The translations under genes and the position numbers were made by a program. Positions 1-64,000 of a DNA stretch of 64,000 nt are shown here, piece after piece. The notes beneath the pieces are model-generated. The model had not been told where the DNA came from, made no database searches, and worked only from the letters and a program-made list of their open reading frames with translations. How positions within the stretch are numbered: position 1 is the first letter of the stretch; each line of letters opens with the position of its first letter. The DNA is from Branchiostoma floridae (Eukaryota; Chordata; Leptocardii; Amphioxiformes; Branchiostomatidae). The stretch is from assembly GCF_000003815.2 (NCBI RefSeq), contig NC_049979.1, positions 4,205,038 to 4,269,037 of the forward strand, read 5' to 3'.

Positions 1-3000
1 TTGTTACAGGGGAAGACCCAGCTCTCCCTTTACTGGCCGTGTTTGTGATCGTCACCGACTCCAACAACCAGCTTTGCTTCCTCTCCAGACCATCGTGCTG
101 GGGTTTGGAGAAAATATCGTGACATTATTCAAATCTGACAGAAGAAGCCTGGACATAAATTCACGAATCTGACAGAATAAGCCTTTGTCCAGACAGAAAT
201 TACTTGCAAAAGATTTTTGGTGGAAACTTTAAGTTAGTAAATTCTATGTTTGAGAAACCATATTCTCTGAACAACTAGTACATATTACTGTGCATCATGA
301 AATAGTAATTATGTAGTCACACTGGTCTGCTGTTCATTGTACATATAGTGTCTGTCATCTCAGCTACAAATCAGTGGAAATATAACAGCTCTTCAGTGAG
401 CTGAACTGGTTCTAGACTACTTTATTTCACTTTTTTCCAAACTTAATTTACAGTGCAATACATACCTCTATAGTGATCTCTCCTATGTCAGCTGCCCTGA
501 GTTTAAAGGTGTGTTTTGTCCCTCTCTCAAACTTGAAGTGGGACGTCTTGCTATCCTTAACAGACCCAGACTTCTTGTAAAGCCTTTTCTTGGGAATCTT
601 TCCTTTGGTTCCTTTCATCTTTATAAATACCTGTGGGAATAAGGAACACATTTAAGTTAACTTTAGAGAACTAGGACACACGACTATTTCTTGGTGACTG
701 AGTTCTGTAGACTTTCAAATGACATTGGCTATATTTTATCAGCTCAAAATAGGATCATCAGTGAACCAGGCTCTTTACATTTACATTTACATTTACATTA
801 AGCTTTCACGCTCTAAAGTTCATTTAACACACATACATGTAAGTATTGAAGCAATTGTTAGAGTAAAAGAAAGTATCAACAAACAAAAAGCATACCCTTG
901 CATCTGTGCCTGCATTTTTCCTGTCTGCAGTTCTGACAACAATTTTGTACATCATGCCGCTCTCTCTCCTGCTGTGTTTGGTTCTGCCACTGCTGGGCCT
1001 GCTGCCAGGCTTGTATATCGTACGTTGTTTGCCCTGTGCACCCGGGCCATACATAGCACGTCTCCTAGCCTGTCAATCAAAACAAATATTACCATTCCTT
1101 ATCCTTTCTATTATATGTCCAATAAATAATGTAACAGTTACAAGTGCTAAATCTGTGTACTAACTGAAACCAAATGCAACTTGTCTGTAAATTGCACTTC
1201 AAGCAAAATAAGAAACGCCTTGTGAAATTCCTTGTCATCTCTTGGCAGAGTATGAGAAAAACTTTGAGTGCTCTTGTTAAGAGAGGAAAGTCTTGTTAAG
1301 AGCACAAGATCAGTAGCATGACCTGATTCAAAACCAGGACCTCTGGCTCCTGGGCCAAACACTCTGCAGTTATGCCACCCATTACTACAGGTATGTACAA
1401 ATATCTACATGTACATCATAATGTCGGCAAGAAACTTAAAAATTAAAATGGCTGCTTTTGTTTTGAAACTTACCACAGCAGAAGGAGGGTCGTACCCAAA
1501 CTTCCTGGCAAAGTAGTCCGAGAGGTGGGGGTCACTCATGGGGTCATAGGAGGGGAAGGAGTGGGGGTTGTCTACTCTGTCTATGGCACGGGCTAGGGTG
1601 AAAAACACATTGTGTTACTGTTAGATACATTTTTCCAGTAAGAAAATAGATTGTGAAATATGCTGTTGTAACCTGTGTAGTACTTAGCAACACACATGTC
1701 AATAAGAAGAATCCTTGCTGTTTCAGTAGCAGGGTATATTTTTACCTTCCTTTTTTAACATGCTCAAGGCAGGTCCTTGAGATATTAGATTGACTTCTTC
1801 ATGTGTGTATTATGCTATAAAGCCACTTTGTGCTTCACCTATATTCCTAAAAAGTTGCAAAATTGCATTCAAATTCAATGGATGGCATTTCAGCACCATA
1901 AAAGTACCCACAGCAGATGCAGCATTTTTAGAACTCAGCAACATAAAAAAAAACATGTAGCTGCAATAAACTCTTAGTTATGTTTGTTACCAGTCTTTAT
2001 ATGTAAGAGGGTCTGCATGGGGGTCCTGACAACGATTTACGCTAAATTCGGGATGGTTGACTACGCTTTACGTTAAATACGCGAAGGCTACCAACGCTTT
2101 AAGATTCATCCCCACTACAAATTACGTAAAATAAAATACCATCCCTACAAATTACGGGAAATTATAAAGGCCTGCCTACGCCTTACAAAAAAGAGCATGC
2201 AGACCCTCGTGTAATAAACCAAATTCAAGCTGAGAGCCTTATGCTAAAGGCATGGCCATACAGGACAGGTAGAGTGACATTCAAATGTATACAGATATTT
2301 TCCTCTACTTATGAGCAAACGGTGCATATTTGCTATAGTGTGACTCTAGTGGTCCGTTGTGAAGTTTGACATCAAAAGTTTTTCTGCGCGCTCAATGAAG
2401 AATGGCACTTGTGGTACGGAACTGAGGTCGGGGGTCAACGTAAGGGTCGACCCATTTTTCTGGTCTTGGTCTTATTGGGGCTGAAAAAGAAAAGAAAAGT
2501 ACATCTAGATTTCTTATTGCTAGAGATTCTCTTTCTAGTCTTAAGTTCTCTTTCATATTAATTAATTGACACACTGGCCTTAAGGTAACTACCCAACCAA
2601 TTGGTTAGACAATATCATCTCTCAACTTACACAAAGTTGAGTATGCCAGCACTATTACTGTACCAAATTCAGACATTCCAGTATTACTACAGGATTCAAA
2701 TATCACAGACACATTTCTACAATATTGCAATAAAAAGGAGTGCATTCAAACAGTACAGTACAGTACTGTACTGTACAGTTACAAATGTAGTACTGTAGGT
2801 TTGCTACCAGAAATGAAACAGAACTTAAATGTTTGGAAGCTTTAACATTTGACTGATACCTGATCTTGGCCTCGCTACTGCGTACGGCGGCCGTGGGTCC
2901 ATGGTTGTGACCGGTTGTGTGACGGCAGGCGGTTCTGCCGTCCATCACATGGTGTTCCGCACACCTGGCGAGGAGTTCATGTATTGCAGCTGGGTTGGCA

Positions 3001-3013
3001 TGACAACAAAATT
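1..3013 (-). CDS. PLAT (lipoxygenase-homology) domain protein, 3' part beyond window
   Basis: Spliced gene read on the minus strand. Exons by splice signals and phase: about 2860-3013, 2409 or 2418-2480, 1474-1592, 896-1069, 466-630 and 1-97 (continues off the edge). The last four join in consistent phase. The joined exons at 896-1069, 466-630 and 1-97 give a PLAT/LH2 beta-sandwich: YKIVVRTADRKNAGTDAR, then VFIKMKGTKG, FERGTKHTFKL, then EHDGLERKQSWLLESVTI. This is the order seen in LOXHD1, polycystin and lipoxygenase PLAT domains, which bind lipids or membrane proteins. Upstream exons encode a Pro/Asp-rich linker (PEKWVDPYVDPRPQF; HSFPSYDPMSDPHLSDYF) with no domain I know. The first exon has an upstream in-frame TAA, so it may hold the N-terminus; MDGRTAC near 2945 is a possible start. 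LOXHD1-like is a guess; the PLAT call is firm, the 5' exon weak. Confidence 0.8.
2007..2208. repeat. small inverted-repeat (MITE-like) element in an intron
   Basis: About 200 bp between GAGGGTCTGCATG (2007-2019) and its reverse complement CATGCAGACCCTC (2196-2208). The inside is made of repeated TACGCTAAAT/TACGTAAAAT-like words. A relative lies in opposite orientation at about 47985-48085, so it is dispersed. No ORF and no clear target duplication. Confidence 0.5.
2753..2776. repeat. 24-nt perfect palindrome of CAGTA words
   Basis: Perfect palindrome built from alternating CAGTA and its complement TACTG, inside an intron of the PLAT gene. Function unknown; it may simply be a folded microsatellite. 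Confidence 0.55.
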
Positions 3014-4598
3014 CTATTTACACCTGTAAAGAAAGAACACACAAAAACCTATTAATCCAAAAAAACACAGTCTATTTTATCTTTGTCTAAACTAAATCTG
3101 AAATCTTATTGAATGTTATGAAAAATCTAGGAAAATTCTATATACATGCATTTGTTTAACAATGAACATGATCTTTATATTTGAAATCTATGCTTATAAA
3201 ACATATATCTCCCTTTACCAATGATATGATATTTTGATTCTTGAACTTAGAACATTCAACATAGTATTACTGTAGTAATTTATTGTTCAAGACAGCTATC
3301 ATTTCTTTAGATATTAAAGTTTCAATTATTAAATGGCAAATGAATAGCCATTGAATATCATGTTATATTGCAATTTATCAATAGTAAGACTCAATTGTGT
3401 ACCTACGACTCACTATTGATTATCATGAATTATACATTATGTATATATAGGTCAAGTTATTTTTGCAGACAATACTTGATGCAAACTACAATTTCGAATC
3501 ATTATTTCAAGTTTCATATTTTGACGAAGTTACAAGGCCTGGGGTCCTTATGGTAGTTGACTCTAAATCAGAGGGTTCAGGGTTCTACTCCCTAGCATTA
3601 GCAGGTGCAATGTTATGTTCCCTTTTATGCCTCTGAGGAAGGAAGTTTACCATTTATGTAATGCAAACAGAAACAAGCAATGAGTACAATGTGTGTAACT
3701 GCTGCCTCAACTTACGTAGCATTTGCAGCCAACACTTACTTCTTGAGGCAAGTGTTCTTCAAATAACTTTCACTGTAGATTACATTACCACTTGGAAACT
3801 GCCTGGAGTACTGATTTTGAAGCACTCGAACCGTCCAATGTTTCACAACAGCCACATGTTCCTTTCAGCCTGACACACGATCTGCCTACTTAACCCTGTT
3901 CAAGTGACTTTTTTTTTAAGAAAGGAAAATATTCAACCCACTTCTGACAAGGATTTGGAGTCAGTGGCTTAGTGTGAAGAGTGCTGCTTGGATATGGGCC
4001 ATGATTTAGACAGACTAAAACATTATGCTTAAAGGAGAGAAACAAAAAATCACAGAAAGGAGTTTACATCACACTTGAACTTGATATGTGCCATAATCAT
4101 GCAGAGACTGGTCTAGGAGCTTTCTGGTAAATCAAGCTGCATTGTACATTGATAATTGGGTTTTAATCAGATATTGAAAACATTTTGACAATTTCTTAAG
4201 CCATAACAAAGTTAGACTGATGCCTTGCCTTTGTAAAGTTTAAGAATTCAGGCCAATACATTGCTTTAAATAGCAGATAAAATTATAATTTCCTTACAAC
4301 AGTAATTCTGCCTACACACCTGACTTATCTAAAATTGATAAAAGTTTTCAGTAACACATGTGACTCATGTGTGTTAATCTCTTCATGCTTTCAAGCATAT
4401 TTTTTCTAAAACCATAACTAAGCCACTAAAGTGGTTCTCTACTGCTCAATATCTGAAGTTCGTGACTGGATAAAAGAAAGCCACATGAGTCCAAGACTCT
4501 ATTCACCCTGTTGTTGACACAGCACCCGCATACAGAAGCGCTTTAAATGTTGGCAATTAGTGGTGACAGAACTGTGGAAGTACTGTTCTTCTGCACTT
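3014..4598. other. no gene seen; AT-rich DNA upstream of the PLAT gene
   Basis: No exon with conserved residues, no RNA gene and no clear repeat was seen on either strand. It may hold the promoter or more 5' exons of the PLAT gene, but I see no convincing signal. Confidence 0.4.
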
Positions 4599-4659
4599 CA
4601 GAAATAGTTACCTGATGAACCTATACTACAGAAATAGTTCATCAGGTAACTATTTCTGC
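4599..4659. repeat. inverted first unit of the 30-bp minisatellite
   Basis: 4599-4620 is an inverted copy of the minisatellite unit, and 4638-4659 is its exact reverse complement (22 nt arms, 17 nt loop). The array therefore begins with a head-to-head junction. Confidence 0.8.
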
Positions 4660-7600
4660 AGTATGGCTTCATCAGGTAACTTTCTGCAGTATGGGTTCAT
4701 CAGGTAACTATTTCTGCAGTATGGGTTCATCAGGTTAACTATTTCTGCAGTATGGGTTCATCAGGTAACTATTTCTGCAGTATGGGTTCATCAGGTAACT
4801 ATTTCTGCAGTATGGGTTCATCAGGTAACTTTCTGCAGGATGGGTTCATCAAGTAACTATTTCTGCAGTATGGGTTCATCAGGTAACTATTTCTGTAGTA
4901 TGGATTCATCAGGTAACTATTTCTGTAGTATGGGTTCATCAGGTAACTATTTCTGCAGTATGGGTTCATCAGGTATTACTATTTCTGCAGTATGGGTTCA
5001 TCAGGTAACTTTCTGCAGTATGGGTTCATCAAGTAACTTTTTCTGCAGTATCGGTTCATCAGGTAACTATTTCTGCAGCAGTATGGGTTCATCAGGTAAC
5101 TATTCCTGCAGTATGGGTTCATCAAGTAACTTTCTGCAGGATGGGTTCATCAGGTTAACTATTTCTGTAGTATGGGTTCATCAAGTAACTATTTCTGTAG
5201 TATAGGTTCATCAGGTAACTATTTCTGTAGTATGGGTTCATCAGGTAACTTTCTGCAGTATGGGTTCATCAGGTAACTATTTTTGCAGTTTGGGTTCATC
5301 AGATAACTATTCCTGCAGTATGGGTTCATCAAGTAACTATTTCTGCAGGATGGGTTCATCAGGTAACTGTTTCAATCTGCAGTATGGGTTCATCAGGTAA
5401 CTTTCTGCAGTATGAGTTCATCAAGTAACTATTTCTGCAGTATGGGTTCATCAGGTAACTATTCCTGTAGTATGGGTTCATCAGGTAACTATTTCTGTAG
5501 TATGGGTTCATCAGGTAACTATTTCTGCAGTATGGGTTCATCAAGTAACTATTTCTGCAGGATGGGTTCATCAGGTAACTGTTTCAATCTGCAGTATGGG
5601 TTCATCAGGTAACTTTCTGCAGTATGAGTTCATCAAGTAACTATTTCTGCAGTATGGGTTCATCAGGTAACTATTCCTGTAGTATGGGTTCATCAGGTAA
5701 CTATTTCTGTAGTATGGGTTCATCAGGTAACTATTTCTGCAGTATGGGTTCATCAAGTAACTATTTCTGCAGTACGGGTTCATCAGGTATTACTATTTCT
5801 GCAGTATGGGTTCATCAGGTAACTTTCTGCAGTATGGGTTGATCAAGTTACTATTTCTGCAGTATGGGTTCATCAGGTAACTATTTCTGCAGTATGGGTT
5901 CATCAGGTTAACTATTTCTGCAGTATGGGTTCATCAGATAACTATTTCTGTAGTATAGGTTCATCAGGTAACTATTTCTGCAGTATGGGTTCATCAGGTA
6001 ACTATTTCTGCAGGATGGGTTCATCAGGTAACTATTTCTGCAGGATGGGTTCATCAGGTAACTTTATGCAGTATGAGTTCATCAGGTAACTATTTCTGCA
6101 GTATGGGTTAATCAGGTATTACTAACTATTTCTGCAGTATTTGTTCATCAGGTAACTATTTCTGCAGTTTGGGTTCATCAGATAACTATTTCTGTAGCAG
6201 TATGGGTTCATCAGGTAACTTTCTGCAGTATTGGTTCATCAGGTAACTATTTCTGCAGTATTGGTTCATCAGGTAACTATTTCTGCAGTTTGGGTTCATC
6301 AGGTAACTTTCTGCAGTATGGGTTCATCAGGTAACTATTTCTGCAGTATGGATTCATCAGGTAACTTTCTGCAGTATGGGTTCATCAGGTAACTATTTCT
6401 GCAGTTTGGGTTCATCAGGTAACTTTCTGCAGTATGGGTTCATCAGGTAACTATTCCTGCAGTATGGGTTCATCAGGTTAACTATTTCTGCAGTATGGGT
6501 TCATCAGGTAACTTTCTGCAGTATGGGTTAATCAGGTAACTATTTCTGCAGTATGGGTTCATCAAGTAACTATTTCTGCAGGATGGGTTCATCAGGTAAC
6601 TTTCTGCAGTATGGGTTCATCAGGTAACTTTCTGTAGTATGGGTTCATCAAGTAACTATTTCTGCAGTATTGGTTCATCAGGTAACTTTATGTAGTATGG
6701 GTTCATCAAGTAACTATTTCTGAAGGATGGGTTCATCAGGTAACTGTTTCTGCAGTATGGGTTCATCAGGTAACTTTCTGCAGTATGGGTTCATCAGGTT
6801 AACTATTTCTGCAGTATGGGTTCATCAGGTAACTATTTCTGCAGTATGGGTTCATCAGGTAACTTTCTGCAGTATGTGTTCATCAGGTAACTATTTCTGC
6901 AGTTTGGGTTCATTAGGTAACTTTCTGCAGTATGGGTTCATCAGGTAACTATTTCTGCAGTATGGGTTCATCAGGTTACTTTCTGCAGCATGAGTTCATT
7001 AGGTATTACTAACTATTTCTGCAGTATTGGTTCATCAGGTAACTGTTTCTGCAGTATGGGTTCATCAGGTAACTATTTCTGTAGTATGGGTTCATCAAGT
7101 AACTATTTCTGCAGTATGGGTTCATCAGGTAACTATTCCTGTAGTATGGGTTCATCAGGTAACTATTTCTGTAGTATGGGTTCATCAGGTAACTTTCTGC
7201 AGTATGAGTTCATCAAGTTACTATTTTTGCAGTATGGGTTCATCAGGTAACTATTTCTGTAGTATGGGTTCATCAGGTAACTATTTCTGCAGTATGGGTT
7301 CATCAAGTAACTATTTCTGCAGTACGGGTTCATCAGGTATTATTATTTCTGCAGTATGGGTTCATCAGGTAACTTTCTGCAGTATGGGTTTATCAAGTAA
7401 CTATTTCTGCAGTATGGGTTCATCAGGTAACTATTTCTGCAGTATGGGTTCATCAGGTTAACTATTTCTGTAGTATAGGTTCATCAGGTAACTATTTCTG
7501 TAGTATGGGTTCATCAGGTAACTATTTCTGCAGTATGGGTTCATCAGGTAACTATTTCTGCAGGATGGGTTCATCAGGTAACTTTATGCAGTATGGGTTC

Positions 7601-8264
7601 ATCAGGTAACTATTTCTGCAGTATGGGTTCATCAGGTTAACTATTTCTGCAGTATGGGTTCATCAAGTAACTATTTTTGCAGTATGGGTTCATCAGGTAA
7701 CTATTTCTGCAGTATGGGTTCATCAGGTTAACTATTTCTGCAGTATGGGTTCATCAGATAACTATTTCTGCAGTATGGGTTCATCAGGTAACTTTCTGCA
7801 GTATGGGTTTATCAAGTAACTATTTCTGCAGTATGGGTTCATCGGGTAACTATTTCTGCAGTATGGGTTCATCAGGTAACTATTTCTGCAGTATGGGTTT
7901 ATTAGGTAACTTTCTGCAGTATGGGTTCATCAGGTAACTATTTCTGCAGTATGGGTTCAGACTATTTCTGCAGTTTGGGTTCATCAGGTAACTTTCTGCA
8001 GTATGGGTTCATCAGGTAACGTTTTCTGCAGCATGGGTTCATCAGGTAACTTTCTGCAGTATGGGTTCATCAGGTAACTATTTCTGCAGCAAGGGTTCAT
8101 CAGGTTAACTATTTCTGCAGTATGGGTTCATCAGGTAACTTTCTGCAGTATGAGTTCATTGGGTAACTATTTCTGCAGTATGGGTTCATCAGGTTAACTA
8201 TTTCTGCAGTATGGGTTCATCAAGTATTACTAACTATTTCTGCAGTATGGGTTCATCAGGTAAC
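4637..8264. repeat. minisatellite, 30-bp unit, about 125 copies
   Basis: Tandem array of a unit read as GGTTCATCAGGTAACT followed by ATTTCTGCAGTATG (30 bp, contains a PstI site CTGCAG). Length variants are mixed in: 28 bp (AT lost from ACTATTTC), 31 bp (GGTTAACT) and 32-36 bp (GGTATTACT, GGTATTACTAACT). Because 30 is divisible by three, short ORFs of MGSSGNYFCS repeats appear, but the 28- and 31-bp variants break the frame over and over, which argues against coding. The block at 5571-5783 repeats 5359-5571 almost exactly, a higher-order duplication of about 212 bp. Confidence 0.95.
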
Positions 8265-9734
8265 TCGCGCATGTGTTTCTCTCTCACGCATACCTGTTTC
8301 TCACTCTCGCAGCTGATCTCTCTCGCGCACCTGTTTCTCTCTCGCACGCACCTGTTTCTCTCTCGCACGCATTGTTTCTCTCTTGCATATCTGTTTCTCT
8401 CTCGCGCATCTGTTTCTCTCTCGCGCATCTGTTTCTCTCTCGCGCATCTGTTTCTCTCGCGTGCATTTGTTTCTCTCTCGCGCACCTGTCTCTCGCGCAC
8501 CTGTCTCTCGCGCACCTGTTTCTCTCGCGCACTTGTTTCTCTCTCGCACACCTGTTTCTCTCGCGCTCATCTGTTTCTCTCTCACGCACATGTTTCTCTC
8601 TCTTGCGCATCTGTTTCTCTCTTGCGCATCTGTTTCCGTCTCAGCATCTGTTTCTCTCTCGCGCACCTGTTTCTCTTGCGCATCTGTTTCTCTCTCGCCC
8701 ACATCTGTTTCTCTCTTGCATATCTGTTTCTCTCTTGCGCATATGTTTCTCTCTTCCGCATCTGTTTCTCTTGCGCATCTGTTTCTCATTGCGCATCTGT
8801 TTCTCTCTCGCGCGCATCTGTTTCTCTCTGGCGCATCTGTTTCTGTTGCGCATCTGTTTCTCTCTTGCGCATCTGTTTCTCTCTCGTGCTTCTGTTTCTC
8901 TCTTGCGCATCTGTTTCTCTCTCGCGCATCTGTTTCTCTCTTGCGCATCTGTCTCTTTTGCACATCTGTTTCTCTCTTGCGCATCTGTTTCTCTCTCGTG
9001 CTTCTGTTTCTATCTTGCGCATCTGTTTCTCTGTTGCGCATCTGTTTCTCTCTTGCGCATCTGTTTCTGTCTCGCGCATCTGTTTCTCTCTTGCGTATCT
9101 GTTTCTCTGTTGCGCACCTGTTTCTCTCTTGCGCATCTGTTTCTCTCTCGCGTGCAGCTGTTTAGCTTGCGCATCTGTTTTTCTCTCGTGCTTCTGTTTT
9201 TCCCTTGCACATCTGTTTCTCTCTCGCACGGACCTTTCTCTCTCTGGTGTATCTGTTTCTCTCTTGCCCATCTGCTTCTCTCTTGCGCATCTGTTTCTCT
9301 CTTGCGCATCTGTTTCTCTCTTGCGCATCTGTTTCTCTCTCGCGCATCTGTTTCTCTCTCGCACATCTGTTTCTCTCTCGCGCATCTGTTTCTCTCTCGC
9401 GCATCTGTTTCTCTCTTGCGCATTTGTTTCTCTCTTGCGCATCTGTTTCTCTCTTGTGCATCTGTTTCTCTCGCGTGCAGCTGTTTAGCTTGCGCATCTG
9501 TTTCTCTCTCGTACTTCTTTTTCTCTCTGGCGCATCTGTTTCTCTCTTGCGCATCTGTTTCTCTCTTGCGCATCTGTTTCTCTCTTGTGCATCTGTTTCT
9601 CTCTCGCGTATCTGTTTCTCTTTTGTGCATCTGTTTCTCTCTTGTGCATCTGTTTCTCTGGCGCATCTGTTTCTCTCTTGCGCATCTGTTTCTCTCTTGC
9701 GCACCTGTTTCTCTCTCGCACGCATCTGTTTCTC
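8265..9734. repeat. minisatellite, 19-bp unit, about 77 copies
   Basis: Array of TCTCTCTTGCGCATCTGTT (19 bp) with C/T changes (TCTCGCGCATCTG, TTGTGCATCTG). It starts within a base or two of the end of the 30-bp array. Since 19 is not divisible by three, each frame cycles through all three phases every 57 bp, and the unit lacks stops in several frames, giving long open frames (up to 500 codons) on both strands. I treat these as artefacts of composition: no domain, no splice context. Confidence 0.95.
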
Positions 9735-9930
9735 AAGGAAAACAAACCAAAAAAGAAAAAAAGCCAACAGAATAATATATGTAACAAAAGTCACCCAAAT
9801 GCGCATGATACAAAACACACAAATAAAACCCTCCAACAAAACAACACTTCTATCACACAGTATAAAGAATATGCAAAATAAAGGACAGCATCATGTAGTC
9901 AAAGTATTAGGCCTGTCTTAAAAGTCCAAA
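9735..9930. repeat. AT-rich dispersed repeat, related to 29640-29760
   Basis: The stretch around 9785-9890 (AGTCACCCAAATG, CACACAAATAAAA, ATCACACAGTATAAAG) matches 29670-29755 in order and spacing. Likely a 3'-UTR-like remnant of a retroelement; no ORF. Confidence 0.5.
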
Positions 9931-10138
9931 TGTATGGTGAGTGAGTGATACTTTATCATCGATGCATCAGTCATAGGCAAAGTGACATCTAAACAAACTG
10001 TATCAGCTACATGTCTAAACATATCATTCTTCACTGTAAGAAGTTATAAGTTACCAAATATATCAACAAACATGTGACACATTGGTCTTTAGTCTGACAA
10101 CAACAACTATCTGGACCACAGAAGAATGCCAACACTGA

Positions 10139-11012
10139 TAATCTACTTAAAGTGCCTGTGCGCAAACCCCAGCCAAACCCCAGCCCTGATAAGCTTGCCA
10201 TCAGTATATATGTCCAACGCACGTTCTCTTCTTGACAAACTGGATGATTTTGAAACCACTATAAAACAATATAACGCTGATGTAGGAATTGTCACGGAAA
10301 CTTGGTTCTCCCCGGAGATACCAACTGAGTTCCTGAATATTGAAAAGCATGCACTATTTTCTAGTAGCAGAACTGAGCGTCGGGGAGGAGGCGTGGCCGT
10401 TTATGTCCACCTAGACGCCCAACCGAGGACCTCGCCTTTCTGTACCTCCAGAACTCGAATGCGTATGGGTGTGGCTGCGACCCCTAGACTCCCGCGGCAA
10501 GTACCTTGCATCGCAGTCTGTGCAACTTACTTCCCACCCAACTCCAGGGACCAGGAACTTCTCCTACACCACCTGGTGGACAAGGCTGACCTGCTGAAAA
10601 CCCCGACATCTGTTTTGCAGGGGACTACAACAGACTGGACTACCAGCCGCTTCTCCAGTCCCACTGACTACAACAAGTGGTGAGCTCCCCAACCCGTGGG
10701 GAGGCAACCCTGGACGTCATTATCACGACCTTGAAAGTACCACGAACTTGAAAGTACTCACTACAAAGTACCAGAGGTGACTAATCCAATAGGCACAAGT
10801 GACCACAAGGCAGTTTGGTGGCAGGCAGGGGCTCGGGTACAAGGTAGCAACAAGACCAAGTACGTGGTCGTCAGACTCCGTCCCATGCCGGACCCCAGGA
10901 GACAGGACATTGGGCTATGGATCACCTCACACAGCTGGCAGGAGGTGCTAGAGAAGGCCACTGTAGAAGAAAAGATAGTCACCGGAAGTCTACAATTTTT
11001 AAGACCAATTGT
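10139..11012 (+). pseudogene. decayed non-LTR retrotransposon endonuclease domain
   Basis: An APE-type endonuclease fragment can be read through frameshifts: MSNARSLLDKLDDFE, VGIVTETWFSPEIP (catalytic Glu), RRGGGVAVYV, then in another frame a GDYN-like piece, GEATLDVIITTL, and TSDHKAVWW (catalytic Asp-His). The order is that of CR1/Jockey-type LINE ORF2. Interrupted by at least two frame changes between 10610 and 10790; no reverse transcriptase follows. A relic, truncated at both ends. Confidence 0.85.
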
Positions 11013-12119
11013 AAACGTAACGTAACACTTGGCGGAACATAATTTTTCTGCCCCTGCCTGCGACATCTACTCTTCAAATTTCAACTCCCCTATACCATGT
11101 TAGGTGCAAGTATACAAAAGTTGCAGCCGCAGTACTTTTTAAAACCGACTTTTACCTCTACCCGTTTGATGTTACGATCTGAAATCAGTTGATTTTAGCG
11201 CAAGTTCCCCGCAGCGTTTTACCTTACAGCTGATTTCACAACGAAAGGAAAACTAGTGCGTAAAATAGACCGAAGTTTCATCTTTCAGGTGGTATATGGC
11301 ATATTATCAATTTCGAGGGCAAAAAAGGCTTAAATTTGAACCGCGCGAGGCCACCTCATCAGAGGCGTCCGAAAAGGAACGCTTCAGCGCTGGCATCAGC
11401 GCCCGTTCCATAGAGCGCACGCCGGACCCGCACCATTGTATTTACGTACTAGTCACCGTAAAACTAAGACGCCATTTGCTAATTCACTCCGTTTTCACGT
11501 ATAGTTTTTCTGTAGGCATACTTTGAAAACACTTGAGAGGTATATTGGTGTCGATACTTCCGAATACTTGTGTTAAAAGTCGATTGCACTCGAATAAACC
11601 AAACCAACGACTTGCAACATTTGGATTTAAAACAGTCGAAAAGGTGACCTCAGTAAACATGGAATTACAAACCTTCCCAGATTTCAAACCAACAAGATTT
11701 TCACAAGAGGTATAGTAGAAGATTCAACAATTCTGGCGCACTAGTCATTGAAAAAAGAATCGAAGGCGTAATGCATTTGCCCCGATATTCAAATTCGTCG
11801 AAAATTTAGCTCAGTATGGCACCACCATTTTGCCAATTTCACTGTGTAACAAATATGATCAGGAAAGTAGACATAATAGCTATAAAAACCTACAAAAATG
11901 GATCATATCGAGATTACATGATATTCCTCTATGACACATATAACGCAATCTTGGTAGAAAGGCCGGCAATCAGGTCCAAAGCAGCTTTAAAACTCGGAAG
12001 AAATTCCATCCACCTGACGCGCGAAAAGCGTTTCCTTAGCAACGTGTTGCTAAGGACCGCGGAGCGATTCGAACCCCATAGAAAACCTGTTCGAAAACTG
12101 TTCTATTTAGGTCATGGCA
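11013..12119. other. no gene recognised
   Basis: Unique-looking DNA. Short ORFs (up to 139 codons at 11816-12235) show no domain. Nothing supportable seen. Confidence 0.4.
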
Positions 12120-12139
12120 TGCCGGCTGAGTTGCGGGTT

Positions 12140-12297
12140 CCGCACTGGTGTTTCAGCGCTGAATCAACGGGTCGAATCGGCCTCAGCAATGGGTGCCCAG
12201 TGCTGAAGAAAGTTTTACTGGTTTTCCAGTGCTGAAGCTCCCTCAGCACTGGAATTTAAGTTTGGAACCCAATACAAGCACTCAGTTACCAGTGCTG
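12140..12297. repeat. CAGCACTGG hairpin cluster 1
   Basis: Several copies of CCAGTGCTGA and its complement. The best is a perfect hairpin: TTCCAGTGCTGA (12224-12235), 7-nt loop, TCAGCACTGGAA (12243-12254). Same family as 13786-13932, 15944-16175 and 55640-55775. Confidence 0.75.
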
Positions 12298-12404
12298 ACC
12301 TCGTGGCGGAGCGGCAATATGTTGGGGTGGGCATTGCCCCACACAAAATCAAACTGAAACCTTGTGTATTTTTTTGATGATGGAAATTTCATAAAATCAA
12401 GCTA

Positions 12405-13660
12405 GTCTAACAGCAAAATTTACCCCAGAAAATGCAAGAAATGGTCTTTCAGAGAGTCCCAATTTCAAAATTTCGCCAGACCTCCCTTGTGACGGCTGTG
12501 TCTTCGGCGCAGGACAATATGTTGCTCTGAAAAATCTTTTAACGGTGCACACCCCAGTTCTTCCGCGACCGGGGTCCGTGGTAGTCCGCGACCAAAAAGT
12601 GACGAAAGGCTTCCGAGGGCCCATGTTTGAGTTGACATTTCTCATTATTTCCTGCGAAATGACATTAAACGGTTACATGGCTGAAAAGCGTAGGAAATGG
12701 TGTGTTTTTGGTGCAAATTGTGTTTTGGTCCGCGCGTTGCTTCCGCGATATCCCTACGCCTGAATGAAAAGAGGCCGGTGACCTAGATTTAACTCTGAAG
12801 CGCTGTGTCGAGCAAAGTTGCAATGCCGCGCGCCGTGGATGATTAAAAAAACTGTAGTACTAGAATTTTCTTTATAATTGGCTGGATTAGTCTTTAGATT
12901 TTCCTCTTTCTGGCAGTATCAGTCGTGATTGCCGGAAAAATCTTCTTCGTCTGTTTTATCCAATGCGAAAATGCCCGATTTTGTGCATCATTTTTGACAT
13001 GAAAATAATGTTTTTTCCCTATAATTTTTCAAAATTAGAGAAGTTGAAGGATCGAAACTCAGTTGGTCTTGAAGCTGAAGGTATATCCTCTCACCCCATA
13101 TACAGTTATTTTCCTTCAGGATAATTCCCTGGAAGAGATGGTCGCTAGACTTGAGGGTGTGCCGCCTCCATTTGGACCCCCAAATAAACTGGTGTGTGCC
13201 CCCTTAAACCAATAGAAAAGCTTTGTTTACAACTACAAGCAGAATGTGCCACTGAAATGCAGGAAATGACGTTTCAGACGGTAAAGATTTTAAAATTTTC
13301 TCCCTAGAGATGACTTGCGCCTCGGGCGCTCACAACGACATGGTGAAAATTTGTGCGTGCTAGCTTAGGTTAACGCCCTCAAACATCTTTTTCTTTGACA
13401 AAAATGGCATAAGATTTAGCATAGTCTGCAAGCAAAATTTGTCCCTCGATATACAGAAAATTTCGTTTCAGAGGGTGCAGATTTCGAAATTTCCCAAGAC
13501 CAACCTTCCGACAGCTTGCACCTTCAGCACCCGAAATCGTGAAAATATTTTTGGGGCATCGCCCTCACTAAAACCACGTGTCTTTCTAACAGAATTGCCA
13601 TCAAACTTAGCTTAGTCTGTCAGCAAAATTTGCCGGTCAAAAGGCAGGAAATGCTAGGGT
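12405..13660. repeat. about four diverged repeats, roughly 190-400 bp apart
   Basis: The words CAGCAAAATTT, AGGAAATG, TTTCAGAG and TTTCAAAATTT recur in this order near 12410, 13250, 13430 and 13622, each followed by a GC-rich piece such as GCGCCTCGGGCGC or TCTTCGGCGC. No ORF persists. An old tandem or dispersed repeat of unknown type. Confidence 0.5.
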
Positions 13661-13785
13661 GGTCGCGCCTCCGGCGCGACGGGTAGTGCCTTCGGCGCTA
13701 CATAAGCATGTGCCGCAAAATTCGGTCAGTAAAAGTTCGCCCCCCCAGACGAAATTTCCTGCTGCTGCCTCTGGAACCGAGTGCT

Positions 13786-13932
13786 GATATACAAAAGTAG
13801 CAGGTTCCGCAATGGATTTACCAGTGGTCGGGAACTTTTCAGCACTGGAAGACCAGTGCTGTAAAAACTTCAGCTCTGGACTTCCAGTACTGACGTTCAT
13901 AAAGCACTGGAATGTCCCAGTGCTGAACGTAA
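13786..13932. repeat. CAGCACTGG hairpin cluster 2
   Basis: Contains CAGCACTGG-AAGA-CCAGTGCTG (13840-13861), a 9-bp stem with a 4-nt loop, and further half sites at 13888-13925. Begins with ATATACAAAAGTAGC, the reverse complement of the tail seen beside clusters 3 and 4, so the whole unit is inverted here. Confidence 0.75.
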
Positions 13933-13978
13933 TGTTTGTGTGGCATGCGCCTGTATCTGTTAGCAATATTAGAAAAAT

Positions 13979-15640
13979 ATGAATGAATGAATGAATGAAT
14001 GAATGAATGAATGAATTTTATTAACGTGTCATGCGTTTGAACGCCCAGCCCACGTGACACACATAATATAAATCATAATTGAACATAGGATATTATAACA
14101 AGAAGAGCGTCGAGAACATAATCGGTTGCTATTAAACAAATCGGATAACAGACCAGATATCAAATCATAATCACATAAATCAAAACCACCAAACAAAGGT
14201 TTCATAAATCTAAACAGAGCTGAGTTTATACAGAACATAAGGAAAAACATAGTAGTAGACTGAAATAAAATCGGTAACCAGTATATAAATTGAATAACAG
14301 ACCAGGTATCAAATCATAATATATAGGCATAAATAAGGCATAGATCAGGACATCAAACAAGGGTTTCGCAGAGCTAAACAGAGCAGGGTTTATACAGAAA
14401 ATAAGGAAAATGTAATAGTACACTAATAGTTGTACATAAGTGGACAGGTTGTGTATTCATGTGTATAATTGTCTTTTCCTTTTGTTCCAAGCTTTGCGTA
14501 TAAAGTTAGAAATTTCGGAGACCCCCTCTTCAAACAACCATTTCATTCTGAATTCATCCCTTTCCCATATGACCTTTGGACATTTGTCAAAAATTTTACA
14601 AAAGATACTTTCTCGTAAGTCGTCGTAAAAAGGGCAGTAGAAGAGAAAATGTGTCTCGCTTTCTACCTCACCTAGGCTACACATTGTGCAAATTCTATTT
14701 TCTTCAGGTATTGCTTGATACCGCCCGGTTTCAATATACAGTGGTAATATCCCTGCTCGGAACTGCGCACAAAGGGATCTTTTGCTTTTAGACAGGTTCA
14801 TTGTAACATAATGTTCAGTACAGTAAGCATCCTTAAATAATCTATAGGTTCTAAGTTTTGGTTTTAGCCATATGTCAGAGGCCCAATCTTCCTGGTACAT
14901 ATCAAACAATTTCTCTTTTATTTGCTTTGTATTAGCTCTTAGGTTGTTTAGGAAAATGTGTTCCTGTTCAACACTAACAAATATTCTCTGTACATCCTTG
15001 CTCCAAGGGCCATGGCTTTGCAAATCCCACATAAAGACTTTTTTGGTAAGTCTGTCATTAGGCATATTGATAAGTCTATTCCACAAGGAGATTACTGCTC
15101 CTTTCCCTCTTATTTCGCATGGCATCCAACCCATGTCTCCTGTTATGGCAAGGATGGGTGCAAATTTGTGTACACCTAGGAAACACCGTATTGCCCTATT
15201 CTGGACCACAGAACACTTATCGTATTTCTTACATCCCCAGACACCTGCGGCATAGTCAAGAATAGGGCAAACACACGACTCGTAGAGTTGTGTATATGCG
15301 TGGTAACCAAGTTCTCTCAGAGCTTTAACTTTACCGAGAATGCCCCCTAGGGCTCTTCCCGCAGAGTCAGCGAGAACACTCGCAGCTGAGGTAAAGGACA
15401 TGTGCTCGTCTAAGTGGAGGCCTAAATACTTGTATGAACTCACAAGATCAATCTTTGTCTCTCCAAAATAGAATTCGTAAGAAGTCCTTCTTGCTCCCTT
15501 TTTCCTAAAGTGCATGATTTGTGTTTTTCCTTGGTTTATCATCAGTCTCCACTTAGAGCACCATTCAGCAACAATGTTTAACATTTCTTGCAATTCATTT
15601 TCATTTTCTGCTAAAATAATGATGTCATCTGAACTTAAAT
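13979..15640 (-). pseudogene. 5'-truncated LINE: C-terminal part of reverse transcriptase ORF2
   Basis: Minus-strand ORF from the catalytic box (SSDDIIILAENENELQ, equivalent to the YADD motif C) to a stop at 14457. It includes the thumb region (INQGKTQIMHF; SSYKYLGLHLDEHM), CPILDYAAGVWG, and a C-terminal zinc-binding motif CTMCSLGEVESETHFLFYC. A 3' UTR runs to an (ATTC)n tail at 13979-14016. The element breaks off exactly at the RT motif C, as expected for 5' truncation during target-primed reverse transcription. The ORF of 378 codons is still open, so the copy is fairly young. Clade: CR1/L2-like by C-terminal layout, not certain. Confidence 0.9.
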
Positions 15641-15660
15641 GATGTCATCTGAACTTAAAT
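15621..15660. repeat. 20-bp exact direct duplication at the LINE 5' end
   Basis: GATGTCATCTGAACTTAAAT occurs twice in a row (15621-15640, 15641-15660) where the truncated LINE ends. The first copy is RT sequence; the second may be a junction duplication made during integration. Confidence 0.7.
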
Positions 15661-15943
15661 AACTTATTAGAGCCCTATGAGACCTTGTCTAGCAAAGATT
15701 GACACTATGGGTAGACAACTATCAACTATACAATCAATAGGTAGTTATAGATACAGGTGGACAACACATTCTACTTGTGTGGCAAAGTAGCGTCTTTTTT
15801 TACAGTAAGTAGTTTGGGTAGACAGCTATCGCCTACTCTATCTGTGAGTGGTAAAGAGCTCACTTCTTGGTTTTTTACGAGCAATATGTTAGTTACAGGT
15901 AGAAAACTGCTAGTAACTGAAAATTCAGTGTTGATTGTAGTTT

Positions 15944-16175
15944 CTGCACTCTGTTTCCAGTGCTGACAGGAGGGTTTCCAGTGCTGAAGCTGCGGTAGTT
16001 GTGGAGAGGAGAGAAGAGACTCGGGAACTATATTACGGCTGGATGCCAGGCTAGAAGCTGCGTCAGCACTGGAAGTCCAGTGCTTAGCCGGCCTCATGAG
16101 CACTGGACTTCCAGTGCTGACGACCACTTCAGCACTGGTGTTCCAGTGCTGAGAGAGGAGATCGCTACTTTTGTA
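15944..16175. repeat. CAGCACTGG hairpin cluster 3
   Basis: At least six copies of CCAGTGCTGA/TCAGCACTGG. Hairpins: AGCACTGGACTTCCAGTGCT (16099-16118) and TCAGCACTGG-TGTT-CCAGTGCTGA (16129-16152, perfect 10-bp stem). Followed by TACTTTTGTATATTTGCAT. Cluster 4 at 55.7 kb matches both ends but lacks the middle. Confidence 0.8.
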
Positions 16176-16422
16176 TATTTGCATGTTACTATTGTAAGAA
16201 CCAGGTATATGAAAATCCCTGTTCTTGCGCACCACTGTGTAAATGGGCCTTACGAACCAACCCAAATTCTACAACCTTTCTTCGAGCATGCCGCCCCCCT
16301 CCCCAGGCTCACCGCTCAGCTGTCTCGAACCTTCCTCGTCATGTTTCCGCGACGTCTATCCTTTGTCATCTGACAGAAAATTGTTGCCTAAACAACTGTA
16401 ACACCATTATAGCCACCCTTAC

Positions 16423-16629
16423 CATTCCGTATTTTCCTGTCTCCCGCTCCGGTCCGCCATTCCCCCTCAGCACCGCCTTCGGCGTTACCAACACTGTTGG
16501 CAACAGCCCCTCCGTCAAGATCGTCTTCTCCGTCTGAACCAGACAGCTGTTCGTCCAGGTAAAGTTCGTACCTGTACGGCACAATGCCACCTCCGTCTGC
16601 TGGGTCTACGCCATTGACTCCCCTTCCAC
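16423..16629 (-). CDS. possible host exon, acidic, next to a transposon hot spot
   Basis: Weak candidate. On the minus strand an acceptor-like CTTTTTTTAG precedes 16629 and a donor AATG|GTAAGG follows at 16423. The open frame between reads GVDPADGGGIVPYRYELYL, then DEQLSGSDGEDDLDGG and a Gly/Glu-rich part. A Pro-Tyr-Arg-Tyr-Glu-plus-acidic segment resembles the start of P2X7-like cysteine-rich domains found in many invertebrate proteins, but the Cys residues are not in this exon, so this is a guess. Upstream reading continues open into the transposon edge at 16711, and no convincing start codon is visible. Confidence 0.25.
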
Positions 16630-16702
16630 CTAAAAAAAGGCTTCCAATGCTCGAAGACGAGTCAGAGAAGTGGTTCGATTTCGTCGCATAAATGGCGGCC
16701 GT

Positions 16703-16710
16703 GCTGTTGA
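16703..16710. repeat. left 8-bp target site duplication GCTGTTGA
   Basis: GCTGTTGA at 16703-16710 is repeated at 27491-27498, directly outside both ends of the foldback element. Confidence 0.9.
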
Positions 16711-16965
16711 GGTAACGGGGCCATTTAACTCTCACGAACATGCAAATGAGTTACTTCTCATGAACATGCAAATTGTATTCATAGCAGTACGTCATGACTC
16801 CTGTGCAACGTACATGCACATGCGTTGCACACAGCGTCGCACACATGCACATGCGTTGTACACGTCATGAATGTATCACCTAACAGCCTGCTTCAAAAGT
16901 CTAGTAGGTCCCTCATCAATCCCTTCTGTCTTCATCTTCTGTTTCCAGTCAAATTGACTATTCTA
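16711..16965 (+). repeat. left terminal inverted repeat, unique outer domain
   Basis: Matches the reverse complement of 27236-27490 with only a handful of differences. Contains two octamer words ATGCAAAT (near 16742 and 16767) and two copies of ACATGCACATGCGTTG. Confidence 0.92.
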
Positions 16966-17590
16966 AACCTCTTATGTCACTTTGGCCATTCTGACCATTC
17001 TCCACCACTCTGGTCATTCTGACCATTTTCTACCACTTTGACCATTCTGACCATTTTCCATCACTTTGGCCATCCTAACCATTCTCCATCACTCAGGTCA
17101 TTCTGACCATTCTCTACCACTTTGGCCATTCTGACCATTCTCCACCACTCTGGCCCTTCCCTACCACTCTGGTCATTCTGACCATTCTCCATCACTTTGG
17201 CCATTCTGACCATTCTCCACCACTCTGGCCATTCTGACCATTCTCCACCACTCAGGTCATTCTGTCCATTCTCTATCCCTCTGGCCACTCCGACCATTCT
17301 CCACCACTCTGGTCATTCTGACCATTCTCTGTCACTCTGTTCATTCAGACCATTCACTACAACTCTGGCCATCCTGACCATTTTCTCTATCACTCTGTCC
17401 ATTCTATCAATTCTCTATCACTCTGGCTATTCTGACCATTCTCCATCACTCTGGCTATTCTGACCATTCTCTGTCACTCTTGTCATTCTGACCATTCTCT
17501 GTCACTCTGGCCATTCTCCATCACTCTGGCCATTCTGACCATTCTCCTTCACTCTGGCCATTCTGACCATTCTCTGTCACTCTGAGCATA
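16966..17590 (-). repeat. 28-bp minisatellite, left arm (about 22 units)
   Basis: Unit (minus strand) GGTCAGAATGGCCAGAGTGG then TGGAGAAT, 28 bp, with C/T changes giving GACCTGAGTG and GCCAAAGTGG forms. Here it is read in the opposite orientation to the right arm. Confidence 0.92.
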
Positions 17591-18150
17591 TAGTATGCCA
17601 GGTTGCATTCACTACATTTATAACTGACACGTACTGGCAAAAGAACCTTTCCAAAATCTATCTGGTTGCTGGAGTAACTTTTGTATAGCGTACCTGATTA
17701 CCTTTGTGTCTAACTTTCATTGACATACTAACTTCTACTTTTTGGAGAATGTATATTCCATGGTACAAGGAATTATCTCCACAGAGTCCAAATCATTGGC
17801 TGCAATATACTGCATGTTAACAAAATGAAAAATGTGTAAGTGTAACCTGTGAACTTTCGGTATTGGAAAATTGGTCTGCACCATTTTGCAGCTCTGTAAT
17901 GAACTTTAAAGTGTGATACTGGGTATAATGCAAGGAGATAAGTAGTAAAGTAATCAACATTGCCTTCATGAGCATTCTTATCAATTCAGAAAATAAACTA
18001 GCTACCTTTGGTTACCAAAAATAGCTTATATTATAACAAGTCTAAGTGAGCCAATTTCCATCATCATCATTAATTAAGCCAAGTTTACAAGTGACAGAAA
18101 ATTTGGTATGGGCTGTTGCAAAGTATAAAGTTACCTTTCCTAGAGATATA
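17591..18150. other. unique centre of the foldback element, no gene seen
   Basis: About 560 bp without a long ORF, RNA gene or repeat I can recognise. Confidence 0.6.
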
Positions 18151-19372
18151 ACAGAATGACCAGAGTGATAGAGAATTAAATTATGGTCAGAATGCTCAGA
18201 ATAACACAGAATGCTCAGAGTGGTGGAGAATGGTCAGAATGGTCAAAGTGGTAGAAAATGGTCAGAATGACCTGAGTGATGGAGAATGTTCAGAATGACC
18301 TGAGTGGTGGAGAATGGTCAGAATGGCCAGAGTGGTGGAGAATGGTCAGAATGACCTGAGTGATGGAGAATGGTCAGAATGGCCAAAGTGGTGGAGAATG
18401 GTCAGAATGGCCAGAGTGGTGGAGAATGGTCAGAATGACCTGAGTGATGGAGAATGGTCAGAATGGCCAGAGTGAAGGACAATGGTCAGAATGGCCAGAG
18501 TGATGGAGAATGGTCAGAATGGCCAGAGTGATGGAGAATGGTCAGAATGACAAGAGTGGTGGAGAATGGTCAGAATGGCCAAAGTGATGGAGAATGTTCA
18601 GAATGGCCAGAGTGATGGAGAATGGTCAGAATGGCCAGAGTGGTGGAGAATGGTCAGAATGACCTGAGTGATGGAGAATGGTCAGAATGGCCAAAGTGGT
18701 GGAGAATGGTCAGAATGGCCAGAGTGGTGGAGAATGGTCAGAATGACCTGAGTGATGGAGAATGGTCAGAATGGCCAGAGTGAAGGACAATGGTCAGAAT
18801 GGCCAGAGTGATGGAGAATGATCAGGATGGCCAGAGTGGTGGAGAATGGTCAGAATGACCTGAGTGATGGAGAATGGTCAGAATGGCCAGAGTGAAGGAC
18901 AATGGTCAGAATGGCCAGAGTGATGGAGAATGGTCAGAATGGCCAAAGTGGTGGAGAATGGTCAGAATGGCCAAAGTGGTAGAGAATGGTCAGAATGGCC
19001 AAAGTGATTGAGAATGGTCAGAATGGCCAGAGTGGTGGAGAATGGTCAGAATGGCCAAAGTGGTAGAGAATGTTCAGAATGACCTGAGTGATGGAGAATG
19101 GTCAGAATGGCAAGAGTGATTGAGAATGGTCAGAATGGCCAGAGTGGTGGAGAATGGTCAGAATGGCCAAAGTGGTAGAGAATGGTCAGAATGACTAGAG
19201 TGATGGAAAATAGTCAGAATGGCCAAAGTGGTGGAGAATGGTCAGAATGGCCAGAGTGGTGGAGAATGGTCAGAATCGTCAGTGTGGTGGAGAATGGTCA
19301 GAATGGCCAAAGTGGTGGAGAATGGTCAGAATGGCCAAAGTGATGGAGAATGGTCAGAATGACCAGAGTGGT
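18151..19372 (+). repeat. 28-bp minisatellite, right arm, part 1 (about 43 units)
   Basis: Same unit as 16966-17590, opposite orientation. A block of several units recurs (compare 18300-18480 with 18640-18790 and 18840-18910), so it grew by multi-unit duplication. Ends in AGTGGT, the first copy of the LINE target duplication. Confidence 0.92.
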
Positions 19373-19377
19373 ATCGT

Positions 19378-19391
19378 CCAAGATGGCGGCT
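19378..19391 (+). promoter_or_regulatory. YY1-like site at the LINE 5' end
   Basis: CCAAGATGGCGGC lies within about 10 bp of the element start. It fits the YY1 consensus (AANATGGCGGC). Human L1 has a YY1 site at a similar place, where it sets the transcription start; the same role here is inferred. Confidence 0.5.
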
Positions 19392-19814
19392 GCTTCTTTT
19401 TCGGGTCCAACTTTTTCTCCGACAAAGTCGGTTGCTTGATGCACTAAAAGGCCGTTGGAGGACCCAGATCTTCAGTAGACGTGGACAAGGAACTGAAGAA
19501 TACCGGGGAACACGTCTGACCCTAGAGAGAAGACCGGGTGCTGAGAAACCAGACCGAAGCGACAGACGCACGGCGCCCCCCTCCCCACCGGCGTGACGCA
19601 GTAACATCAGTGGGCCCTGAAAAACGGGCCCATGCCGGTGGGTAGCCAGTACTTGGTTCTGAAGTTCTATCAAGGGCTGCCAACAAGCAGTGCACGTTGA
19701 TTGCTAGAGAATTTGTATACTGGCGAGCATTTTTTACTTTACAGGACGTTCCGGGGCCACCTTAGGGGGCCTTGACTGAAAGGGGCTAGCAACCGACAGA
19801 CGTAAACACCACGT

Positions 19815-20306
19815 ATGGAGGGTGAGCCGACAGGAGAGGAGGAGAGCACACATGCAGCCATGGGAGAAGAGGAGCCGGAGGGCTCGGGGATGTGGCTCAG
19901 AGGGATTGAAGACATCTCCTTTGAAGATGACGCAGAGACACCCAGAGAGATCCTGGAGCTGGTGAGGAACCACATAGAAGGCCTTGACAGGAAAGCAGCC
20001 AAAAGGAAGGTACTTGCAGCCAGTAGCTACAACGAACACATACTGAACCACACAAGAGAGGCCTTGTTTGCAATAGCCAGACAACAGAGGAGGGATTGCC
20101 CAAAGGGGCAGCCAAAGAAAAGAACATACAGAGCTAACACTGAGCCAGTCGCTAACAGGTTAGCAGAAGATTGTTGTGCCTTATTCCAGTTTATAGAAGG
20201 TGGGAGGAACCTGGCAGAGATAAAGAAAATGTTCCCCACGGGTACCCAGAACAACACATGGCAGAGTCCAGCTATCACCAGGAGTAGAAGGCTGAACCTA
20301 TCCTAG
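19815..20306 (+). CDS. LINE ORF1, N-terminal part
   Basis: 164 codons from ATG to TAG. Acidic start (MEGEPTGEEESTHAAMGEEE), then a basic middle (KAAKRKV; RRDCPKGQPKKRTYR) and a short helical end (LAEDCCALFQFIEGGRNL). No domain recognised. The next reading frame is open from 20288, overlapping the last 19 bases, so ORF1 was probably one protein of about 830 residues: either this copy has a frameshift near 20288 or the element uses frameshifting. Confidence 0.7.
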   Translation: MEGEPTGEEESTHAAMGEEEPEGSGMWLRGIEDISFEDDAETPREILELVRNHIEGLDRKAAKRKVLAASSYNEHILNHTREALFAIARQQRRDCPKGQPKKRTYRANTEPVANRLAEDCCALFQFIEGGRNLAEIKKMFPTGTQNNTWQSPAITRSRRLNLS

Positions 20307-22303
20307 AAGAGGTGGAGGATGAAGATGTGGTAGCAAAAATACTGGCGGAAAATGCAAGTCTGAGAGAGATGCTGAAAACAGAAATGAGAGAAGTGAATGA
20401 GAAGCTTACGAGCATGAGCAATAGGGTGAAACACCACGAAGAAGCGAGGGTTGATGTAACCGAACACTGTGACAGGCAACTCAAAAGTATACACGACGAG
20501 TTAGCAACCAACAAGGGATCTCAACTTGTATTATCAGAAGATATAGAAAGTATGAAAGGGAAGCTGAAGAAACTAGAAGCAACTCAAGTAAGAATACAAA
20601 CCACAGTTTCAACATGCAACAACAAGATCCTTTCCCTAGAGACAGAAATCCACACTCTGCAAGGCTCTGCCAAGAAGTCTGACACAGAAAAAGAGGCTAA
20701 GTTTGGAAATATTACCAAATATGTACAGAGCCTGGCCTTCTCGCTGGAAGAAAGGATCAGAGAGCAAGAGTACGGTCTGTCTACAACACACGGGAGAATT
20801 AAAGAGATGGAGAGGTTGGACTACCTAGAACCTAAGAGCTCCACAACAAGCTGCCTCACATGTGAAACAACAGGACAGATAAAGAGTCAGAAAATGGGGA
20901 GTACCACTGAAAGTAACCAGTCAAGGAGAAACAGGAGTCGTGAAAAATCTGCAGAAGAAGCATTGAACGAAGCTCAGGATGAAGATGTAATAACAACCTA
21001 CCTACAGGAAGCACGAGACAATCCACAAATCCCAGACAACACAGACAGAAACCAGGTCAACCTGCGACACGAACAAAAACTGGTACACGCAGAAACAGGC
21101 CTGCCTGGAAAAATAAGCAGAAGTGGAAGCACAGAAGAGAACTGTAACATAAACCAGACTGACGAGGGCAGTATTATCAACCTGGACCCCAGCCCAATCA
21201 GGAACGGGAGAGAAAAGAGAGATGAAATAGGACAGACGACAACACACAGGGTTCCTGAACAGTTACCAGTACAAAACAAAGAAAACACACAGGGGCACCG
21301 TACTAGCATCACCAGTGATGAGCTGAATAAGAGTAATCAGGGGCAAGAGACAGTTGTCAACAAAAGAAGCGAAGGGGACGAAAACAAGGCTGAACAGCCG
21401 GTGAAACAAGGGGCCATAGACACTTACCTAAAGCAAGTTAGGCAGGCCCAACAGAGAGAAGACAGCTGTAATGCCTCTGAGTTGGGATGCAGGGTACAAG
21501 AGAGCCAAGAGAAAGCTCTACCAGAGAAAAGGGACAATATCACAACTCAGGCAGTAGGAGGGAATCACGATAGTACCAGCAACAGTGTAATACAGCTAGA
21601 TGCAACAAGTCCAATCAACCCAGTAATGCGTTCAAAGACAAAAAGACAGTGGTATGGGGCAAATCAACATTCAACCCCAAGGAGAGAAAATGGACTAACA
21701 GAGAAACTGGTCAGCAATGGAGAAAATGTCCTACAAGCACATCAACAAGAAGGAACATCAAATTCAAAAACCAGCTTCATCGTGCAAAGTGGAGCAGCGA
21801 ACCATCAGCCCAAGTCATATAAAGAAGCACTGCTCCACACACAGAAAAGTTCACACCGGAAGAGAAAGTCCAGTGACAGAACAAAGGGTCCTGGCCATTA
21901 CAGGTATGATAAACACATTGCCACACATGAGAAGGAGAGAAATGCCAAGCCGAGAGACGAGAGTACAGACCTTTCAGACTTTGTTAGTGCAGCAAGAACC
22001 AGACTGAAGAGGAGAAGATTTTTCCTAGGCTACATGAAGAAAACAGAACCTAGGAAACTACAGGATATGATATACAAATATGCACAAAGAAGGGAAGTAC
22101 ATCTATCCTTTGTGAGGGTTATGACAAGCAGACAGAAGGACATGGCCTTTGCAAGGATAAATGTCCTTGAGCACCAAGCTGACATGGTAGTGAAAGACAA
22201 GTTCTGGCCAGAAGGCATTAAGTGCAGACTATGGTTATCAGAAAGGAGGTACAAGAACAAGGGAGGTGACCAGGAGCCGAGTAGCGAAAAGCCCTGTCCG
22301 TAA
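20288..22303 (+). CDS. LINE ORF1, coiled-coil and C-terminal part
   Basis: Open frame after TAG at 20285-20287. It has no ATG at its head (a GTG lies at 20312), which supports its being the continuation of the frame ending at 20306. Residues 1-170 are coiled-coil-like (LREMLKTEMREVNEKL; heptad Leu/Ile pattern), then a long polar, Gln/Asn/Lys-rich linker, then a compact C-terminal part with FLGYMKKTEPRKLQDMI and FWPEGIKCRLW, which is typical of ORF1 proteins of related invertebrate LINEs (RRM-like fold inferred). Role: RNA binding in the retrotransposition particle. Confidence 0.8.
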   Translation, partial: KAEPILEEVEDEDVVAKILAENASLREMLKTEMREVNEKLTSMSNRVKHHEEARVDVTEHCDRQLKSIHDELATNKGSQLVLSEDIESMKGKLKKLEATQVRIQTTVSTCNNKILSLETEIHTLQGSAKKSDTEKEAKFGNITKYVQSLAFSLEERIREQEYGLSTTHGRIKEMERLDYLEPKSSTTSCLTCETTGQIKSQKMGSTTESNQSRRNRSREKSAEEALNEAQDEDVITTYLQEARDNPQIPDNTDRNQVNLRHEQKLVHAETGLPGKISRSGSTEENCNINQTDEGSIINLDPSPIRNGREKRDEIGQTTTHRVPEQLPVQNKENTQGHRTSITSDELNKSNQGQETVVNKRSEGDENKAEQPVKQGAIDTYLKQVRQAQQREDSCNASELGCRVQESQEKALPEKRDNITTQAVGGNHDSTSNSVIQLDATSPINPVMRSKTKRQWYGANQHSTPRRENGLTEKLVSNGENVLQAHQQEGTSNSKTSFIVQSGAANHQPKSYKEALLHTQKSSHRKRKSSDRTKGPGHYRYDKHIATHEKERNAKPRDESTDLSDFVSAARTRLKRRRFFLGYMKKTEPRKLQDMIYKYAQRREVHLSFVRVMTSRQKDMAFARINVLEHQADMVVKDKFWPEGIKCRLWLSERRYKNKGGDQEPSSEKPCP

Positions 22304-22360
22304 TCAGAATGCCATGGCCCAGACCTTGGGTACATACCCTGCACCATACCAACAAGTAAC

Positions 22361-25300
22361 ATGACCAGAAGTATACAAAGTCAACTGTCAGTTGCCTGCT
22401 ACAATACTAGGGGACTAGTGACAGCAATACCGTTCATCAGGAAACACTTAGCACATATAGACATAGTAGCAATTACAGAGCACTGGCTCTTTGAAGAATC
22501 ACTTCCAGAATTGGACAGAGTTTTAAACAGCCATAGGGGCTGGGGCAGGGCAGACAGGAGACTGCAAGATCATGAAAGAGGGCACTGGAGGAGAGGTCAG
22601 GGTGGAGTGGCACTGTTATGGAAAGAATCAATAGATTATGCAGTTTGCAAACTGAATGATGGCAACGACAGAATCATAGGAGTGCGGATAAGGCTTTGTG
22701 ACGGCCAAAAACTCTTTCTCTTTGCTGTCTACATGCCAAATGGAGGAATGCCAATTGAAGAATACAGAGAACAGCTGGAGGTGTTAAGGGAGTTATATAG
22801 AAAGTATGAGAATGACGGGGAAGTTATGATTATTGGAGACTTTAATGCAGACCTTGGTGATCAAGGAGGGCCAAGGGGCAAAGGTCAAATGTCAAAACTG
22901 GGGAAAGAACTAGCAGACATCATGGGTGAACTAGGCTTGCTATCTCTCAACCTAAGCAACTTGGGCACAGGACCACTTCACACTTTCCAGGCCAATGGTG
23001 ACAAGAATCTGTCAACTATAGACCATATTGTCATGCCCCACACATTAGCAGCAGAAGCAACCTCATGCAGAGTCTTAGAGAACAACGGAGACAACTTATC
23101 AGACCACAACCCAGTCATAGCAACTTTCAACAACAAACCATCTGAGTGGAAAGAAGGGCAGTGTGAAGCAAAACTAGACTGGGAGAAGGTTGAAAGACAA
23201 GTGATTGAAGATACTTTTGGAAAAAGTGTGGAAAGGAAACTAGACGCAACTAAAAGCCCCAGTGAAGTGACAATAGCTGCCATTGAAGAGGAAGTCGGTG
23301 TGTTAACTGAAGTGCTGAGAAGTGCAGCAGTAGAGACAATACCAGTGAAGAGAACAAAAAAGCACCAGAAGCCTTATTGGTCATCAGACCTACAAGAAAC
23401 ACACCAGGAAGAGATAGAGGCCTGGCTCCTGTGGAAGGCAGCTGGAAAACCAAGGGAGAAGAACAACCAGCTGTTTAAGAATTACAAAGACAGTAAAAGC
23501 CGCTACCGAGCAGTTCTAAGACAGGCAAAACTCCTGCATGAAGAACAAGAGAATGAGAAACTAGCAGAGATAGCAGGAACGGACGACAGGGGTTTTTGGA
23601 AGAAAATAAGACAAAGAAAAGGAAAAACAGACAAACCACAAGCAGTGAAAGTGGGAGACCAACTCCTGACAGACCCAAGAGAGGTAAGAGAGGCATGGGC
23701 CACCCATTTGGAAATGCTTGGAAATGAGCAGAAAGAGGAAAGTGCACTTTATGATGAAGTACATAAGGAAGCAGTCATAGAGGAAGTAAGGAAAATGGAG
23801 AGGGAGAGTTATAATAACACTGAAGACATTCTAGAAGAACCATTCCTCCTGTCAGAAGTGGCCACTGTTTGCAGGCAGCTGAAGTGTGGTAAAGCTGGAG
23901 GGAATGATGGCCTGACATATGAACACATGAAGTATGGTGGCAAAGCACTGTGGAGCAGAATGACAGCACTGTTCAATGCAATGAGGGAACTAGAATACAT
24001 TCCAATGGAATTTAAGAAGGGAATTAAGATCCCCTTACTAAAACAAGGCAAAACTAACAAAGCAGATTTCAACTCGCACAGAGGCATCACCCTCCTAAAT
24101 GTGATGATGAAGATTTGGGAGAAAGTACTTTACAATAGATGGAAACCATGGTTACTGTCCAAGGGCCTACCACATGAGCTTCAAAACGGTGGTCAGGTGG
24201 GATGTAACAACATTACCACAGCCTACATTGTGCGAGAAGTACTGACTCACTACCAGGAAAGAGGCAGTTTAGTTTACGGCTGTTTCCTCGACACGACTAA
24301 AGCATACGATACAGTGTGGATACCAGGGCTGTTGTACAAGATGTTTAAAGTGGGTGTGAATGGCAAAATGTGGAGGTTGATCAAGCTGATGCACACTGAG
24401 AACTGCTATTCAGTCAAGTTGAACGGGGAGAAGTCAAGAGAGTTCATAACCACACGCGGAGTTAACCAAGGAGGCGTGTTATCTCTCACATGCTACCTCC
24501 TCTCAACTAACGATGTGCATGAGATATTACAAGCCCAGGGTGGAGGGGCATCGGTGGGCGGTCTGAACTGTTGCTCACCGGCACTTGCAGACGACATATG
24601 CCTGCTTGCAGGCTCAAGATCAGCACTGATGAAACTTATAGACACTATGTATATTTATGGTACAAAATGGAGGTTTCAATTTGCACCAGAAAAGAGTAAA
24701 TGCGTAGTGTTTGGTCAGAAGTCAGGAGGAAGGCCTACAGGAAGTTCAGTTGGGGACTGGTGGATGGGGAACACAGCTATCCCGGAGGTTGCTACAGTTA
24801 CACATGTTGGGGTACAACATTCAGCAAACCTAACATCAGCAGCAGCGACAGAGAGTGCCACAAAGAAAGGCAAAGGAAAGACCTGTGCAATTCTTGCAAC
24901 GGGATTGGAAGGCAGGAAACCTAATCCACTTGTCACAAGAAAACTTTACTACACTATAGTGATCCCCTCCATGCTACACGGGTGTGAGCTCTGGCAGCCA
25001 TCCAATACTGATATGCAAAAACTTGAGCAGTGCCACAGATTTGCCGCTAAGAAAATGCAAGATATGCATTTCCAGACGGAGACAACAGCAACCCTCGCAG
25101 CACTGGGGATGCCATCCCTTAGAGCAATTATTGACAAATACAAGCTGAGGCTCTTTGGCAGACTAACACAACTCCCCAGCAATGTGCTGGCAAAGAAAAT
25201 ATTCTTGTATAGACTGTACTCATTCTTGCTGAGAAGAGAAAGAGGGATCAGCTCCAAAGGATTTATCAGTGATTGCTTCACAATTGCGCAAGAATATGGA

Positions 25301-25858
25301 CTGAGTGAGTATCTTGAGCAGTTCGGGGTAACCCTGGAGTTCCCAGCAAACCGGTGGAAGCACATTGTGAAAGCAGCTGTGGGGGAAAAAGAGGAAGGAA
25401 AGTGGAACGACAAAATAAGTGGAAGTACAACAAGGTTCCATAAGACACACACAACAATGTTGCAACCACATAAGTTATGGATGCTAGCTAGGAAGAAACC
25501 TGCCTACAGAAGTGACCTACAAAAGTTGATACACCTCAGTACTGCACCGAGAACACAAAAAGCTTGCCCAGCATGTGACAACCCCACAGATGACCTAGTA
25601 AAGCACATGTTGACAGAATGCAGAACATTCCAGACGGTGAGGGAAGAAGTGACTGACCACCTTACTGACTTCCTTGGAATCAGAGTAGCAGTGGAAGTGC
25701 ACCAGCAGGGAGACGAGAGACTAACTGAAGTTCTCCTTGGTGCGCACATAGTAGAAGAGAACATTGAGACAGAACACTGGGAGGAGTTTATCCTGCTTGT
25801 AGCAAGAAAGCTAAGACCACTAGCAATAATGGCTCTCAAGCATATAACATGGAAATGA
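22361..25858 (+). CDS. LINE ORF2: endonuclease-reverse transcriptase, 1165 aa
   Basis: Intact ORF, ATG to TGA. N-terminal APE-type endonuclease: CYNTRGL, ITEHWLFEESLP, VYMPNGG, IIGDFNADLGD, STIDHIVMP, LSDHNPVIATF, so all the usual catalytic positions are present. Reverse transcriptase about residues 480-800: IPLLKQGKTNKADF and RGITLLNVMMKIWEK (motifs 0-1), YGCFLDTTKAYDTVW (A), TRGVNQGGVLSLTCYLLS (B), LADDICLLAGS (C). The C-terminus has CPACDNPTDDLVKHMLTEC, a zinc-binding motif. It nicks target DNA and copies the element RNA by target-primed reverse transcription. Starts 57 bp after the ORF1 stop. No broken motif seen; could be active. Confidence 0.95.
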   Translation: MTRSIQSQLSVACYNTRGLVTAIPFIRKHLAHIDIVAITEHWLFEESLPELDRVLNSHRGWGRADRRLQDHERGHWRRGQGGVALLWKESIDYAVCKLNDGNDRIIGVRIRLCDGQKLFLFAVYMPNGGMPIEEYREQLEVLRELYRKYENDGEVMIIGDFNADLGDQGGPRGKGQMSKLGKELADIMGELGLLSLNLSNLGTGPLHTFQANGDKNLSTIDHIVMPHTLAAEATSCRVLENNGDNLSDHNPVIATFNNKPSEWKEGQCEAKLDWEKVERQVIEDTFGKSVERKLDATKSPSEVTIAAIEEEVGVLTEVLRSAAVETIPVKRTKKHQKPYWSSDLQETHQEEIEAWLLWKAAGKPREKNNQLFKNYKDSKSRYRAVLRQAKLLHEEQENEKLAEIAGTDDRGFWKKIRQRKGKTDKPQAVKVGDQLLTDPREVREAWATHLEMLGNEQKEESALYDEVHKEAVIEEVRKMERESYNNTEDILEEPFLLSEVATVCRQLKCGKAGGNDGLTYEHMKYGGKALWSRMTALFNAMRELEYIPMEFKKGIKIPLLKQGKTNKADFNSHRGITLLNVMMKIWEKVLYNRWKPWLLSKGLPHELQNGGQVGCNNITTAYIVREVLTHYQERGSLVYGCFLDTTKAYDTVWIPGLLYKMFKVGVNGKMWRLIKLMHTENCYSVKLNGEKSREFITTRGVNQGGVLSLTCYLLSTNDVHEILQAQGGGASVGGLNCCSPALADDICLLAGSRSALMKLIDTMYIYGTKWRFQFAPEKSKCVVFGQKSGGRPTGSSVGDWWMGNTAIPEVATVTHVGVQHSANLTSAAATESATKKGKGKTCAILATGLEGRKPNPLVTRKLYYTIVIPSMLHGCELWQPSNTDMQKLEQCHRFAAKKMQDMHFQTETTATLAALGMPSLRAIIDKYKLRLFGRLTQLPSNVLAKKIFLYRLYSFLLRRERGISSKGFISDCFTIAQEYGLSEYLEQFGVTLEFPANRWKHIVKAAVGEKEEGKWNDKISGSTTRFHKTHTTMLQPHKLWMLARKKPAYRSDLQKLIHLSTAPRTQKACPACDNPTDDLVKHMLTECRTFQTVREEVTDHLTDFLGIRVAVEVHQQGDERLTEVLLGAHIVEENIETEHWEEFILLVARKLRPLAIMALKHITWK

Positions 25859-26400
25859 GTCAGGTCTTTGTTCCTATCCACTTCGATGGCCAATCAGTGA
25901 CAACAGAGTAATTGGTGTAGAAACTGTGCAACTGATATACATACTGTGCAACTGATAACTGACTGGTTTAAGTTAAGTCAAAGTGTTTACATTATGTACA
26001 GGACCGTATAACGGAAGCATAGGTATGAGTCATGTAAAGGTGTATGTGTAAAGTGTTGCTCATAGAAACTGCATGATGAAAGTTCAAGACCCATGTGAGT
26101 CAAACTGAAGTATCATTATACAAGTTTGCGTTCAGAGACTGTATTTTGGAAGTCTAAGACTAAGAGATGTAGATCATAACAAGTTGGTTTCTTTTTACCA
26201 TGTACACAGTCATATGTATGACAATAGACAGAACTTTTTAAAGTCAAGCGGGACAAGGCGTAAATGAGTGTTCGTAGAATCTGTTTGTACCGTATTATTA
26301 TGTTGTAAGCTGTCACCTAGGAAACATATTTTAATATTTGTAAATATTCCATTTTTATGCTCTCCCAAGACGGAGGAATAAAGTATGAAGAAGAAGAAGA

Positions 26401-27235
26401 AGTGGTGGAGAATGGTCAGAATGGTCAAAGTGGTAGAAAATGGTCAGAATGACCTGAGTGATGGAGAATGGTCAGAATGGCCAGAGTGGTGGAGAATGGT
26501 CAGAATGGCCAAAGTGGTAGAGAATGGTCAGAATGACTAGAGTGATGGAAAATAGTCAGAATGGCCAAAGTGATGGAGAATGGTCAGAATGGCCAGAGTG
26601 GTGGAGAAGGGCCAGAGTGGTGGAGAAGGGCCAGAGTGGTGGAGAATGGTCATAATGGCCAAAGTGATGGAGAATGGTCAGAATGACCAGAGTGATGGAG
26701 AAGGGCCAAAGTGGTGGAGAATGGTCAGAATGGCCAAAGTGGTAGAGAATGGTCAGAATGACCTGAGTGATGGAGAATGGTCAGAAGGGCCAAAGTGATG
26801 GAGAATGGTCAGAATGGCCAAAGTGGTAGAGAATGGTCAGAATGACCTGAGTGATGGAGAATGGTCAGAATGGCCAAAGTGGTAGAGAATGGTCAGAATG
26901 GCCAGAGTGGTGGAGAATGGTCAGAATGGCCAAAGTGATGGAGAATGGTCAGAATGACCAGAGTGGTAGGGAAGGGCCAGAGTGGTGGAGAATGGTCAGA
27001 ATGGCCAAAGTGGTAGAGAATGGTCAGAATGACCTGAGTGGTATAGAATGGTCAGAATGGCCAGAGTGGTGGAGAATGGTCAGAATGGCCAAAGTGATGG
27101 AGAATGGTCAGAATGACCAGAGTGGTAGGGAAGGGCCAGAGTGGTGGAGAATGGTCAGAATGGTCAAAGTGGTAGAAAATGGTCAGAATGACCAGAGTGG
27201 TGGAGAATGGTCAGAATGGCCAAAGTGACATAGAA
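26401..27235 (+). repeat. 28-bp minisatellite, right arm, part 2 (about 30 units)
   Basis: Continues the array interrupted by the LINE. Includes shortened units (GGCCAGAGTGGTGGAGAA). Confidence 0.92.
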
Positions 27236-27490
27236 GGTTTAGAATAATTTGACTGGAAACAGAAGATGAAGACAGAAGGGATTGATGAGGGACCTACTAG
27301 ACTTTTGAAGCAGGCTGTTAGGTGATACATTCATGACGTGTACAACGCATGTGCATGTGTGCGACGCTGTGTGCAACGCATGTGCATGTACGTTGCACAG
27401 GAGTCATGACGTACTGCTATGAATACAATTTGCATGTTCATGAGAAGTAACTCATTTGCATGTTCGTGAGAGTTAAATGGCCCCGTTACC
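27236..27490 (-). repeat. right terminal inverted repeat, unique outer domain
   Basis: Near-identical reverse complement of 16711-16965. A few bases differ at the inner border only. Confidence 0.92.
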
Positions 27491-27509
27491 GCTGTTGAGC
27501 CCAGCGGGG

Positions 27510-27753
27510 AGCACGTCACCGGAACGTACTGCGCCTGCGCGAAAAGTATAGACATGCTAAACCCCCGGTTTACTAAAGGGCCGCATTTAAGAAAGTACGT
27601 GCGTATATAAGGGTAAAACTCCGTGTACGTTTTACACGAAACCATGTCTCTAACATATACTGTGCAACAAGCGGGATTTTAATGCAACGTTGACCAAACC
27701 AAGCCCCAAACTACCAGGGTTTGCGCAGGCGCAGTACGTTCCGGTGACGTGCT
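27510..27753. mobile_element. 244-bp MITE with 9-bp target duplication
   Basis: Termini AGCACGTCACCGGAACG and its reverse complement CGTTCCGGTGACGTGCT; the match extends through TACTGCGCCTGCGC. CCAGCGGGG at 27501-27509 is repeated at 27754-27762. No ORF. It lies 19 bp from the end of the foldback element, so two DNA transposons hit the same short stretch. Confidence 0.88.
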
Positions 27754-27778
27754 CCAGCGGGGAATTCTCTCCCGGCAG

Positions 27779-27786
27779 TGACGTCA
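27779..27786. promoter_or_regulatory. CRE-like palindrome TGACGTCA
   Basis: A full cAMP-response-element palindrome followed by TAGGTCACATGACG (E-box-like). Before the two insertions it lay about 40 bp from the left flank (16710), i.e. near the possible exon at 16423-16629. A promoter is possible; no transcript evidence. Confidence 0.35.
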
Positions 27787-28138
27787 TAGGTCACATGACG
27801 ACCCACCAAGAAGCGAGCACAGCGCCGCGGTATCGCGAAAAGCTGACTTTAAAAGCCGTATAAACTTTATTTCTCATTTATGGCAATTACAAACAACTTA
27901 TAATTACTGTATTTACCTCCATGAAATGTCATGGAGGTTATATCTATCTCTATGAAAAATGGAGATATAGTTTTGGGGGGTTTACGGAAAAGGCTGAGCT
28001 GTCTACCTGTGCTGTCTACATGAGCTGGCTATCACGTCAGGCTACTTGGACCTACGAAAGCCCATTGGGACAAAAGCTGTTTTAGCAGTAGGGGTTGTTT
28101 GTGCTCAATGATTGAAGAAAGGAACAATAATGGCTGCG
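27787..28138. other. no gene; holds a dispersed TACCTCCATGAA repeat
   Basis: 27915-27945 (TTACCTCCATGAAATGTCA, then GGAGGTTATAT) matches 53796-53827 and has an internal inverted repeat. Otherwise nothing seen. Confidence 0.5.
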
Positions 28139-29100
28139 CCACGGAACATGAAATAGCCTACTCTCTAGGACAGGACACATTCTGGGCAACCTTTCTGCCA
28201 AGTGGCGTTTCACAACTCTTTCCCAGTCTGAACTGAAATTTACAGCCGTAGTCGAGCTTTCATGGATGCAGAAATACACCTAGTAAATGCAATGGTGAAG
28301 TGATGGTATCAATGTAGTATGGAAATGAATCAATACAAACTGAGAGTGAGTACACCTTAAGAGTTGGAATCGTTCCATGCATGCAGTATTTCAAGTTTTC
28401 ACTTGATGTAACAGATCTTTATTTGCACGTAAAATGTAGTCTGTGGCGTCTTTATCAGTCACGTAACGTATGCTGTGGTTTCGGTAGTGTGTATCTGTTG
28501 TGTATGTGTACAGTTTGACTCAAGGAAATGTGGCTGGATCTTTGATATATGGCATGCTGGACGTGTACGAACACAGTCGAAATACAGCAGGGCACGCACA
28601 ATACATGTACAAGTAACAAGAAATGTAACATGAAGCAAGAGTGCCCATGATATCGCTTGGCTATCACTTGGTACCAAGGTACCGTAAACAGACACATATT
28701 GAGTATGTACTCTGTCTTTATCTTCTTTACCGAAATGTTGGTCGGGTTGAAGCAGTGCCTATTCAGGGGCGTGATCCCGCTACTCGGATCGACACGGGGA
28801 CTTTTACCTGCGTTGTTTCCAACCTTGGCCGGTCTGTTCTGGGCTCTCGGGGTAACCATGTCGATGTCGAACTTAGCGAGTCGCCCGATCGCCATAGCAC
28901 ATCACGCCAGCCGGTCCGAGCTCAAGAGGTCCGCCAACCCAGCCTACAGGAAGCTCGGAAGAGGTGGAGCGCCACAAACGATGCGCTGCTGACGGCTCGT
29001 GGCTTTTCAGTTCAGACTGGGAAAGAGTTGTGAAACGCCACTTGGCAGAAAGGTGGCCCAGAATGTGTCCTAGAGAATAGGCTATTTCATGTTCCGTGGC
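28139..29100. repeat. inverted duplication, about 110-bp arms
   Basis: 28139-28250 and 28992-29100 are inverted copies (shared words CCACGGAACATGAAATAGCC and CACTTGGCAGAAAGG with small changes). The arms enclose about 740 bp without a recognisable gene; a minus ORF of 146 codons (28455-28895) has no domain. Possibly a non-autonomous element. Confidence 0.65.
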
Positions 29101-30351
29101 GTAGCCATCACTGTTCCATTTATGAACGATTTTCGTGTCGCCTACGCGCGGGTTGACGGCGGCCATTGGGGGTAAAGAGGAAGGGAGGGGGAACAGCGGA
29201 ATTACACCGGGGGCACAGATGATCATGAAGTACAGCGGGGGTTAAGGGGAAGTCCGGGGGAAAAGGTGAATGGGTAGGGGGAAAAGCTGAAGGAGTTGGG
29301 TGGGGGTGCTGATTGTAATTACTTCACTTCCTACCCATTCTAACGGACAGAAATTGTTGTTTTTTTACGGATCATGATGGACTAATTAGTTGTCTTAATT
29401 TCCACCATGCATTGCGGAGTCAATGAATTGTTCATTTAGTACCGTTCATTGTCGACAGAATGACTATACAACACATGATATTTTGCAACAGTTTATTCAT
29501 ACCCTTTTCTTTCTATATGCCAACAGGTGAATGCCGTCATGACAACCCTCGGGCTACAGAGTGAATCCACTGACTTGGTCGCGGAGGGATTGGGCTGTAT
29601 ACCCAAATTACCCAAGAAAAACAAACATTAAATGGACCTCACAGCGGAAAGAACACAGCAAGAGTCACACAAACACACATGATATATAACACAAACAAAT
29701 AAAAGCCCGTATACAAATCATCACATTCATCACACAATACGGATATGTAAAAGGAATGCATACACGACATCTATACACCAGATGTCCCTGAATACAATCC
29801 AAATTATATGACTGAACTTACCTCCCATTTTGTTAAATAACACCAGGTGTTTTGTTACAAATTATAATATGCTGTATAGCTATTCTGTCGGTAATGAACG
29901 GTAAGAACTGAACAATAATTCTTTGACTATTTGGAGAACCTACCCAACAATCCAATAGATTGTGAAAAATCCAAAATATATTTGTCTTTTTAATAAAAAA
30001 TAAGTGAAACAAAAAACGTAATACTATCTAAAACAGAAACATAGCATTAAAATGGTGAGGTACATGCATTAAAATGGTAAGGTCAACGCATTATTCTTGT
30101 TTCCCATAAACAAAAATAGTAGCTGTGTTTCCGGTGCTCAACAAAGAAAAGAGGATGAAAAGGAACGTATCAGCAAAGGCCTTTTCGTTACAAATCACAT
30201 GAAAAACGTCTTCGAAACAAATTCCCCAGGGAATACTCAGATGGCTCTACTACGCATGCCTGTAAAAATTCCACACATGCCTGCGGAATTCTGGGAATTC
30301 TTGTGAAACGGTCGCAAACTATAAACACTAGGCTCGCCCCTGAGGCGTCGC
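29101..30351. other. no gene; contains a copy of the 9735-9930 repeat at 29640-29760
   Basis: AT-rich DNA with a GGGG-rich stretch at 29165-29310. The 29640-29760 part matches the repeat after the 19-bp minisatellite. No coding signal. Confidence 0.45.
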
Positions 30352-30908
30352 CAAAAAAAGACGAGCTTTAACACCTACAAACATTTTACAGCGGTGTTTA
30401 TATTGTCCGGTCCGCACTCTATTCCCGTGCCCGCGACGTTTCCGTGACGTAGGCGAAACCATGATACATGTAAAATGAAAATCGCGAAACTGGTATCCCA
30501 GGTTCCGTAGCTCAGTCGAAGATCTGTCTTCACTCTTTAGATCCAGGGGCCGCAACTTCCTGTGAGGAATCTTGATAGAAGCAGTTCGATCGTTCCATGG
30601 ACTGTTTAGTAACCCTTGTTAGAACCCTTGCTAGAACGATTGCGCAACTATTTCAAGATGGCCGAGCGGTCTAATGATAAGGTTCTGCGTAAAAGACGCA
30701 GTCAGTTTCCGAATGTTTCCGTTTTTTTTTCTTTGCTGAACAAATCACATATAATCGTTTTCTTTTCATGTGATTTTAACACCCAGGCTTTTCTAAAATC
30801 TGCGGCCAGTTTTTTTTTTTTTTTCAAAAGGTTTCTTGTTTCATTTTATATACACAACTCTTTCGTCTTGTGACCAGATCATGGAAACCCAGGATTGGGA
30901 TTTCTTTA
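30352..30908. repeat. composite repeat, copy A block 1 (matches 61902-62427)
   Basis: About 550 bp nearly identical to 61902-62427, with small indels (ATCG at 30589, GCGGCC at 30801). Carries a tRNA-Leu-like piece and ends in AAAAGGTTTCTTGTTTC and a shared stretch up to TTCTTTATT. Confidence 0.85.
30652..30703 (+). pseudogene. tRNA-Leu-like 5' half (SINE head or tRNA fossil)
   Basis: ATGGCCGAGCGGTCTAA equals the D-arm and box A of eukaryotic tRNA-Leu. A stem CTGCG/CGCAG with a 7-nt loop follows where the anticodon arm belongs, but the loop lacks U33 and there is no T-arm or box B. Not a working tRNA. Second copy at 62195-62246. Confidence 0.6.
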
Positions 30909-30944
30909 TTAGTCTGTGACCAGACCCTCTGGTCGACAGACTTT

Positions 30945-31760
30945 TAGTTTTGTCACGTTTACGCGCGTTCGCAGCTGTATCTGTATGTTCCCGTTGTCTG
31001 AATTCTATGTGGTTTGGCAGGTCCTTTGTACTGAGGTTGACGATGATGCACGTGAACTTTTTTTTGCGGCAGGTGGTTTTATTATGGATTTTATAAAAAT
31101 AACACCCCTACAATTTGTTCGTCTTGCGGTGTTTTGGTCCAGATCCTCTGTATGTGGGTCATGGTGTCATTGGAATTTGTCAAGCAGATGCGTGGTGTTA
31201 CCTGATCGTCAAAGTTATTCGCGTTCGCATCGGTATCTGCATGTTCCCGTTGTCGCATACGTACGTTGTTTGGCAGGTCATCTGCACTGAGGGTGACGAT
31301 GATGCACGTTGTTTTTTTGTTGTTGTTTTTGCGGCAGTTGGTTTTATTAGGGACGCAATAAAAATAACACCCCTACAAAATGTTCATCTTTCGGTGTATT
31401 AGTCCAGATCCCCTGTATATGGGTCATGCTGTAATTGAGATATTGCAAGCAGATGCGTGATGTTCTCTGGTCGTCAATGTAACGCGCGTTCGCATCTATA
31501 TCTGCATGTTCCCGTTGTCGCATACGTTTGTGGTTTGGCAGGTTCTCTACACATAGTTGGACGATGATGCAAGGTGTTTTATTTTTTCGGCAGCTGTTTT
31601 TATTATGTATGTAATAATTTCAGAAATCACCCCTGCAAATTGTACGTTTCACAGTGTATTGGCCCATGTCTGCATATGGTGCCCGTTGAGGTAATTGGGT
31701 ATAGTTAAGCAGATGCGCGATATGTGCAAGAATTTTACGCGCGTTTGCTTTCTACCTCTT
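30945..31760 (+). repeat. three tandem repeats of about 260 bp
   Basis: The words CGCGTTCGCA, TATCTG(C/T)ATGTTCCCGTTG, TTTGGCAGGT, ACGATGATGCA, AATAACACCCCTAC and AAGCAGATGCG recur in order starting near 30958, 31217, 31482 and (partial) 31737. Absent from copy B of the composite repeat, so this block was inserted or lost there. No long ORF. Confidence 0.8.
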
Positions 31761-32429
31761 ATTCAACAAGTTTATCCGTACTACTTTATGTACCAGCATC
31801 ATGGACCCCGGGATTCACCCATTAACACTGTGTCATGCTACCTTATGGCTTCACACTAGTTAAAAACTTATCGCACAGTTCATCATCAACAGCTGTGTGT
31901 TATCGTATGTGGGACATGGGAACCGACATCTAATGTTCCACTAATGACCCTGTCAATCAAATACCTCCTGTCGCCGTTTGCAATGAAGCGTGTAAGAATT
32001 CTCGTCCCAAATGAAGTTTAGCCATATTATATTCCCGGACTTCGACTAAGAAACATCAAGGTCCTATTCCGTGCTTCATACTTATTACGTCCATAACAGA
32101 AACATGTTAATACTTGGTGCGTTTGTCAGTCTGCCTGTCGGTCTTGTAGGTGTGTCTGTGTGTGAATGTGCCTGTGTATTAGAGTAGACCATCCGGTAAC
32201 TTATCGTCACCATATCTTTTTGACTTTGGCCACATGTTATCTCACAATCCATACCTGTTTAGTAAGATTCACATGACACAGAAATATTAGGCAACTTTAG
32301 ATACAACGATATATCTAACACCATGAAAAGAATCATATAGGATATAAGCACAACGTCACACACCAAAGAAGACAAAACAACCAACATATACCAGACTGAC
32401 GTCACAGACTATGTTACCTACAGTCACTT
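31761..32429. other. no gene seen
   Basis: Nothing recognisable on either strand; belongs to the block missing from copy B. Confidence 0.4.
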
Positions 32430-32696
32430 GTTTTTATTTTCAAACATCCACAACATTAAAGTGACGTAAGTTAAAACAGAAGATAGTGTTACTTAATTTA
32501 AAATAAGTCTATTTCTACGTTTTCTCAATCTTGAACTGGCAGGGTATCAAAATTGTCATATTTGATTTGATTTGATTTGATTTATTGAAATTGCAAACGA
32601 TACAATACATGAGGGACACAGGTAGCGCCACAGCGGTGTGTTGGTGTTGTGGCCCTCAAAATGTCACATGAATACATAACATACATTCTCATATTT
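32430..32696 (-). repeat. LINE 3' UTR and tail, copy A (matches 62428-62691)
   Basis: Minus strand ends CAATAAATCAAATC with (ATCAA)n at 32565-32587, a LINE-type 3' tail. Its coding end lies at 40537-40735, split off by the foldback element and its insertions. Confidence 0.75.
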
Positions 32697-32757
32697 CCAC
32701 CAGGTGCCATTATACCGCCACCTAAACAAGTGCTTTTAAAAAAGCTGGCATTTTGCC

Positions 32758-33274
32758 AATGTTTGCGTGTGTGAACGTTTTTTTCTAGTTATTAGAATGT
32801 CATATAAATAGAACAGAGTAACTAAACCTGATATTGGCGCATGGAGAGATTCACATATGTGCCTGAATCTAGATCTAGACGCCACCTGTTAAAATTTGCG
32901 TGAACTGCAGCAAATTTCACTACACTGCCTGTTTTTGAGTGAGCTCTGTTGCGGGGCATTTTTAAGTTGTTTTTTTTTTAATTTTTATTTCTATTCGGCA
33001 AAAAAACGAAGCGGCGAATCCTATAACCAAAGAAATAAATTGGTGTGGCCAAATGGATGTAAAAATTAGTATTTTAATGGTGTAAAAAAGAAAAAAAAAT
33101 CTACCTCCCCGGATTCGAACCGGGTGCATTGGTTTAGAATGCGTAAACTTTAACCACTGCGCCAGTGCGACCTTGTTGAAAAAATGCCTGTTTTAACAGG
33201 TATAGAAATGTTTGGCATGAATTGAACAGGTCCGTTCATCTCAACATCACAACGGCCACTATTCTGGCCTCAGA
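32758..33274. mobile_element. 517-bp insertion with 10-bp target duplication
   Basis: GCATTTTGCC at 32748-32757 is repeated at 33275-33284, in the left arm of the foldback element. The insert contains a tRNA-like sequence (33101-33172, minus), so it may be a SINE, but head and tail are not where a simple tRNA-SINE would have them. Confidence 0.6.
33101..33172 (-). pseudogene. tRNA-like sequence, degenerate
   Basis: Minus strand: box A TGGCGCAGTGG, an anticodon arm GTTTA/TAAAC with loop CGCATTC (CAT in anticodon place but G instead of U at 33), and a perfect T-arm CCCGG-TTCGAAT-CCGGG. The acceptor arms do not pair well. Followed by a T-rich run like a pol III stop. Likely a SINE promoter or tRNA pseudogene. 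Confidence 0.55.
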
Positions 33275-33857
33275 GCATTTTGCCGCTAAGGCGGCAAAAT
33301 GCAAAAAATGTTGTTATAGAGGCCTTCTCAAGATTGTCTTCAACACCTAAACATCTGAATTGTATTACATTTAAGATATTTAGCATTCGGTGTTCAAGAC
33401 AATCTTGTGAAGACCTCTTTACTGACGTTTTTGCATTGCCGCGCCAGCGGCAATGCCTTATGCCAGCTTTCTTCCATGGTTGGATCAATGGACGGACCTT
33501 TTAACCCAGCCCTTCCAAAGCCCCTTCCAAAGGCCCTTTGTTATTTTGGGTATACAAACAGTTTTAGTAATACAGACAGAGACCAAACTGAAAACCATCA
33601 TAATATAAGAAGAAACAACTCATGAATGGACACAAAGAAAAAGGATGTGCCATTCCACCCGAGGCAGACTTGCACCCGCCCACCCTTCTGCCAAGAAACG
33701 ACACATCAAAGCAAACTGGAAATTATAAAGAGGACTAGAGAGTAGAAGGAGAACACCATAGTGAAGGACTGACCACACATACTGAACATCTAACAGACAA
33801 TCCACCAATAGCAAAGACAGACTGTAGCACCAAACAAAGACTACTACGACAAGGACT

Positions 33858-36800
33858 CTAAAAACGTAGAACCAAAACTCCCGTCCGCACACTTGCCCAT
33901 CTAACAGATTGGCACCACTCAGCCAAGAAACTTTCAGAACCAAGTCGCACAAACTCCATCTTGAGTTTAAACCTAAGAGCCTCCTTGATTAGAGACACCA
34001 GCTCAATGTGAGATACGAAATTATTGTCAAAGAGAGCCTGACACCTGGACCACCAAATCTTAGACCGAGCGACGGCCAAAATGTAGGTGCAGACATCTCT
34101 CTTACACTTCTTCAGGGTAGACGACATAACACCATAGAGAGCGACCGCGCGAGAAACACGAAAACTAGAGACCACCCATCGCCTAATGAATCCTTCGACC
34201 CAAGTCCAGGTCAGGAGCACCTCGCCACAAGACCAGATGGCATGGGTAACGGTCTCCGTAGCTCTACAGTTTCTCCTCGGACAAAGAGGGGAAGGAGTTC
34301 TGTGCCAAATCGAACAAGTCAAGTAGTTGGTTTTGAGAGCCCCATGTGCGACCTTCCAGGAAAGCTCCTTTAGGTTATTCTCAAGGAGAGTGTTATGCAC
34401 CGTTGAAAAAACAAGTGACCAATCAACACCCCGCTCTAAAAAACAAGCGGAAGGGGTATGAGAACGAGCTAAAATGGCAGCTTTGTACAAAGACTGCACG
34501 GTGCATATCCTGTCCCAAGTCTTCGAAGCAGAAGCATTAACAAATTCCAAGGTGAGCTTCCGCATCAAAGAATAGTGAGGTGGAGCCTCAGGAGAGTGGG
34601 GGGAACTGTTAGACCACGATGATGGTTCAAAACGACGGGCAAAAAAACCCAGCCAATATTTTGCCAACTGGACCCATGGAAGATCCGGCCGGTCAAGAAT
34701 ATTGGTAAACGGCCGACAATAAAAACAATTGGCCTTCACTCCAAAATCAATGAGATCCCATCCACCTTTGTCTAAAGGTAGCATAACTGTCTGTCTAGAG
34801 ACCATTTCTGCACGAGAACTCCAGAAAAACTTAAAGACGGCTCTCGTAATGTCCTTGACGACTGACTCGGGAGGAGAAAATACAGGAGCAATATACCACA
34901 AAGTAGATAAAGCAAGGTTATTAACGACGACAACCTTGCCAGCGAAGGATAAAGAGAAGCTGTCCCACCTTCGCAGAACCGCTTCAAATTTAGCTTGCCT
35001 CTCCCTCCAGTTGACTAAAGGCATATTAACACTTCCAAAAGTACCTCCCAATAAACGTATGGATACAGATGTCCATTTAAAATTCTTCGGACAATCGAGT
35101 CTTTTCCTCCAACTACCTAGCCAGAGACCCATACATTTGTCAAGATTTAAAAGAGACCCGGAACCTCTGTTATACATGTCAATAACAGCAAAGAGCCGGC
35201 GGATCGACTCATCGGTTGTAACAATAGCCGAGTTATCGTCCGCATACTGCGAGATCTTAACTTCACGGCCACCAGGCAACCTGAGGCCGTGAATCGCAGC
35301 GTCGGCCCTTACTGTAGCGGCAAATGGCTCCAAAGAAATTGCGTACAGCAGGGGTGACATAGGGCACCCCTGCCGAACACCTCTTGAGAGAGAAAAAGAA
35401 GATGATAGCGACCCATTGACGGAAACAGCACTGGTAATGTTGTGGTACAATATAGCAACCCATTTGCGAAAAACCGGGCCAAAACCCATCTTCGCAAGAG
35501 TCAAGTGAAGAAAATCAATATTCACTCTATCAAAGGCCTTGGCCTGATCCAGAGAAATGATCGCACAGTCAAAGTTATTCATATTAACATATGTAACGAT
35601 ATCTCTCATCAAAATTAGGTTACATTGTATCGACCGGCCTGGTATACCGCATGTCTGGTCAGGACTGATGACCGAGGCGGCAACCATCTTAAGCCTATTG
35701 TTAAGGACCTTTGCAAGAATCTTATAATCGCAATTTAACAAAGAGATGGGGCGACGGTTCTTTGGGTCCAGAGGGTCCCCTTTTTTTGGAAGGAGAGTAA
35801 TAACACCAAAACTCTGGCTCTGAGAGAGCTCGCCAGAAGAAAAAACTTCCTCAAAAACTGAGAGGAGATCCCCGGCAATGACGTCCCAGAAAGCGACATA
35901 AAATTCCTTCGGGAGACCGTCACTGCCAGGGGACTTATTATTCTCCATACTGCGCAATGCAGCCCAAAGCTCATCCAATGAAAGAGGACCTTCTAATGAA
36001 GAGACTTCATCAGGATCCAAAGACCCTTCTAAATTGTTACAAAGGTTATTCGCCTCACACTTATCAATAGGCTCAGCACTAAAAAGGTCTTCATAAAATA
36101 GCTTAAAAACATCTAAAATCTCCTCGTCATCTTGGACAACACGTCCAGTAGAATCTCTGACCGAAGAAATGCGTCGCTGCCTACTTCGGGAAGAGGCCTG
36201 GCTTACAAAATACGAGGTACATTTTTCCCCCTCGACAAATTGCTTGACTCTGGACCGAACAAAAGCACCGCGAGCCTCCTCAGCGGACAACTCGGACAAG
36301 GAAGACTTAGTACATTCATACCTACGCAAGATGTCCGCCGAGGAGGCCCCGTCGTTCATCTTGTTGGTGAGATCGACAAGATCATTATTCAAGGTAAACA
36401 TGGACTCCCGTCTCTCCCTAGCCAGTTCACAAGAAATTCTGATCAGGAGAGAGCGAGTTCTAGCCTTTACATCGTCCCACCAGGCTCGCAAAGAAGGAAA
36501 ACCTGGTTTCAAAGTCTTCCAATTGTTAAAAGCGAGTTTAAAATCATTTAAAACTTTGTCTCTTTTTAAAATCGAGACATTACATTTCCACAAGCCAGGC
36601 TTCTTCTTCACATCCGGTAAAATTGACAAGGACACACAGTCATGGTCTGTAAAATATGCGGGTAAAAAACAGTAGTTTGAAACGACGAGGCATTTAGACG
36701 AATAAAATCGGTCCAGCCGACAGGCAATACCTTTGGTCGGCTGTCTCCAAGTGAAGACCTTTTTAGAAGGATTCTCATGTCTCCAAGAGTCATGCACATT

Positions 36801-37352
36801 AAAATCGGCGCAAATGTCTTTTAAAACGGTGGAACCGCCACTACCATGAGCCGGGTTCCCGCCCCTCTTATCAATATCAACATCTTCAACGCAGTTAAAA
36901 TCACCGCACAAAATAAGGGGCTCAGCCCCCGACAGAAACTTATACAAATTTTTAAAAAATCCAGTACGCTCCGCAGGAATGTTAGGAGCATACATGTTAC
37001 AAACTTTGAAATTACGCGCACCATCGGACAAGACGACACAGACAACACGCCCACTGTCGTCACAAGACTTTTTAACCACATCAAAATTGAAAGATGGAGA
37101 GAGTAAAATACCCACACCTCTAGATTGGGAGGAGCCCAATGCCCAAAACGCTTGGCCTCCCCATTCCTTCTCCCAGAGCACCGCTTCAGATGTTGACGAA
37201 ACATGGCACTCTTGGAGGCAAACAACGTCAAATTTATGTTGACGGCAAAAGCCGAAAACCTGCCTCCTCTTCTGCGGACTACGGAGCCCACAGACATTGA
37301 GTGTAGCAATAAGAACCATGAGGCTACATAGAGAAGGAATGTCAAACAACAT
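33858..37352 (-). CDS. Tx1-like LINE ORF2: endonuclease-reverse transcriptase, 1164 aa
   Basis: Intact ORF starting 14 nt after the ORF1 stop. Endonuclease: LNVCGLRSPQKRR, VVCLQECHV, NMYAPNIP, LCGDFNCVEDVDIDKRGG, CRLDRFY, FTDHDCVSLSI. Reverse transcriptase: ITLLPKKGDP with RRPISLLNCDYKILAK, AIISLDQAKAFDRVN (A), SRGVRQGCPMSPLLYAISLE (B), QYADDNSAIV (C). The PKKGD...RPISLLNCDYKI signature is that of the Tx1/L1 group. The C-terminal Cys/His segment (CPRRNCRATETVTHAIWSC) is a zinc motif. All catalytic residues visible are kept; the copy could be active. The GTG/ATG choice is clear: ATG at 37352; a second ATG at residue 12 is also possible. Confidence 0.95.
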   Translation of the reverse strand: MLFDIPSLCSLMVLIATLNVCGLRSPQKRRQVFGFCRQHKFDVVCLQECHVSSTSEAVLWEKEWGGQAFWALGSSQSRGVGILLSPSFNFDVVKKSCDDSGRVVCVVLSDGARNFKVCNMYAPNIPAERTGFFKNLYKFLSGAEPLILCGDFNCVEDVDIDKRGGNPAHGSGGSTVLKDICADFNVHDSWRHENPSKKVFTWRQPTKGIACRLDRFYSSKCLVVSNYCFLPAYFTDHDCVSLSILPDVKKKPGLWKCNVSILKRDKVLNDFKLAFNNWKTLKPGFPSLRAWWDDVKARTRSLLIRISCELARERRESMFTLNNDLVDLTNKMNDGASSADILRRYECTKSSLSELSAEEARGAFVRSRVKQFVEGEKCTSYFVSQASSRSRQRRISSVRDSTGRVVQDDEEILDVFKLFYEDLFSAEPIDKCEANNLCNNLEGSLDPDEVSSLEGPLSLDELWAALRSMENNKSPGSDGLPKEFYVAFWDVIAGDLLSVFEEVFSSGELSQSQSFGVITLLPKKGDPLDPKNRRPISLLNCDYKILAKVLNNRLKMVAASVISPDQTCGIPGRSIQCNLILMRDIVTYVNMNNFDCAIISLDQAKAFDRVNIDFLHLTLAKMGFGPVFRKWVAILYHNITSAVSVNGSLSSSFSLSRGVRQGCPMSPLLYAISLEPFAATVRADAAIHGLRLPGGREVKISQYADDNSAIVTTDESIRRLFAVIDMYNRGSGSLLNLDKCMGLWLGSWRKRLDCPKNFKWTSVSIRLLGGTFGSVNMPLVNWRERQAKFEAVLRRWDSFSLSFAGKVVVVNNLALSTLWYIAPVFSPPESVVKDITRAVFKFFWSSRAEMVSRQTVMLPLDKGGWDLIDFGVKANCFYCRPFTNILDRPDLPWVQLAKYWLGFFARRFEPSSWSNSSPHSPEAPPHYSLMRKLTLEFVNASASKTWDRICTVQSLYKAAILARSHTPSACFLERGVDWSLVFSTVHNTLLENNLKELSWKVAHGALKTNYLTCSIWHRTPSPLCPRRNCRATETVTHAIWSCGEVLLTWTWVEGFIRRWVVSSFRVSRAVALYGVMSSTLKKCKRDVCTYILAVARSKIWWSRCQALFDNNFVSHIELVSLIKEALRFKLKMEFVRLGSESFLAEWCQSVRWASVRTGVLVLRF

Positions 37353-37366
37353 CGGAATGTGAGGAA

Positions 37367-39256
37367 TTAGTGGTACAGATCATCAATTCCTTCCACACCA
37401 ATTCGGTTAACAAATTGGGGGTGGACATTGTAGAGGTGCTTGAGACATAACATGGTGGTTTTAAAAAACCTCGAACAATTACCAACCTTACAAGGCACAA
37501 TGTCCCCGGAGATGCCATGCGCCTTTGCGAGGTGAGATTTCAAAGACCTAAAACTATGCAAGAGTTCGTCACAACCATGAGAAATAAACTGGTTGCACAC
37601 AAAGACAGCCTTATTCTTGTACAAATCAGAGGAGATGACAATGGCTCTCGCCTTTGCTACCAAATCGGGACTTGGAGCCTGAGAGGCATCCGAAGTATCC
37701 TCATCAATGATGAGGCTTCTGGAGCCAACAGTAGAGTCAGACTCGTTACCGTCCACAGAACGAAGACTCTCCGAGGGAAACTCCTCGATAACAAGACTGG
37801 AGTCGGAATCCGGCTCCTTACGAATCTTTTTTCCTTTCGACAAAGTCTTTGCAGAGGCAGATCCCTCACTGGAATCACCCCTACCCCTTTTCCTGGAATC
37901 TTTGTCAGCAATATCAGAGTTGCCATCATGGCAGCTCTGACAAAGAAAGAGGCGATTATCGCTTTGACAAACTGGGCCCTCACAGAAAGCAAGGAGAGCA
38001 GATTCTGGAGTTATGTCTGCCTTGCACTGATGACAAGACACCACCTCCAGAGTGATTGTGTAATCCAACTCACAACCCTGACACATGTAGCGACGAGTAA
38101 CAGGTCGGATAGGACTGGCCGCCTTACGCCTCCTTCTCTGGGACCGGGCACGAGGGGCCGGTACCGGAGCAGCAGATGTTGAGGGTACCTGCTCGCTAGA
38201 AGAGGAAGAAAGGCCAGGCTTGGCCAGAGAAGGAGCGGCCTCCGACAGCAAGTCCTCAGACGGCTCAACCACCGCGACCGGAGAAAACTTGGTCAGAGAA
38301 GGAGCGGCCTCCGACAGCACGTCCTCAGACGGCTCAACCACCGCGACCGGAGGAGAAACCTCCGACTCCGCGACCGGAGAAGAAACATCCGACTTCACAG
38401 CCGAAGAAGTACCCGGGTCCACACTGCCAGGGTGACCTGGAGGCGAAGCAGGATCAGATACACCAGACTCTGCGTCAGAAACATGGGCCAGTTCCGACCG
38501 ATCAGACTTATTTACAGCCTGAGGAACCCCTCCATCATGGTGTTCACGGACCTGACTCACACCTGCCGGGAGCTCTTGGCTCTTAGCCCAACTGGCTCCC
38601 ATCTTAATCCTGTTTGCGAAGGACAGGGGACAACGGCGGGCCGTATGTCCCTCTGCCCTGCAACTGAGGCACACAACATCGTTGGTACAATCCATGGCCA
38701 AATGCCCAATGGATTGGCATTTGTTGCAAAATGTTACTGCACAATTTGCCGACTCATGGCCTTCCTGGTTGCATCTCAAGCAGGTACGGGGCTGCCCCAC
38801 ATACCTGAAGAAAACCATCCTCCCGTCAAACTTTTTCCATGCTGATGGAATATTGCATCCCGGCTTTAAAACTACTTTGTATTGCCGGTTCCCATTTTTG
38901 ATGGTTGGTCTGTCCCGGTATGTTACCATACGGGACGTGATGACGGCACAGTATTGATTTAACCAGTTCCTGACATAGTTGTCATCGAGCTCATACGGAA
39001 TTCTTGTGGCCGTGACAATTATCTCCGCCGCCGCGTAAGATGACACATCCACGGCGTCTAAACCAGACAGTTTCCCCGCATACAATGTACGCTCGTGTAC
39101 CGAGGAAAATGACACGTCGAATGAGTTTGGTCCCAGAGACTGAACAGCCTGAATGCTGCTCATGGGAGCCGAAACCTCGCTCAGCAAAGTAAACACTTGT
39201 TCATACGTTAACCGATCACGGTACACGGCAACTTTTATTGAAAGAGGACGCTTCAT
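37367..39256 (-). CDS. Tx1-like LINE ORF1: CCHC zinc-knuckle protein, 629 aa
   Basis: N-terminal 150 residues look RRM/gag-like (VFTLLSEVSAPMSSIQAV; YVRNWLNQYCAV). Three CCHC knuckles follow at about 170-225: CLRCNQEGHESANC, CNKCQSIGHLAMDC, CLSCRAEGHTARRC, which bind nucleic acid. A Ser/Pro-rich middle contains a duplicated segment (SPVAVVEPSEDVLSEAAPS and a near copy). A Cys-rich patch (YMCQGCELDY; SCHQCKADI; FLCQSCHDGN) suggests a further zinc fold. The C-terminus has two C2H2-like fingers ending SLKSHLAKAH and CLKHLYNVH. ORF1 with CCHC knuckles fits the Tx1 clade. No breaks. Confidence 0.92.
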   Translation of the reverse strand: MKRPLSIKVAVYRDRLTYEQVFTLLSEVSAPMSSIQAVQSLGPNSFDVSFSSVHERTLYAGKLSGLDAVDVSSYAAAEIIVTATRIPYELDDNYVRNWLNQYCAVITSRMVTYRDRPTIKNGNRQYKVVLKPGCNIPSAWKKFDGRMVFFRYVGQPRTCLRCNQEGHESANCAVTFCNKCQSIGHLAMDCTNDVVCLSCRAEGHTARRCPLSFANRIKMGASWAKSQELPAGVSQVREHHDGGVPQAVNKSDRSELAHVSDAESGVSDPASPPGHPGSVDPGTSSAVKSDVSSPVAESEVSPPVAVVEPSEDVLSEAAPSLTKFSPVAVVEPSEDLLSEAAPSLAKPGLSSSSSEQVPSTSAAPVPAPRARSQRRRRKAASPIRPVTRRYMCQGCELDYTITLEVVSCHQCKADITPESALLAFCEGPVCQSDNRLFLCQSCHDGNSDIADKDSRKRGRGDSSEGSASAKTLSKGKKIRKEPDSDSSLVIEEFPSESLRSVDGNESDSTVGSRSLIIDEDTSDASQAPSPDLVAKARAIVISSDLYKNKAVFVCNQFISHGCDELLHSFRSLKSHLAKAHGISGDIVPCKVGNCSRFFKTTMLCLKHLYNVHPQFVNRIGVEGIDDLYH

Positions 39257-39604
39257 AATGCAGCTTTAACTAGAACCAAATAAAACTAAAAAGGAACCAG
39301 AATATGAGCAGACAGAGCTGCCAGAGACCCTGAAAAACGCTACCTGTAAATCAGACAGCCTCCACGGACTCCACGGGCAGCAAGGGTTGAAAACGTAACG
39401 TAACTGAAGGCGTGTAACCAAACTGACACGCTTAAAGAACAACCAAGTACGAACCAATAAACTAGGCAGCCTCTCCGGGCGCTACTGGTTCTCAAACTAA
39501 ATTGCTAAATTTGCCAAGGAGCAAGCCCAAGTGGAAATTTCCACTCAGACAAAATGGACACCACTGTCTGTCTCAACCCTTGAAATGCAAAACAGAGCAG
39601 CGTC

Positions 39605-39815
39605 CTACAATGGATGACCTCTGCCCCCTCTCAGCCCAGTCTATATAATGGGCGGGGGACAGCAGAAACTACAATGCTGCAACTAGATGTTGCAGATGCG
39701 AAACAGGGCGAACGCCCCACAATGGATGGACCACCTCTGCCCCTCTCAGCCCAGTCAACGCAATGGGCGGGGGGCAGAAGTAAACCACAATGCTGCAACT
39801 AGATTCTGCAGTTTT
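39605..39815 (-). repeat. Tx1 5' UTR: two tandem monomers of about 110 bp
   Basis: The words ATGGATGACC or GATGGACCACCTCTGCCCC, CTCTCAGCCCAGTC, AATGGGCGGGGG and CACAATGCTGCAACTAGAT occur twice, near 39610-39690 and 39720-39805. GC-box-like GGGCGGGG in each unit. Upstream monomers acting as promoter units are known in mouse L1; similar use here is inferred. Confidence 0.75.
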
Positions 39816-39957
39816 AGATCAACTCATTAAAGCCCAGAGTTCAACCGACTTGCAAACCATTAGATCAACTCAATAAGCCCAGAGTTCAACCGACTTGCAA
39901 ACCAATAGATCAACTCATCAAAGCCCAGAGTTCGACCGACTTTCGAACCACAAACTT
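39816..39957 (-). repeat. Tx1 5' UTR: three tandem monomers of about 46 bp
   Basis: Unit with TTAGATCAACTCATTAAAGC, CCAGAGTTCAACCGACTTGC and AAACCA repeated three times (39816, 39862, 39907 approximately) with few changes. Confidence 0.8.
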
Positions 39958-40348
39958 ACGGGCAAAAACACATTGTCACAATAACGTGATCAACGTGCCA
40001 TCTCTGCCGAGTTTTATGGCTTAGTTAGACAATGGTACATTCCAGGCGAGTATTAAAACGCTCTTCTAGACGCATGTTACTGTATGTGGTCCAGCGTAAT
40101 AAATCTACGCTTTAACTCACCATGTTTATATAAAGATATATCACAAATTGCATCAGAAGGAACTTATTTTGTAATGAAAAATAATGCATATTCATTGTGG
40201 GTCAAAAAGTTTTACAAAACCTGTTTAATGTGCCAATAATTCATGTGACATAAATTATGATAATGAGGTAAATTTCCAATATCCCCTTTTGCTGCATTTC
40301 CTACTGAAGAAGCTAGGTGTCGCTCTCAGCAGTTCAGTCATAAAATAC
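39958..40348. other. 5' end of the Tx1-like element, nothing else seen
   Basis: AT-rich; includes a small inverted repeat near 40205-40230 (AGGTTTTG-like arms). No coding signal. Confidence 0.4.
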
Positions 40349-40536
40349 GCGGCAATGCACAGCTTTTCTTAAAAGATTTCTTGTTTTGAGGTGGCGGTAT
40401 AATGACACCCGGTGGAATTATGATAGTCGATGTTACATACATATCAATTGATACAATTATTAAAATACAATCATTGAATACAATCTAAAATTACAAATAC
40501 ATCATATAAATCTAGCCTCAGTTTTCTAGGTATCAA

Positions 40537-40735
40537 TCAGTCAGTCCAGTTTGCCAGCCTCCGTTTAAACACACTGAGACTGCCAGCTTGCTTTATGGCC
40601 TGGGGCAGTTCGTTCCAGAGGCGGGAAGCGTGCGGAAGGAAGCTTGGTTGATAAGTTTGGGTCCTGCAGCGTGGTATGTGGAGATGGGTGGAGTTGCGAA
40701 GCCGTAGGCGTGTGGTTCTGTGCTCACCTATTGTG
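40537..40735 (-). pseudogene. C-terminus of a CR1/L2-like LINE reverse transcriptase, copy A
   Basis: Minus strand reads EHRTTRLRLRNSTHLHIP, then PSFLPHASRLWNELPQAI, KQAGSLSVFKRRLANWTD and a stop at 40537. SFLPHASRLWNELP...FKRRL is the classic tail of CR1/L2-group ORF2. Heavily 5'-truncated. The same fragment lies at 62977-63195. Confidence 0.9.
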
Positions 40736-41292
40736 TCACAAAATTTACTTATCTTTACACAAGAAAAACATTTCCACTACAAAGCGAGGCCTTGTGTCAT
40801 TCAACGATATAAACAACTTCATCTTTATTAACAATTTTACATCTTACATACATCGCATCCCATCATGATGTATTCCTCAACTGACCACCACTCAGAAAAT
40901 CCTTTTAGAAGGCGAAAATGACAGCTTTTTGCCGGGGCGCCGCAGGCGCCCGGCTTTGTCCCCGGTTTAATGGTTCGTCCTTGGATGGGTCTGCTATGGT
41001 CGCAAAATGTACCGTGCGTTTTTACGACAATTCTCAGCCCTTCTCAGCCCTTCAAATAAACGCAATGTACCGTGCGTTTTTACGACAATTCTCAGCCCTT
41101 CTTAGCCCTTCAAATAAACGTTGTAAGAATACTGTTTATCCATGACCTCTACTCGTACAGAAAACATTGCAGCGCTCATTAGCAAAGTCTAGGAAAGGAA
41201 AATGTTTCTTGATTTGCAGTAAAACACTGGTCATGTAACATTTGAGGAGTTGTCGTTAAATCGCACGGTTCATTTTGCGATAGCGTTGACGG

Positions 41293-41517
41293 GTCCGGGT
41301 ATTTAGCGGAATAACCCGGAATAACCCGGAATAACCCGGAATAACCTTAATAAAGGATGAAAGCTACCGAAATACAGTGTGCTTTGATAAGTTAAGATCG
41401 CAGAATGCAATATTTTGGCATAAAATAATGTATATATGGCCATGGGAACAAGAAATATTACGGTTATTCCGGGTTATTCCGGGTCATTTCGGGTTATTCC
41501 GGTAAATACCCTCACGG
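41293..41517. mobile_element. 225-bp MITE whose inverted repeats are made of tandem decamers
   Basis: Left arm: GGGTATTTAGCGGAATAACC followed by further CGGAATAACC decamers; right arm the inverse (GGTTATTCCG repeats, then GGTAAATACCC). GCGTTGACGG at 41283-41292 is repeated at 41518-41527, a 9-10-bp target duplication. No ORF. Confidence 0.85.
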
Positions 41518-41547
41518 GCGTTGACGGTGCGGAGGAGGTGAGATTTT

Positions 41548-42060
41548 TATCGTACAGAAATTGGTACAGTTTGTAAAGTTATCTTTCTGGAATTCGGATG
41601 TATTAAAATATAACATTACATTCTAAGGCGTAGTGTCATGTGAGTAAAATGAGCACGACATTTGACGAAAGATTTTGTGGAGGGTATACAGTCAAGTTTA
41701 TTGTGCAACGATTGGAACAGTTTACGTGCGGGTGGGAGGGGGGCGTGCGTCTATATATGCAGCTGCAGGAGGTCCTGCAGGACATTTTCGATCGTAAGAG
41801 TAACGTACAATTTGAAAAGATAGTGATCATGAATTCGGACACATTGAAACATATTTCCAAGGAACGGTATATAGTTTTTTTAGTAAAACCAGTGTGTGGG
41901 GATTGACGAGAATTTAGATAGTTTAATGGTGCACTGTGCTTGAGCCGATGCGAGGCATTATGCAGGGCATTTTTGATTGTAAAAATATCGTACAAGTTGA
42001 AAAGATGGATCGGATTCTAATACATTAAAACATACATTTCCAAAGAATAGTAGAAAACAA
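41548..42060 (+). repeat. three diverged tandem copies of about 200 bp
   Basis: ATCGTACAGAAATTGGTACA with GGAATTCGGATGTATTAAAA (41548), GATCGTAAGAGTAACGTACA with GAATTCGGACACATTGAAAC (41788) and GATTGTAAAAATATCGTACA with GGATTCTAATACATTAAAAC (41975) are related. A short ORF at 41640-41906 has no domain. Confidence 0.55.
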
Positions 42061-42429
42061 CGGATTGTAGCTAACTGTTAAACAATCAGCAAAGCAGTTG
42101 GCAAGATGTCACACCTGAACTTTTGTAGATTTTTGCTTTTTGTTGGTACTAGTAAGATGTTATGTGATCAAGACAATATTTTCTTTCTGTTTCAGTGACG
42201 CCTTAGACTGTTCTCTGCTATATATACAAGTGACACAGTAATATACAGAAACTTACAGCTAGCAAAAGTCTGTACTCAATAAGATTTTACACAGTACACA
42301 TTTATACTTCTTCTGCTGAAATCTACGCATTACATTTTGCATCCAACCAAAGAGGTTTGAAAGAGAGTCCTTGATCCAACCAAATTAGACCTTGAGACCT
42401 ATTAACAGATCATTGATCACTGTGCATTT

Positions 42430-42730
42430 TGCACATACCAGACTCAATCGTGCCACTGAGCACTGCATTTTGCACACACCAGACCAATTGTGCCACTGAG
42501 CACTGTGCATTTTGCACACACCAGACCTATCGTGCCATTGAGCACTGTGCATTTTGCACACACCAGACCTATCGTGCCATTGAGCACTGTGCATTTTGCA
42601 CACACCAGACCAATCGTGCCATTGAGCACTGTGCATTTTGCACACACCAGACCAATCGTGCCATTGAGCACTGTGCATTTTGCACACACCAGACTCAATC
42701 GTGCCACTGAGCACTGTGCATTGTGCAAAT
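42430..42730 (+). repeat. seven tandem copies of a 42-bp unit upstream of the Helitron ORF
   Basis: Unit GCCATTGAGCACTGTGCATT, then TTGCACACACCAGACCAATCGT in variants. Lies 34 bp upstream of the ATG at 42764. Being a multiple of three it gives repeat-peptide ORFs on both strands that are almost surely not translated. Confidence 0.88.
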
Positions 42731-42763
42731 AAAGTCAAGCAAAGAACACATATATTGTGAACA

Positions 42764-45700
42764 ATGTGTGAATCTATTTTATCGGGAAAATACCACCAAG
42801 GTGACATCATTTTCAGTGGAGATAATAGAGGCAAACAATGCACTGCAAATGCTTTAATGGCAGTTGTTAACCACAGTACTTGCAGACAAGCAATTACCTG
42901 GACAAGTACAGACCTTGATGGTGTACTTTTTCAAGGAGATGCACTATACACCTACATAAAACCATCACTAAGATCTGGTGTGGAGTTCCTCTCCGTTGAT
43001 GATATTCCAGACTATTTGCAACTTTACAACAATACTGTACGTGTATCAATAAAAGAGTCTTACACTGGAGACATATTTGCCACAGAAGCAGTCTATCCTT
43101 ATTACACCTTAAAGAAAGCCCTAGAAGCAGCATTTGCTGAATCCAACACTTGTCTTTTCATAACAGCACATGGAATAACTGGTTCAACAGTAGCATTGTT
43201 GCACGCTGATAACAAGTATTTTGTTTATGACTCACATGCCAGAAGTCCCATAACAGCATTGCCAGATAGCCATGGCACTTCTACTTTAAGCATGCACAGT
43301 TCAAACAGCAATCTAGTTTCATTCTTGCAACAACTTAACTGGAACACAACATGCAATTTTGAGGTTGTCCCAGTACAAGCAGAAAATGTTTTCTTATCAG
43401 TTGAACCTACTGGTATACACATTATCAATCTGACTAGCAATGTTTCTTCTATGATTGAGTCAGAAAACTGCTTTCAAGTTCAACAACAACACACATACAC
43501 CTTGGTTAAACCAGAGTTTGTATCTACGAAAGAGAACCTACAACAACCAAACACAGCATTTCCATTTGCACCACATTGTAACCAAAGTACTGGGAAAAAC
43601 ATTGTGCCATGCACCACAAGCAAACATCCAAGTGCTATGCCAGAGAACAGGAATGAAGGCCTCTTGAATCAATTAGTAATGTCACCAAATGCAGCATCAA
43701 ATTTAAATGATAAAAAAGTGCAAGGTCTTGCAATCCAAAGCGCAATATGCAAGGACAAACAAGAAAAACAAACCTATCAACAGAAGACAGAGAGTCTTGC
43801 AGAACAAAGAACATCATACAAAGCAAAGAAAGCAAATGAGACCTGTGAGCAAAAAGCAGCACAGCAAAGAGCATCATATAAAGCAAAACGAGCAAATGAG
43901 ACCCCTGAGGAAAAAGATGAAAGACTTGCAAAACGAAGAACATCATACAAAGCAAAACAAGCAAATGAGACCCGTGAGCAAAAAGATGAAAGACTTGCAA
44001 AACGAAGAGCTTCATACAAAGCAAAACAGGCAGATGAGACAACTGAGCAAAAAGCAGATAGACTTGCACAGGAAAGAGCAAAACGAGCAAATGAGACCCC
44101 TGAGCAAAAAGACGATAGACTTGCAAAACGAAGAGCATCATACAAAGCAAAACAAGCAAATGAGACCCCTGAGCAAAAAGCCGAAAGACTTGCAAAACAA
44201 AGGACATCACGCAAAGCTAGCAAAGCAAAAAGAGCTGAACAAGAATCTTCACAAGAAAAAACGCAACGACAGAGGAAAAACTGTGATAGAGTGAGAAAAA
44301 CATTGGCTACAAAATATGTTAGAGAACATAGCATAGACTATACCAGTGAACAATACAAATCAGACTTTCCTGCATTTCATTGCTATATAAAACAGCAGCC
44401 AAAGTACTACTGTAGCATATGTAGACAATTGTTATTTCATGACCAAGTGCGAAACTGCAACAATGCTGTCATAGACAAAATAGTCAATGATATTTCTGGT
44501 CAACATCATCTCTGTTCAAAGTGTTCGATTTGTCTTGAAAAAGACAAACCCATACCCAATGCTTGGACTAACAATATGGATCCAGGTGACATTCCATCAT
44601 GCCTGAAACAACTCAGTAGAATGGAAACAAGACTTGTCAGTTTGAAATACACCTTCATCAAGTTAATTGTATTACCAGGTGGACAATTTGGTGAACAAGG
44701 TCAAGCCATAAGTTTCCCTACCAACATTGAAACTACTTGCCAACTGTTACCACATAGCCAAGATACAGCTGGGCTAGTAATAGTACACCCTTGTCAGACA
44801 AATGAAAGTAAAACACAAAGAACAGACCCACAACACATTGTACGATTTTCCAAAATGCATGAAGCTCTTACATGGCTGGTAACGCATAATCATCTATATT
44901 CACATGTGAACATAGCTACCTTTGAAAACTGGGTAAAAAAGTCAAGTGAATTCAATCCAATGATCACAGACGCCAATGAACCAGACTTCTCAAGTGCACC
45001 TTCTACTGTCCAAGAACTCTCAGCTTTTCCCTGTAACTACATTAATCCAAATGTCCAGTTACAATCTCTGTTGCAGAATGTAACAGACAATGTCCCAGTG
45101 ATATCACTACCACGTGAAACATCACCACCACAAAGCATATTTAAAGAGACTGATCTTGAGGAACACTGTTTTCCACAGTTATACCCATATGGTAAAAATG
45201 GCTTCAAACAGACGCGTGATGTACAACTAACAGACTTACAGTACTTCCAATCACGTTTGCTCAATATCAATGATTGCTGGAGAAAAAACATCCCATGGCT
45301 CTTCTTTGCCTTGAACTCGTATGAAATCAAGAAATTGTACAGTCAGATATCCATTGTATGTAGAATGCAAAAGCAGAGTAATGTTAGATCACAATCCATA
45401 GCACAGCCACTAACAGCAGGCGATCTGCATCATGAAATTGATCAACATGTTGAAAGCACATCATACACTTTTATGAAGAATATACGTGGAACAGCAGCTT
45501 ACTTCAAGGACCAACTGCTAAACTTGCTAGCAAAAATAAACACTATTGGACCACCAACATGGTTTGTCACTGTGTCTGCTAATGATTTAAACTGGCCAGA
45601 ATTGTTCATGACCCTGAATCCTGACCTGACCTATGAAGAAGCTAAAGCATTACCACAACAAGACAAATGGAACCTAATGAGATCAGACCCTGTCATGTGT

Positions 45701-45829
45701 GCGATACACTTTAATAGACGCACTGATGCACTTCTACGCTTCATACTGAAGAGTCCACAACATCCCATTGGTAGAATCAAAGATCACTGGATTCGTGTGG
45801 AATTCCAATTAAGAGGTTCTCCACAGTGA
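42764..45829 (+). pseudogene. Helitron replicase N-terminal part with cysteine-protease-like domain, cut at the HUH motif
   Basis: Open frame of 1021 codons. Residues 1-210: a C76/OTU-like cysteine protease fold, with GDNRGKQCTANALMAV (candidate nucleophile C26) and YDSHARSP (D156-S-H158); such deubiquitinase-like domains are known in Helitron proteins. About 340-490: Lys/Glu-rich repeats of 22-24 residues (SYKAKQANETPEQKAERLAK). About 545-590: Cys-rich zinc motif (YYCSICRQLLFHDQ; LCSKCSICL). About 800-1021: Helitron-like N domain (CFPQLYPYGKNGF; GPPTWFVTVSANDLNWPELF; DPVMCAIHFNRR). It ends RVEFQLRGSPQ and a stop, exactly where replicases continue with the HUH (His-x-His) site. The Rep catalytic site and the helicase are missing, so the element cannot replicate itself, although the remaining frame is undamaged. 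Confidence 0.88.
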
Positions 45830-46061
45830 AATTTCTGTCACGAAGAAAGAACGACAATGCACATCCGGGACCTCTTCCCGCCTTTGGCTGTGGTCTCGCA
45901 CCGGAGTTTCTTTTACGATTTTTATATCCGGCACACAGCGCACACAAGGGATACAATTCCGCCCACAAAAGTACGCCGGAAAATCCAATTATACCAGTGA
46001 ACAAAGGTTTCCAGCCAACTTCCCATAGATTTTAGATATAAACTTCTAGTTTAATAATGAT

Positions 46062-46102
46062 GCACATTTTACTGGAACACAACATGAAATTTTGAGGTAG
46101 TC
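46062..46102 (+). repeat. short copy of a Helitron ORF segment
   Basis: ACTGGAACACAACATG and ATTTTGAGGT here match 43340-43376 inside the Helitron ORF with few changes. A fragment left after an internal deletion or template switch. Confidence 0.6.
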
Positions 46103-46144
46103 CTTCCAAATGCGCCCCGGCCAGCTTTTTTTAAAAGCTTTCTT

Positions 46145-46755
46145 GTTTCAGAAGCACTTGTTTTCAATTTACGGCATATATTGGACATTCTACAACTGCT
46201 TTGTACGATTTACAGTATGGTCGATAACTTCCTCTTTCATTTTTAGAAACGGCCGAAAATTGGTGTCTAATCAAATCAAGGACGTTATATGAGATACATA
46301 TCAGATAACGTCCTTGATTACATCAAGATCATCATGGCCCTCCGTACTTCAGCTGGTGGGGCGATACCATTATGCAGCAATCGGTCGATTCTATTAATGT
46401 ATACGAGGAAAAGCATTGTGCCTAGGTTTAACATCATAAGTGATTTGGATGAAAAATAAATATCTATATTTTTATATCTATCAATAAAAAAGACCTTTTG
46501 TAGACAAAAATGAAGCAAAGAAATTTTGTTGTTTTTGCAATTAAAAAAATTACCCCCATTCACAAAGTCAGTGCATGACGTACCCGAAGCCTTCTTGCAA
46601 CAGGTGCTGAATAATTTTTGCCTGATTCTGACACCAGGTGCTGCATAATTTTTGCCTCATTCTGACACCAGGTGCTGCATAATTTTTGCCTCATTCTGGC
46701 CAAAGAGCTTTTGATAAAAGCTCCTTGTTCTGACATGTATCTGACACTCACACGC
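46145..46755. repeat. composite repeat, copy A last block (matches 63393-64000)
   Basis: Over 600 bp almost identical to the end of the window. Contains a palindrome AATCAAGGACGTTAT...ATAACGTCCTTGATT (46274-46320) and three 34-bp tandem units (46602-46700) built on AGGTGCTGCATAATTTTTGC. Copy B shows the same number of units. Confidence 0.85.
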
Positions 46756-47413
46756 GGCCAAGTCACACTAGCTGCGCATGCACTCCGACGTCTTCCATTT
46801 GCTTGGTTTCAGCAAAGGTGAGAAAAGAGTTGTATCTATTCGTTGATTATTGGAGATATATCGTCAGCAGGGTAATGTTGGGACTAACCATGTGAAGAAA
46901 TTTCTAATACTACTGAGTCGTTCTCTTTGCCAAAAATTTCACTTCATTGTGACGACGCCGTGGCCGGAGCCCCCTGCTTCCAGCTCGTCATGTCATGTCC
47001 TACCATGTCCCTATCTAATACTACCCATAGCTGCCCTCTCTATGAATGCAGTTTAATACGCCCATGGGGTTGTTACGAGGTCAATTTGAAGGGCCACGTC
47101 TTCAACTATAAGTTTGGCCGTCTCAACTGCTATATGATGTAAAACTTCACTGCTGTGGGTAGCTAACAGTAACAAAAATGGCGGGAAAATTGGCCGGCGG
47201 CGTACGTTCAATTTTGCCAAGGACGTTCTATCAAAGAATGTCCTTGAATTTTGCCCGCCCAACTTGCTGTTGAATCATGCTCATCTTTTACCGTATTTAA
47301 GACCACTTAAAGCACCCAGAACTTCTCCATACTGGCACATATGTATTATTTATTCTTTATTTCGTACTTCGTTCAAAAGTACGCACAAACATGCCGCAAA
47401 CGAACCCATTTGA
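46756..47413. other. no gene recognised
   Basis: Short ORFs only. 47205-47250 has AAGGACGTTCT...AGAATGTCCTT, reminiscent of the palindrome at 46274. Confidence 0.4.
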
Positions 47414-47649
47414 TTTATAAGCCTTCTCACATTAGTTAGAACGCATGTGGGGCGACAGAAATTCTAGGTAATATGTCAAAGAGTAAGGCACACGAAAAGA
47501 AAACAAAACCCGTCTGGACATTGTTATGCAAATCGAAAGAATGGTGAAGACAAGACTGTTTACTTTTTGTGTGCCTTACCCTTTGACGTACTACCTAGAA
47601 TTCCTGTCGCTGCACATGCGTTCTAACAAATGCGAGGCGGCTTATTAGG
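47414..47649. mobile_element. about 235-bp hairpin MITE
   Basis: The left arm (TTAGAACGCATGTGGGGCGA, CAGAAATTCTAGGTA, AAGGCACAC, 47436-47493) and the right arm (47571-47628) are inverted copies with about 10% mismatch; similarity continues outward to ATAAGCC/GGCTTAT. No ORF. Confidence 0.75.
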
Positions 47650-48228
47650 TCCCTCAATTAATCAGCACAGGATCAAGCGGATCCCTGAACAGTTTTTTCC
47701 GTTTTTCCAAATTCAATTTTCAAGTCATTTTTACACACAGTAAGGTTAAATAACACTATCTCATTGCATATCGACCTGCATATCAGATTCAATTCGCTCG
47801 GTGACCTCACACGTCGGAAAATCTCCAAAAACGTTAACGTTACATCATCTTAGGAAAGTTTGAATTTTGTTTATGAAATTGAGTTTTGTTTAGAACTTTT
47901 GGGAAGCTATGGCGATTAAGGTTTAAACATCGCATTGGTGTAAAAGTTCCGCGAAACGACAGTTAACATTTGCATAATGCGGTTGGGATCTGCGTAATTT
48001 AGCGTAGAGGGCAAATGAAGCGTCCAGTATTACGTAGTCGGCCCTTCTAGTTTAGCGTAGAGCGTTGTCGGGACCCCCCATGGGAGTGTTGTCACCTTGG
48101 TTTTGTTTTCTGTTGGAATTGCAAGAGCTTGTAATTGTCAAGATGATCATGAAATACAAATAGATGGAAATTGAAGACATCTCAGTAAGATGATTTTTCC
48201 TCACTCCTGTGAAGAAAATATTGTTTTA
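47650..48228. other. no gene; relative of the 2007-2208 repeat at 47985-48085
   Basis: TTAGCGTAGAG, ATTACGTAGTC and GTCGGGACCCCCCATG correspond in inverse to CATGGGGGTCCTGACAACG and TACGCTAAAT at 2016-2045. Confidence 0.45.
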
Positions 48229-48490
48229 TGTACACTTCATCAGCATAGAACCAGACTTTGCCCAACTGCTATGTAACTGTTTCTACAGGGCACCTGGGCA
48301 CCCTACCGACCACCTGTCAGCTTCTCCCTCCTCTCTCCCTGACTGAGGCAGAGGCAACAGGGGACCACCACACCCGCCCTGGGTGGTTGGCCCCAACTCA
48401 GGGGTGTTACCCAGTAACCTAACAAGAACAAGAACAAGTTACTGCAAACGGGACTCTGGCCGACAGTGTCACAGACTGTGACAGAGGTAT
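48229..48490 (+). other. segment duplicated in inverse at 51388-51545; possible untranslated exon
   Basis: CTATGTAACTGTTTCTACAG, then GGGCACC and GACCACCTGTCAGC, recur inverted in 51390-51545. An acceptor TTTCTACAG and a donor AGAG|GTATGTG frame about 200 bp, but all three frames stop, so if it is an exon it is untranslated. The zinc-finger gene downstream is the obvious owner, unproven. Confidence 0.35.
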
Positions 48491-48971
48491 GTGTTGATTT
48501 TGTTGTGTTTTCTGGGGTAATACTATCTGTTAATCCACCAGAAGTGTAGGAGTTTTGGGCTTGTCTTAAAGTGTCTGTATTTCTGCAGTGCAGTTTCAGT
48601 ATGTTCGTTCGTATGTCTGCCAGAGTGTGCAATGCAATTAGTCTTCTTCTGCGATGTCAGATTTTGTCTGATGTACATGTATAAAGGAATCGTGTGCACA
48701 TACTACAGTAATCTCTGATATACTGTAATAGACAAGTAACTTCACAATTTTGTTCTTGAGTCATGGGGATCCACTAGTATCAGTCATTTCTATCAACATT
48801 CAAACAGGTTTTAAGTGCCAAGTACAGTCAAACCTTGCCGGCCAACCACCTGGTGCAGCCAAAGTCTTCTAGTCACAAACTAGTGGTGACATCAAGACAG
48901 TCCTGCCAATTGTGCATAGTGAAAACCCTCATATTTTGTGTAACCACTCCAGTGATCACCCATTTTCCGTA

Positions 48972-49603
48972 GGCCCCGTTCATGATGCAAAAAATGAACG
49001 GTTCTATCGGTTTAGCCTAAAAATCCGACAGCAAACGGTTTGCATTTTGCGTTCACGATGCAAACTTGCAAACCGTTTCAGTTCCTTGAAAAGGCATGGT
49101 AATGCATGGTAATGCGACCTCTGACCCCTGAGGTTGTTCTGATCCTGCCCAAACTTGTACTTCTTTGTCAGATTATTGGTCTTTGATCGAAATTGAACCA
49201 ATGTTACTGAAGCTGGGTTCTGTCATGACCTTGGAAATGCCTCTCTAAAACATTGCGGTCCCGATGTATGCCATGCTATGACATTTCCACTGGATCTCCT
49301 GACGCATTCCCCTGCGATGTCCCGACTGCTGCCTCCTCAGTCGACCAGGAGGCGGCCCGATAATAAAAATGAATTTTACGATTGAAAATGCAAAAATGAA
49401 AACGATTGAAAATTCCACCAAACATCAATGCACATGCCCTGATGTAAAACGGATCACGCCGCTTTTGCGTTCATGATGAAAATTAGCAATTCCGGTAACT
49501 AGTTTCAGATCTGTATCAGAATGTTCATGAAGACAAAACTCATCCGTTTCAGGTTGCATAACTGATAGAACCGTTTCATTTTTTGCATCTGATGGACGGG
49601 GCT
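48972..49603. mobile_element. about 630-bp inverted-repeat DNA element
   Basis: Left end GGCCCCGTTCATGATGCAAA then AAATGAACGGTTCTATC; right end inverse GCCCCGTCCATCAGATGCAA then AAAATGAAACGGTTCTATC. Contains inner inverted words (GCAAACGGTTTGC). GGCCCCGT ends are reminiscent of Harbinger/ISL2EU-type elements; no transposase and no certain target duplication. Confidence 0.7.
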
Positions 49604-49800
49604 TTAGTGTTTGTTGAGAACAACTTTGATTAAATATGATAAATATGTTTGAATGCGCAGAACATACATTGTAAGGAGGTGTTGGACAGTTGCAAGTTGA
49701 TGTTCTTCAGAAGTGAGCAAAACTCTACCCAACCATTGATGGTTAATCTTGTTCTTTTCAGATCAAAGGTTCTGCAGCAGGCACTACAGGAGTAGAGGCC

Positions 49801-49851
49801 ACATTCCCCTGACGGTTGAGTCCCATGCTCTACCGACTGAGCTAGCCGGGC
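49801..49851 (-). pseudogene. tRNA-Lys 5' half, truncated
   Basis: Minus strand GCCCGGCTAGCTCAGTCGGT then AGAGCATGGGACTC is the acceptor, D-arm and start of the anticodon arm of eukaryotic tRNA-Lys. It then diverges (AACCGTCAGGGG), with no T-arm. A tRNA fossil or SINE head. Confidence 0.7.
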
Positions 49852-49938
49852 TACACGATTGCAAATGACCGGAATACACGATCCAACCAGTCTCCCACAC
49901 CCGAGGGTTCAGAGGCTCAGGTCAACAGGACAGCCAAG

Positions 49939-50122
49939 AGGCAAAGGTACTCGAGCATCAGGCATTTATATTTCTTTGGCCGTGACTCACACCTAATTGT
50001 TTCCTTACCCTATATGAAGGTTGCTCTTACCCAACTATCTCTCTTTGCCCGGAGATCTTAGGTGACATGTGTGAGTCACGGCCAAAGAAATATAAATGCC
50101 TGATGCTCGAGTACCTTTGCCT
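49939..50122. repeat. perfect 54-bp inverted repeat, 76-nt loop
   Basis: 49939-49992 (AGGCAAAGGTACTCGAGCAT...) is the reverse complement of 50069-50122 without mismatch that I can see. The loop is unrelated DNA. Perfect arms imply recent origin or gene-conversion upkeep. No clear target duplication. Confidence 0.85.
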
Positions 50123-50186
50123 CTCTCTCTCTAACATGTATATGTACTAGTATCTCTCTCTCTCTATATATATATATATAATATAA
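50123..50186. repeat. (CT)n and (TA)n microsatellites
   Basis: CTCTCTCTCT, TATCTCTCTCTCTC and TATATATATATATAATATA in a row. Confidence 0.9.
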
Positions 50187-50189
50187 GCG

Positions 50190-52470
50190 TCGCCCCAGAA
50201 TGGACTCTCATAAGTCGTTGTTTCAACTACTCATATCTATCGTATCAGTTACTCTTAAAGCATGGACTCTCATGTGACTCGTTATAGAAATCTTCTGAGC
50301 TGCCCTATAGTCGCATTTTTGACAGGTGAAAAATCTGTCACTTGAATGGATTCTCATACGTCGTTGTTTCAACTACTCATATCTATCGTATCAGTTACTC
50401 TTAGCATGGACTATCATGTGACGTGTTATAGAAATCTTCTAAGCTGCCCTATAGTCGCATTTTCACAGGTGAAAGGTCTGTCACCCGAATGGATTCTCAT
50501 GTCGTTGTTTCAACTACTCATATCTATCGTATCAGTTATTCTTAAAGCATGGACTCTCATGTGACGCGTTATAGAAATCGTCTGAGCTGCCCTATAGTCG
50601 CATTTTCGACAGGTGAAAGGTCTGTCACCCGAATGGATTCTCATATCCGCCACACAGTTATCCATCCGCCACACAGTTGCTAGCTGGTTCCCTGGCCCTT
50701 GTCCTTTGTCCTTGCGTTATAGAAATCTTCTGAGCTGCCCTATAGTTGCATTTTTGGCAGGTGAAAGGTCTGTCACCCGAATGGATTCTCATGTCGTTGT
50801 TTCAACTACTCATATCTATCGTATCAGTTACTCTTACCATGGACTCTCATGTGACGCGTTATAGAAATATTCTGAACTGCTCATTCTCGTACGTTGGGTT
50901 AAAACAGATGGCCTCTCACCCGTGTGTTTCCTCCTGTGTTGGGTCAGGTGGTGTTTATGTGCAGCACGATAATCGCAACCCTCAACGTCACATGTGAAAA
51001 GTCTATTCCCCGTGTGTATACTCGTGTCGGGTCAAAGTAGACTTGTATTGTGTGGTAAACCCGCAGTCCTGGCAGGTATAAACAGCTTGCGGTTGGACAT
51101 CTTGCTCAGCTTCATGTTTGACGGCCTACATGAATGACAAATTGATAAAGACAATTAGATTCTCATATGTCGTTGTTTCAACTACTCATATCTATTGTAT
51201 CAGTTATTCTTAGCATGGACTCATGTGACGCGTTATAGAAATCTTCCGAGCTGCCCTTTAAAGTCGCATTTTTGACAGGTGAAAGGTCTGTCACCCGAAT
51301 GGATTCTCAAATGTCGTTGTTTCAACTACTCATATCTATCATATCAGTTATTCTTAGCATGGACTCTCATGTGACGCGTTATAGAAGTTCGGGTGTGGTG
51401 GTCCCCTGTTGTCCGCAGCTCTACCTCAGTCAGGCTGGTCAGGGAGAGGGGTGGTCGGTAGGCTGACAGGTGGTCCGCATGGTGTTGGTGCCCTGTAGAA
51501 ACAGTTACATAGCAGTTGGGCGAAATCTGGTTCTATGCTGATGAAGTATACATAAAACTGAATATCTCCTTAGAAATCTTCTGAGCTGCCCTATAGTCGC
51601 ATTTTTCACAGGTGAAAGGTCTGTCACCCGAATGGATTCTCATGTCGTTGTTTCAACTTCTCATATCTATCGTATCAGTTATTCTTGTGTTTCAACTACT
51701 CATATCTATCCTATCAGTTACTCTTAGCATGGACTCTCATGTGACTCGTTATAGAAATCTTCTGAGCTGCCCTATAGTCGCATTTTTCACAGGTGAAAGG
51801 TCACCGTCTGTCACCCGAATGGATTCTCCTGTCGTTGTTTCAACTACTCATATCTATCGTATCAGTTATACTTAGCATGGACTATCATGTGAGGCATTAT
51901 AGAAATCTTCTGAGCTGCCCTATAGTCGCATTTTTGACAGGTGAATGGTCTGTCACCCGAATGGATTCTCATATCCGCCACACAGTTATCCATCCGCCAC
52001 ACAGTTGCTAGCTAGTTTCCTGGCCCTTGTCCTTGCGTTATAGAAATCTTCTGAGCTGCCCTATAGTTGCATTGTTGACAGGTGAATGGTCTGTCACCCG
52101 AATGGATTCTCATGTCGTTGTTTCAACTACTCATATCTATCGTATCAGTTATTCTTAAAACATGGACTCTCATGTGACGCGTTATAGAAATCTTCTGAGC
52201 TGCCCTATAGTTGCATTGTTGACAGGTGAAAGGTCACATGTGAATCTTCTCTCTCTTCTGACTGCCTTGGGCACAGTTTCTTCATCCTAGTACATGAATG
52301 GTCACATGTGAATGGATTCTCATGTCGTTGTTTCAACTACTTGTATCTATCGTATCAGTTACTCTTAGCAAAGGACTCTCAATGTGACTGGCGTTATATA
52401 GAAATCATCTGAGCTGCCCTATAGTAATATTTTTGACAGGTGAAAGGTCTGTCACCCGAATGGGTTTTGG
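50190..52470 (-). pseudogene. tandem array of decayed C2H2 zinc-finger units
   Basis: About ten units of 140-180 bp. On the minus strand each reads MRIHSGDRPFTCQKCDY, then RAAQKISITRHMRVHA, i.e. one C2H2 finger with half linkers, then an intron-like piece with stops (AGTAACTGATACGATAG, ATATGAGTAGTTGAAACAA) and the next unit. The intron-like words also occur at 53137-53155, upstream of the plus-strand zinc-finger exon. A longer exon relic lies at 50885-51117: acceptor TTCATGTAG, AVKHEAEQDV, TCQDCGFTTQYKSTLTRHEY, a frameshift, then [18 protein letters not shown] and HTGERP. 52245-52297 is an inverse copy of the start of the exon at 53317. The array seems to be an inverted, amplified and broken duplicate of that gene. 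Confidence 0.85.
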
Positions 52471-52591
52471 CGCTCTACCGTTTGTGCTGTGGTGATCTCG
52501 TTATGACTTCGTTTGCTTCAATAAAGGGGGGAGAATCTTCTAATCTCTGATCTGTGTTTTTTCAAGGTGATATTTTCTAATGTTTGTCCAG

Positions 52592-53607
<1,016 letters not shown>

Positions 53608-54289
53608 AAGGAACTGACCACATGGGACGGGATTGTGTACCCGGGAGCAAGGACACAAGACAAAGGCCAGGGAACAAGTTTGAGCAACGGTGTGGAGGAG
53701 GGATGAAGGCATCACAGATGGTTGTTGAGAAATATTGTTTAATTTTTTAAACAATTGTTTGAATCAGTGCTGAAATGTTACTGTTTTATACTTAATTACC
53801 TCCATGAAGGGTCACGGAGATTATATTTTACCCTGCATTTGTCTGTGTGTGTGTAAACAAGATAACTCAAGAACGGCTGAGTGAATTGTTTCATACTTGG
53901 TGTGTTGATAGTGTGTGATGATGCTAATCAAAAGCCTAATGTTTTTAACGGATGCAATAAAGATTGAACAAAGATTGAAGCCTCCAGATTTAGCCTTTTA
54001 TTAGTGTTACAGTTACTGTAGTACTCTTAAACTCCGACAAATAAACTAGAGTTAAGCAGATGTTGCTGCCCATACTTACAGGTTCGCATTTTAGTGTCAA
54101 GGGAAATTGTAACTCACTGTTACTATGTAGGCAGGTGTGAACATATACAGCACCCGCAGTGAGGATTGGACTGTCCAACCCGAAAAGCCTATTCTGCAGT
54201 AAGAAGTGAACTGTCCCACATCTATAGAGTAGCTCTATGCCTCTGATGGGTCCCCAATCGAGAAGGTTACCGACTTTAATTATCGGGGG
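53608..54289 (+). other. 3' UTR of the zinc-finger gene and a dispersed repeat
   Basis: AATAAA at 53956-53961 with a following ATTG/T-rich stretch marks the likely transcript end. 53796-53830 (TTACCTCCATGAAGGGTCAC) is related to 27915. No other gene. Confidence 0.55.
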
Positions 54290-54856
54290 GCTACACTGAT
54301 GTGAAACATGACATAGATGTTAGAATTGGTCAAGGATGGAGTGCTATACATGCGCTCACAAAAATTTGGAAATCACGCATCAGAAAAGAAACAAAAACTA
54401 GAGTATTCCTATCTTGTATTATATCAATATTACTTTATGGCTGTGAGTCTTGGACAATGAACACTTCTCAGACCAGGAAACTGGATGGTTCCTTCACCAG
54501 GATGCTACGTGCTGTATGCAACAAACCTTGGTAGGAACACACAACAAACAAAGAACTGTATGGGACTCTTACATCTATTTCAACTGAAGTCAGGCGACGC
54601 CGGTTAAGCCTTGCTGGACATGTTGTTCGACATGGCGAACCAGCCGGTAAACTGCTTTTTTGGTCCCCAGAGGCAAATAGGAGAAGAGGACGTCCATACC
54701 TCACGCTAAAGAACTTTATTGAACCAGAGACTGGTCTATATGATAAGGACCTCATTGAACTGATGAAAGATAGAACACATTGAAAGCAGAACTATGTGAA
54801 TGCTCCAACTTGTTAAAACCAAGTATGAATATGTAACTGTATGTATGTATGTCCCG
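54290..54856 (+). pseudogene. 5'-truncated LINE: C-terminal RT remnant
   Basis: Reads HDIDVRIGQGWSAIHAL, CIISILLYGCESWTMN, LDGSFTRMLRAVCNKPW, a stop, then RRRRLSLAGHVVRHGEPA and RRRGRPYLTLKNFIE. This order (YGCESWT, LDG-TRMLR, RRL-AGH, RRGRP) is the C-terminal end of RTE-like or related LINE polymerases. One in-frame stop near 54533. Ends in a (GTAT)n tail at 54838-54852. A dead fragment. Confidence 0.85.
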
Positions 54857-55639
54857 TCGAGAACAGTCCCCCCTGGAGGGAGAAATGGACTGTCCCTGCC
54901 TAAACAGTCCTTCTTGTAGTATGAAATGGATTGTCTCCAAATGGACAGTCCCGTAAGAGATGGACTACCCCACCTCAACAACCCCTCTGGCATACATGTG
55001 CGTTTATGAAAGACATCCAGGTAAACAATATCCAATGCTGTCATCAACTTAAACTTTTAAGTATAGCAAAATTCGAGATAAAAAGCATAGCAAGGGACTA
55101 CTCCTTGGTAAAACCAGTGTTTAATTTTAAATACATTTTTCTCATAAAAAAACTCCGACAACAATAAAACAACATGTCCATACATAGACAGCAGCTACTA
55201 GCGACCTGACCTCTAATCTGACTCGACTCAACAGTGTGACAGATTCATCGGCTCGTCGATGTTGGTCACCTACCCCCAAAGAAACATACTAGTAGTTACT
55301 CTCTGTATCTCATGATTCTCTCTCGTATGAACGTATGAAACAGTCTGAAATCTAATCTCGTTATATCTCGTTGCTTGGGAGAAAAGGTGAGACTTTGTAG
55401 CTGGTAACTAGGATTCAAGAAAGTGTATTATAAATATAACGTCTCTTGCTTGATAAGTTGATCTTGTTGTTTTATTGTGTACGTGCGTGTGTTTGTCCGT
55501 TACTTTGGTAGGCTCAGTCGTTCGTGCAGCTCACGGTTTTGAGTCGACACTACAAGTGCGGTCCCTCTTGTTGTAACTAAATTGGGACCTTTGGCCCAGA
55601 AAATAAACGTTAGACGATGGTGTTACATGTGAGATTTGT
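54857..55639. other. no gene; GGACTGTCC words
   Basis: 54860-54970 has several copies of GGACTGTCC/GGACAGTCC-like words, also seen at 54165-54215. No coding signal further right. Confidence 0.4.
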
Positions 55640-55775
55640 CGGCACCGGATTTCCAGTGCTGATTGTAGTCTCAGCACTCGGTTTCCAGTGCTGACTGCAC
55701 AGGAGGGTTCCAGTGCTGACGACCACTTCAGCACTGGTGTTCCAGTGCTGACAGAGGAGACCGTTACTTTTGTAT
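55640..55775. repeat. CAGCACTGG hairpin cluster 4
   Basis: Contains TCAGCACTGG-TGTT-CCAGTGCTGA (55728-55751), identical to cluster 3, flanked by TTCCAGTGCTGA copies and followed by TTACTTTTGTATATTTGCAT. Shorter than cluster 3 by about 90 bp in the middle. Confidence 0.8.
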
Positions 55776-55918
55776 ATTTGCATTTTCTGTAGTGAATGAT
55801 TTTGAGTTGTTAGTTTTCACTTATGTTGAGCTAGTTACATACTTTATTACTCCTATGTTGGATTATTTACGTTTTATGTTGTATGATTATTGTTCTATTG
55901 TTGTATGATTATTGTTCT

Positions 55919-57413
55919 ATTGGCCTTCTATTTAAAATTCTATCAAATGGCATTTCTGGCAGATTTTTCGATACAATAAAAAGTCAGTCCGTAGCAAGTG
56001 TTAAAACCAACATAGGACTGAGTGAAAAGTTTCCTGTCGAGATAGGAGTTAGACAGGGTTGCGTTCTAAGCCCTTCACTGTTTAATCTGTATGTAAGTGA
56101 CTTGGTATGTGAACTGAATGCGGAAGATTTTGATGCGCCCCTATTAGATAAATCCAGTGTATCAAGTCTATTTTATGCAGACGACCTCGTTCTACTATCA
56201 ACTAGTCAAAATGGCCTTCAACATGCAATAAATACTCTAGGCCGCTACTGCGACAAATCTTATCAGTCAATCAATAAATAAGACAAAAATAATTATTTTT
56301 AACAAAAAGGGACATATGTTTTCAAATCTCAAATTCCACTTACTCAACAAAGACATAGAAATAGTTTCCTCTTACTGCTATTTAGGAGTGGTGTTTACGG
56401 CTGGGTGCAATTTCACCACAGCAATGAAAGCACTGCAATAAAAGGCTTCCAGGGCTCTGTTCAGCATCAAAACAACCCTGGGAGACTGCAATCCTTCAGT
56501 ATCAGTGTATTGTAAACTATTTGATGCCTGCGTAGTCCCAATATTAACTTACGGTGCAGAGGTATGGGGCAAGAGCGGATTGAATGACAAGTCCCCCTTC
56601 GAACAACTTCATCTGAAATTTTGTAAATCAATATTAGGCGTAAGAAAAAATGCGAGTAATCTTGCAACAAGGGCAGAACTAGGAAGGTATCCCCTGTGGA
56701 TCTAAGTTTACACGAGATTGTATTCATATTACAAACGATTAGTTAAAGAAATACCAACAAATAGCCTACAATTTGAAGCTTTCCTTGTTCAACAGGACTT
56801 GCACAAACGCAAAATCCCATGCTGGCTATCCAATGTTTGTAAAATCCTGGAGGAGTCTGGTTTTGCCTACCTTCTGCTAAACAGTGATCACAACACTTCA
56901 TTCGCTCAGTCTGAAGTAAAACAAAGACTAAAAGACACCTTTCTTCAAAACTTTTACTCAGATCTTAACTCTCCTGGCACGAAGGAAAACCAAGGAAATA
57001 AGTTAAGAACCTACAGAAAATTTAAGAATTTATATGAAAGAGAAAAATACCTGGATATAACAAATTTTAGCTATCGCCGAGCCCTGACTAAACTAAGGAT
57101 CAGCGATCACCCATTGGAAATTGAAGCCGGTAGATACAACCGAACTCCTCCTAATGATAGACTATGTATATTTTGCGATAAGAACCACGTGCATGTAGAA
57201 AACGAAATACACTTTGTCCTAGAGTGTTCACTATACAATGATCTGCGAAATGCATTTGTTAATGCTACACATGTAAATAAGAAATATGCACACATGACGA
57301 AGGAAGATATGTTCAAATATCTCATGTCATCATCTGACCACGATATACTGGAAAATCTCTGTAAGTTCATCTACAAATGTTTTAGGAAGAGAGAAGATGC
57401 ACGTAAACTATAG
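55919..57413 (+). pseudogene. CR1-like LINE reverse transcriptase, 5'-truncated and broken
   Basis: RT from before motif B: GLLFKILSNGISGRFFD, EIGVRQGCVLSPSLFNLYV (B), FYADDLVLLS (C), then KTKIIIFNKKG, SSYCYLGVVF, ILTYGAEVWGKSGLND, KSILGVRKNASNLATRAELG, and a C-terminal zinc-type CIFCDKNHVHVENEIHFVLEC. Stops or frame changes near 56279, 56440 and 56703; the last segment (56718-57413) is open for 231 codons. A poly-repeat ATGAATGAATG near 57570 is the tail. Same family as the minus-strand copies at 57681-61776 (shared SSYCYLG, SNLA-RAELG), in convergent orientation. Confidence 0.9.
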
Positions 57414-57468
57414 TACATGTATATGTATAACTTTGCGTTTACTACCTTTTGTACCAAACTGACTGCAT

Positions 57469-57538
57469 TTAGCCCCAATGGGGCATGAATATGCAATAAA
57501 TTGTGAATGTTTTATTGCAAATTCATGCCCATTGGGCT
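57469..57538. repeat. stem-loop in the LINE 3' UTR
   Basis: TAGCCCCAATGGGGCATGAA, TATGCAATAAA and the inverse TTTTATTGCAAATTCATGCC, CATTGGGCTA form a 30-bp imperfect hairpin just before the tail. Confidence 0.65.
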
Positions 57539-57680
57539 AATTGCAAGAGAAGAAAGACTAAATACATGAAATGAATGAATGTGGTCTAAGTACATGTAGA
57601 TAAACTAAATTCTAACATACAAATATTAAGTGGATGAACGTACATATGATACAGAATAGGGTACTAAGTCTACGTAGCTG

Positions 57681-58616
57681 TTACGGGGTTTGACTTCTTC
57701 TTTGAAGACAGTTGAAAATGAAATGCCCCATGTATTCTATGATATATTGATTCGATGATTTTAGTAGGAAGAGAATCTTTTGTGGCGTTTTTAACAATGA
57801 AAATGTTGGTGAGATTTCGGTCACTCTTTCAAATAGTCTTATTCTTTCGGTATCGAATTGGGGGCATTCACAAATAAAATGTGTTTCATTTTCCACTGCA
57901 TTCGTTGTGCACTGCTTACAAATTCTTTCTTGAACAGGTAGCTTTTTGTATCTTCCTTTCTCTATTTCTAACGGCTAATTCGTAACTTACATATCGCTGA
58001 GCGGTAATCAAAATTACTAGTATTATGGTACAGGTAGTTTTCCATGTCGTATGCTGTTTTAAAGTTTTTGTAAAATCTGAGTTTTCCTTCGTCTACAGAT
58101 AACTTGTGAAAGAAAGTTTGAGTATACATGTCATTCAACCCTCTCCTTAACAATCTACATGAATAACCGCTGTCTATGATGTCGGTATTCCAGAAGTATG
58201 AATAGCCGCTGTTATTAAGTACTTCCTTTACATGATGTATCCAGTTTTTCCTGCGGCTGTTCTCTGGCATATATTGTTGTGACAGAAGTGCATCTACTTG
58301 TAACGGATGTGAAGAAATGTTCAATTGTCTGAGTCGTAGCCAATATTTGACTATACGGACTGAAACATCTAGATCAACTGGGTACATACCAAGTTCCGCT
58401 CTACACGCCAAGTTACTAGAACTTCTTTGTACTCCAAGAATATTTTTACAGAATCTATTCTGGATTATTTCAATGGGACAGTTATCATTGAGATAATCCT
58501 TGCCCCAAATTTCACAACCATATAACATAATGGACTTGATGCATGCATCATAAATTTTTAACAAGGCCTTCGGAGACAGAGATGAACGGAATAAAGGTTT
58601 GAGACTAAAAAGAGCT
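57681..58616 (-). pseudogene. CR1-like LINE 3' half, minus copy
   Basis: Reads ALFSLKPLFRSSLSPKALLK, SIMLYGCEIWGKDYLND, KNILGVQRSSSNLACRAELG, FDYRSAICKLRIS, a frameshift near 57970, then ICKQCTTNAVENETHFICEC. At 58617 the homology stops abruptly and unrelated AT-rich DNA follows up to the assembly gap. Confidence 0.88.
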
Positions 58617-58798
58617 CTGAGCCACAATAATTAAATTATTTTCAAAAAATTGACTAAGAAAATACTCATTTATTTGAATTTCTTTGAATATTTTAGAAAC
58701 ATTTTGAATGTAACTGTACAATAATATCTTTATTTAGAATAATTGTGAAACCTCTCTGTGATTATTTCACATTTACAAGTATTTACAAAAAATGGTAA

Positions 58799-59162
58799 NN
58801 NNNNNNNNNNNNNNNNNNNNNNNNNNNNNNNNNNNNNNNNNNNNNNNNNNNNNNNNNNNNNNNNNNNNNNNNNNNNNNNNNNNNNNNNNNNNNNNNNNNN
58901 NNNNNNNNNNNNNNNNNNNNNNNNNNNNNNNNNNNNNNNNNNNNNNNNNNNNNNNNNNNNNNNNNNNNNNNNNNNNNNNNNNNNNNNNNNNNNNNNNNNN
59001 NNNNNNNNNNNNNNNNNNNNNNNNNNNNNNNNNNNNNNNNNNNNNNNNNNNNNNNNNNNNNNNNNNNNNNNNNNNNNNNNNNNNNNNNNNNNNNNNNNNN
59101 NNNNNNNNNNNNNNNNNNNNNNNNNNNNNNNNNNNNNNNNNNNNNNNNNNNNNNNNNNNNNN
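58799..59162. other. assembly gap (run of N)
   Basis: 364 undetermined bases. The sequence right of the gap (59168-59300) repeats 58485-58616 almost exactly, so the gap lies between two copies of one LINE segment. Confidence 0.99.
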
Positions 59163-59167
59163 GTCCT

Positions 59168-61776
59168 ATCATTGAGATAATCCTTGCCCCAAATTTCACA
59201 ACCATATAACATAATGGACTTGATGCATGCATCATAAATTTTTAACAAGGCCTTCGGAGACAGAGATGAACGGAATAAAGGTTTGAGACTAAAAAGAGCT
59301 TTCCGTGCTTTTTGGGACAAATGCTTTTTGGTGGGAGTAAAACTGCCAGAAGAAGAGAGTGTCAAACCTAAATAACAATAAGAACTTGTGATTTCGATGG
59401 TCTCTGGTGCAAAGAAGAAGCTGACGTCCTTGAACAGGCGTCCTGTTTTGTTGAAAATTACAACCTTTGTCTTTTTTAGGTTTACCTGTAATTTCCAATT
59501 TGTGCAGAACATGTTGAGTTTGTCCAGAGCACTTTGTAGTCCCTTTTCAGTCTCTGAGAATATTACCACGTCATCCGCGTAAAGTAAGCACGAGACAGAC
59601 AGATTTTGTAATGTTGGAGGTGCACAGTCGGGATTATCTAGTTCTTTAACAAGGTCATTTATAAAGAGGTTAAACAATGTGGGGCTGAGGTTGCAGCCTT
59701 GTCTTACTCCTTTGTATGTACTGAATAATGGGGTGAGACCCTCGGAGGTCTTGACACACGTCTGAGGGTTAGAATACATAGTTTTGATCAACTCATAGAA
59801 TTTGCCACCTATACCTGTACTAAGCAATTTGTAGCGGAGCCCTTCTCTCCAAACACTATCAAACGCTTTCCTGAAATCTATAAAACATGCATATAAACGT
59901 TTGTTGGAGTTAATGTACTTTGATGTTAAAGAGTCAACAACAAAAAGATTATCCCGTGTTCCGAAATTCTTTCTAAAGCCCGACTGATTTGGGGCAATAA
60001 GTGTATGCTTTTCTAAATGTGTAAATGGATGTATGTATTATTCATTTGAGTTTTGAAGACCACCGCTTCTCGGAAAGCCGCACGTTTGCTCTAGTGCGTC
60101 CACTTCAGATGGACGCCGGATGATCTCAGCAGGGAACATCCCCAATCTGTCCTGACTCAGTAGGTTGTAAATATGAGTCAACGGGAAGGAGCCAGCTCCT
60201 TCTGTCTTATAAATAGACAACGTCCGTCGTCAGAGACATTCCGCTCGGAGACGCACAAGCACGCTGCCACGCTTTGCTATTCGTTCTGCACCCTAATCCC
60301 ACCCGACCCTAATATCTGTTAGTCATATCAATTGTATTGCCTTCCTTCTTTGTCATAGTTGTTTGCGACAATAATAATCTTATCAAAAATGTATGTGTTA
60401 CTGTATGAACTGTTGGTATGCCTGTTGTACGTACTAATGACATGTGTAAATAGAGCTTTAGGATAGTATTGTACTGACATAATCCTTGTATAGATAGATA
60501 TCTCTGTGTACGGGAGAACTTTTGTCTTGTGTGAAAATAAAACTCCCAGTGTTTGATGCCCCAAAGCTGCCTTTGTACATTATTGCATACAATAGGCTAG
60601 ACTATGAGATACCTTAGGATTCAAAAATTAGTAAGACGTGTATTCAGTATTGCGGTAAAAAGTTTGGAAAGACAACTCATAACAGTGATTCCCCTATAAT
60701 TATCCGGGTCTTCTTTAGAACCTCCTTTGTTTAAACCGACAGCGATCCGTCAGCCTTTTGGCAGCTAATCAAACAATTCAAAACAAATGATCGCATGTCT
60801 ACGGACGAAACAACTGACGGACAAGCCCTTCATACCCACTTCAAACAGTTATTTGGAAGGGAATCCGATTCCAGCTTACCACAAACAGACAACAGCTTTC
60901 ACATTCATATTGAAAATAAGTTGAAAGAACTTGAGACTGAATTGTCAAATTTCAACCCTTTAGATGCAGAAATAGATCCGAACGAAATAAAGCAAGTAAT
61001 ATCCCAACTAAAGAATGGCAAAGCTACCGGCAATGATTTGATAATAAATGAGATGTTGAAATCTGCATCCCATGTTCTAACAAAACCACTGGCTAATTTA
61101 TTCAACCTAATCATGTCATCAGGTCACTTCCCCAAACAATGGTGTGAAAGCCTTGAAGTACTTGCCCCTGATAAAAGGATCGTGTTTTTTTTTTCGAGAG
61201 AAGTTTACAAAGATTGTTGAGACTTCGTCTGGCTGTTGCGCAGTTCTCTGTAAACCAGATTTTCTTGTTCTGGCGTTTATTATGTAAATTGTTTGTTTGC
61301 TTTGCGTAGCGTAGCTTGAGTGATTTTTTACCGGCTTCCTGTAATAACGTTACTAATTCTGAAAGCGCTTTTTCAATTGAGCTCGAAGTCGGTGTGGTTA
61401 CCACATCTTTTTCCATAATCTTGTCTATTTTCAATGTGAATTCGGGCCTGCTGACAATTTCAATAAACTTTTCTTTTGACTCGGCGTTCCACACAAACTT
61501 ACGGTGAGGCCGGGTATGCAAAGAGGTTTTCTCGGGATTTGGTTTGGAGTTACAGTTTAGAATCATTGAAAGTTTACAGTGATCTGAATGGGGTGTTAAA
61601 GAGTGAACGTGGAAGAAAGAAACTTTAGAAAAGAGGAGATTTTCATTGACGAGAACATAATCCACTACACTGGTACCATTTGGTTGGTAACATGTAGGTT
61701 TGCCTAGTGTATCTCCAGGCGTTCTGCCGTTCAAGATTCTTAACTTACTGTTCTTAAACTTCATTGTCATTGTCAT
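59168..61776 (-). pseudogene. CR1-like LINE with internal inversion and a nested LTR-like insert
   Basis: Minus strand, in element order: endonuclease end (61776-61170: SVVDYVLVNENLLF, TPHSDHCKLSMIL, linker KKIWFTENCATARRSL); then a segment lying in plus orientation (60745-61165: DPSAFWQLIKQFKTND, LKNGKATGNDLIINEML, SGHFPKQWCESLEVLAP); then minus again (60740 to 60628: GSKEDPDNYRGITVMSCLSK, FTAILNTRL); an LTR-like insert (60623-60018); then LIAPNQSGFRKNFGTRDN, CFIDFRKAFDSVWREGL (A), YKGVRQGCNLSPTLFNLFIN (B), LLYADDVVIFSE (C), ITSSYCYLGLTLS. Protein order is complete only if the middle is flipped back, so 60745-61165 was inverted in place. Not functional. Confidence 0.88.
60018..60623 (+). mobile_element. 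solo-LTR-like insertion, 606 bp
   Basis: Interrupts the LINE between NTRLTNF and LEKHTLIAPNQSG. Starts TGTGTAAATGG and ends GGATTCA (TG...CA). Contains TATAAATA at 60208 and AATAAA at 60536 with a following TGTTTG, the order of U3-R-U5 signals. No ORF. Target duplication unreadable because both flanks are runs of A. Superfamily unknown. Confidence 0.6.
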
Positions 61777-61901
61777 TGTTTATGTTGATTGTCACAGGGC
61801 TCCCTTGGAAATCAGTCATCTAGACTGAAGGGACCACCCTTTAAGATCAATAGATAAAAAAAATAAATAGATAAATATTTACAATCATATGTAATTTACA
61901 A
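61777..61901 (-). repeat. CR1-type 3' end fragment
   Basis: GGGCTCCCTTGGAAATCAGT then GACTGAAGGGACCACCCTTT with ATAAATAGATAAAT is typical of CR1-group 3' UTR ends. Short remnant. Confidence 0.45.
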
Positions 61902-62427
61902 AAAAAGACGAGCTTTAACACCTACAAACATTTTACAGCAGTGTGTTTATTGTCCGGTCCGCACTCTATTCCCGTGCCCGCGACGTTTCCGTGACGTAGG
62001 CGAAACCATGATACATGTAAAATGAAAATCGCGAAACTGGTATCCCAGGTTCCGTAGCTCAGTCGAAGATCTGTCTTCACTCTTTAGATCCAGGGGCCGC
62101 AACTTCCTGTGAGGAATCTTGATAGAAGCAGTTCGTTCCATGGACTGTTTAGTAACCCTTGTTAGAACCCTTGCTAGAACGATTGCGCAACTATTTCAAG
62201 ATGGCCGAGCGGTCTAATGGTAAGGTTCTGCGTAAAAGACGCAGTCAGTTTCCGTTTTTTTTCTTTGCTGAACAAATCACATATAATCGTTTTCTTTTCA
62301 TGTGATTTTAACACCCAGGCTTTTCTAAAATCTTTTTTTGTTCAAAAGGTTTCTTGTTTCATTTTATATACACAACTCTTTCGTCTTGTGACCAGATCAT
62401 GGAAACCCAGGATTGGGATTTCTTTAT
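61902..62427. repeat. composite repeat, copy B block 1
   Basis: Matches 30352-30908 base for base with small indels, then continues directly into the sequence that lies at 32430 in copy A. Confidence 0.85.
62195..62246 (+). pseudogene. tRNA-Leu-like 5' half, copy B
   Basis: ATGGCCGAGCGGTCTAATGG and the CTGCG/CGCAG stem as at 30652; TAATGGTAAGG here is closer to a tRNA D-loop than TAATGATAAGG in copy A. Confidence 0.6.
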
Positions 62428-62691
62428 TTTTATTTTCAAACATCCACAACATTAAAGTGACGTAAGTTAAACAGAAGATAGAGTTACTTAAATTAAAATA
62501 AGTCTATTTCTACGTTTTCTCAATCTTGAACTGGCAGGGTATCAAAATTGTCATATTTGATTTGATTTGATTTGATTTATTGAAATTGCAAACGATACAA
62601 TACATGAGGGACACAGGCAGCGCCACAGCGGTGTGTTGGTGTTGTGGCCCTCAAAATGTCACATGAATACATAACATACATTCTCATATTT
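62428..62691 (-). repeat. LINE 3' UTR and (ATCAA)n tail, copy B
   Basis: Matches 32430-32696. Belongs with the C-terminal fragment at 62977-63195. Confidence 0.75.
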
Positions 62692-62878
62692 CCACCAGGT
62701 GCCATTATACCGCCACCTAAAAAATGTTGTTATAGAGGCCTTCTCAAGATTGTCTTCAACACCTAAACATCTGAATTGTATTACATTTAAGATATTTAGC
62801 ATTCGGTGTTCAAGACAATCTTGTGAAGACCTCTTTACTGACGTTTTTTTGAGGTGGCGGTATAATGACACCCGGTGG
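62692..62878. mobile_element. foldback/MITE element, copy B (compact, about 187 bp)
   Basis: Arms CCACCAGGTGCCATTATACC and inverse to CACCCGGTGG, with inner arms GAGGCCTTCTCAAGATTGTC and inverse. Lacks the inner-arm pieces (GCATTTTGCC, GCGGCAATGC) that carry the two insertions in copy A. Splits a LINE 3' UTR. Confidence 0.8.
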
Positions 62879-62976
62879 AATTATGATAGTCGATGTTACA
62901 TACATATCAATTGATACAATTATTAAAATACAATAATTGAATACAATCTAAAATTACAAATACATCATATAAATCT

Positions 62977-63195
62977 AGCCTCAGTTTTCTAGGTATCAAT
63001 CAGTCAGTCCAGTTTGCCAGCCTCTGTTTAAACACACTGAGACTGCCAGCTTGCTTTATGGCCTGGGGCAGTTCGTTCCAGAGGCGGGAAGCGTGCGGAA
63101 GGAAGCTTGGTTGATAAGTTTGGGTCCTGCAGCGTGGTATGTGGAGATGGGTGGAGTTGCGAAGCCGTAGGCGTGTGGTTCTGTGCTCACCTATT
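62977..63195 (-). pseudogene. C-terminus of CR1/L2-like LINE, copy B
   Basis: Same SFLPHASRLWNELPQAIKQA and stop as 40537-40735, with one or two base changes. Upstream part missing. Confidence 0.88.
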
Positions 63196-63392
63196 GTGTC
63201 ACAAAATTTACTAATCTTTACACAAGAAAAAATTTTCCACTACAAAGTCAGGCCTTGTGTCATTCAACGATATAAGCAACTTCATCTTTATTAACGATTT
63301 CATATCTTACATACATCGCATCCCATCATGATGTATTCCTCAACTGACCACCACTCAGAAAATCCTTTTAGAAGGCGAAAGTGGCAGCTTTT

Positions 63393-64000
63393 TTTAGAAG
63401 CACTTGTTTTCAATTTACGGCATATATTGGACATTCTACAACTGCTTTGTACGATTTACAGTATGGTCGATAACTTCCTCTTTCATTTTTAGAAACGGCC
63501 GAAAATTGGTGTCTAATCAAATCAAGGACGTTATATGAGATACATATCAGATAACGTCCTTGATTACATCAAGATCATCATGGCCCTCCGTACTTCAGCT
63601 GGTGGGGCGATACCATTATGCAGCAATCGGTCGATTCTATTAATGTATACAAGGAAAAACATTGTGCCTAGGTTTAACATCATAAGTGATTTGGATGAAA
63701 AATAAATATCTATATTTTTATATCTATCAATAAAAAAGACCTTTTGTAGACAAAAATGAAGCAAAGAAATTTTGTTGTTTTTGCAATTAAAAAAATTGCC
63801 CCCATTCACAAAGTCAGTGCATGACGTACCCGAAGCCTTCTTGCAACAGGTGCTGAATAATTTTTGCCTGATTCTGACACCAGGTGCTGCATAATTTTTC
63901 CCTGATTCTGACACCAGGTGCTGCATAATTTTTGCCTCATTCTGGCCAAAGAGCTTTTGATAAAAGCTCCTTGTTCTGACATGTATCTGACACTCACACG
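63393..64000. repeat. composite repeat, copy B last block, cut by the window end
   Basis: Matches 46145-46755, including the AATCAAGGACGTTAT palindrome (63520-63566) and the 34-bp tandem units (63845-63945). Confidence 0.85.

Follow-up and report, generated by a model that had tools for sequence, protein, structure and literature searches.

Foldback arms made of short tandem repeats, like those of the element described here, are a feature of the TU elements of sea urchins and of FB of Drosophila. TU has target-site duplications (TSDs) of 8 bp and Galileo of Drosophila has TSDs of 7 bp. Judged from this general background, our element would resemble TU in its architecture and in the length of its TSD alone. 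According to the available portions of two papers, foldback elements are mostly placed in the Mutator superfamily (PMC4079207, PMC3169594). Tetris of Drosophila virilis, as portrayed in the sections at hand, shares with our element a terminal inverted repeat (TIR) of three parts, namely an outer domain, a variable number of tandem repeats and an inner part; its middle likewise has no ORFs, its TSDs measure 8–10 bp, and three complete copies are described and, as here, an autonomous one was not found (PMC4079207). Tetris differs in its unit (~220 bp versus 28 bp here) and in its insect host, and the two are likened by description, not by sequence. Tm1 of the root-knot nematode, a Mutator/foldback element, resembles ours in its composite TIRs, short tandem repeats and unequal numbers of units in the arms, and some of its copies also have no TSDs or have a truncated end; it differs, in the part of the account available, in a mostly 9-bp TSD, a unit of ~14 bp, asymmetric tip motifs and a known copy with a Phantom-like transposase (PMC3169594). 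Galileo, of the P superfamily, has very long and internally repetitive TIRs too, with repeats that were shown to hold extra binding sites for the transposase (THAP), and differs in that its transposase is known (PMC3688188, available part). Among Drosophila foldback elements, Galileo has been tied to chromosome inversions and Tetris to satellite DNA (PMC4079207). In the literature searched, we found no description of a lancelet foldback element or of the present family; the name LanceletTn-2 is used in the accessible text of PMC5802833, and Repbase sequences were not compared, so the family may be catalogued there. Its architecture is a known one, shared with Tetris, Galileo, Tm1 and TU, to which it is likened by description; as a family it is new.

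We analyzed a stretch of 64,000 nucleotides from Branchiostoma floridae (the window, in which all coordinates below are given). The left TIR of the element occupies 16711–16955 (245 bp, plus strand) and the right TIR 27246–27490 (minus strand), and the two are perfectly identical in inverse orientation (245/245 bp); the near-identity that the preliminary description had seen in the outer ~250 bp is complete over 245 bp. The exact 8-bp duplication GCTGTTGA, also recorded there, adjoins both TIRs, at 16703–16710 on the left and at 27491–27498 on the right (neither assigned to a strand). The left TIR begins with GGTAACGGGGCC and contains two octamers ATGCAAAT and a palindrome-rich core. The outermost 11 bp of the TIR, which is the length compared under the Repbase rule (PMC4455052, available part), read GGTAACGGGGC. 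A scan of the whole window, in which inverted repeats had to measure 14 bp or more, lie within 13 kb and be bordered by a terminal direct repeat of 7–10 bp (trimming of 0–3 bp), gave two results only, the foldback element and a neighbour at 27510–27753. As a DNA hairpin the TIR was not more stable than its shuffles (z −0.62). There was no match to Rfam in the window at gathering scores, none of the TIR to phage records by blastn, and none of an 18-bp TIR pattern to the viral collection.

Inside the left TIR lies a junction (16956–16976, plus strand), which can be aligned with the right end save for a 4-bp indel (GACT). It is followed by the left minisatellite arm (16977–17589, plus strand; ~22 units of 28 bp, C-rich strand) and by a centre of 551 bp with 35% G+C (17590–18140, plus strand). 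The right arm runs in reverse orientation to the left one, as had been observed before, and is given in two plus-strand parts: an inner part of ~42 units (18141–19372) and an outer part of 27–30 units together with the junction (26407–27245). The end-to-end homology of the element extends beyond the TIRs, past the 4-bp indel and into the opposed 28-bp arms, and the structural test for long inverted arms with tandem repeats gave a positive result for the window element. We considered whether the minisatellite is a derivative of the TIR or of its junctions and rejected this, as 160, 24 and 70 of 300 shuffles were equally good or better. The centre has one other full copy in the genome, in a sibling element on contig C3 (85%). 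A piece of ~80 bp from within it recurs at 38 other scored places (74–86%), so that the centre is partly built of a dispersed repeat.

The interior had been described as a unique centre of 560 bp. The centre is indeed present, but it is not the sole content, because a LINE (non-LTR retrotransposon) at 19373–26400 (plus strand) had been overlooked. It ends in a GAA-rich tail, accounts for ~7.0 kb of the 10.8-kb element and is situated inside the right minisatellite arm. Its own TSD, AGTGGT, is found at 19367–19372 and 26401–26406 (no strand assigned). Two upstream ORFs of 163 and 663 aa in two frames (19815–22303, plus strand) gave no Pfam match at E 0.001. ORF2 (22361–25858, plus strand; 1165 aa) encodes an endonuclease (PF03372, E 1.1e-12) and a reverse transcriptase (PF00078, E 1.2e-19), and against the viral collection it gave three pattern matches and no relative. 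The phase of the minisatellite is kept across the LINE, the 20 nt before and the 8 nt after the duplication making up one 28-nt unit. Subtracting the LINE and one duplication (7,034 bp) from the whole element (10,780 bp) leaves a native element of 3,746 bp.

As long ORFs lie between the TIRs, one could suppose that the 7-kb coding region belongs to the transposon, which would then be an autonomous composite. However, what this region encodes is an endonuclease–reverse transcriptase, and it has a short duplication and a GAA-rich tail of its own. A query of 461 bases from the 3′ region of the LINE gave 16 match rows in the genome, the window included; seven other rows covered at least 261 of the 461 bases at 94–97% (four of them the whole query), and eight were weaker or shorter. 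None of these 16 rows falls at the copies of the foldback element found on contigs C3, C9, C11, C13 and C15, and the LINE is not present in the readable parts of those copies. Since it recurs in the genome and none of its matches lies at these other foldback copies, the LINE is a later and independent insertion into the right arm of the foldback element. Its recurrence elsewhere and its absence from the sibling copies (C3, C9 and the readable part of C11) together rule out the composite, to which we had given next to no chance.

The siblings were found in a search of 513,431,437 bases in 431 contigs, of which C1 holds the window. The long TIR occurs in four elements, on C1, C3, C9 and C11. The C3 copy (L031; 5,955 bp) has the TIR, the minisatellite arms and the centre in common with the window copy. 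One of its arms is interrupted by another element, in which Pfam detects a reverse-transcriptase domain (E 2.5e-19) and which showed no similarity to the window LINE; both centre-bearing copies hence have a retroelement in an arm, and the two retroelements differ. In the C9 copy (L032; 2,924 bp) the arms abut and there is no centre, and the C11 copy (L033) shows one end and 12 units, the remainder falling in a run of N. Three further copies are partial or diverged: two short ends within 1.1 kb on C13 (L028), 88 bp of an end on C15 (L034) and a TIR fragment of 51 bp on C12 (L078). With the inner 182 bp of the TIR as query, all eight match rows at E ≤ 0.001 lay within the four elements, and 7/7 candidates were scored. 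The centre of C3 appeared inverted, and we dismissed this as a sign of arm recombination, since C3 read in reverse has a short arm, the centre and a long arm, just like the window copy.

We compared 10 flanks of six copies (up to 1 kb each) and observed no cross-similarity at E 1e-4 except between the two C9 flanks, which have a repeat in common with each other. As the flanks of the copies are unrelated, dispersal through segmental duplication is unlikely. The four elements with the long TIR (C1, C3, C9, C11) thus stand at unrelated sites, and the element belongs to a small dispersed family. In this the earlier reading of the locus as a complete, apparently recent foldback-type element without its own transposase was borne out, its relatives lying at sites with unrelated flanks. 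These findings also bear on a different origin, in which a minisatellite locus was duplicated in inverse orientation through break repair or replication template switching and the 8-bp repeat arose by chance. Minisatellite arms are prone to rearrangement and the ends of C9 and C3 are irregular, which would suit such an origin; against it, the TIR and the arms, and in C3 also the centre, recur where the flanks are unrelated, and only 16 of 200,000 draws of two random window positions shared an 8-mer. This origin is already largely refuted and we consider it highly improbable, and the other copies exclude the possibility, raised in the preliminary description, that the TIR exists solely as an inverted duplication of the window locus.

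The target duplications of the siblings are less regular. Among the four two-ended copies (C1, C3, C9, C13), a flush 8-bp duplication is found in the window copy only; it is exact there and absent or displaced in the other three, so that no other readable copy showed, flush with its ends, the 8-bp duplication anticipated earlier. In C9, the first six terminal bases are missing at the left end. The left flank of this copy has a second copy in its own locus (83% over 421 columns), which continues through the position of the terminus, and because it reads on through those bases we took the left terminus as lost. In the C3 copy, the last base of the right end is changed or missing, and an identical 9-mer is placed 3 bp outside the left end and 11 bp outside the right end; a common 9-mer turned up in 127 of 20,000 pairs of random 25-mers, which makes this displaced repeat only suggestive. 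The flanks of C13 have no 6-mer in common, and in C11 the second end falls in a run of N.

With the structure, the flanking duplication, the siblings at unrelated sites and the independence of the LINE established, we put the probability that this is a cut-and-paste DNA transposon, non-autonomous and of foldback architecture (a centre between two tandem-repeat arms, with a terminal domain outside each), at about 85%. Counting against this explanation are the very small size of the family, the single flush TSD among four two-ended copies, the failure to find an autonomous partner and the uneven likeness of the ends within copies. For such a transposon, we envisage that a transposase encoded elsewhere would recognize the GGTAACGGGGCC ends in trans, and that the element of ~3.75 kb would have inserted at GCTGTTGA with duplication of the 8 bp. 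The minisatellite arms would vary in length through slippage or unequal exchange, and may provide extra transposase sites, as in Galileo. The identical ends of the window copy would go back either to a very recent insertion or to the transfer of one end's sequence to the other. Afterwards the LINE retrotransposed into the right arm.

The identity of the ends was examined against the siblings. In the window copy the two ends differ at 0 of 245 columns, and the tree joins them as a pair (support 97/94). They are 92.6–93.5% alike to the C3 and C11 ends, and at seven columns both of them differ from all five other ends. The left end of C3 is 97.0% like its right end and 97.9% like that of C11; the C9 ends are 83.9% alike, the left one being closer to the window ends (87.9%). 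End-to-end identity is therefore peculiar to the window copy and not general in the family. It could come from a very recent insertion or from one end having been copied onto the other, and as the likeness is seen in the window copy only, recent insertion is the simpler reading than copying from arm to arm. The window copy is probably young.

The outer 63 bp of the TIR are also found in another setting. Out of 24 oriented copies of this end module, 21 are joined to the right end of a second repeat, a MITE; one of the 21, L018, is different on its left side. Four MITE copies that were traced to both ends measure 870–883 bp and have the ends GGCCATACCAATTT; they are flanked by TTA/TTA in three of the four and by TAA/TAA in one, a 3-bp TWA duplication by which we take the MITE to be of Harbinger type. 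In its interior, the outer 63 bp of the foldback TIR recur in variant form (90–98%), with both ATGCAAAT octamers. Ten lower rows of the TIR search of the genome had no assigned locus; of these, the C12 row alone was inspected afterwards. Separately, one of the LINE tail rows (C10:9903788) lies 5.6 kb from a match to the 63-bp end. One may picture the ends as those of a transposase lineage that has so far not been linked with foldback elements, with the 63-bp module and its two ATGCAAAT reused by the foldback family and by the interior of the Harbinger-type MITE, and the ends of a copy made identical by copying between folded arms; we hold this combination to be decidedly unlikely. The outer end of Tetris is likewise common to a MITE, DAIBAM (PMC4079207, available part).

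The preliminary description had envisaged an autonomous copy with the same termini, and no such copy was found. We searched the genome for the first 16 bp, allowing one mismatch, and obtained 37 matches as against 13 for the reversed control. Six of these are known copies (two each on C1 and C3, and C11 and C15), 15 are MITE loci (L009–L023), 15 others were inspected, and the remaining one (C11:21114263) has a MITE-like spelling. The inspection was by eye and covered 3 kb around each of five matches and 0.5 kb around each of ten. In 14 of the 15, the similarity fades shortly beyond the first 16 bp; L075–L077 and L080 represent one other repeat, and L078 is the TIR fragment on C12. The stretches read held no autonomous copy, and save for this fragment the inspected matches are chance occurrences or another repeat. 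Transposase domains are present in the genome, with at least 27 matches to MULE, at least 12 to KDZ and at least three to P-type domains, and even the closest of the 42 matches listed is separated by 124 kb from the nearest of 55 end-like positions. For P-type, the nearest end-like position among the matches listed is 1.77 Mb away. An autonomous copy may have diverged ends or may lie inside an assembly gap.

These data leave several candidate enzymes. We tentatively favour a non-autonomous element of the Mutator superfamily (MULE/Phantom-like), an assignment that has been proposed for Tetris and demonstrated for Tm1 and that is compatible with the foldback explanation above, while putting this at somewhat below even odds; we rank it first since the available parts of PMC4079207 and PMC3169594 assign most foldback elements there. 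The 8-bp duplication fits the 8–11 bp given for MULEs (PMC6446971, available part), foldback TIRs together with a Phantom-like transposase are known from Tm1 (PMC3169594), and this genome has MULE domains in open frames that reach 1748 aa, but the nearest match listed is at least 124 kb from any of the end-like positions. A KDZ/Zisupton-type element would agree with the 8-bp TSDs given by Zisupton (PMC12730594, available part) and with the KDZ domains in the genome; we regard it as unlikely, as a search for the first 16 bp that tolerated up to four substitutions came out empty in 11 of the 12 loci of ~3.1 kb around these domains, the sole match (L061, three substitutions) is followed by T and G runs and points away from the domain, and the nearest of the 55 end-like positions is 1.3 Mb off among the matches listed. 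The 8-bp TSDs are also usual for hAT elements (PMC12730594). We nevertheless consider a non-autonomous hAT-type element very unlikely in view of the GG terminus. The usual hAT start is CA or TA.

An intact copy can be read here beside its siblings in one genome. It offers a way to approach the growth of tandem-repeat arms, the question why the two ends are identical in the window copy but not in its siblings, and the question whether minisatellite arms attract retrotransposons.

We observed that a reverse-transcriptase-type insertion resides in an arm of both foldback copies that have the centre (2 of 2), namely the window copy and the sibling on contig C3. In the C3 sibling, the reverse-transcriptase element lies within one minisatellite arm at about 4378–6637 of its locus (L031) and is unrelated to the LINE nested in the window copy. 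At the C9 copy (locus L032), the left flank has a direct repeat of 83% identity situated 3.5 kb away, at 4438–4820, from which the point where the left terminus was lost (995–1000) can be recognized. A lone 88-bp TIR end is present in the C15 copy, directly upstream of a C2H2 zinc-finger ORF and on the same strand (L034, about 3364–4384).

Within a Harbinger-type MITE that is flanked by a TWA duplication (loci L035–L038), the outermost 63 bp of the foldback TIR recur in a variant form. On contig C10, a match to this 63-bp end at C10:9909384 lies 5.6 kb from C10:9903788, a 97% copy of the tail of the window's nested LINE.

The foldback element has a close neighbour in the window. A MITE-like element of 244 bp (27510–27753), having TIRs of 34 bp (97%), starts 20 bp past the final base of the foldback element, and is surrounded by the 9-bp duplication CCAGCGGGG (27501–27509 and 27754–27762). 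Two abutting minisatellite arrays, one with about 121 copies of a 30-bp unit and the other with about 78 copies of a 19-bp unit, occupy 4637–9734. We also noted a 613-bp direct repeat of 98.9% identity at 46142–46754 and 63388–64000, spaced 17 kb apart, the second copy of which runs to the end of the window; both copies include a 34-bp tandem repeat.

Among the other coding elements, a second LINE is located on the minus strand (33858–39256), having a long open ORF1 with a zinc knuckle and an ORF2 with endonuclease and reverse transcriptase. An ORF of 1021 aa (42764–45829) carries Helitron_like_N and DUF6570 domains together with an STPR stretch, and its N-terminus gave a marginal match to Herpes_teg_N (26.2 bits versus a cut-off of 25).

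As for MULE (Mutator-superfamily) transposases, PMC6446971 states that its authors were unable to detect any in B. floridae. We found at least 27 matches to the MULE transposase domain in the host genome, for example at C2:20560291 and C1:6974085, and some of the matches sit in open frames of 1384–1748 aa.
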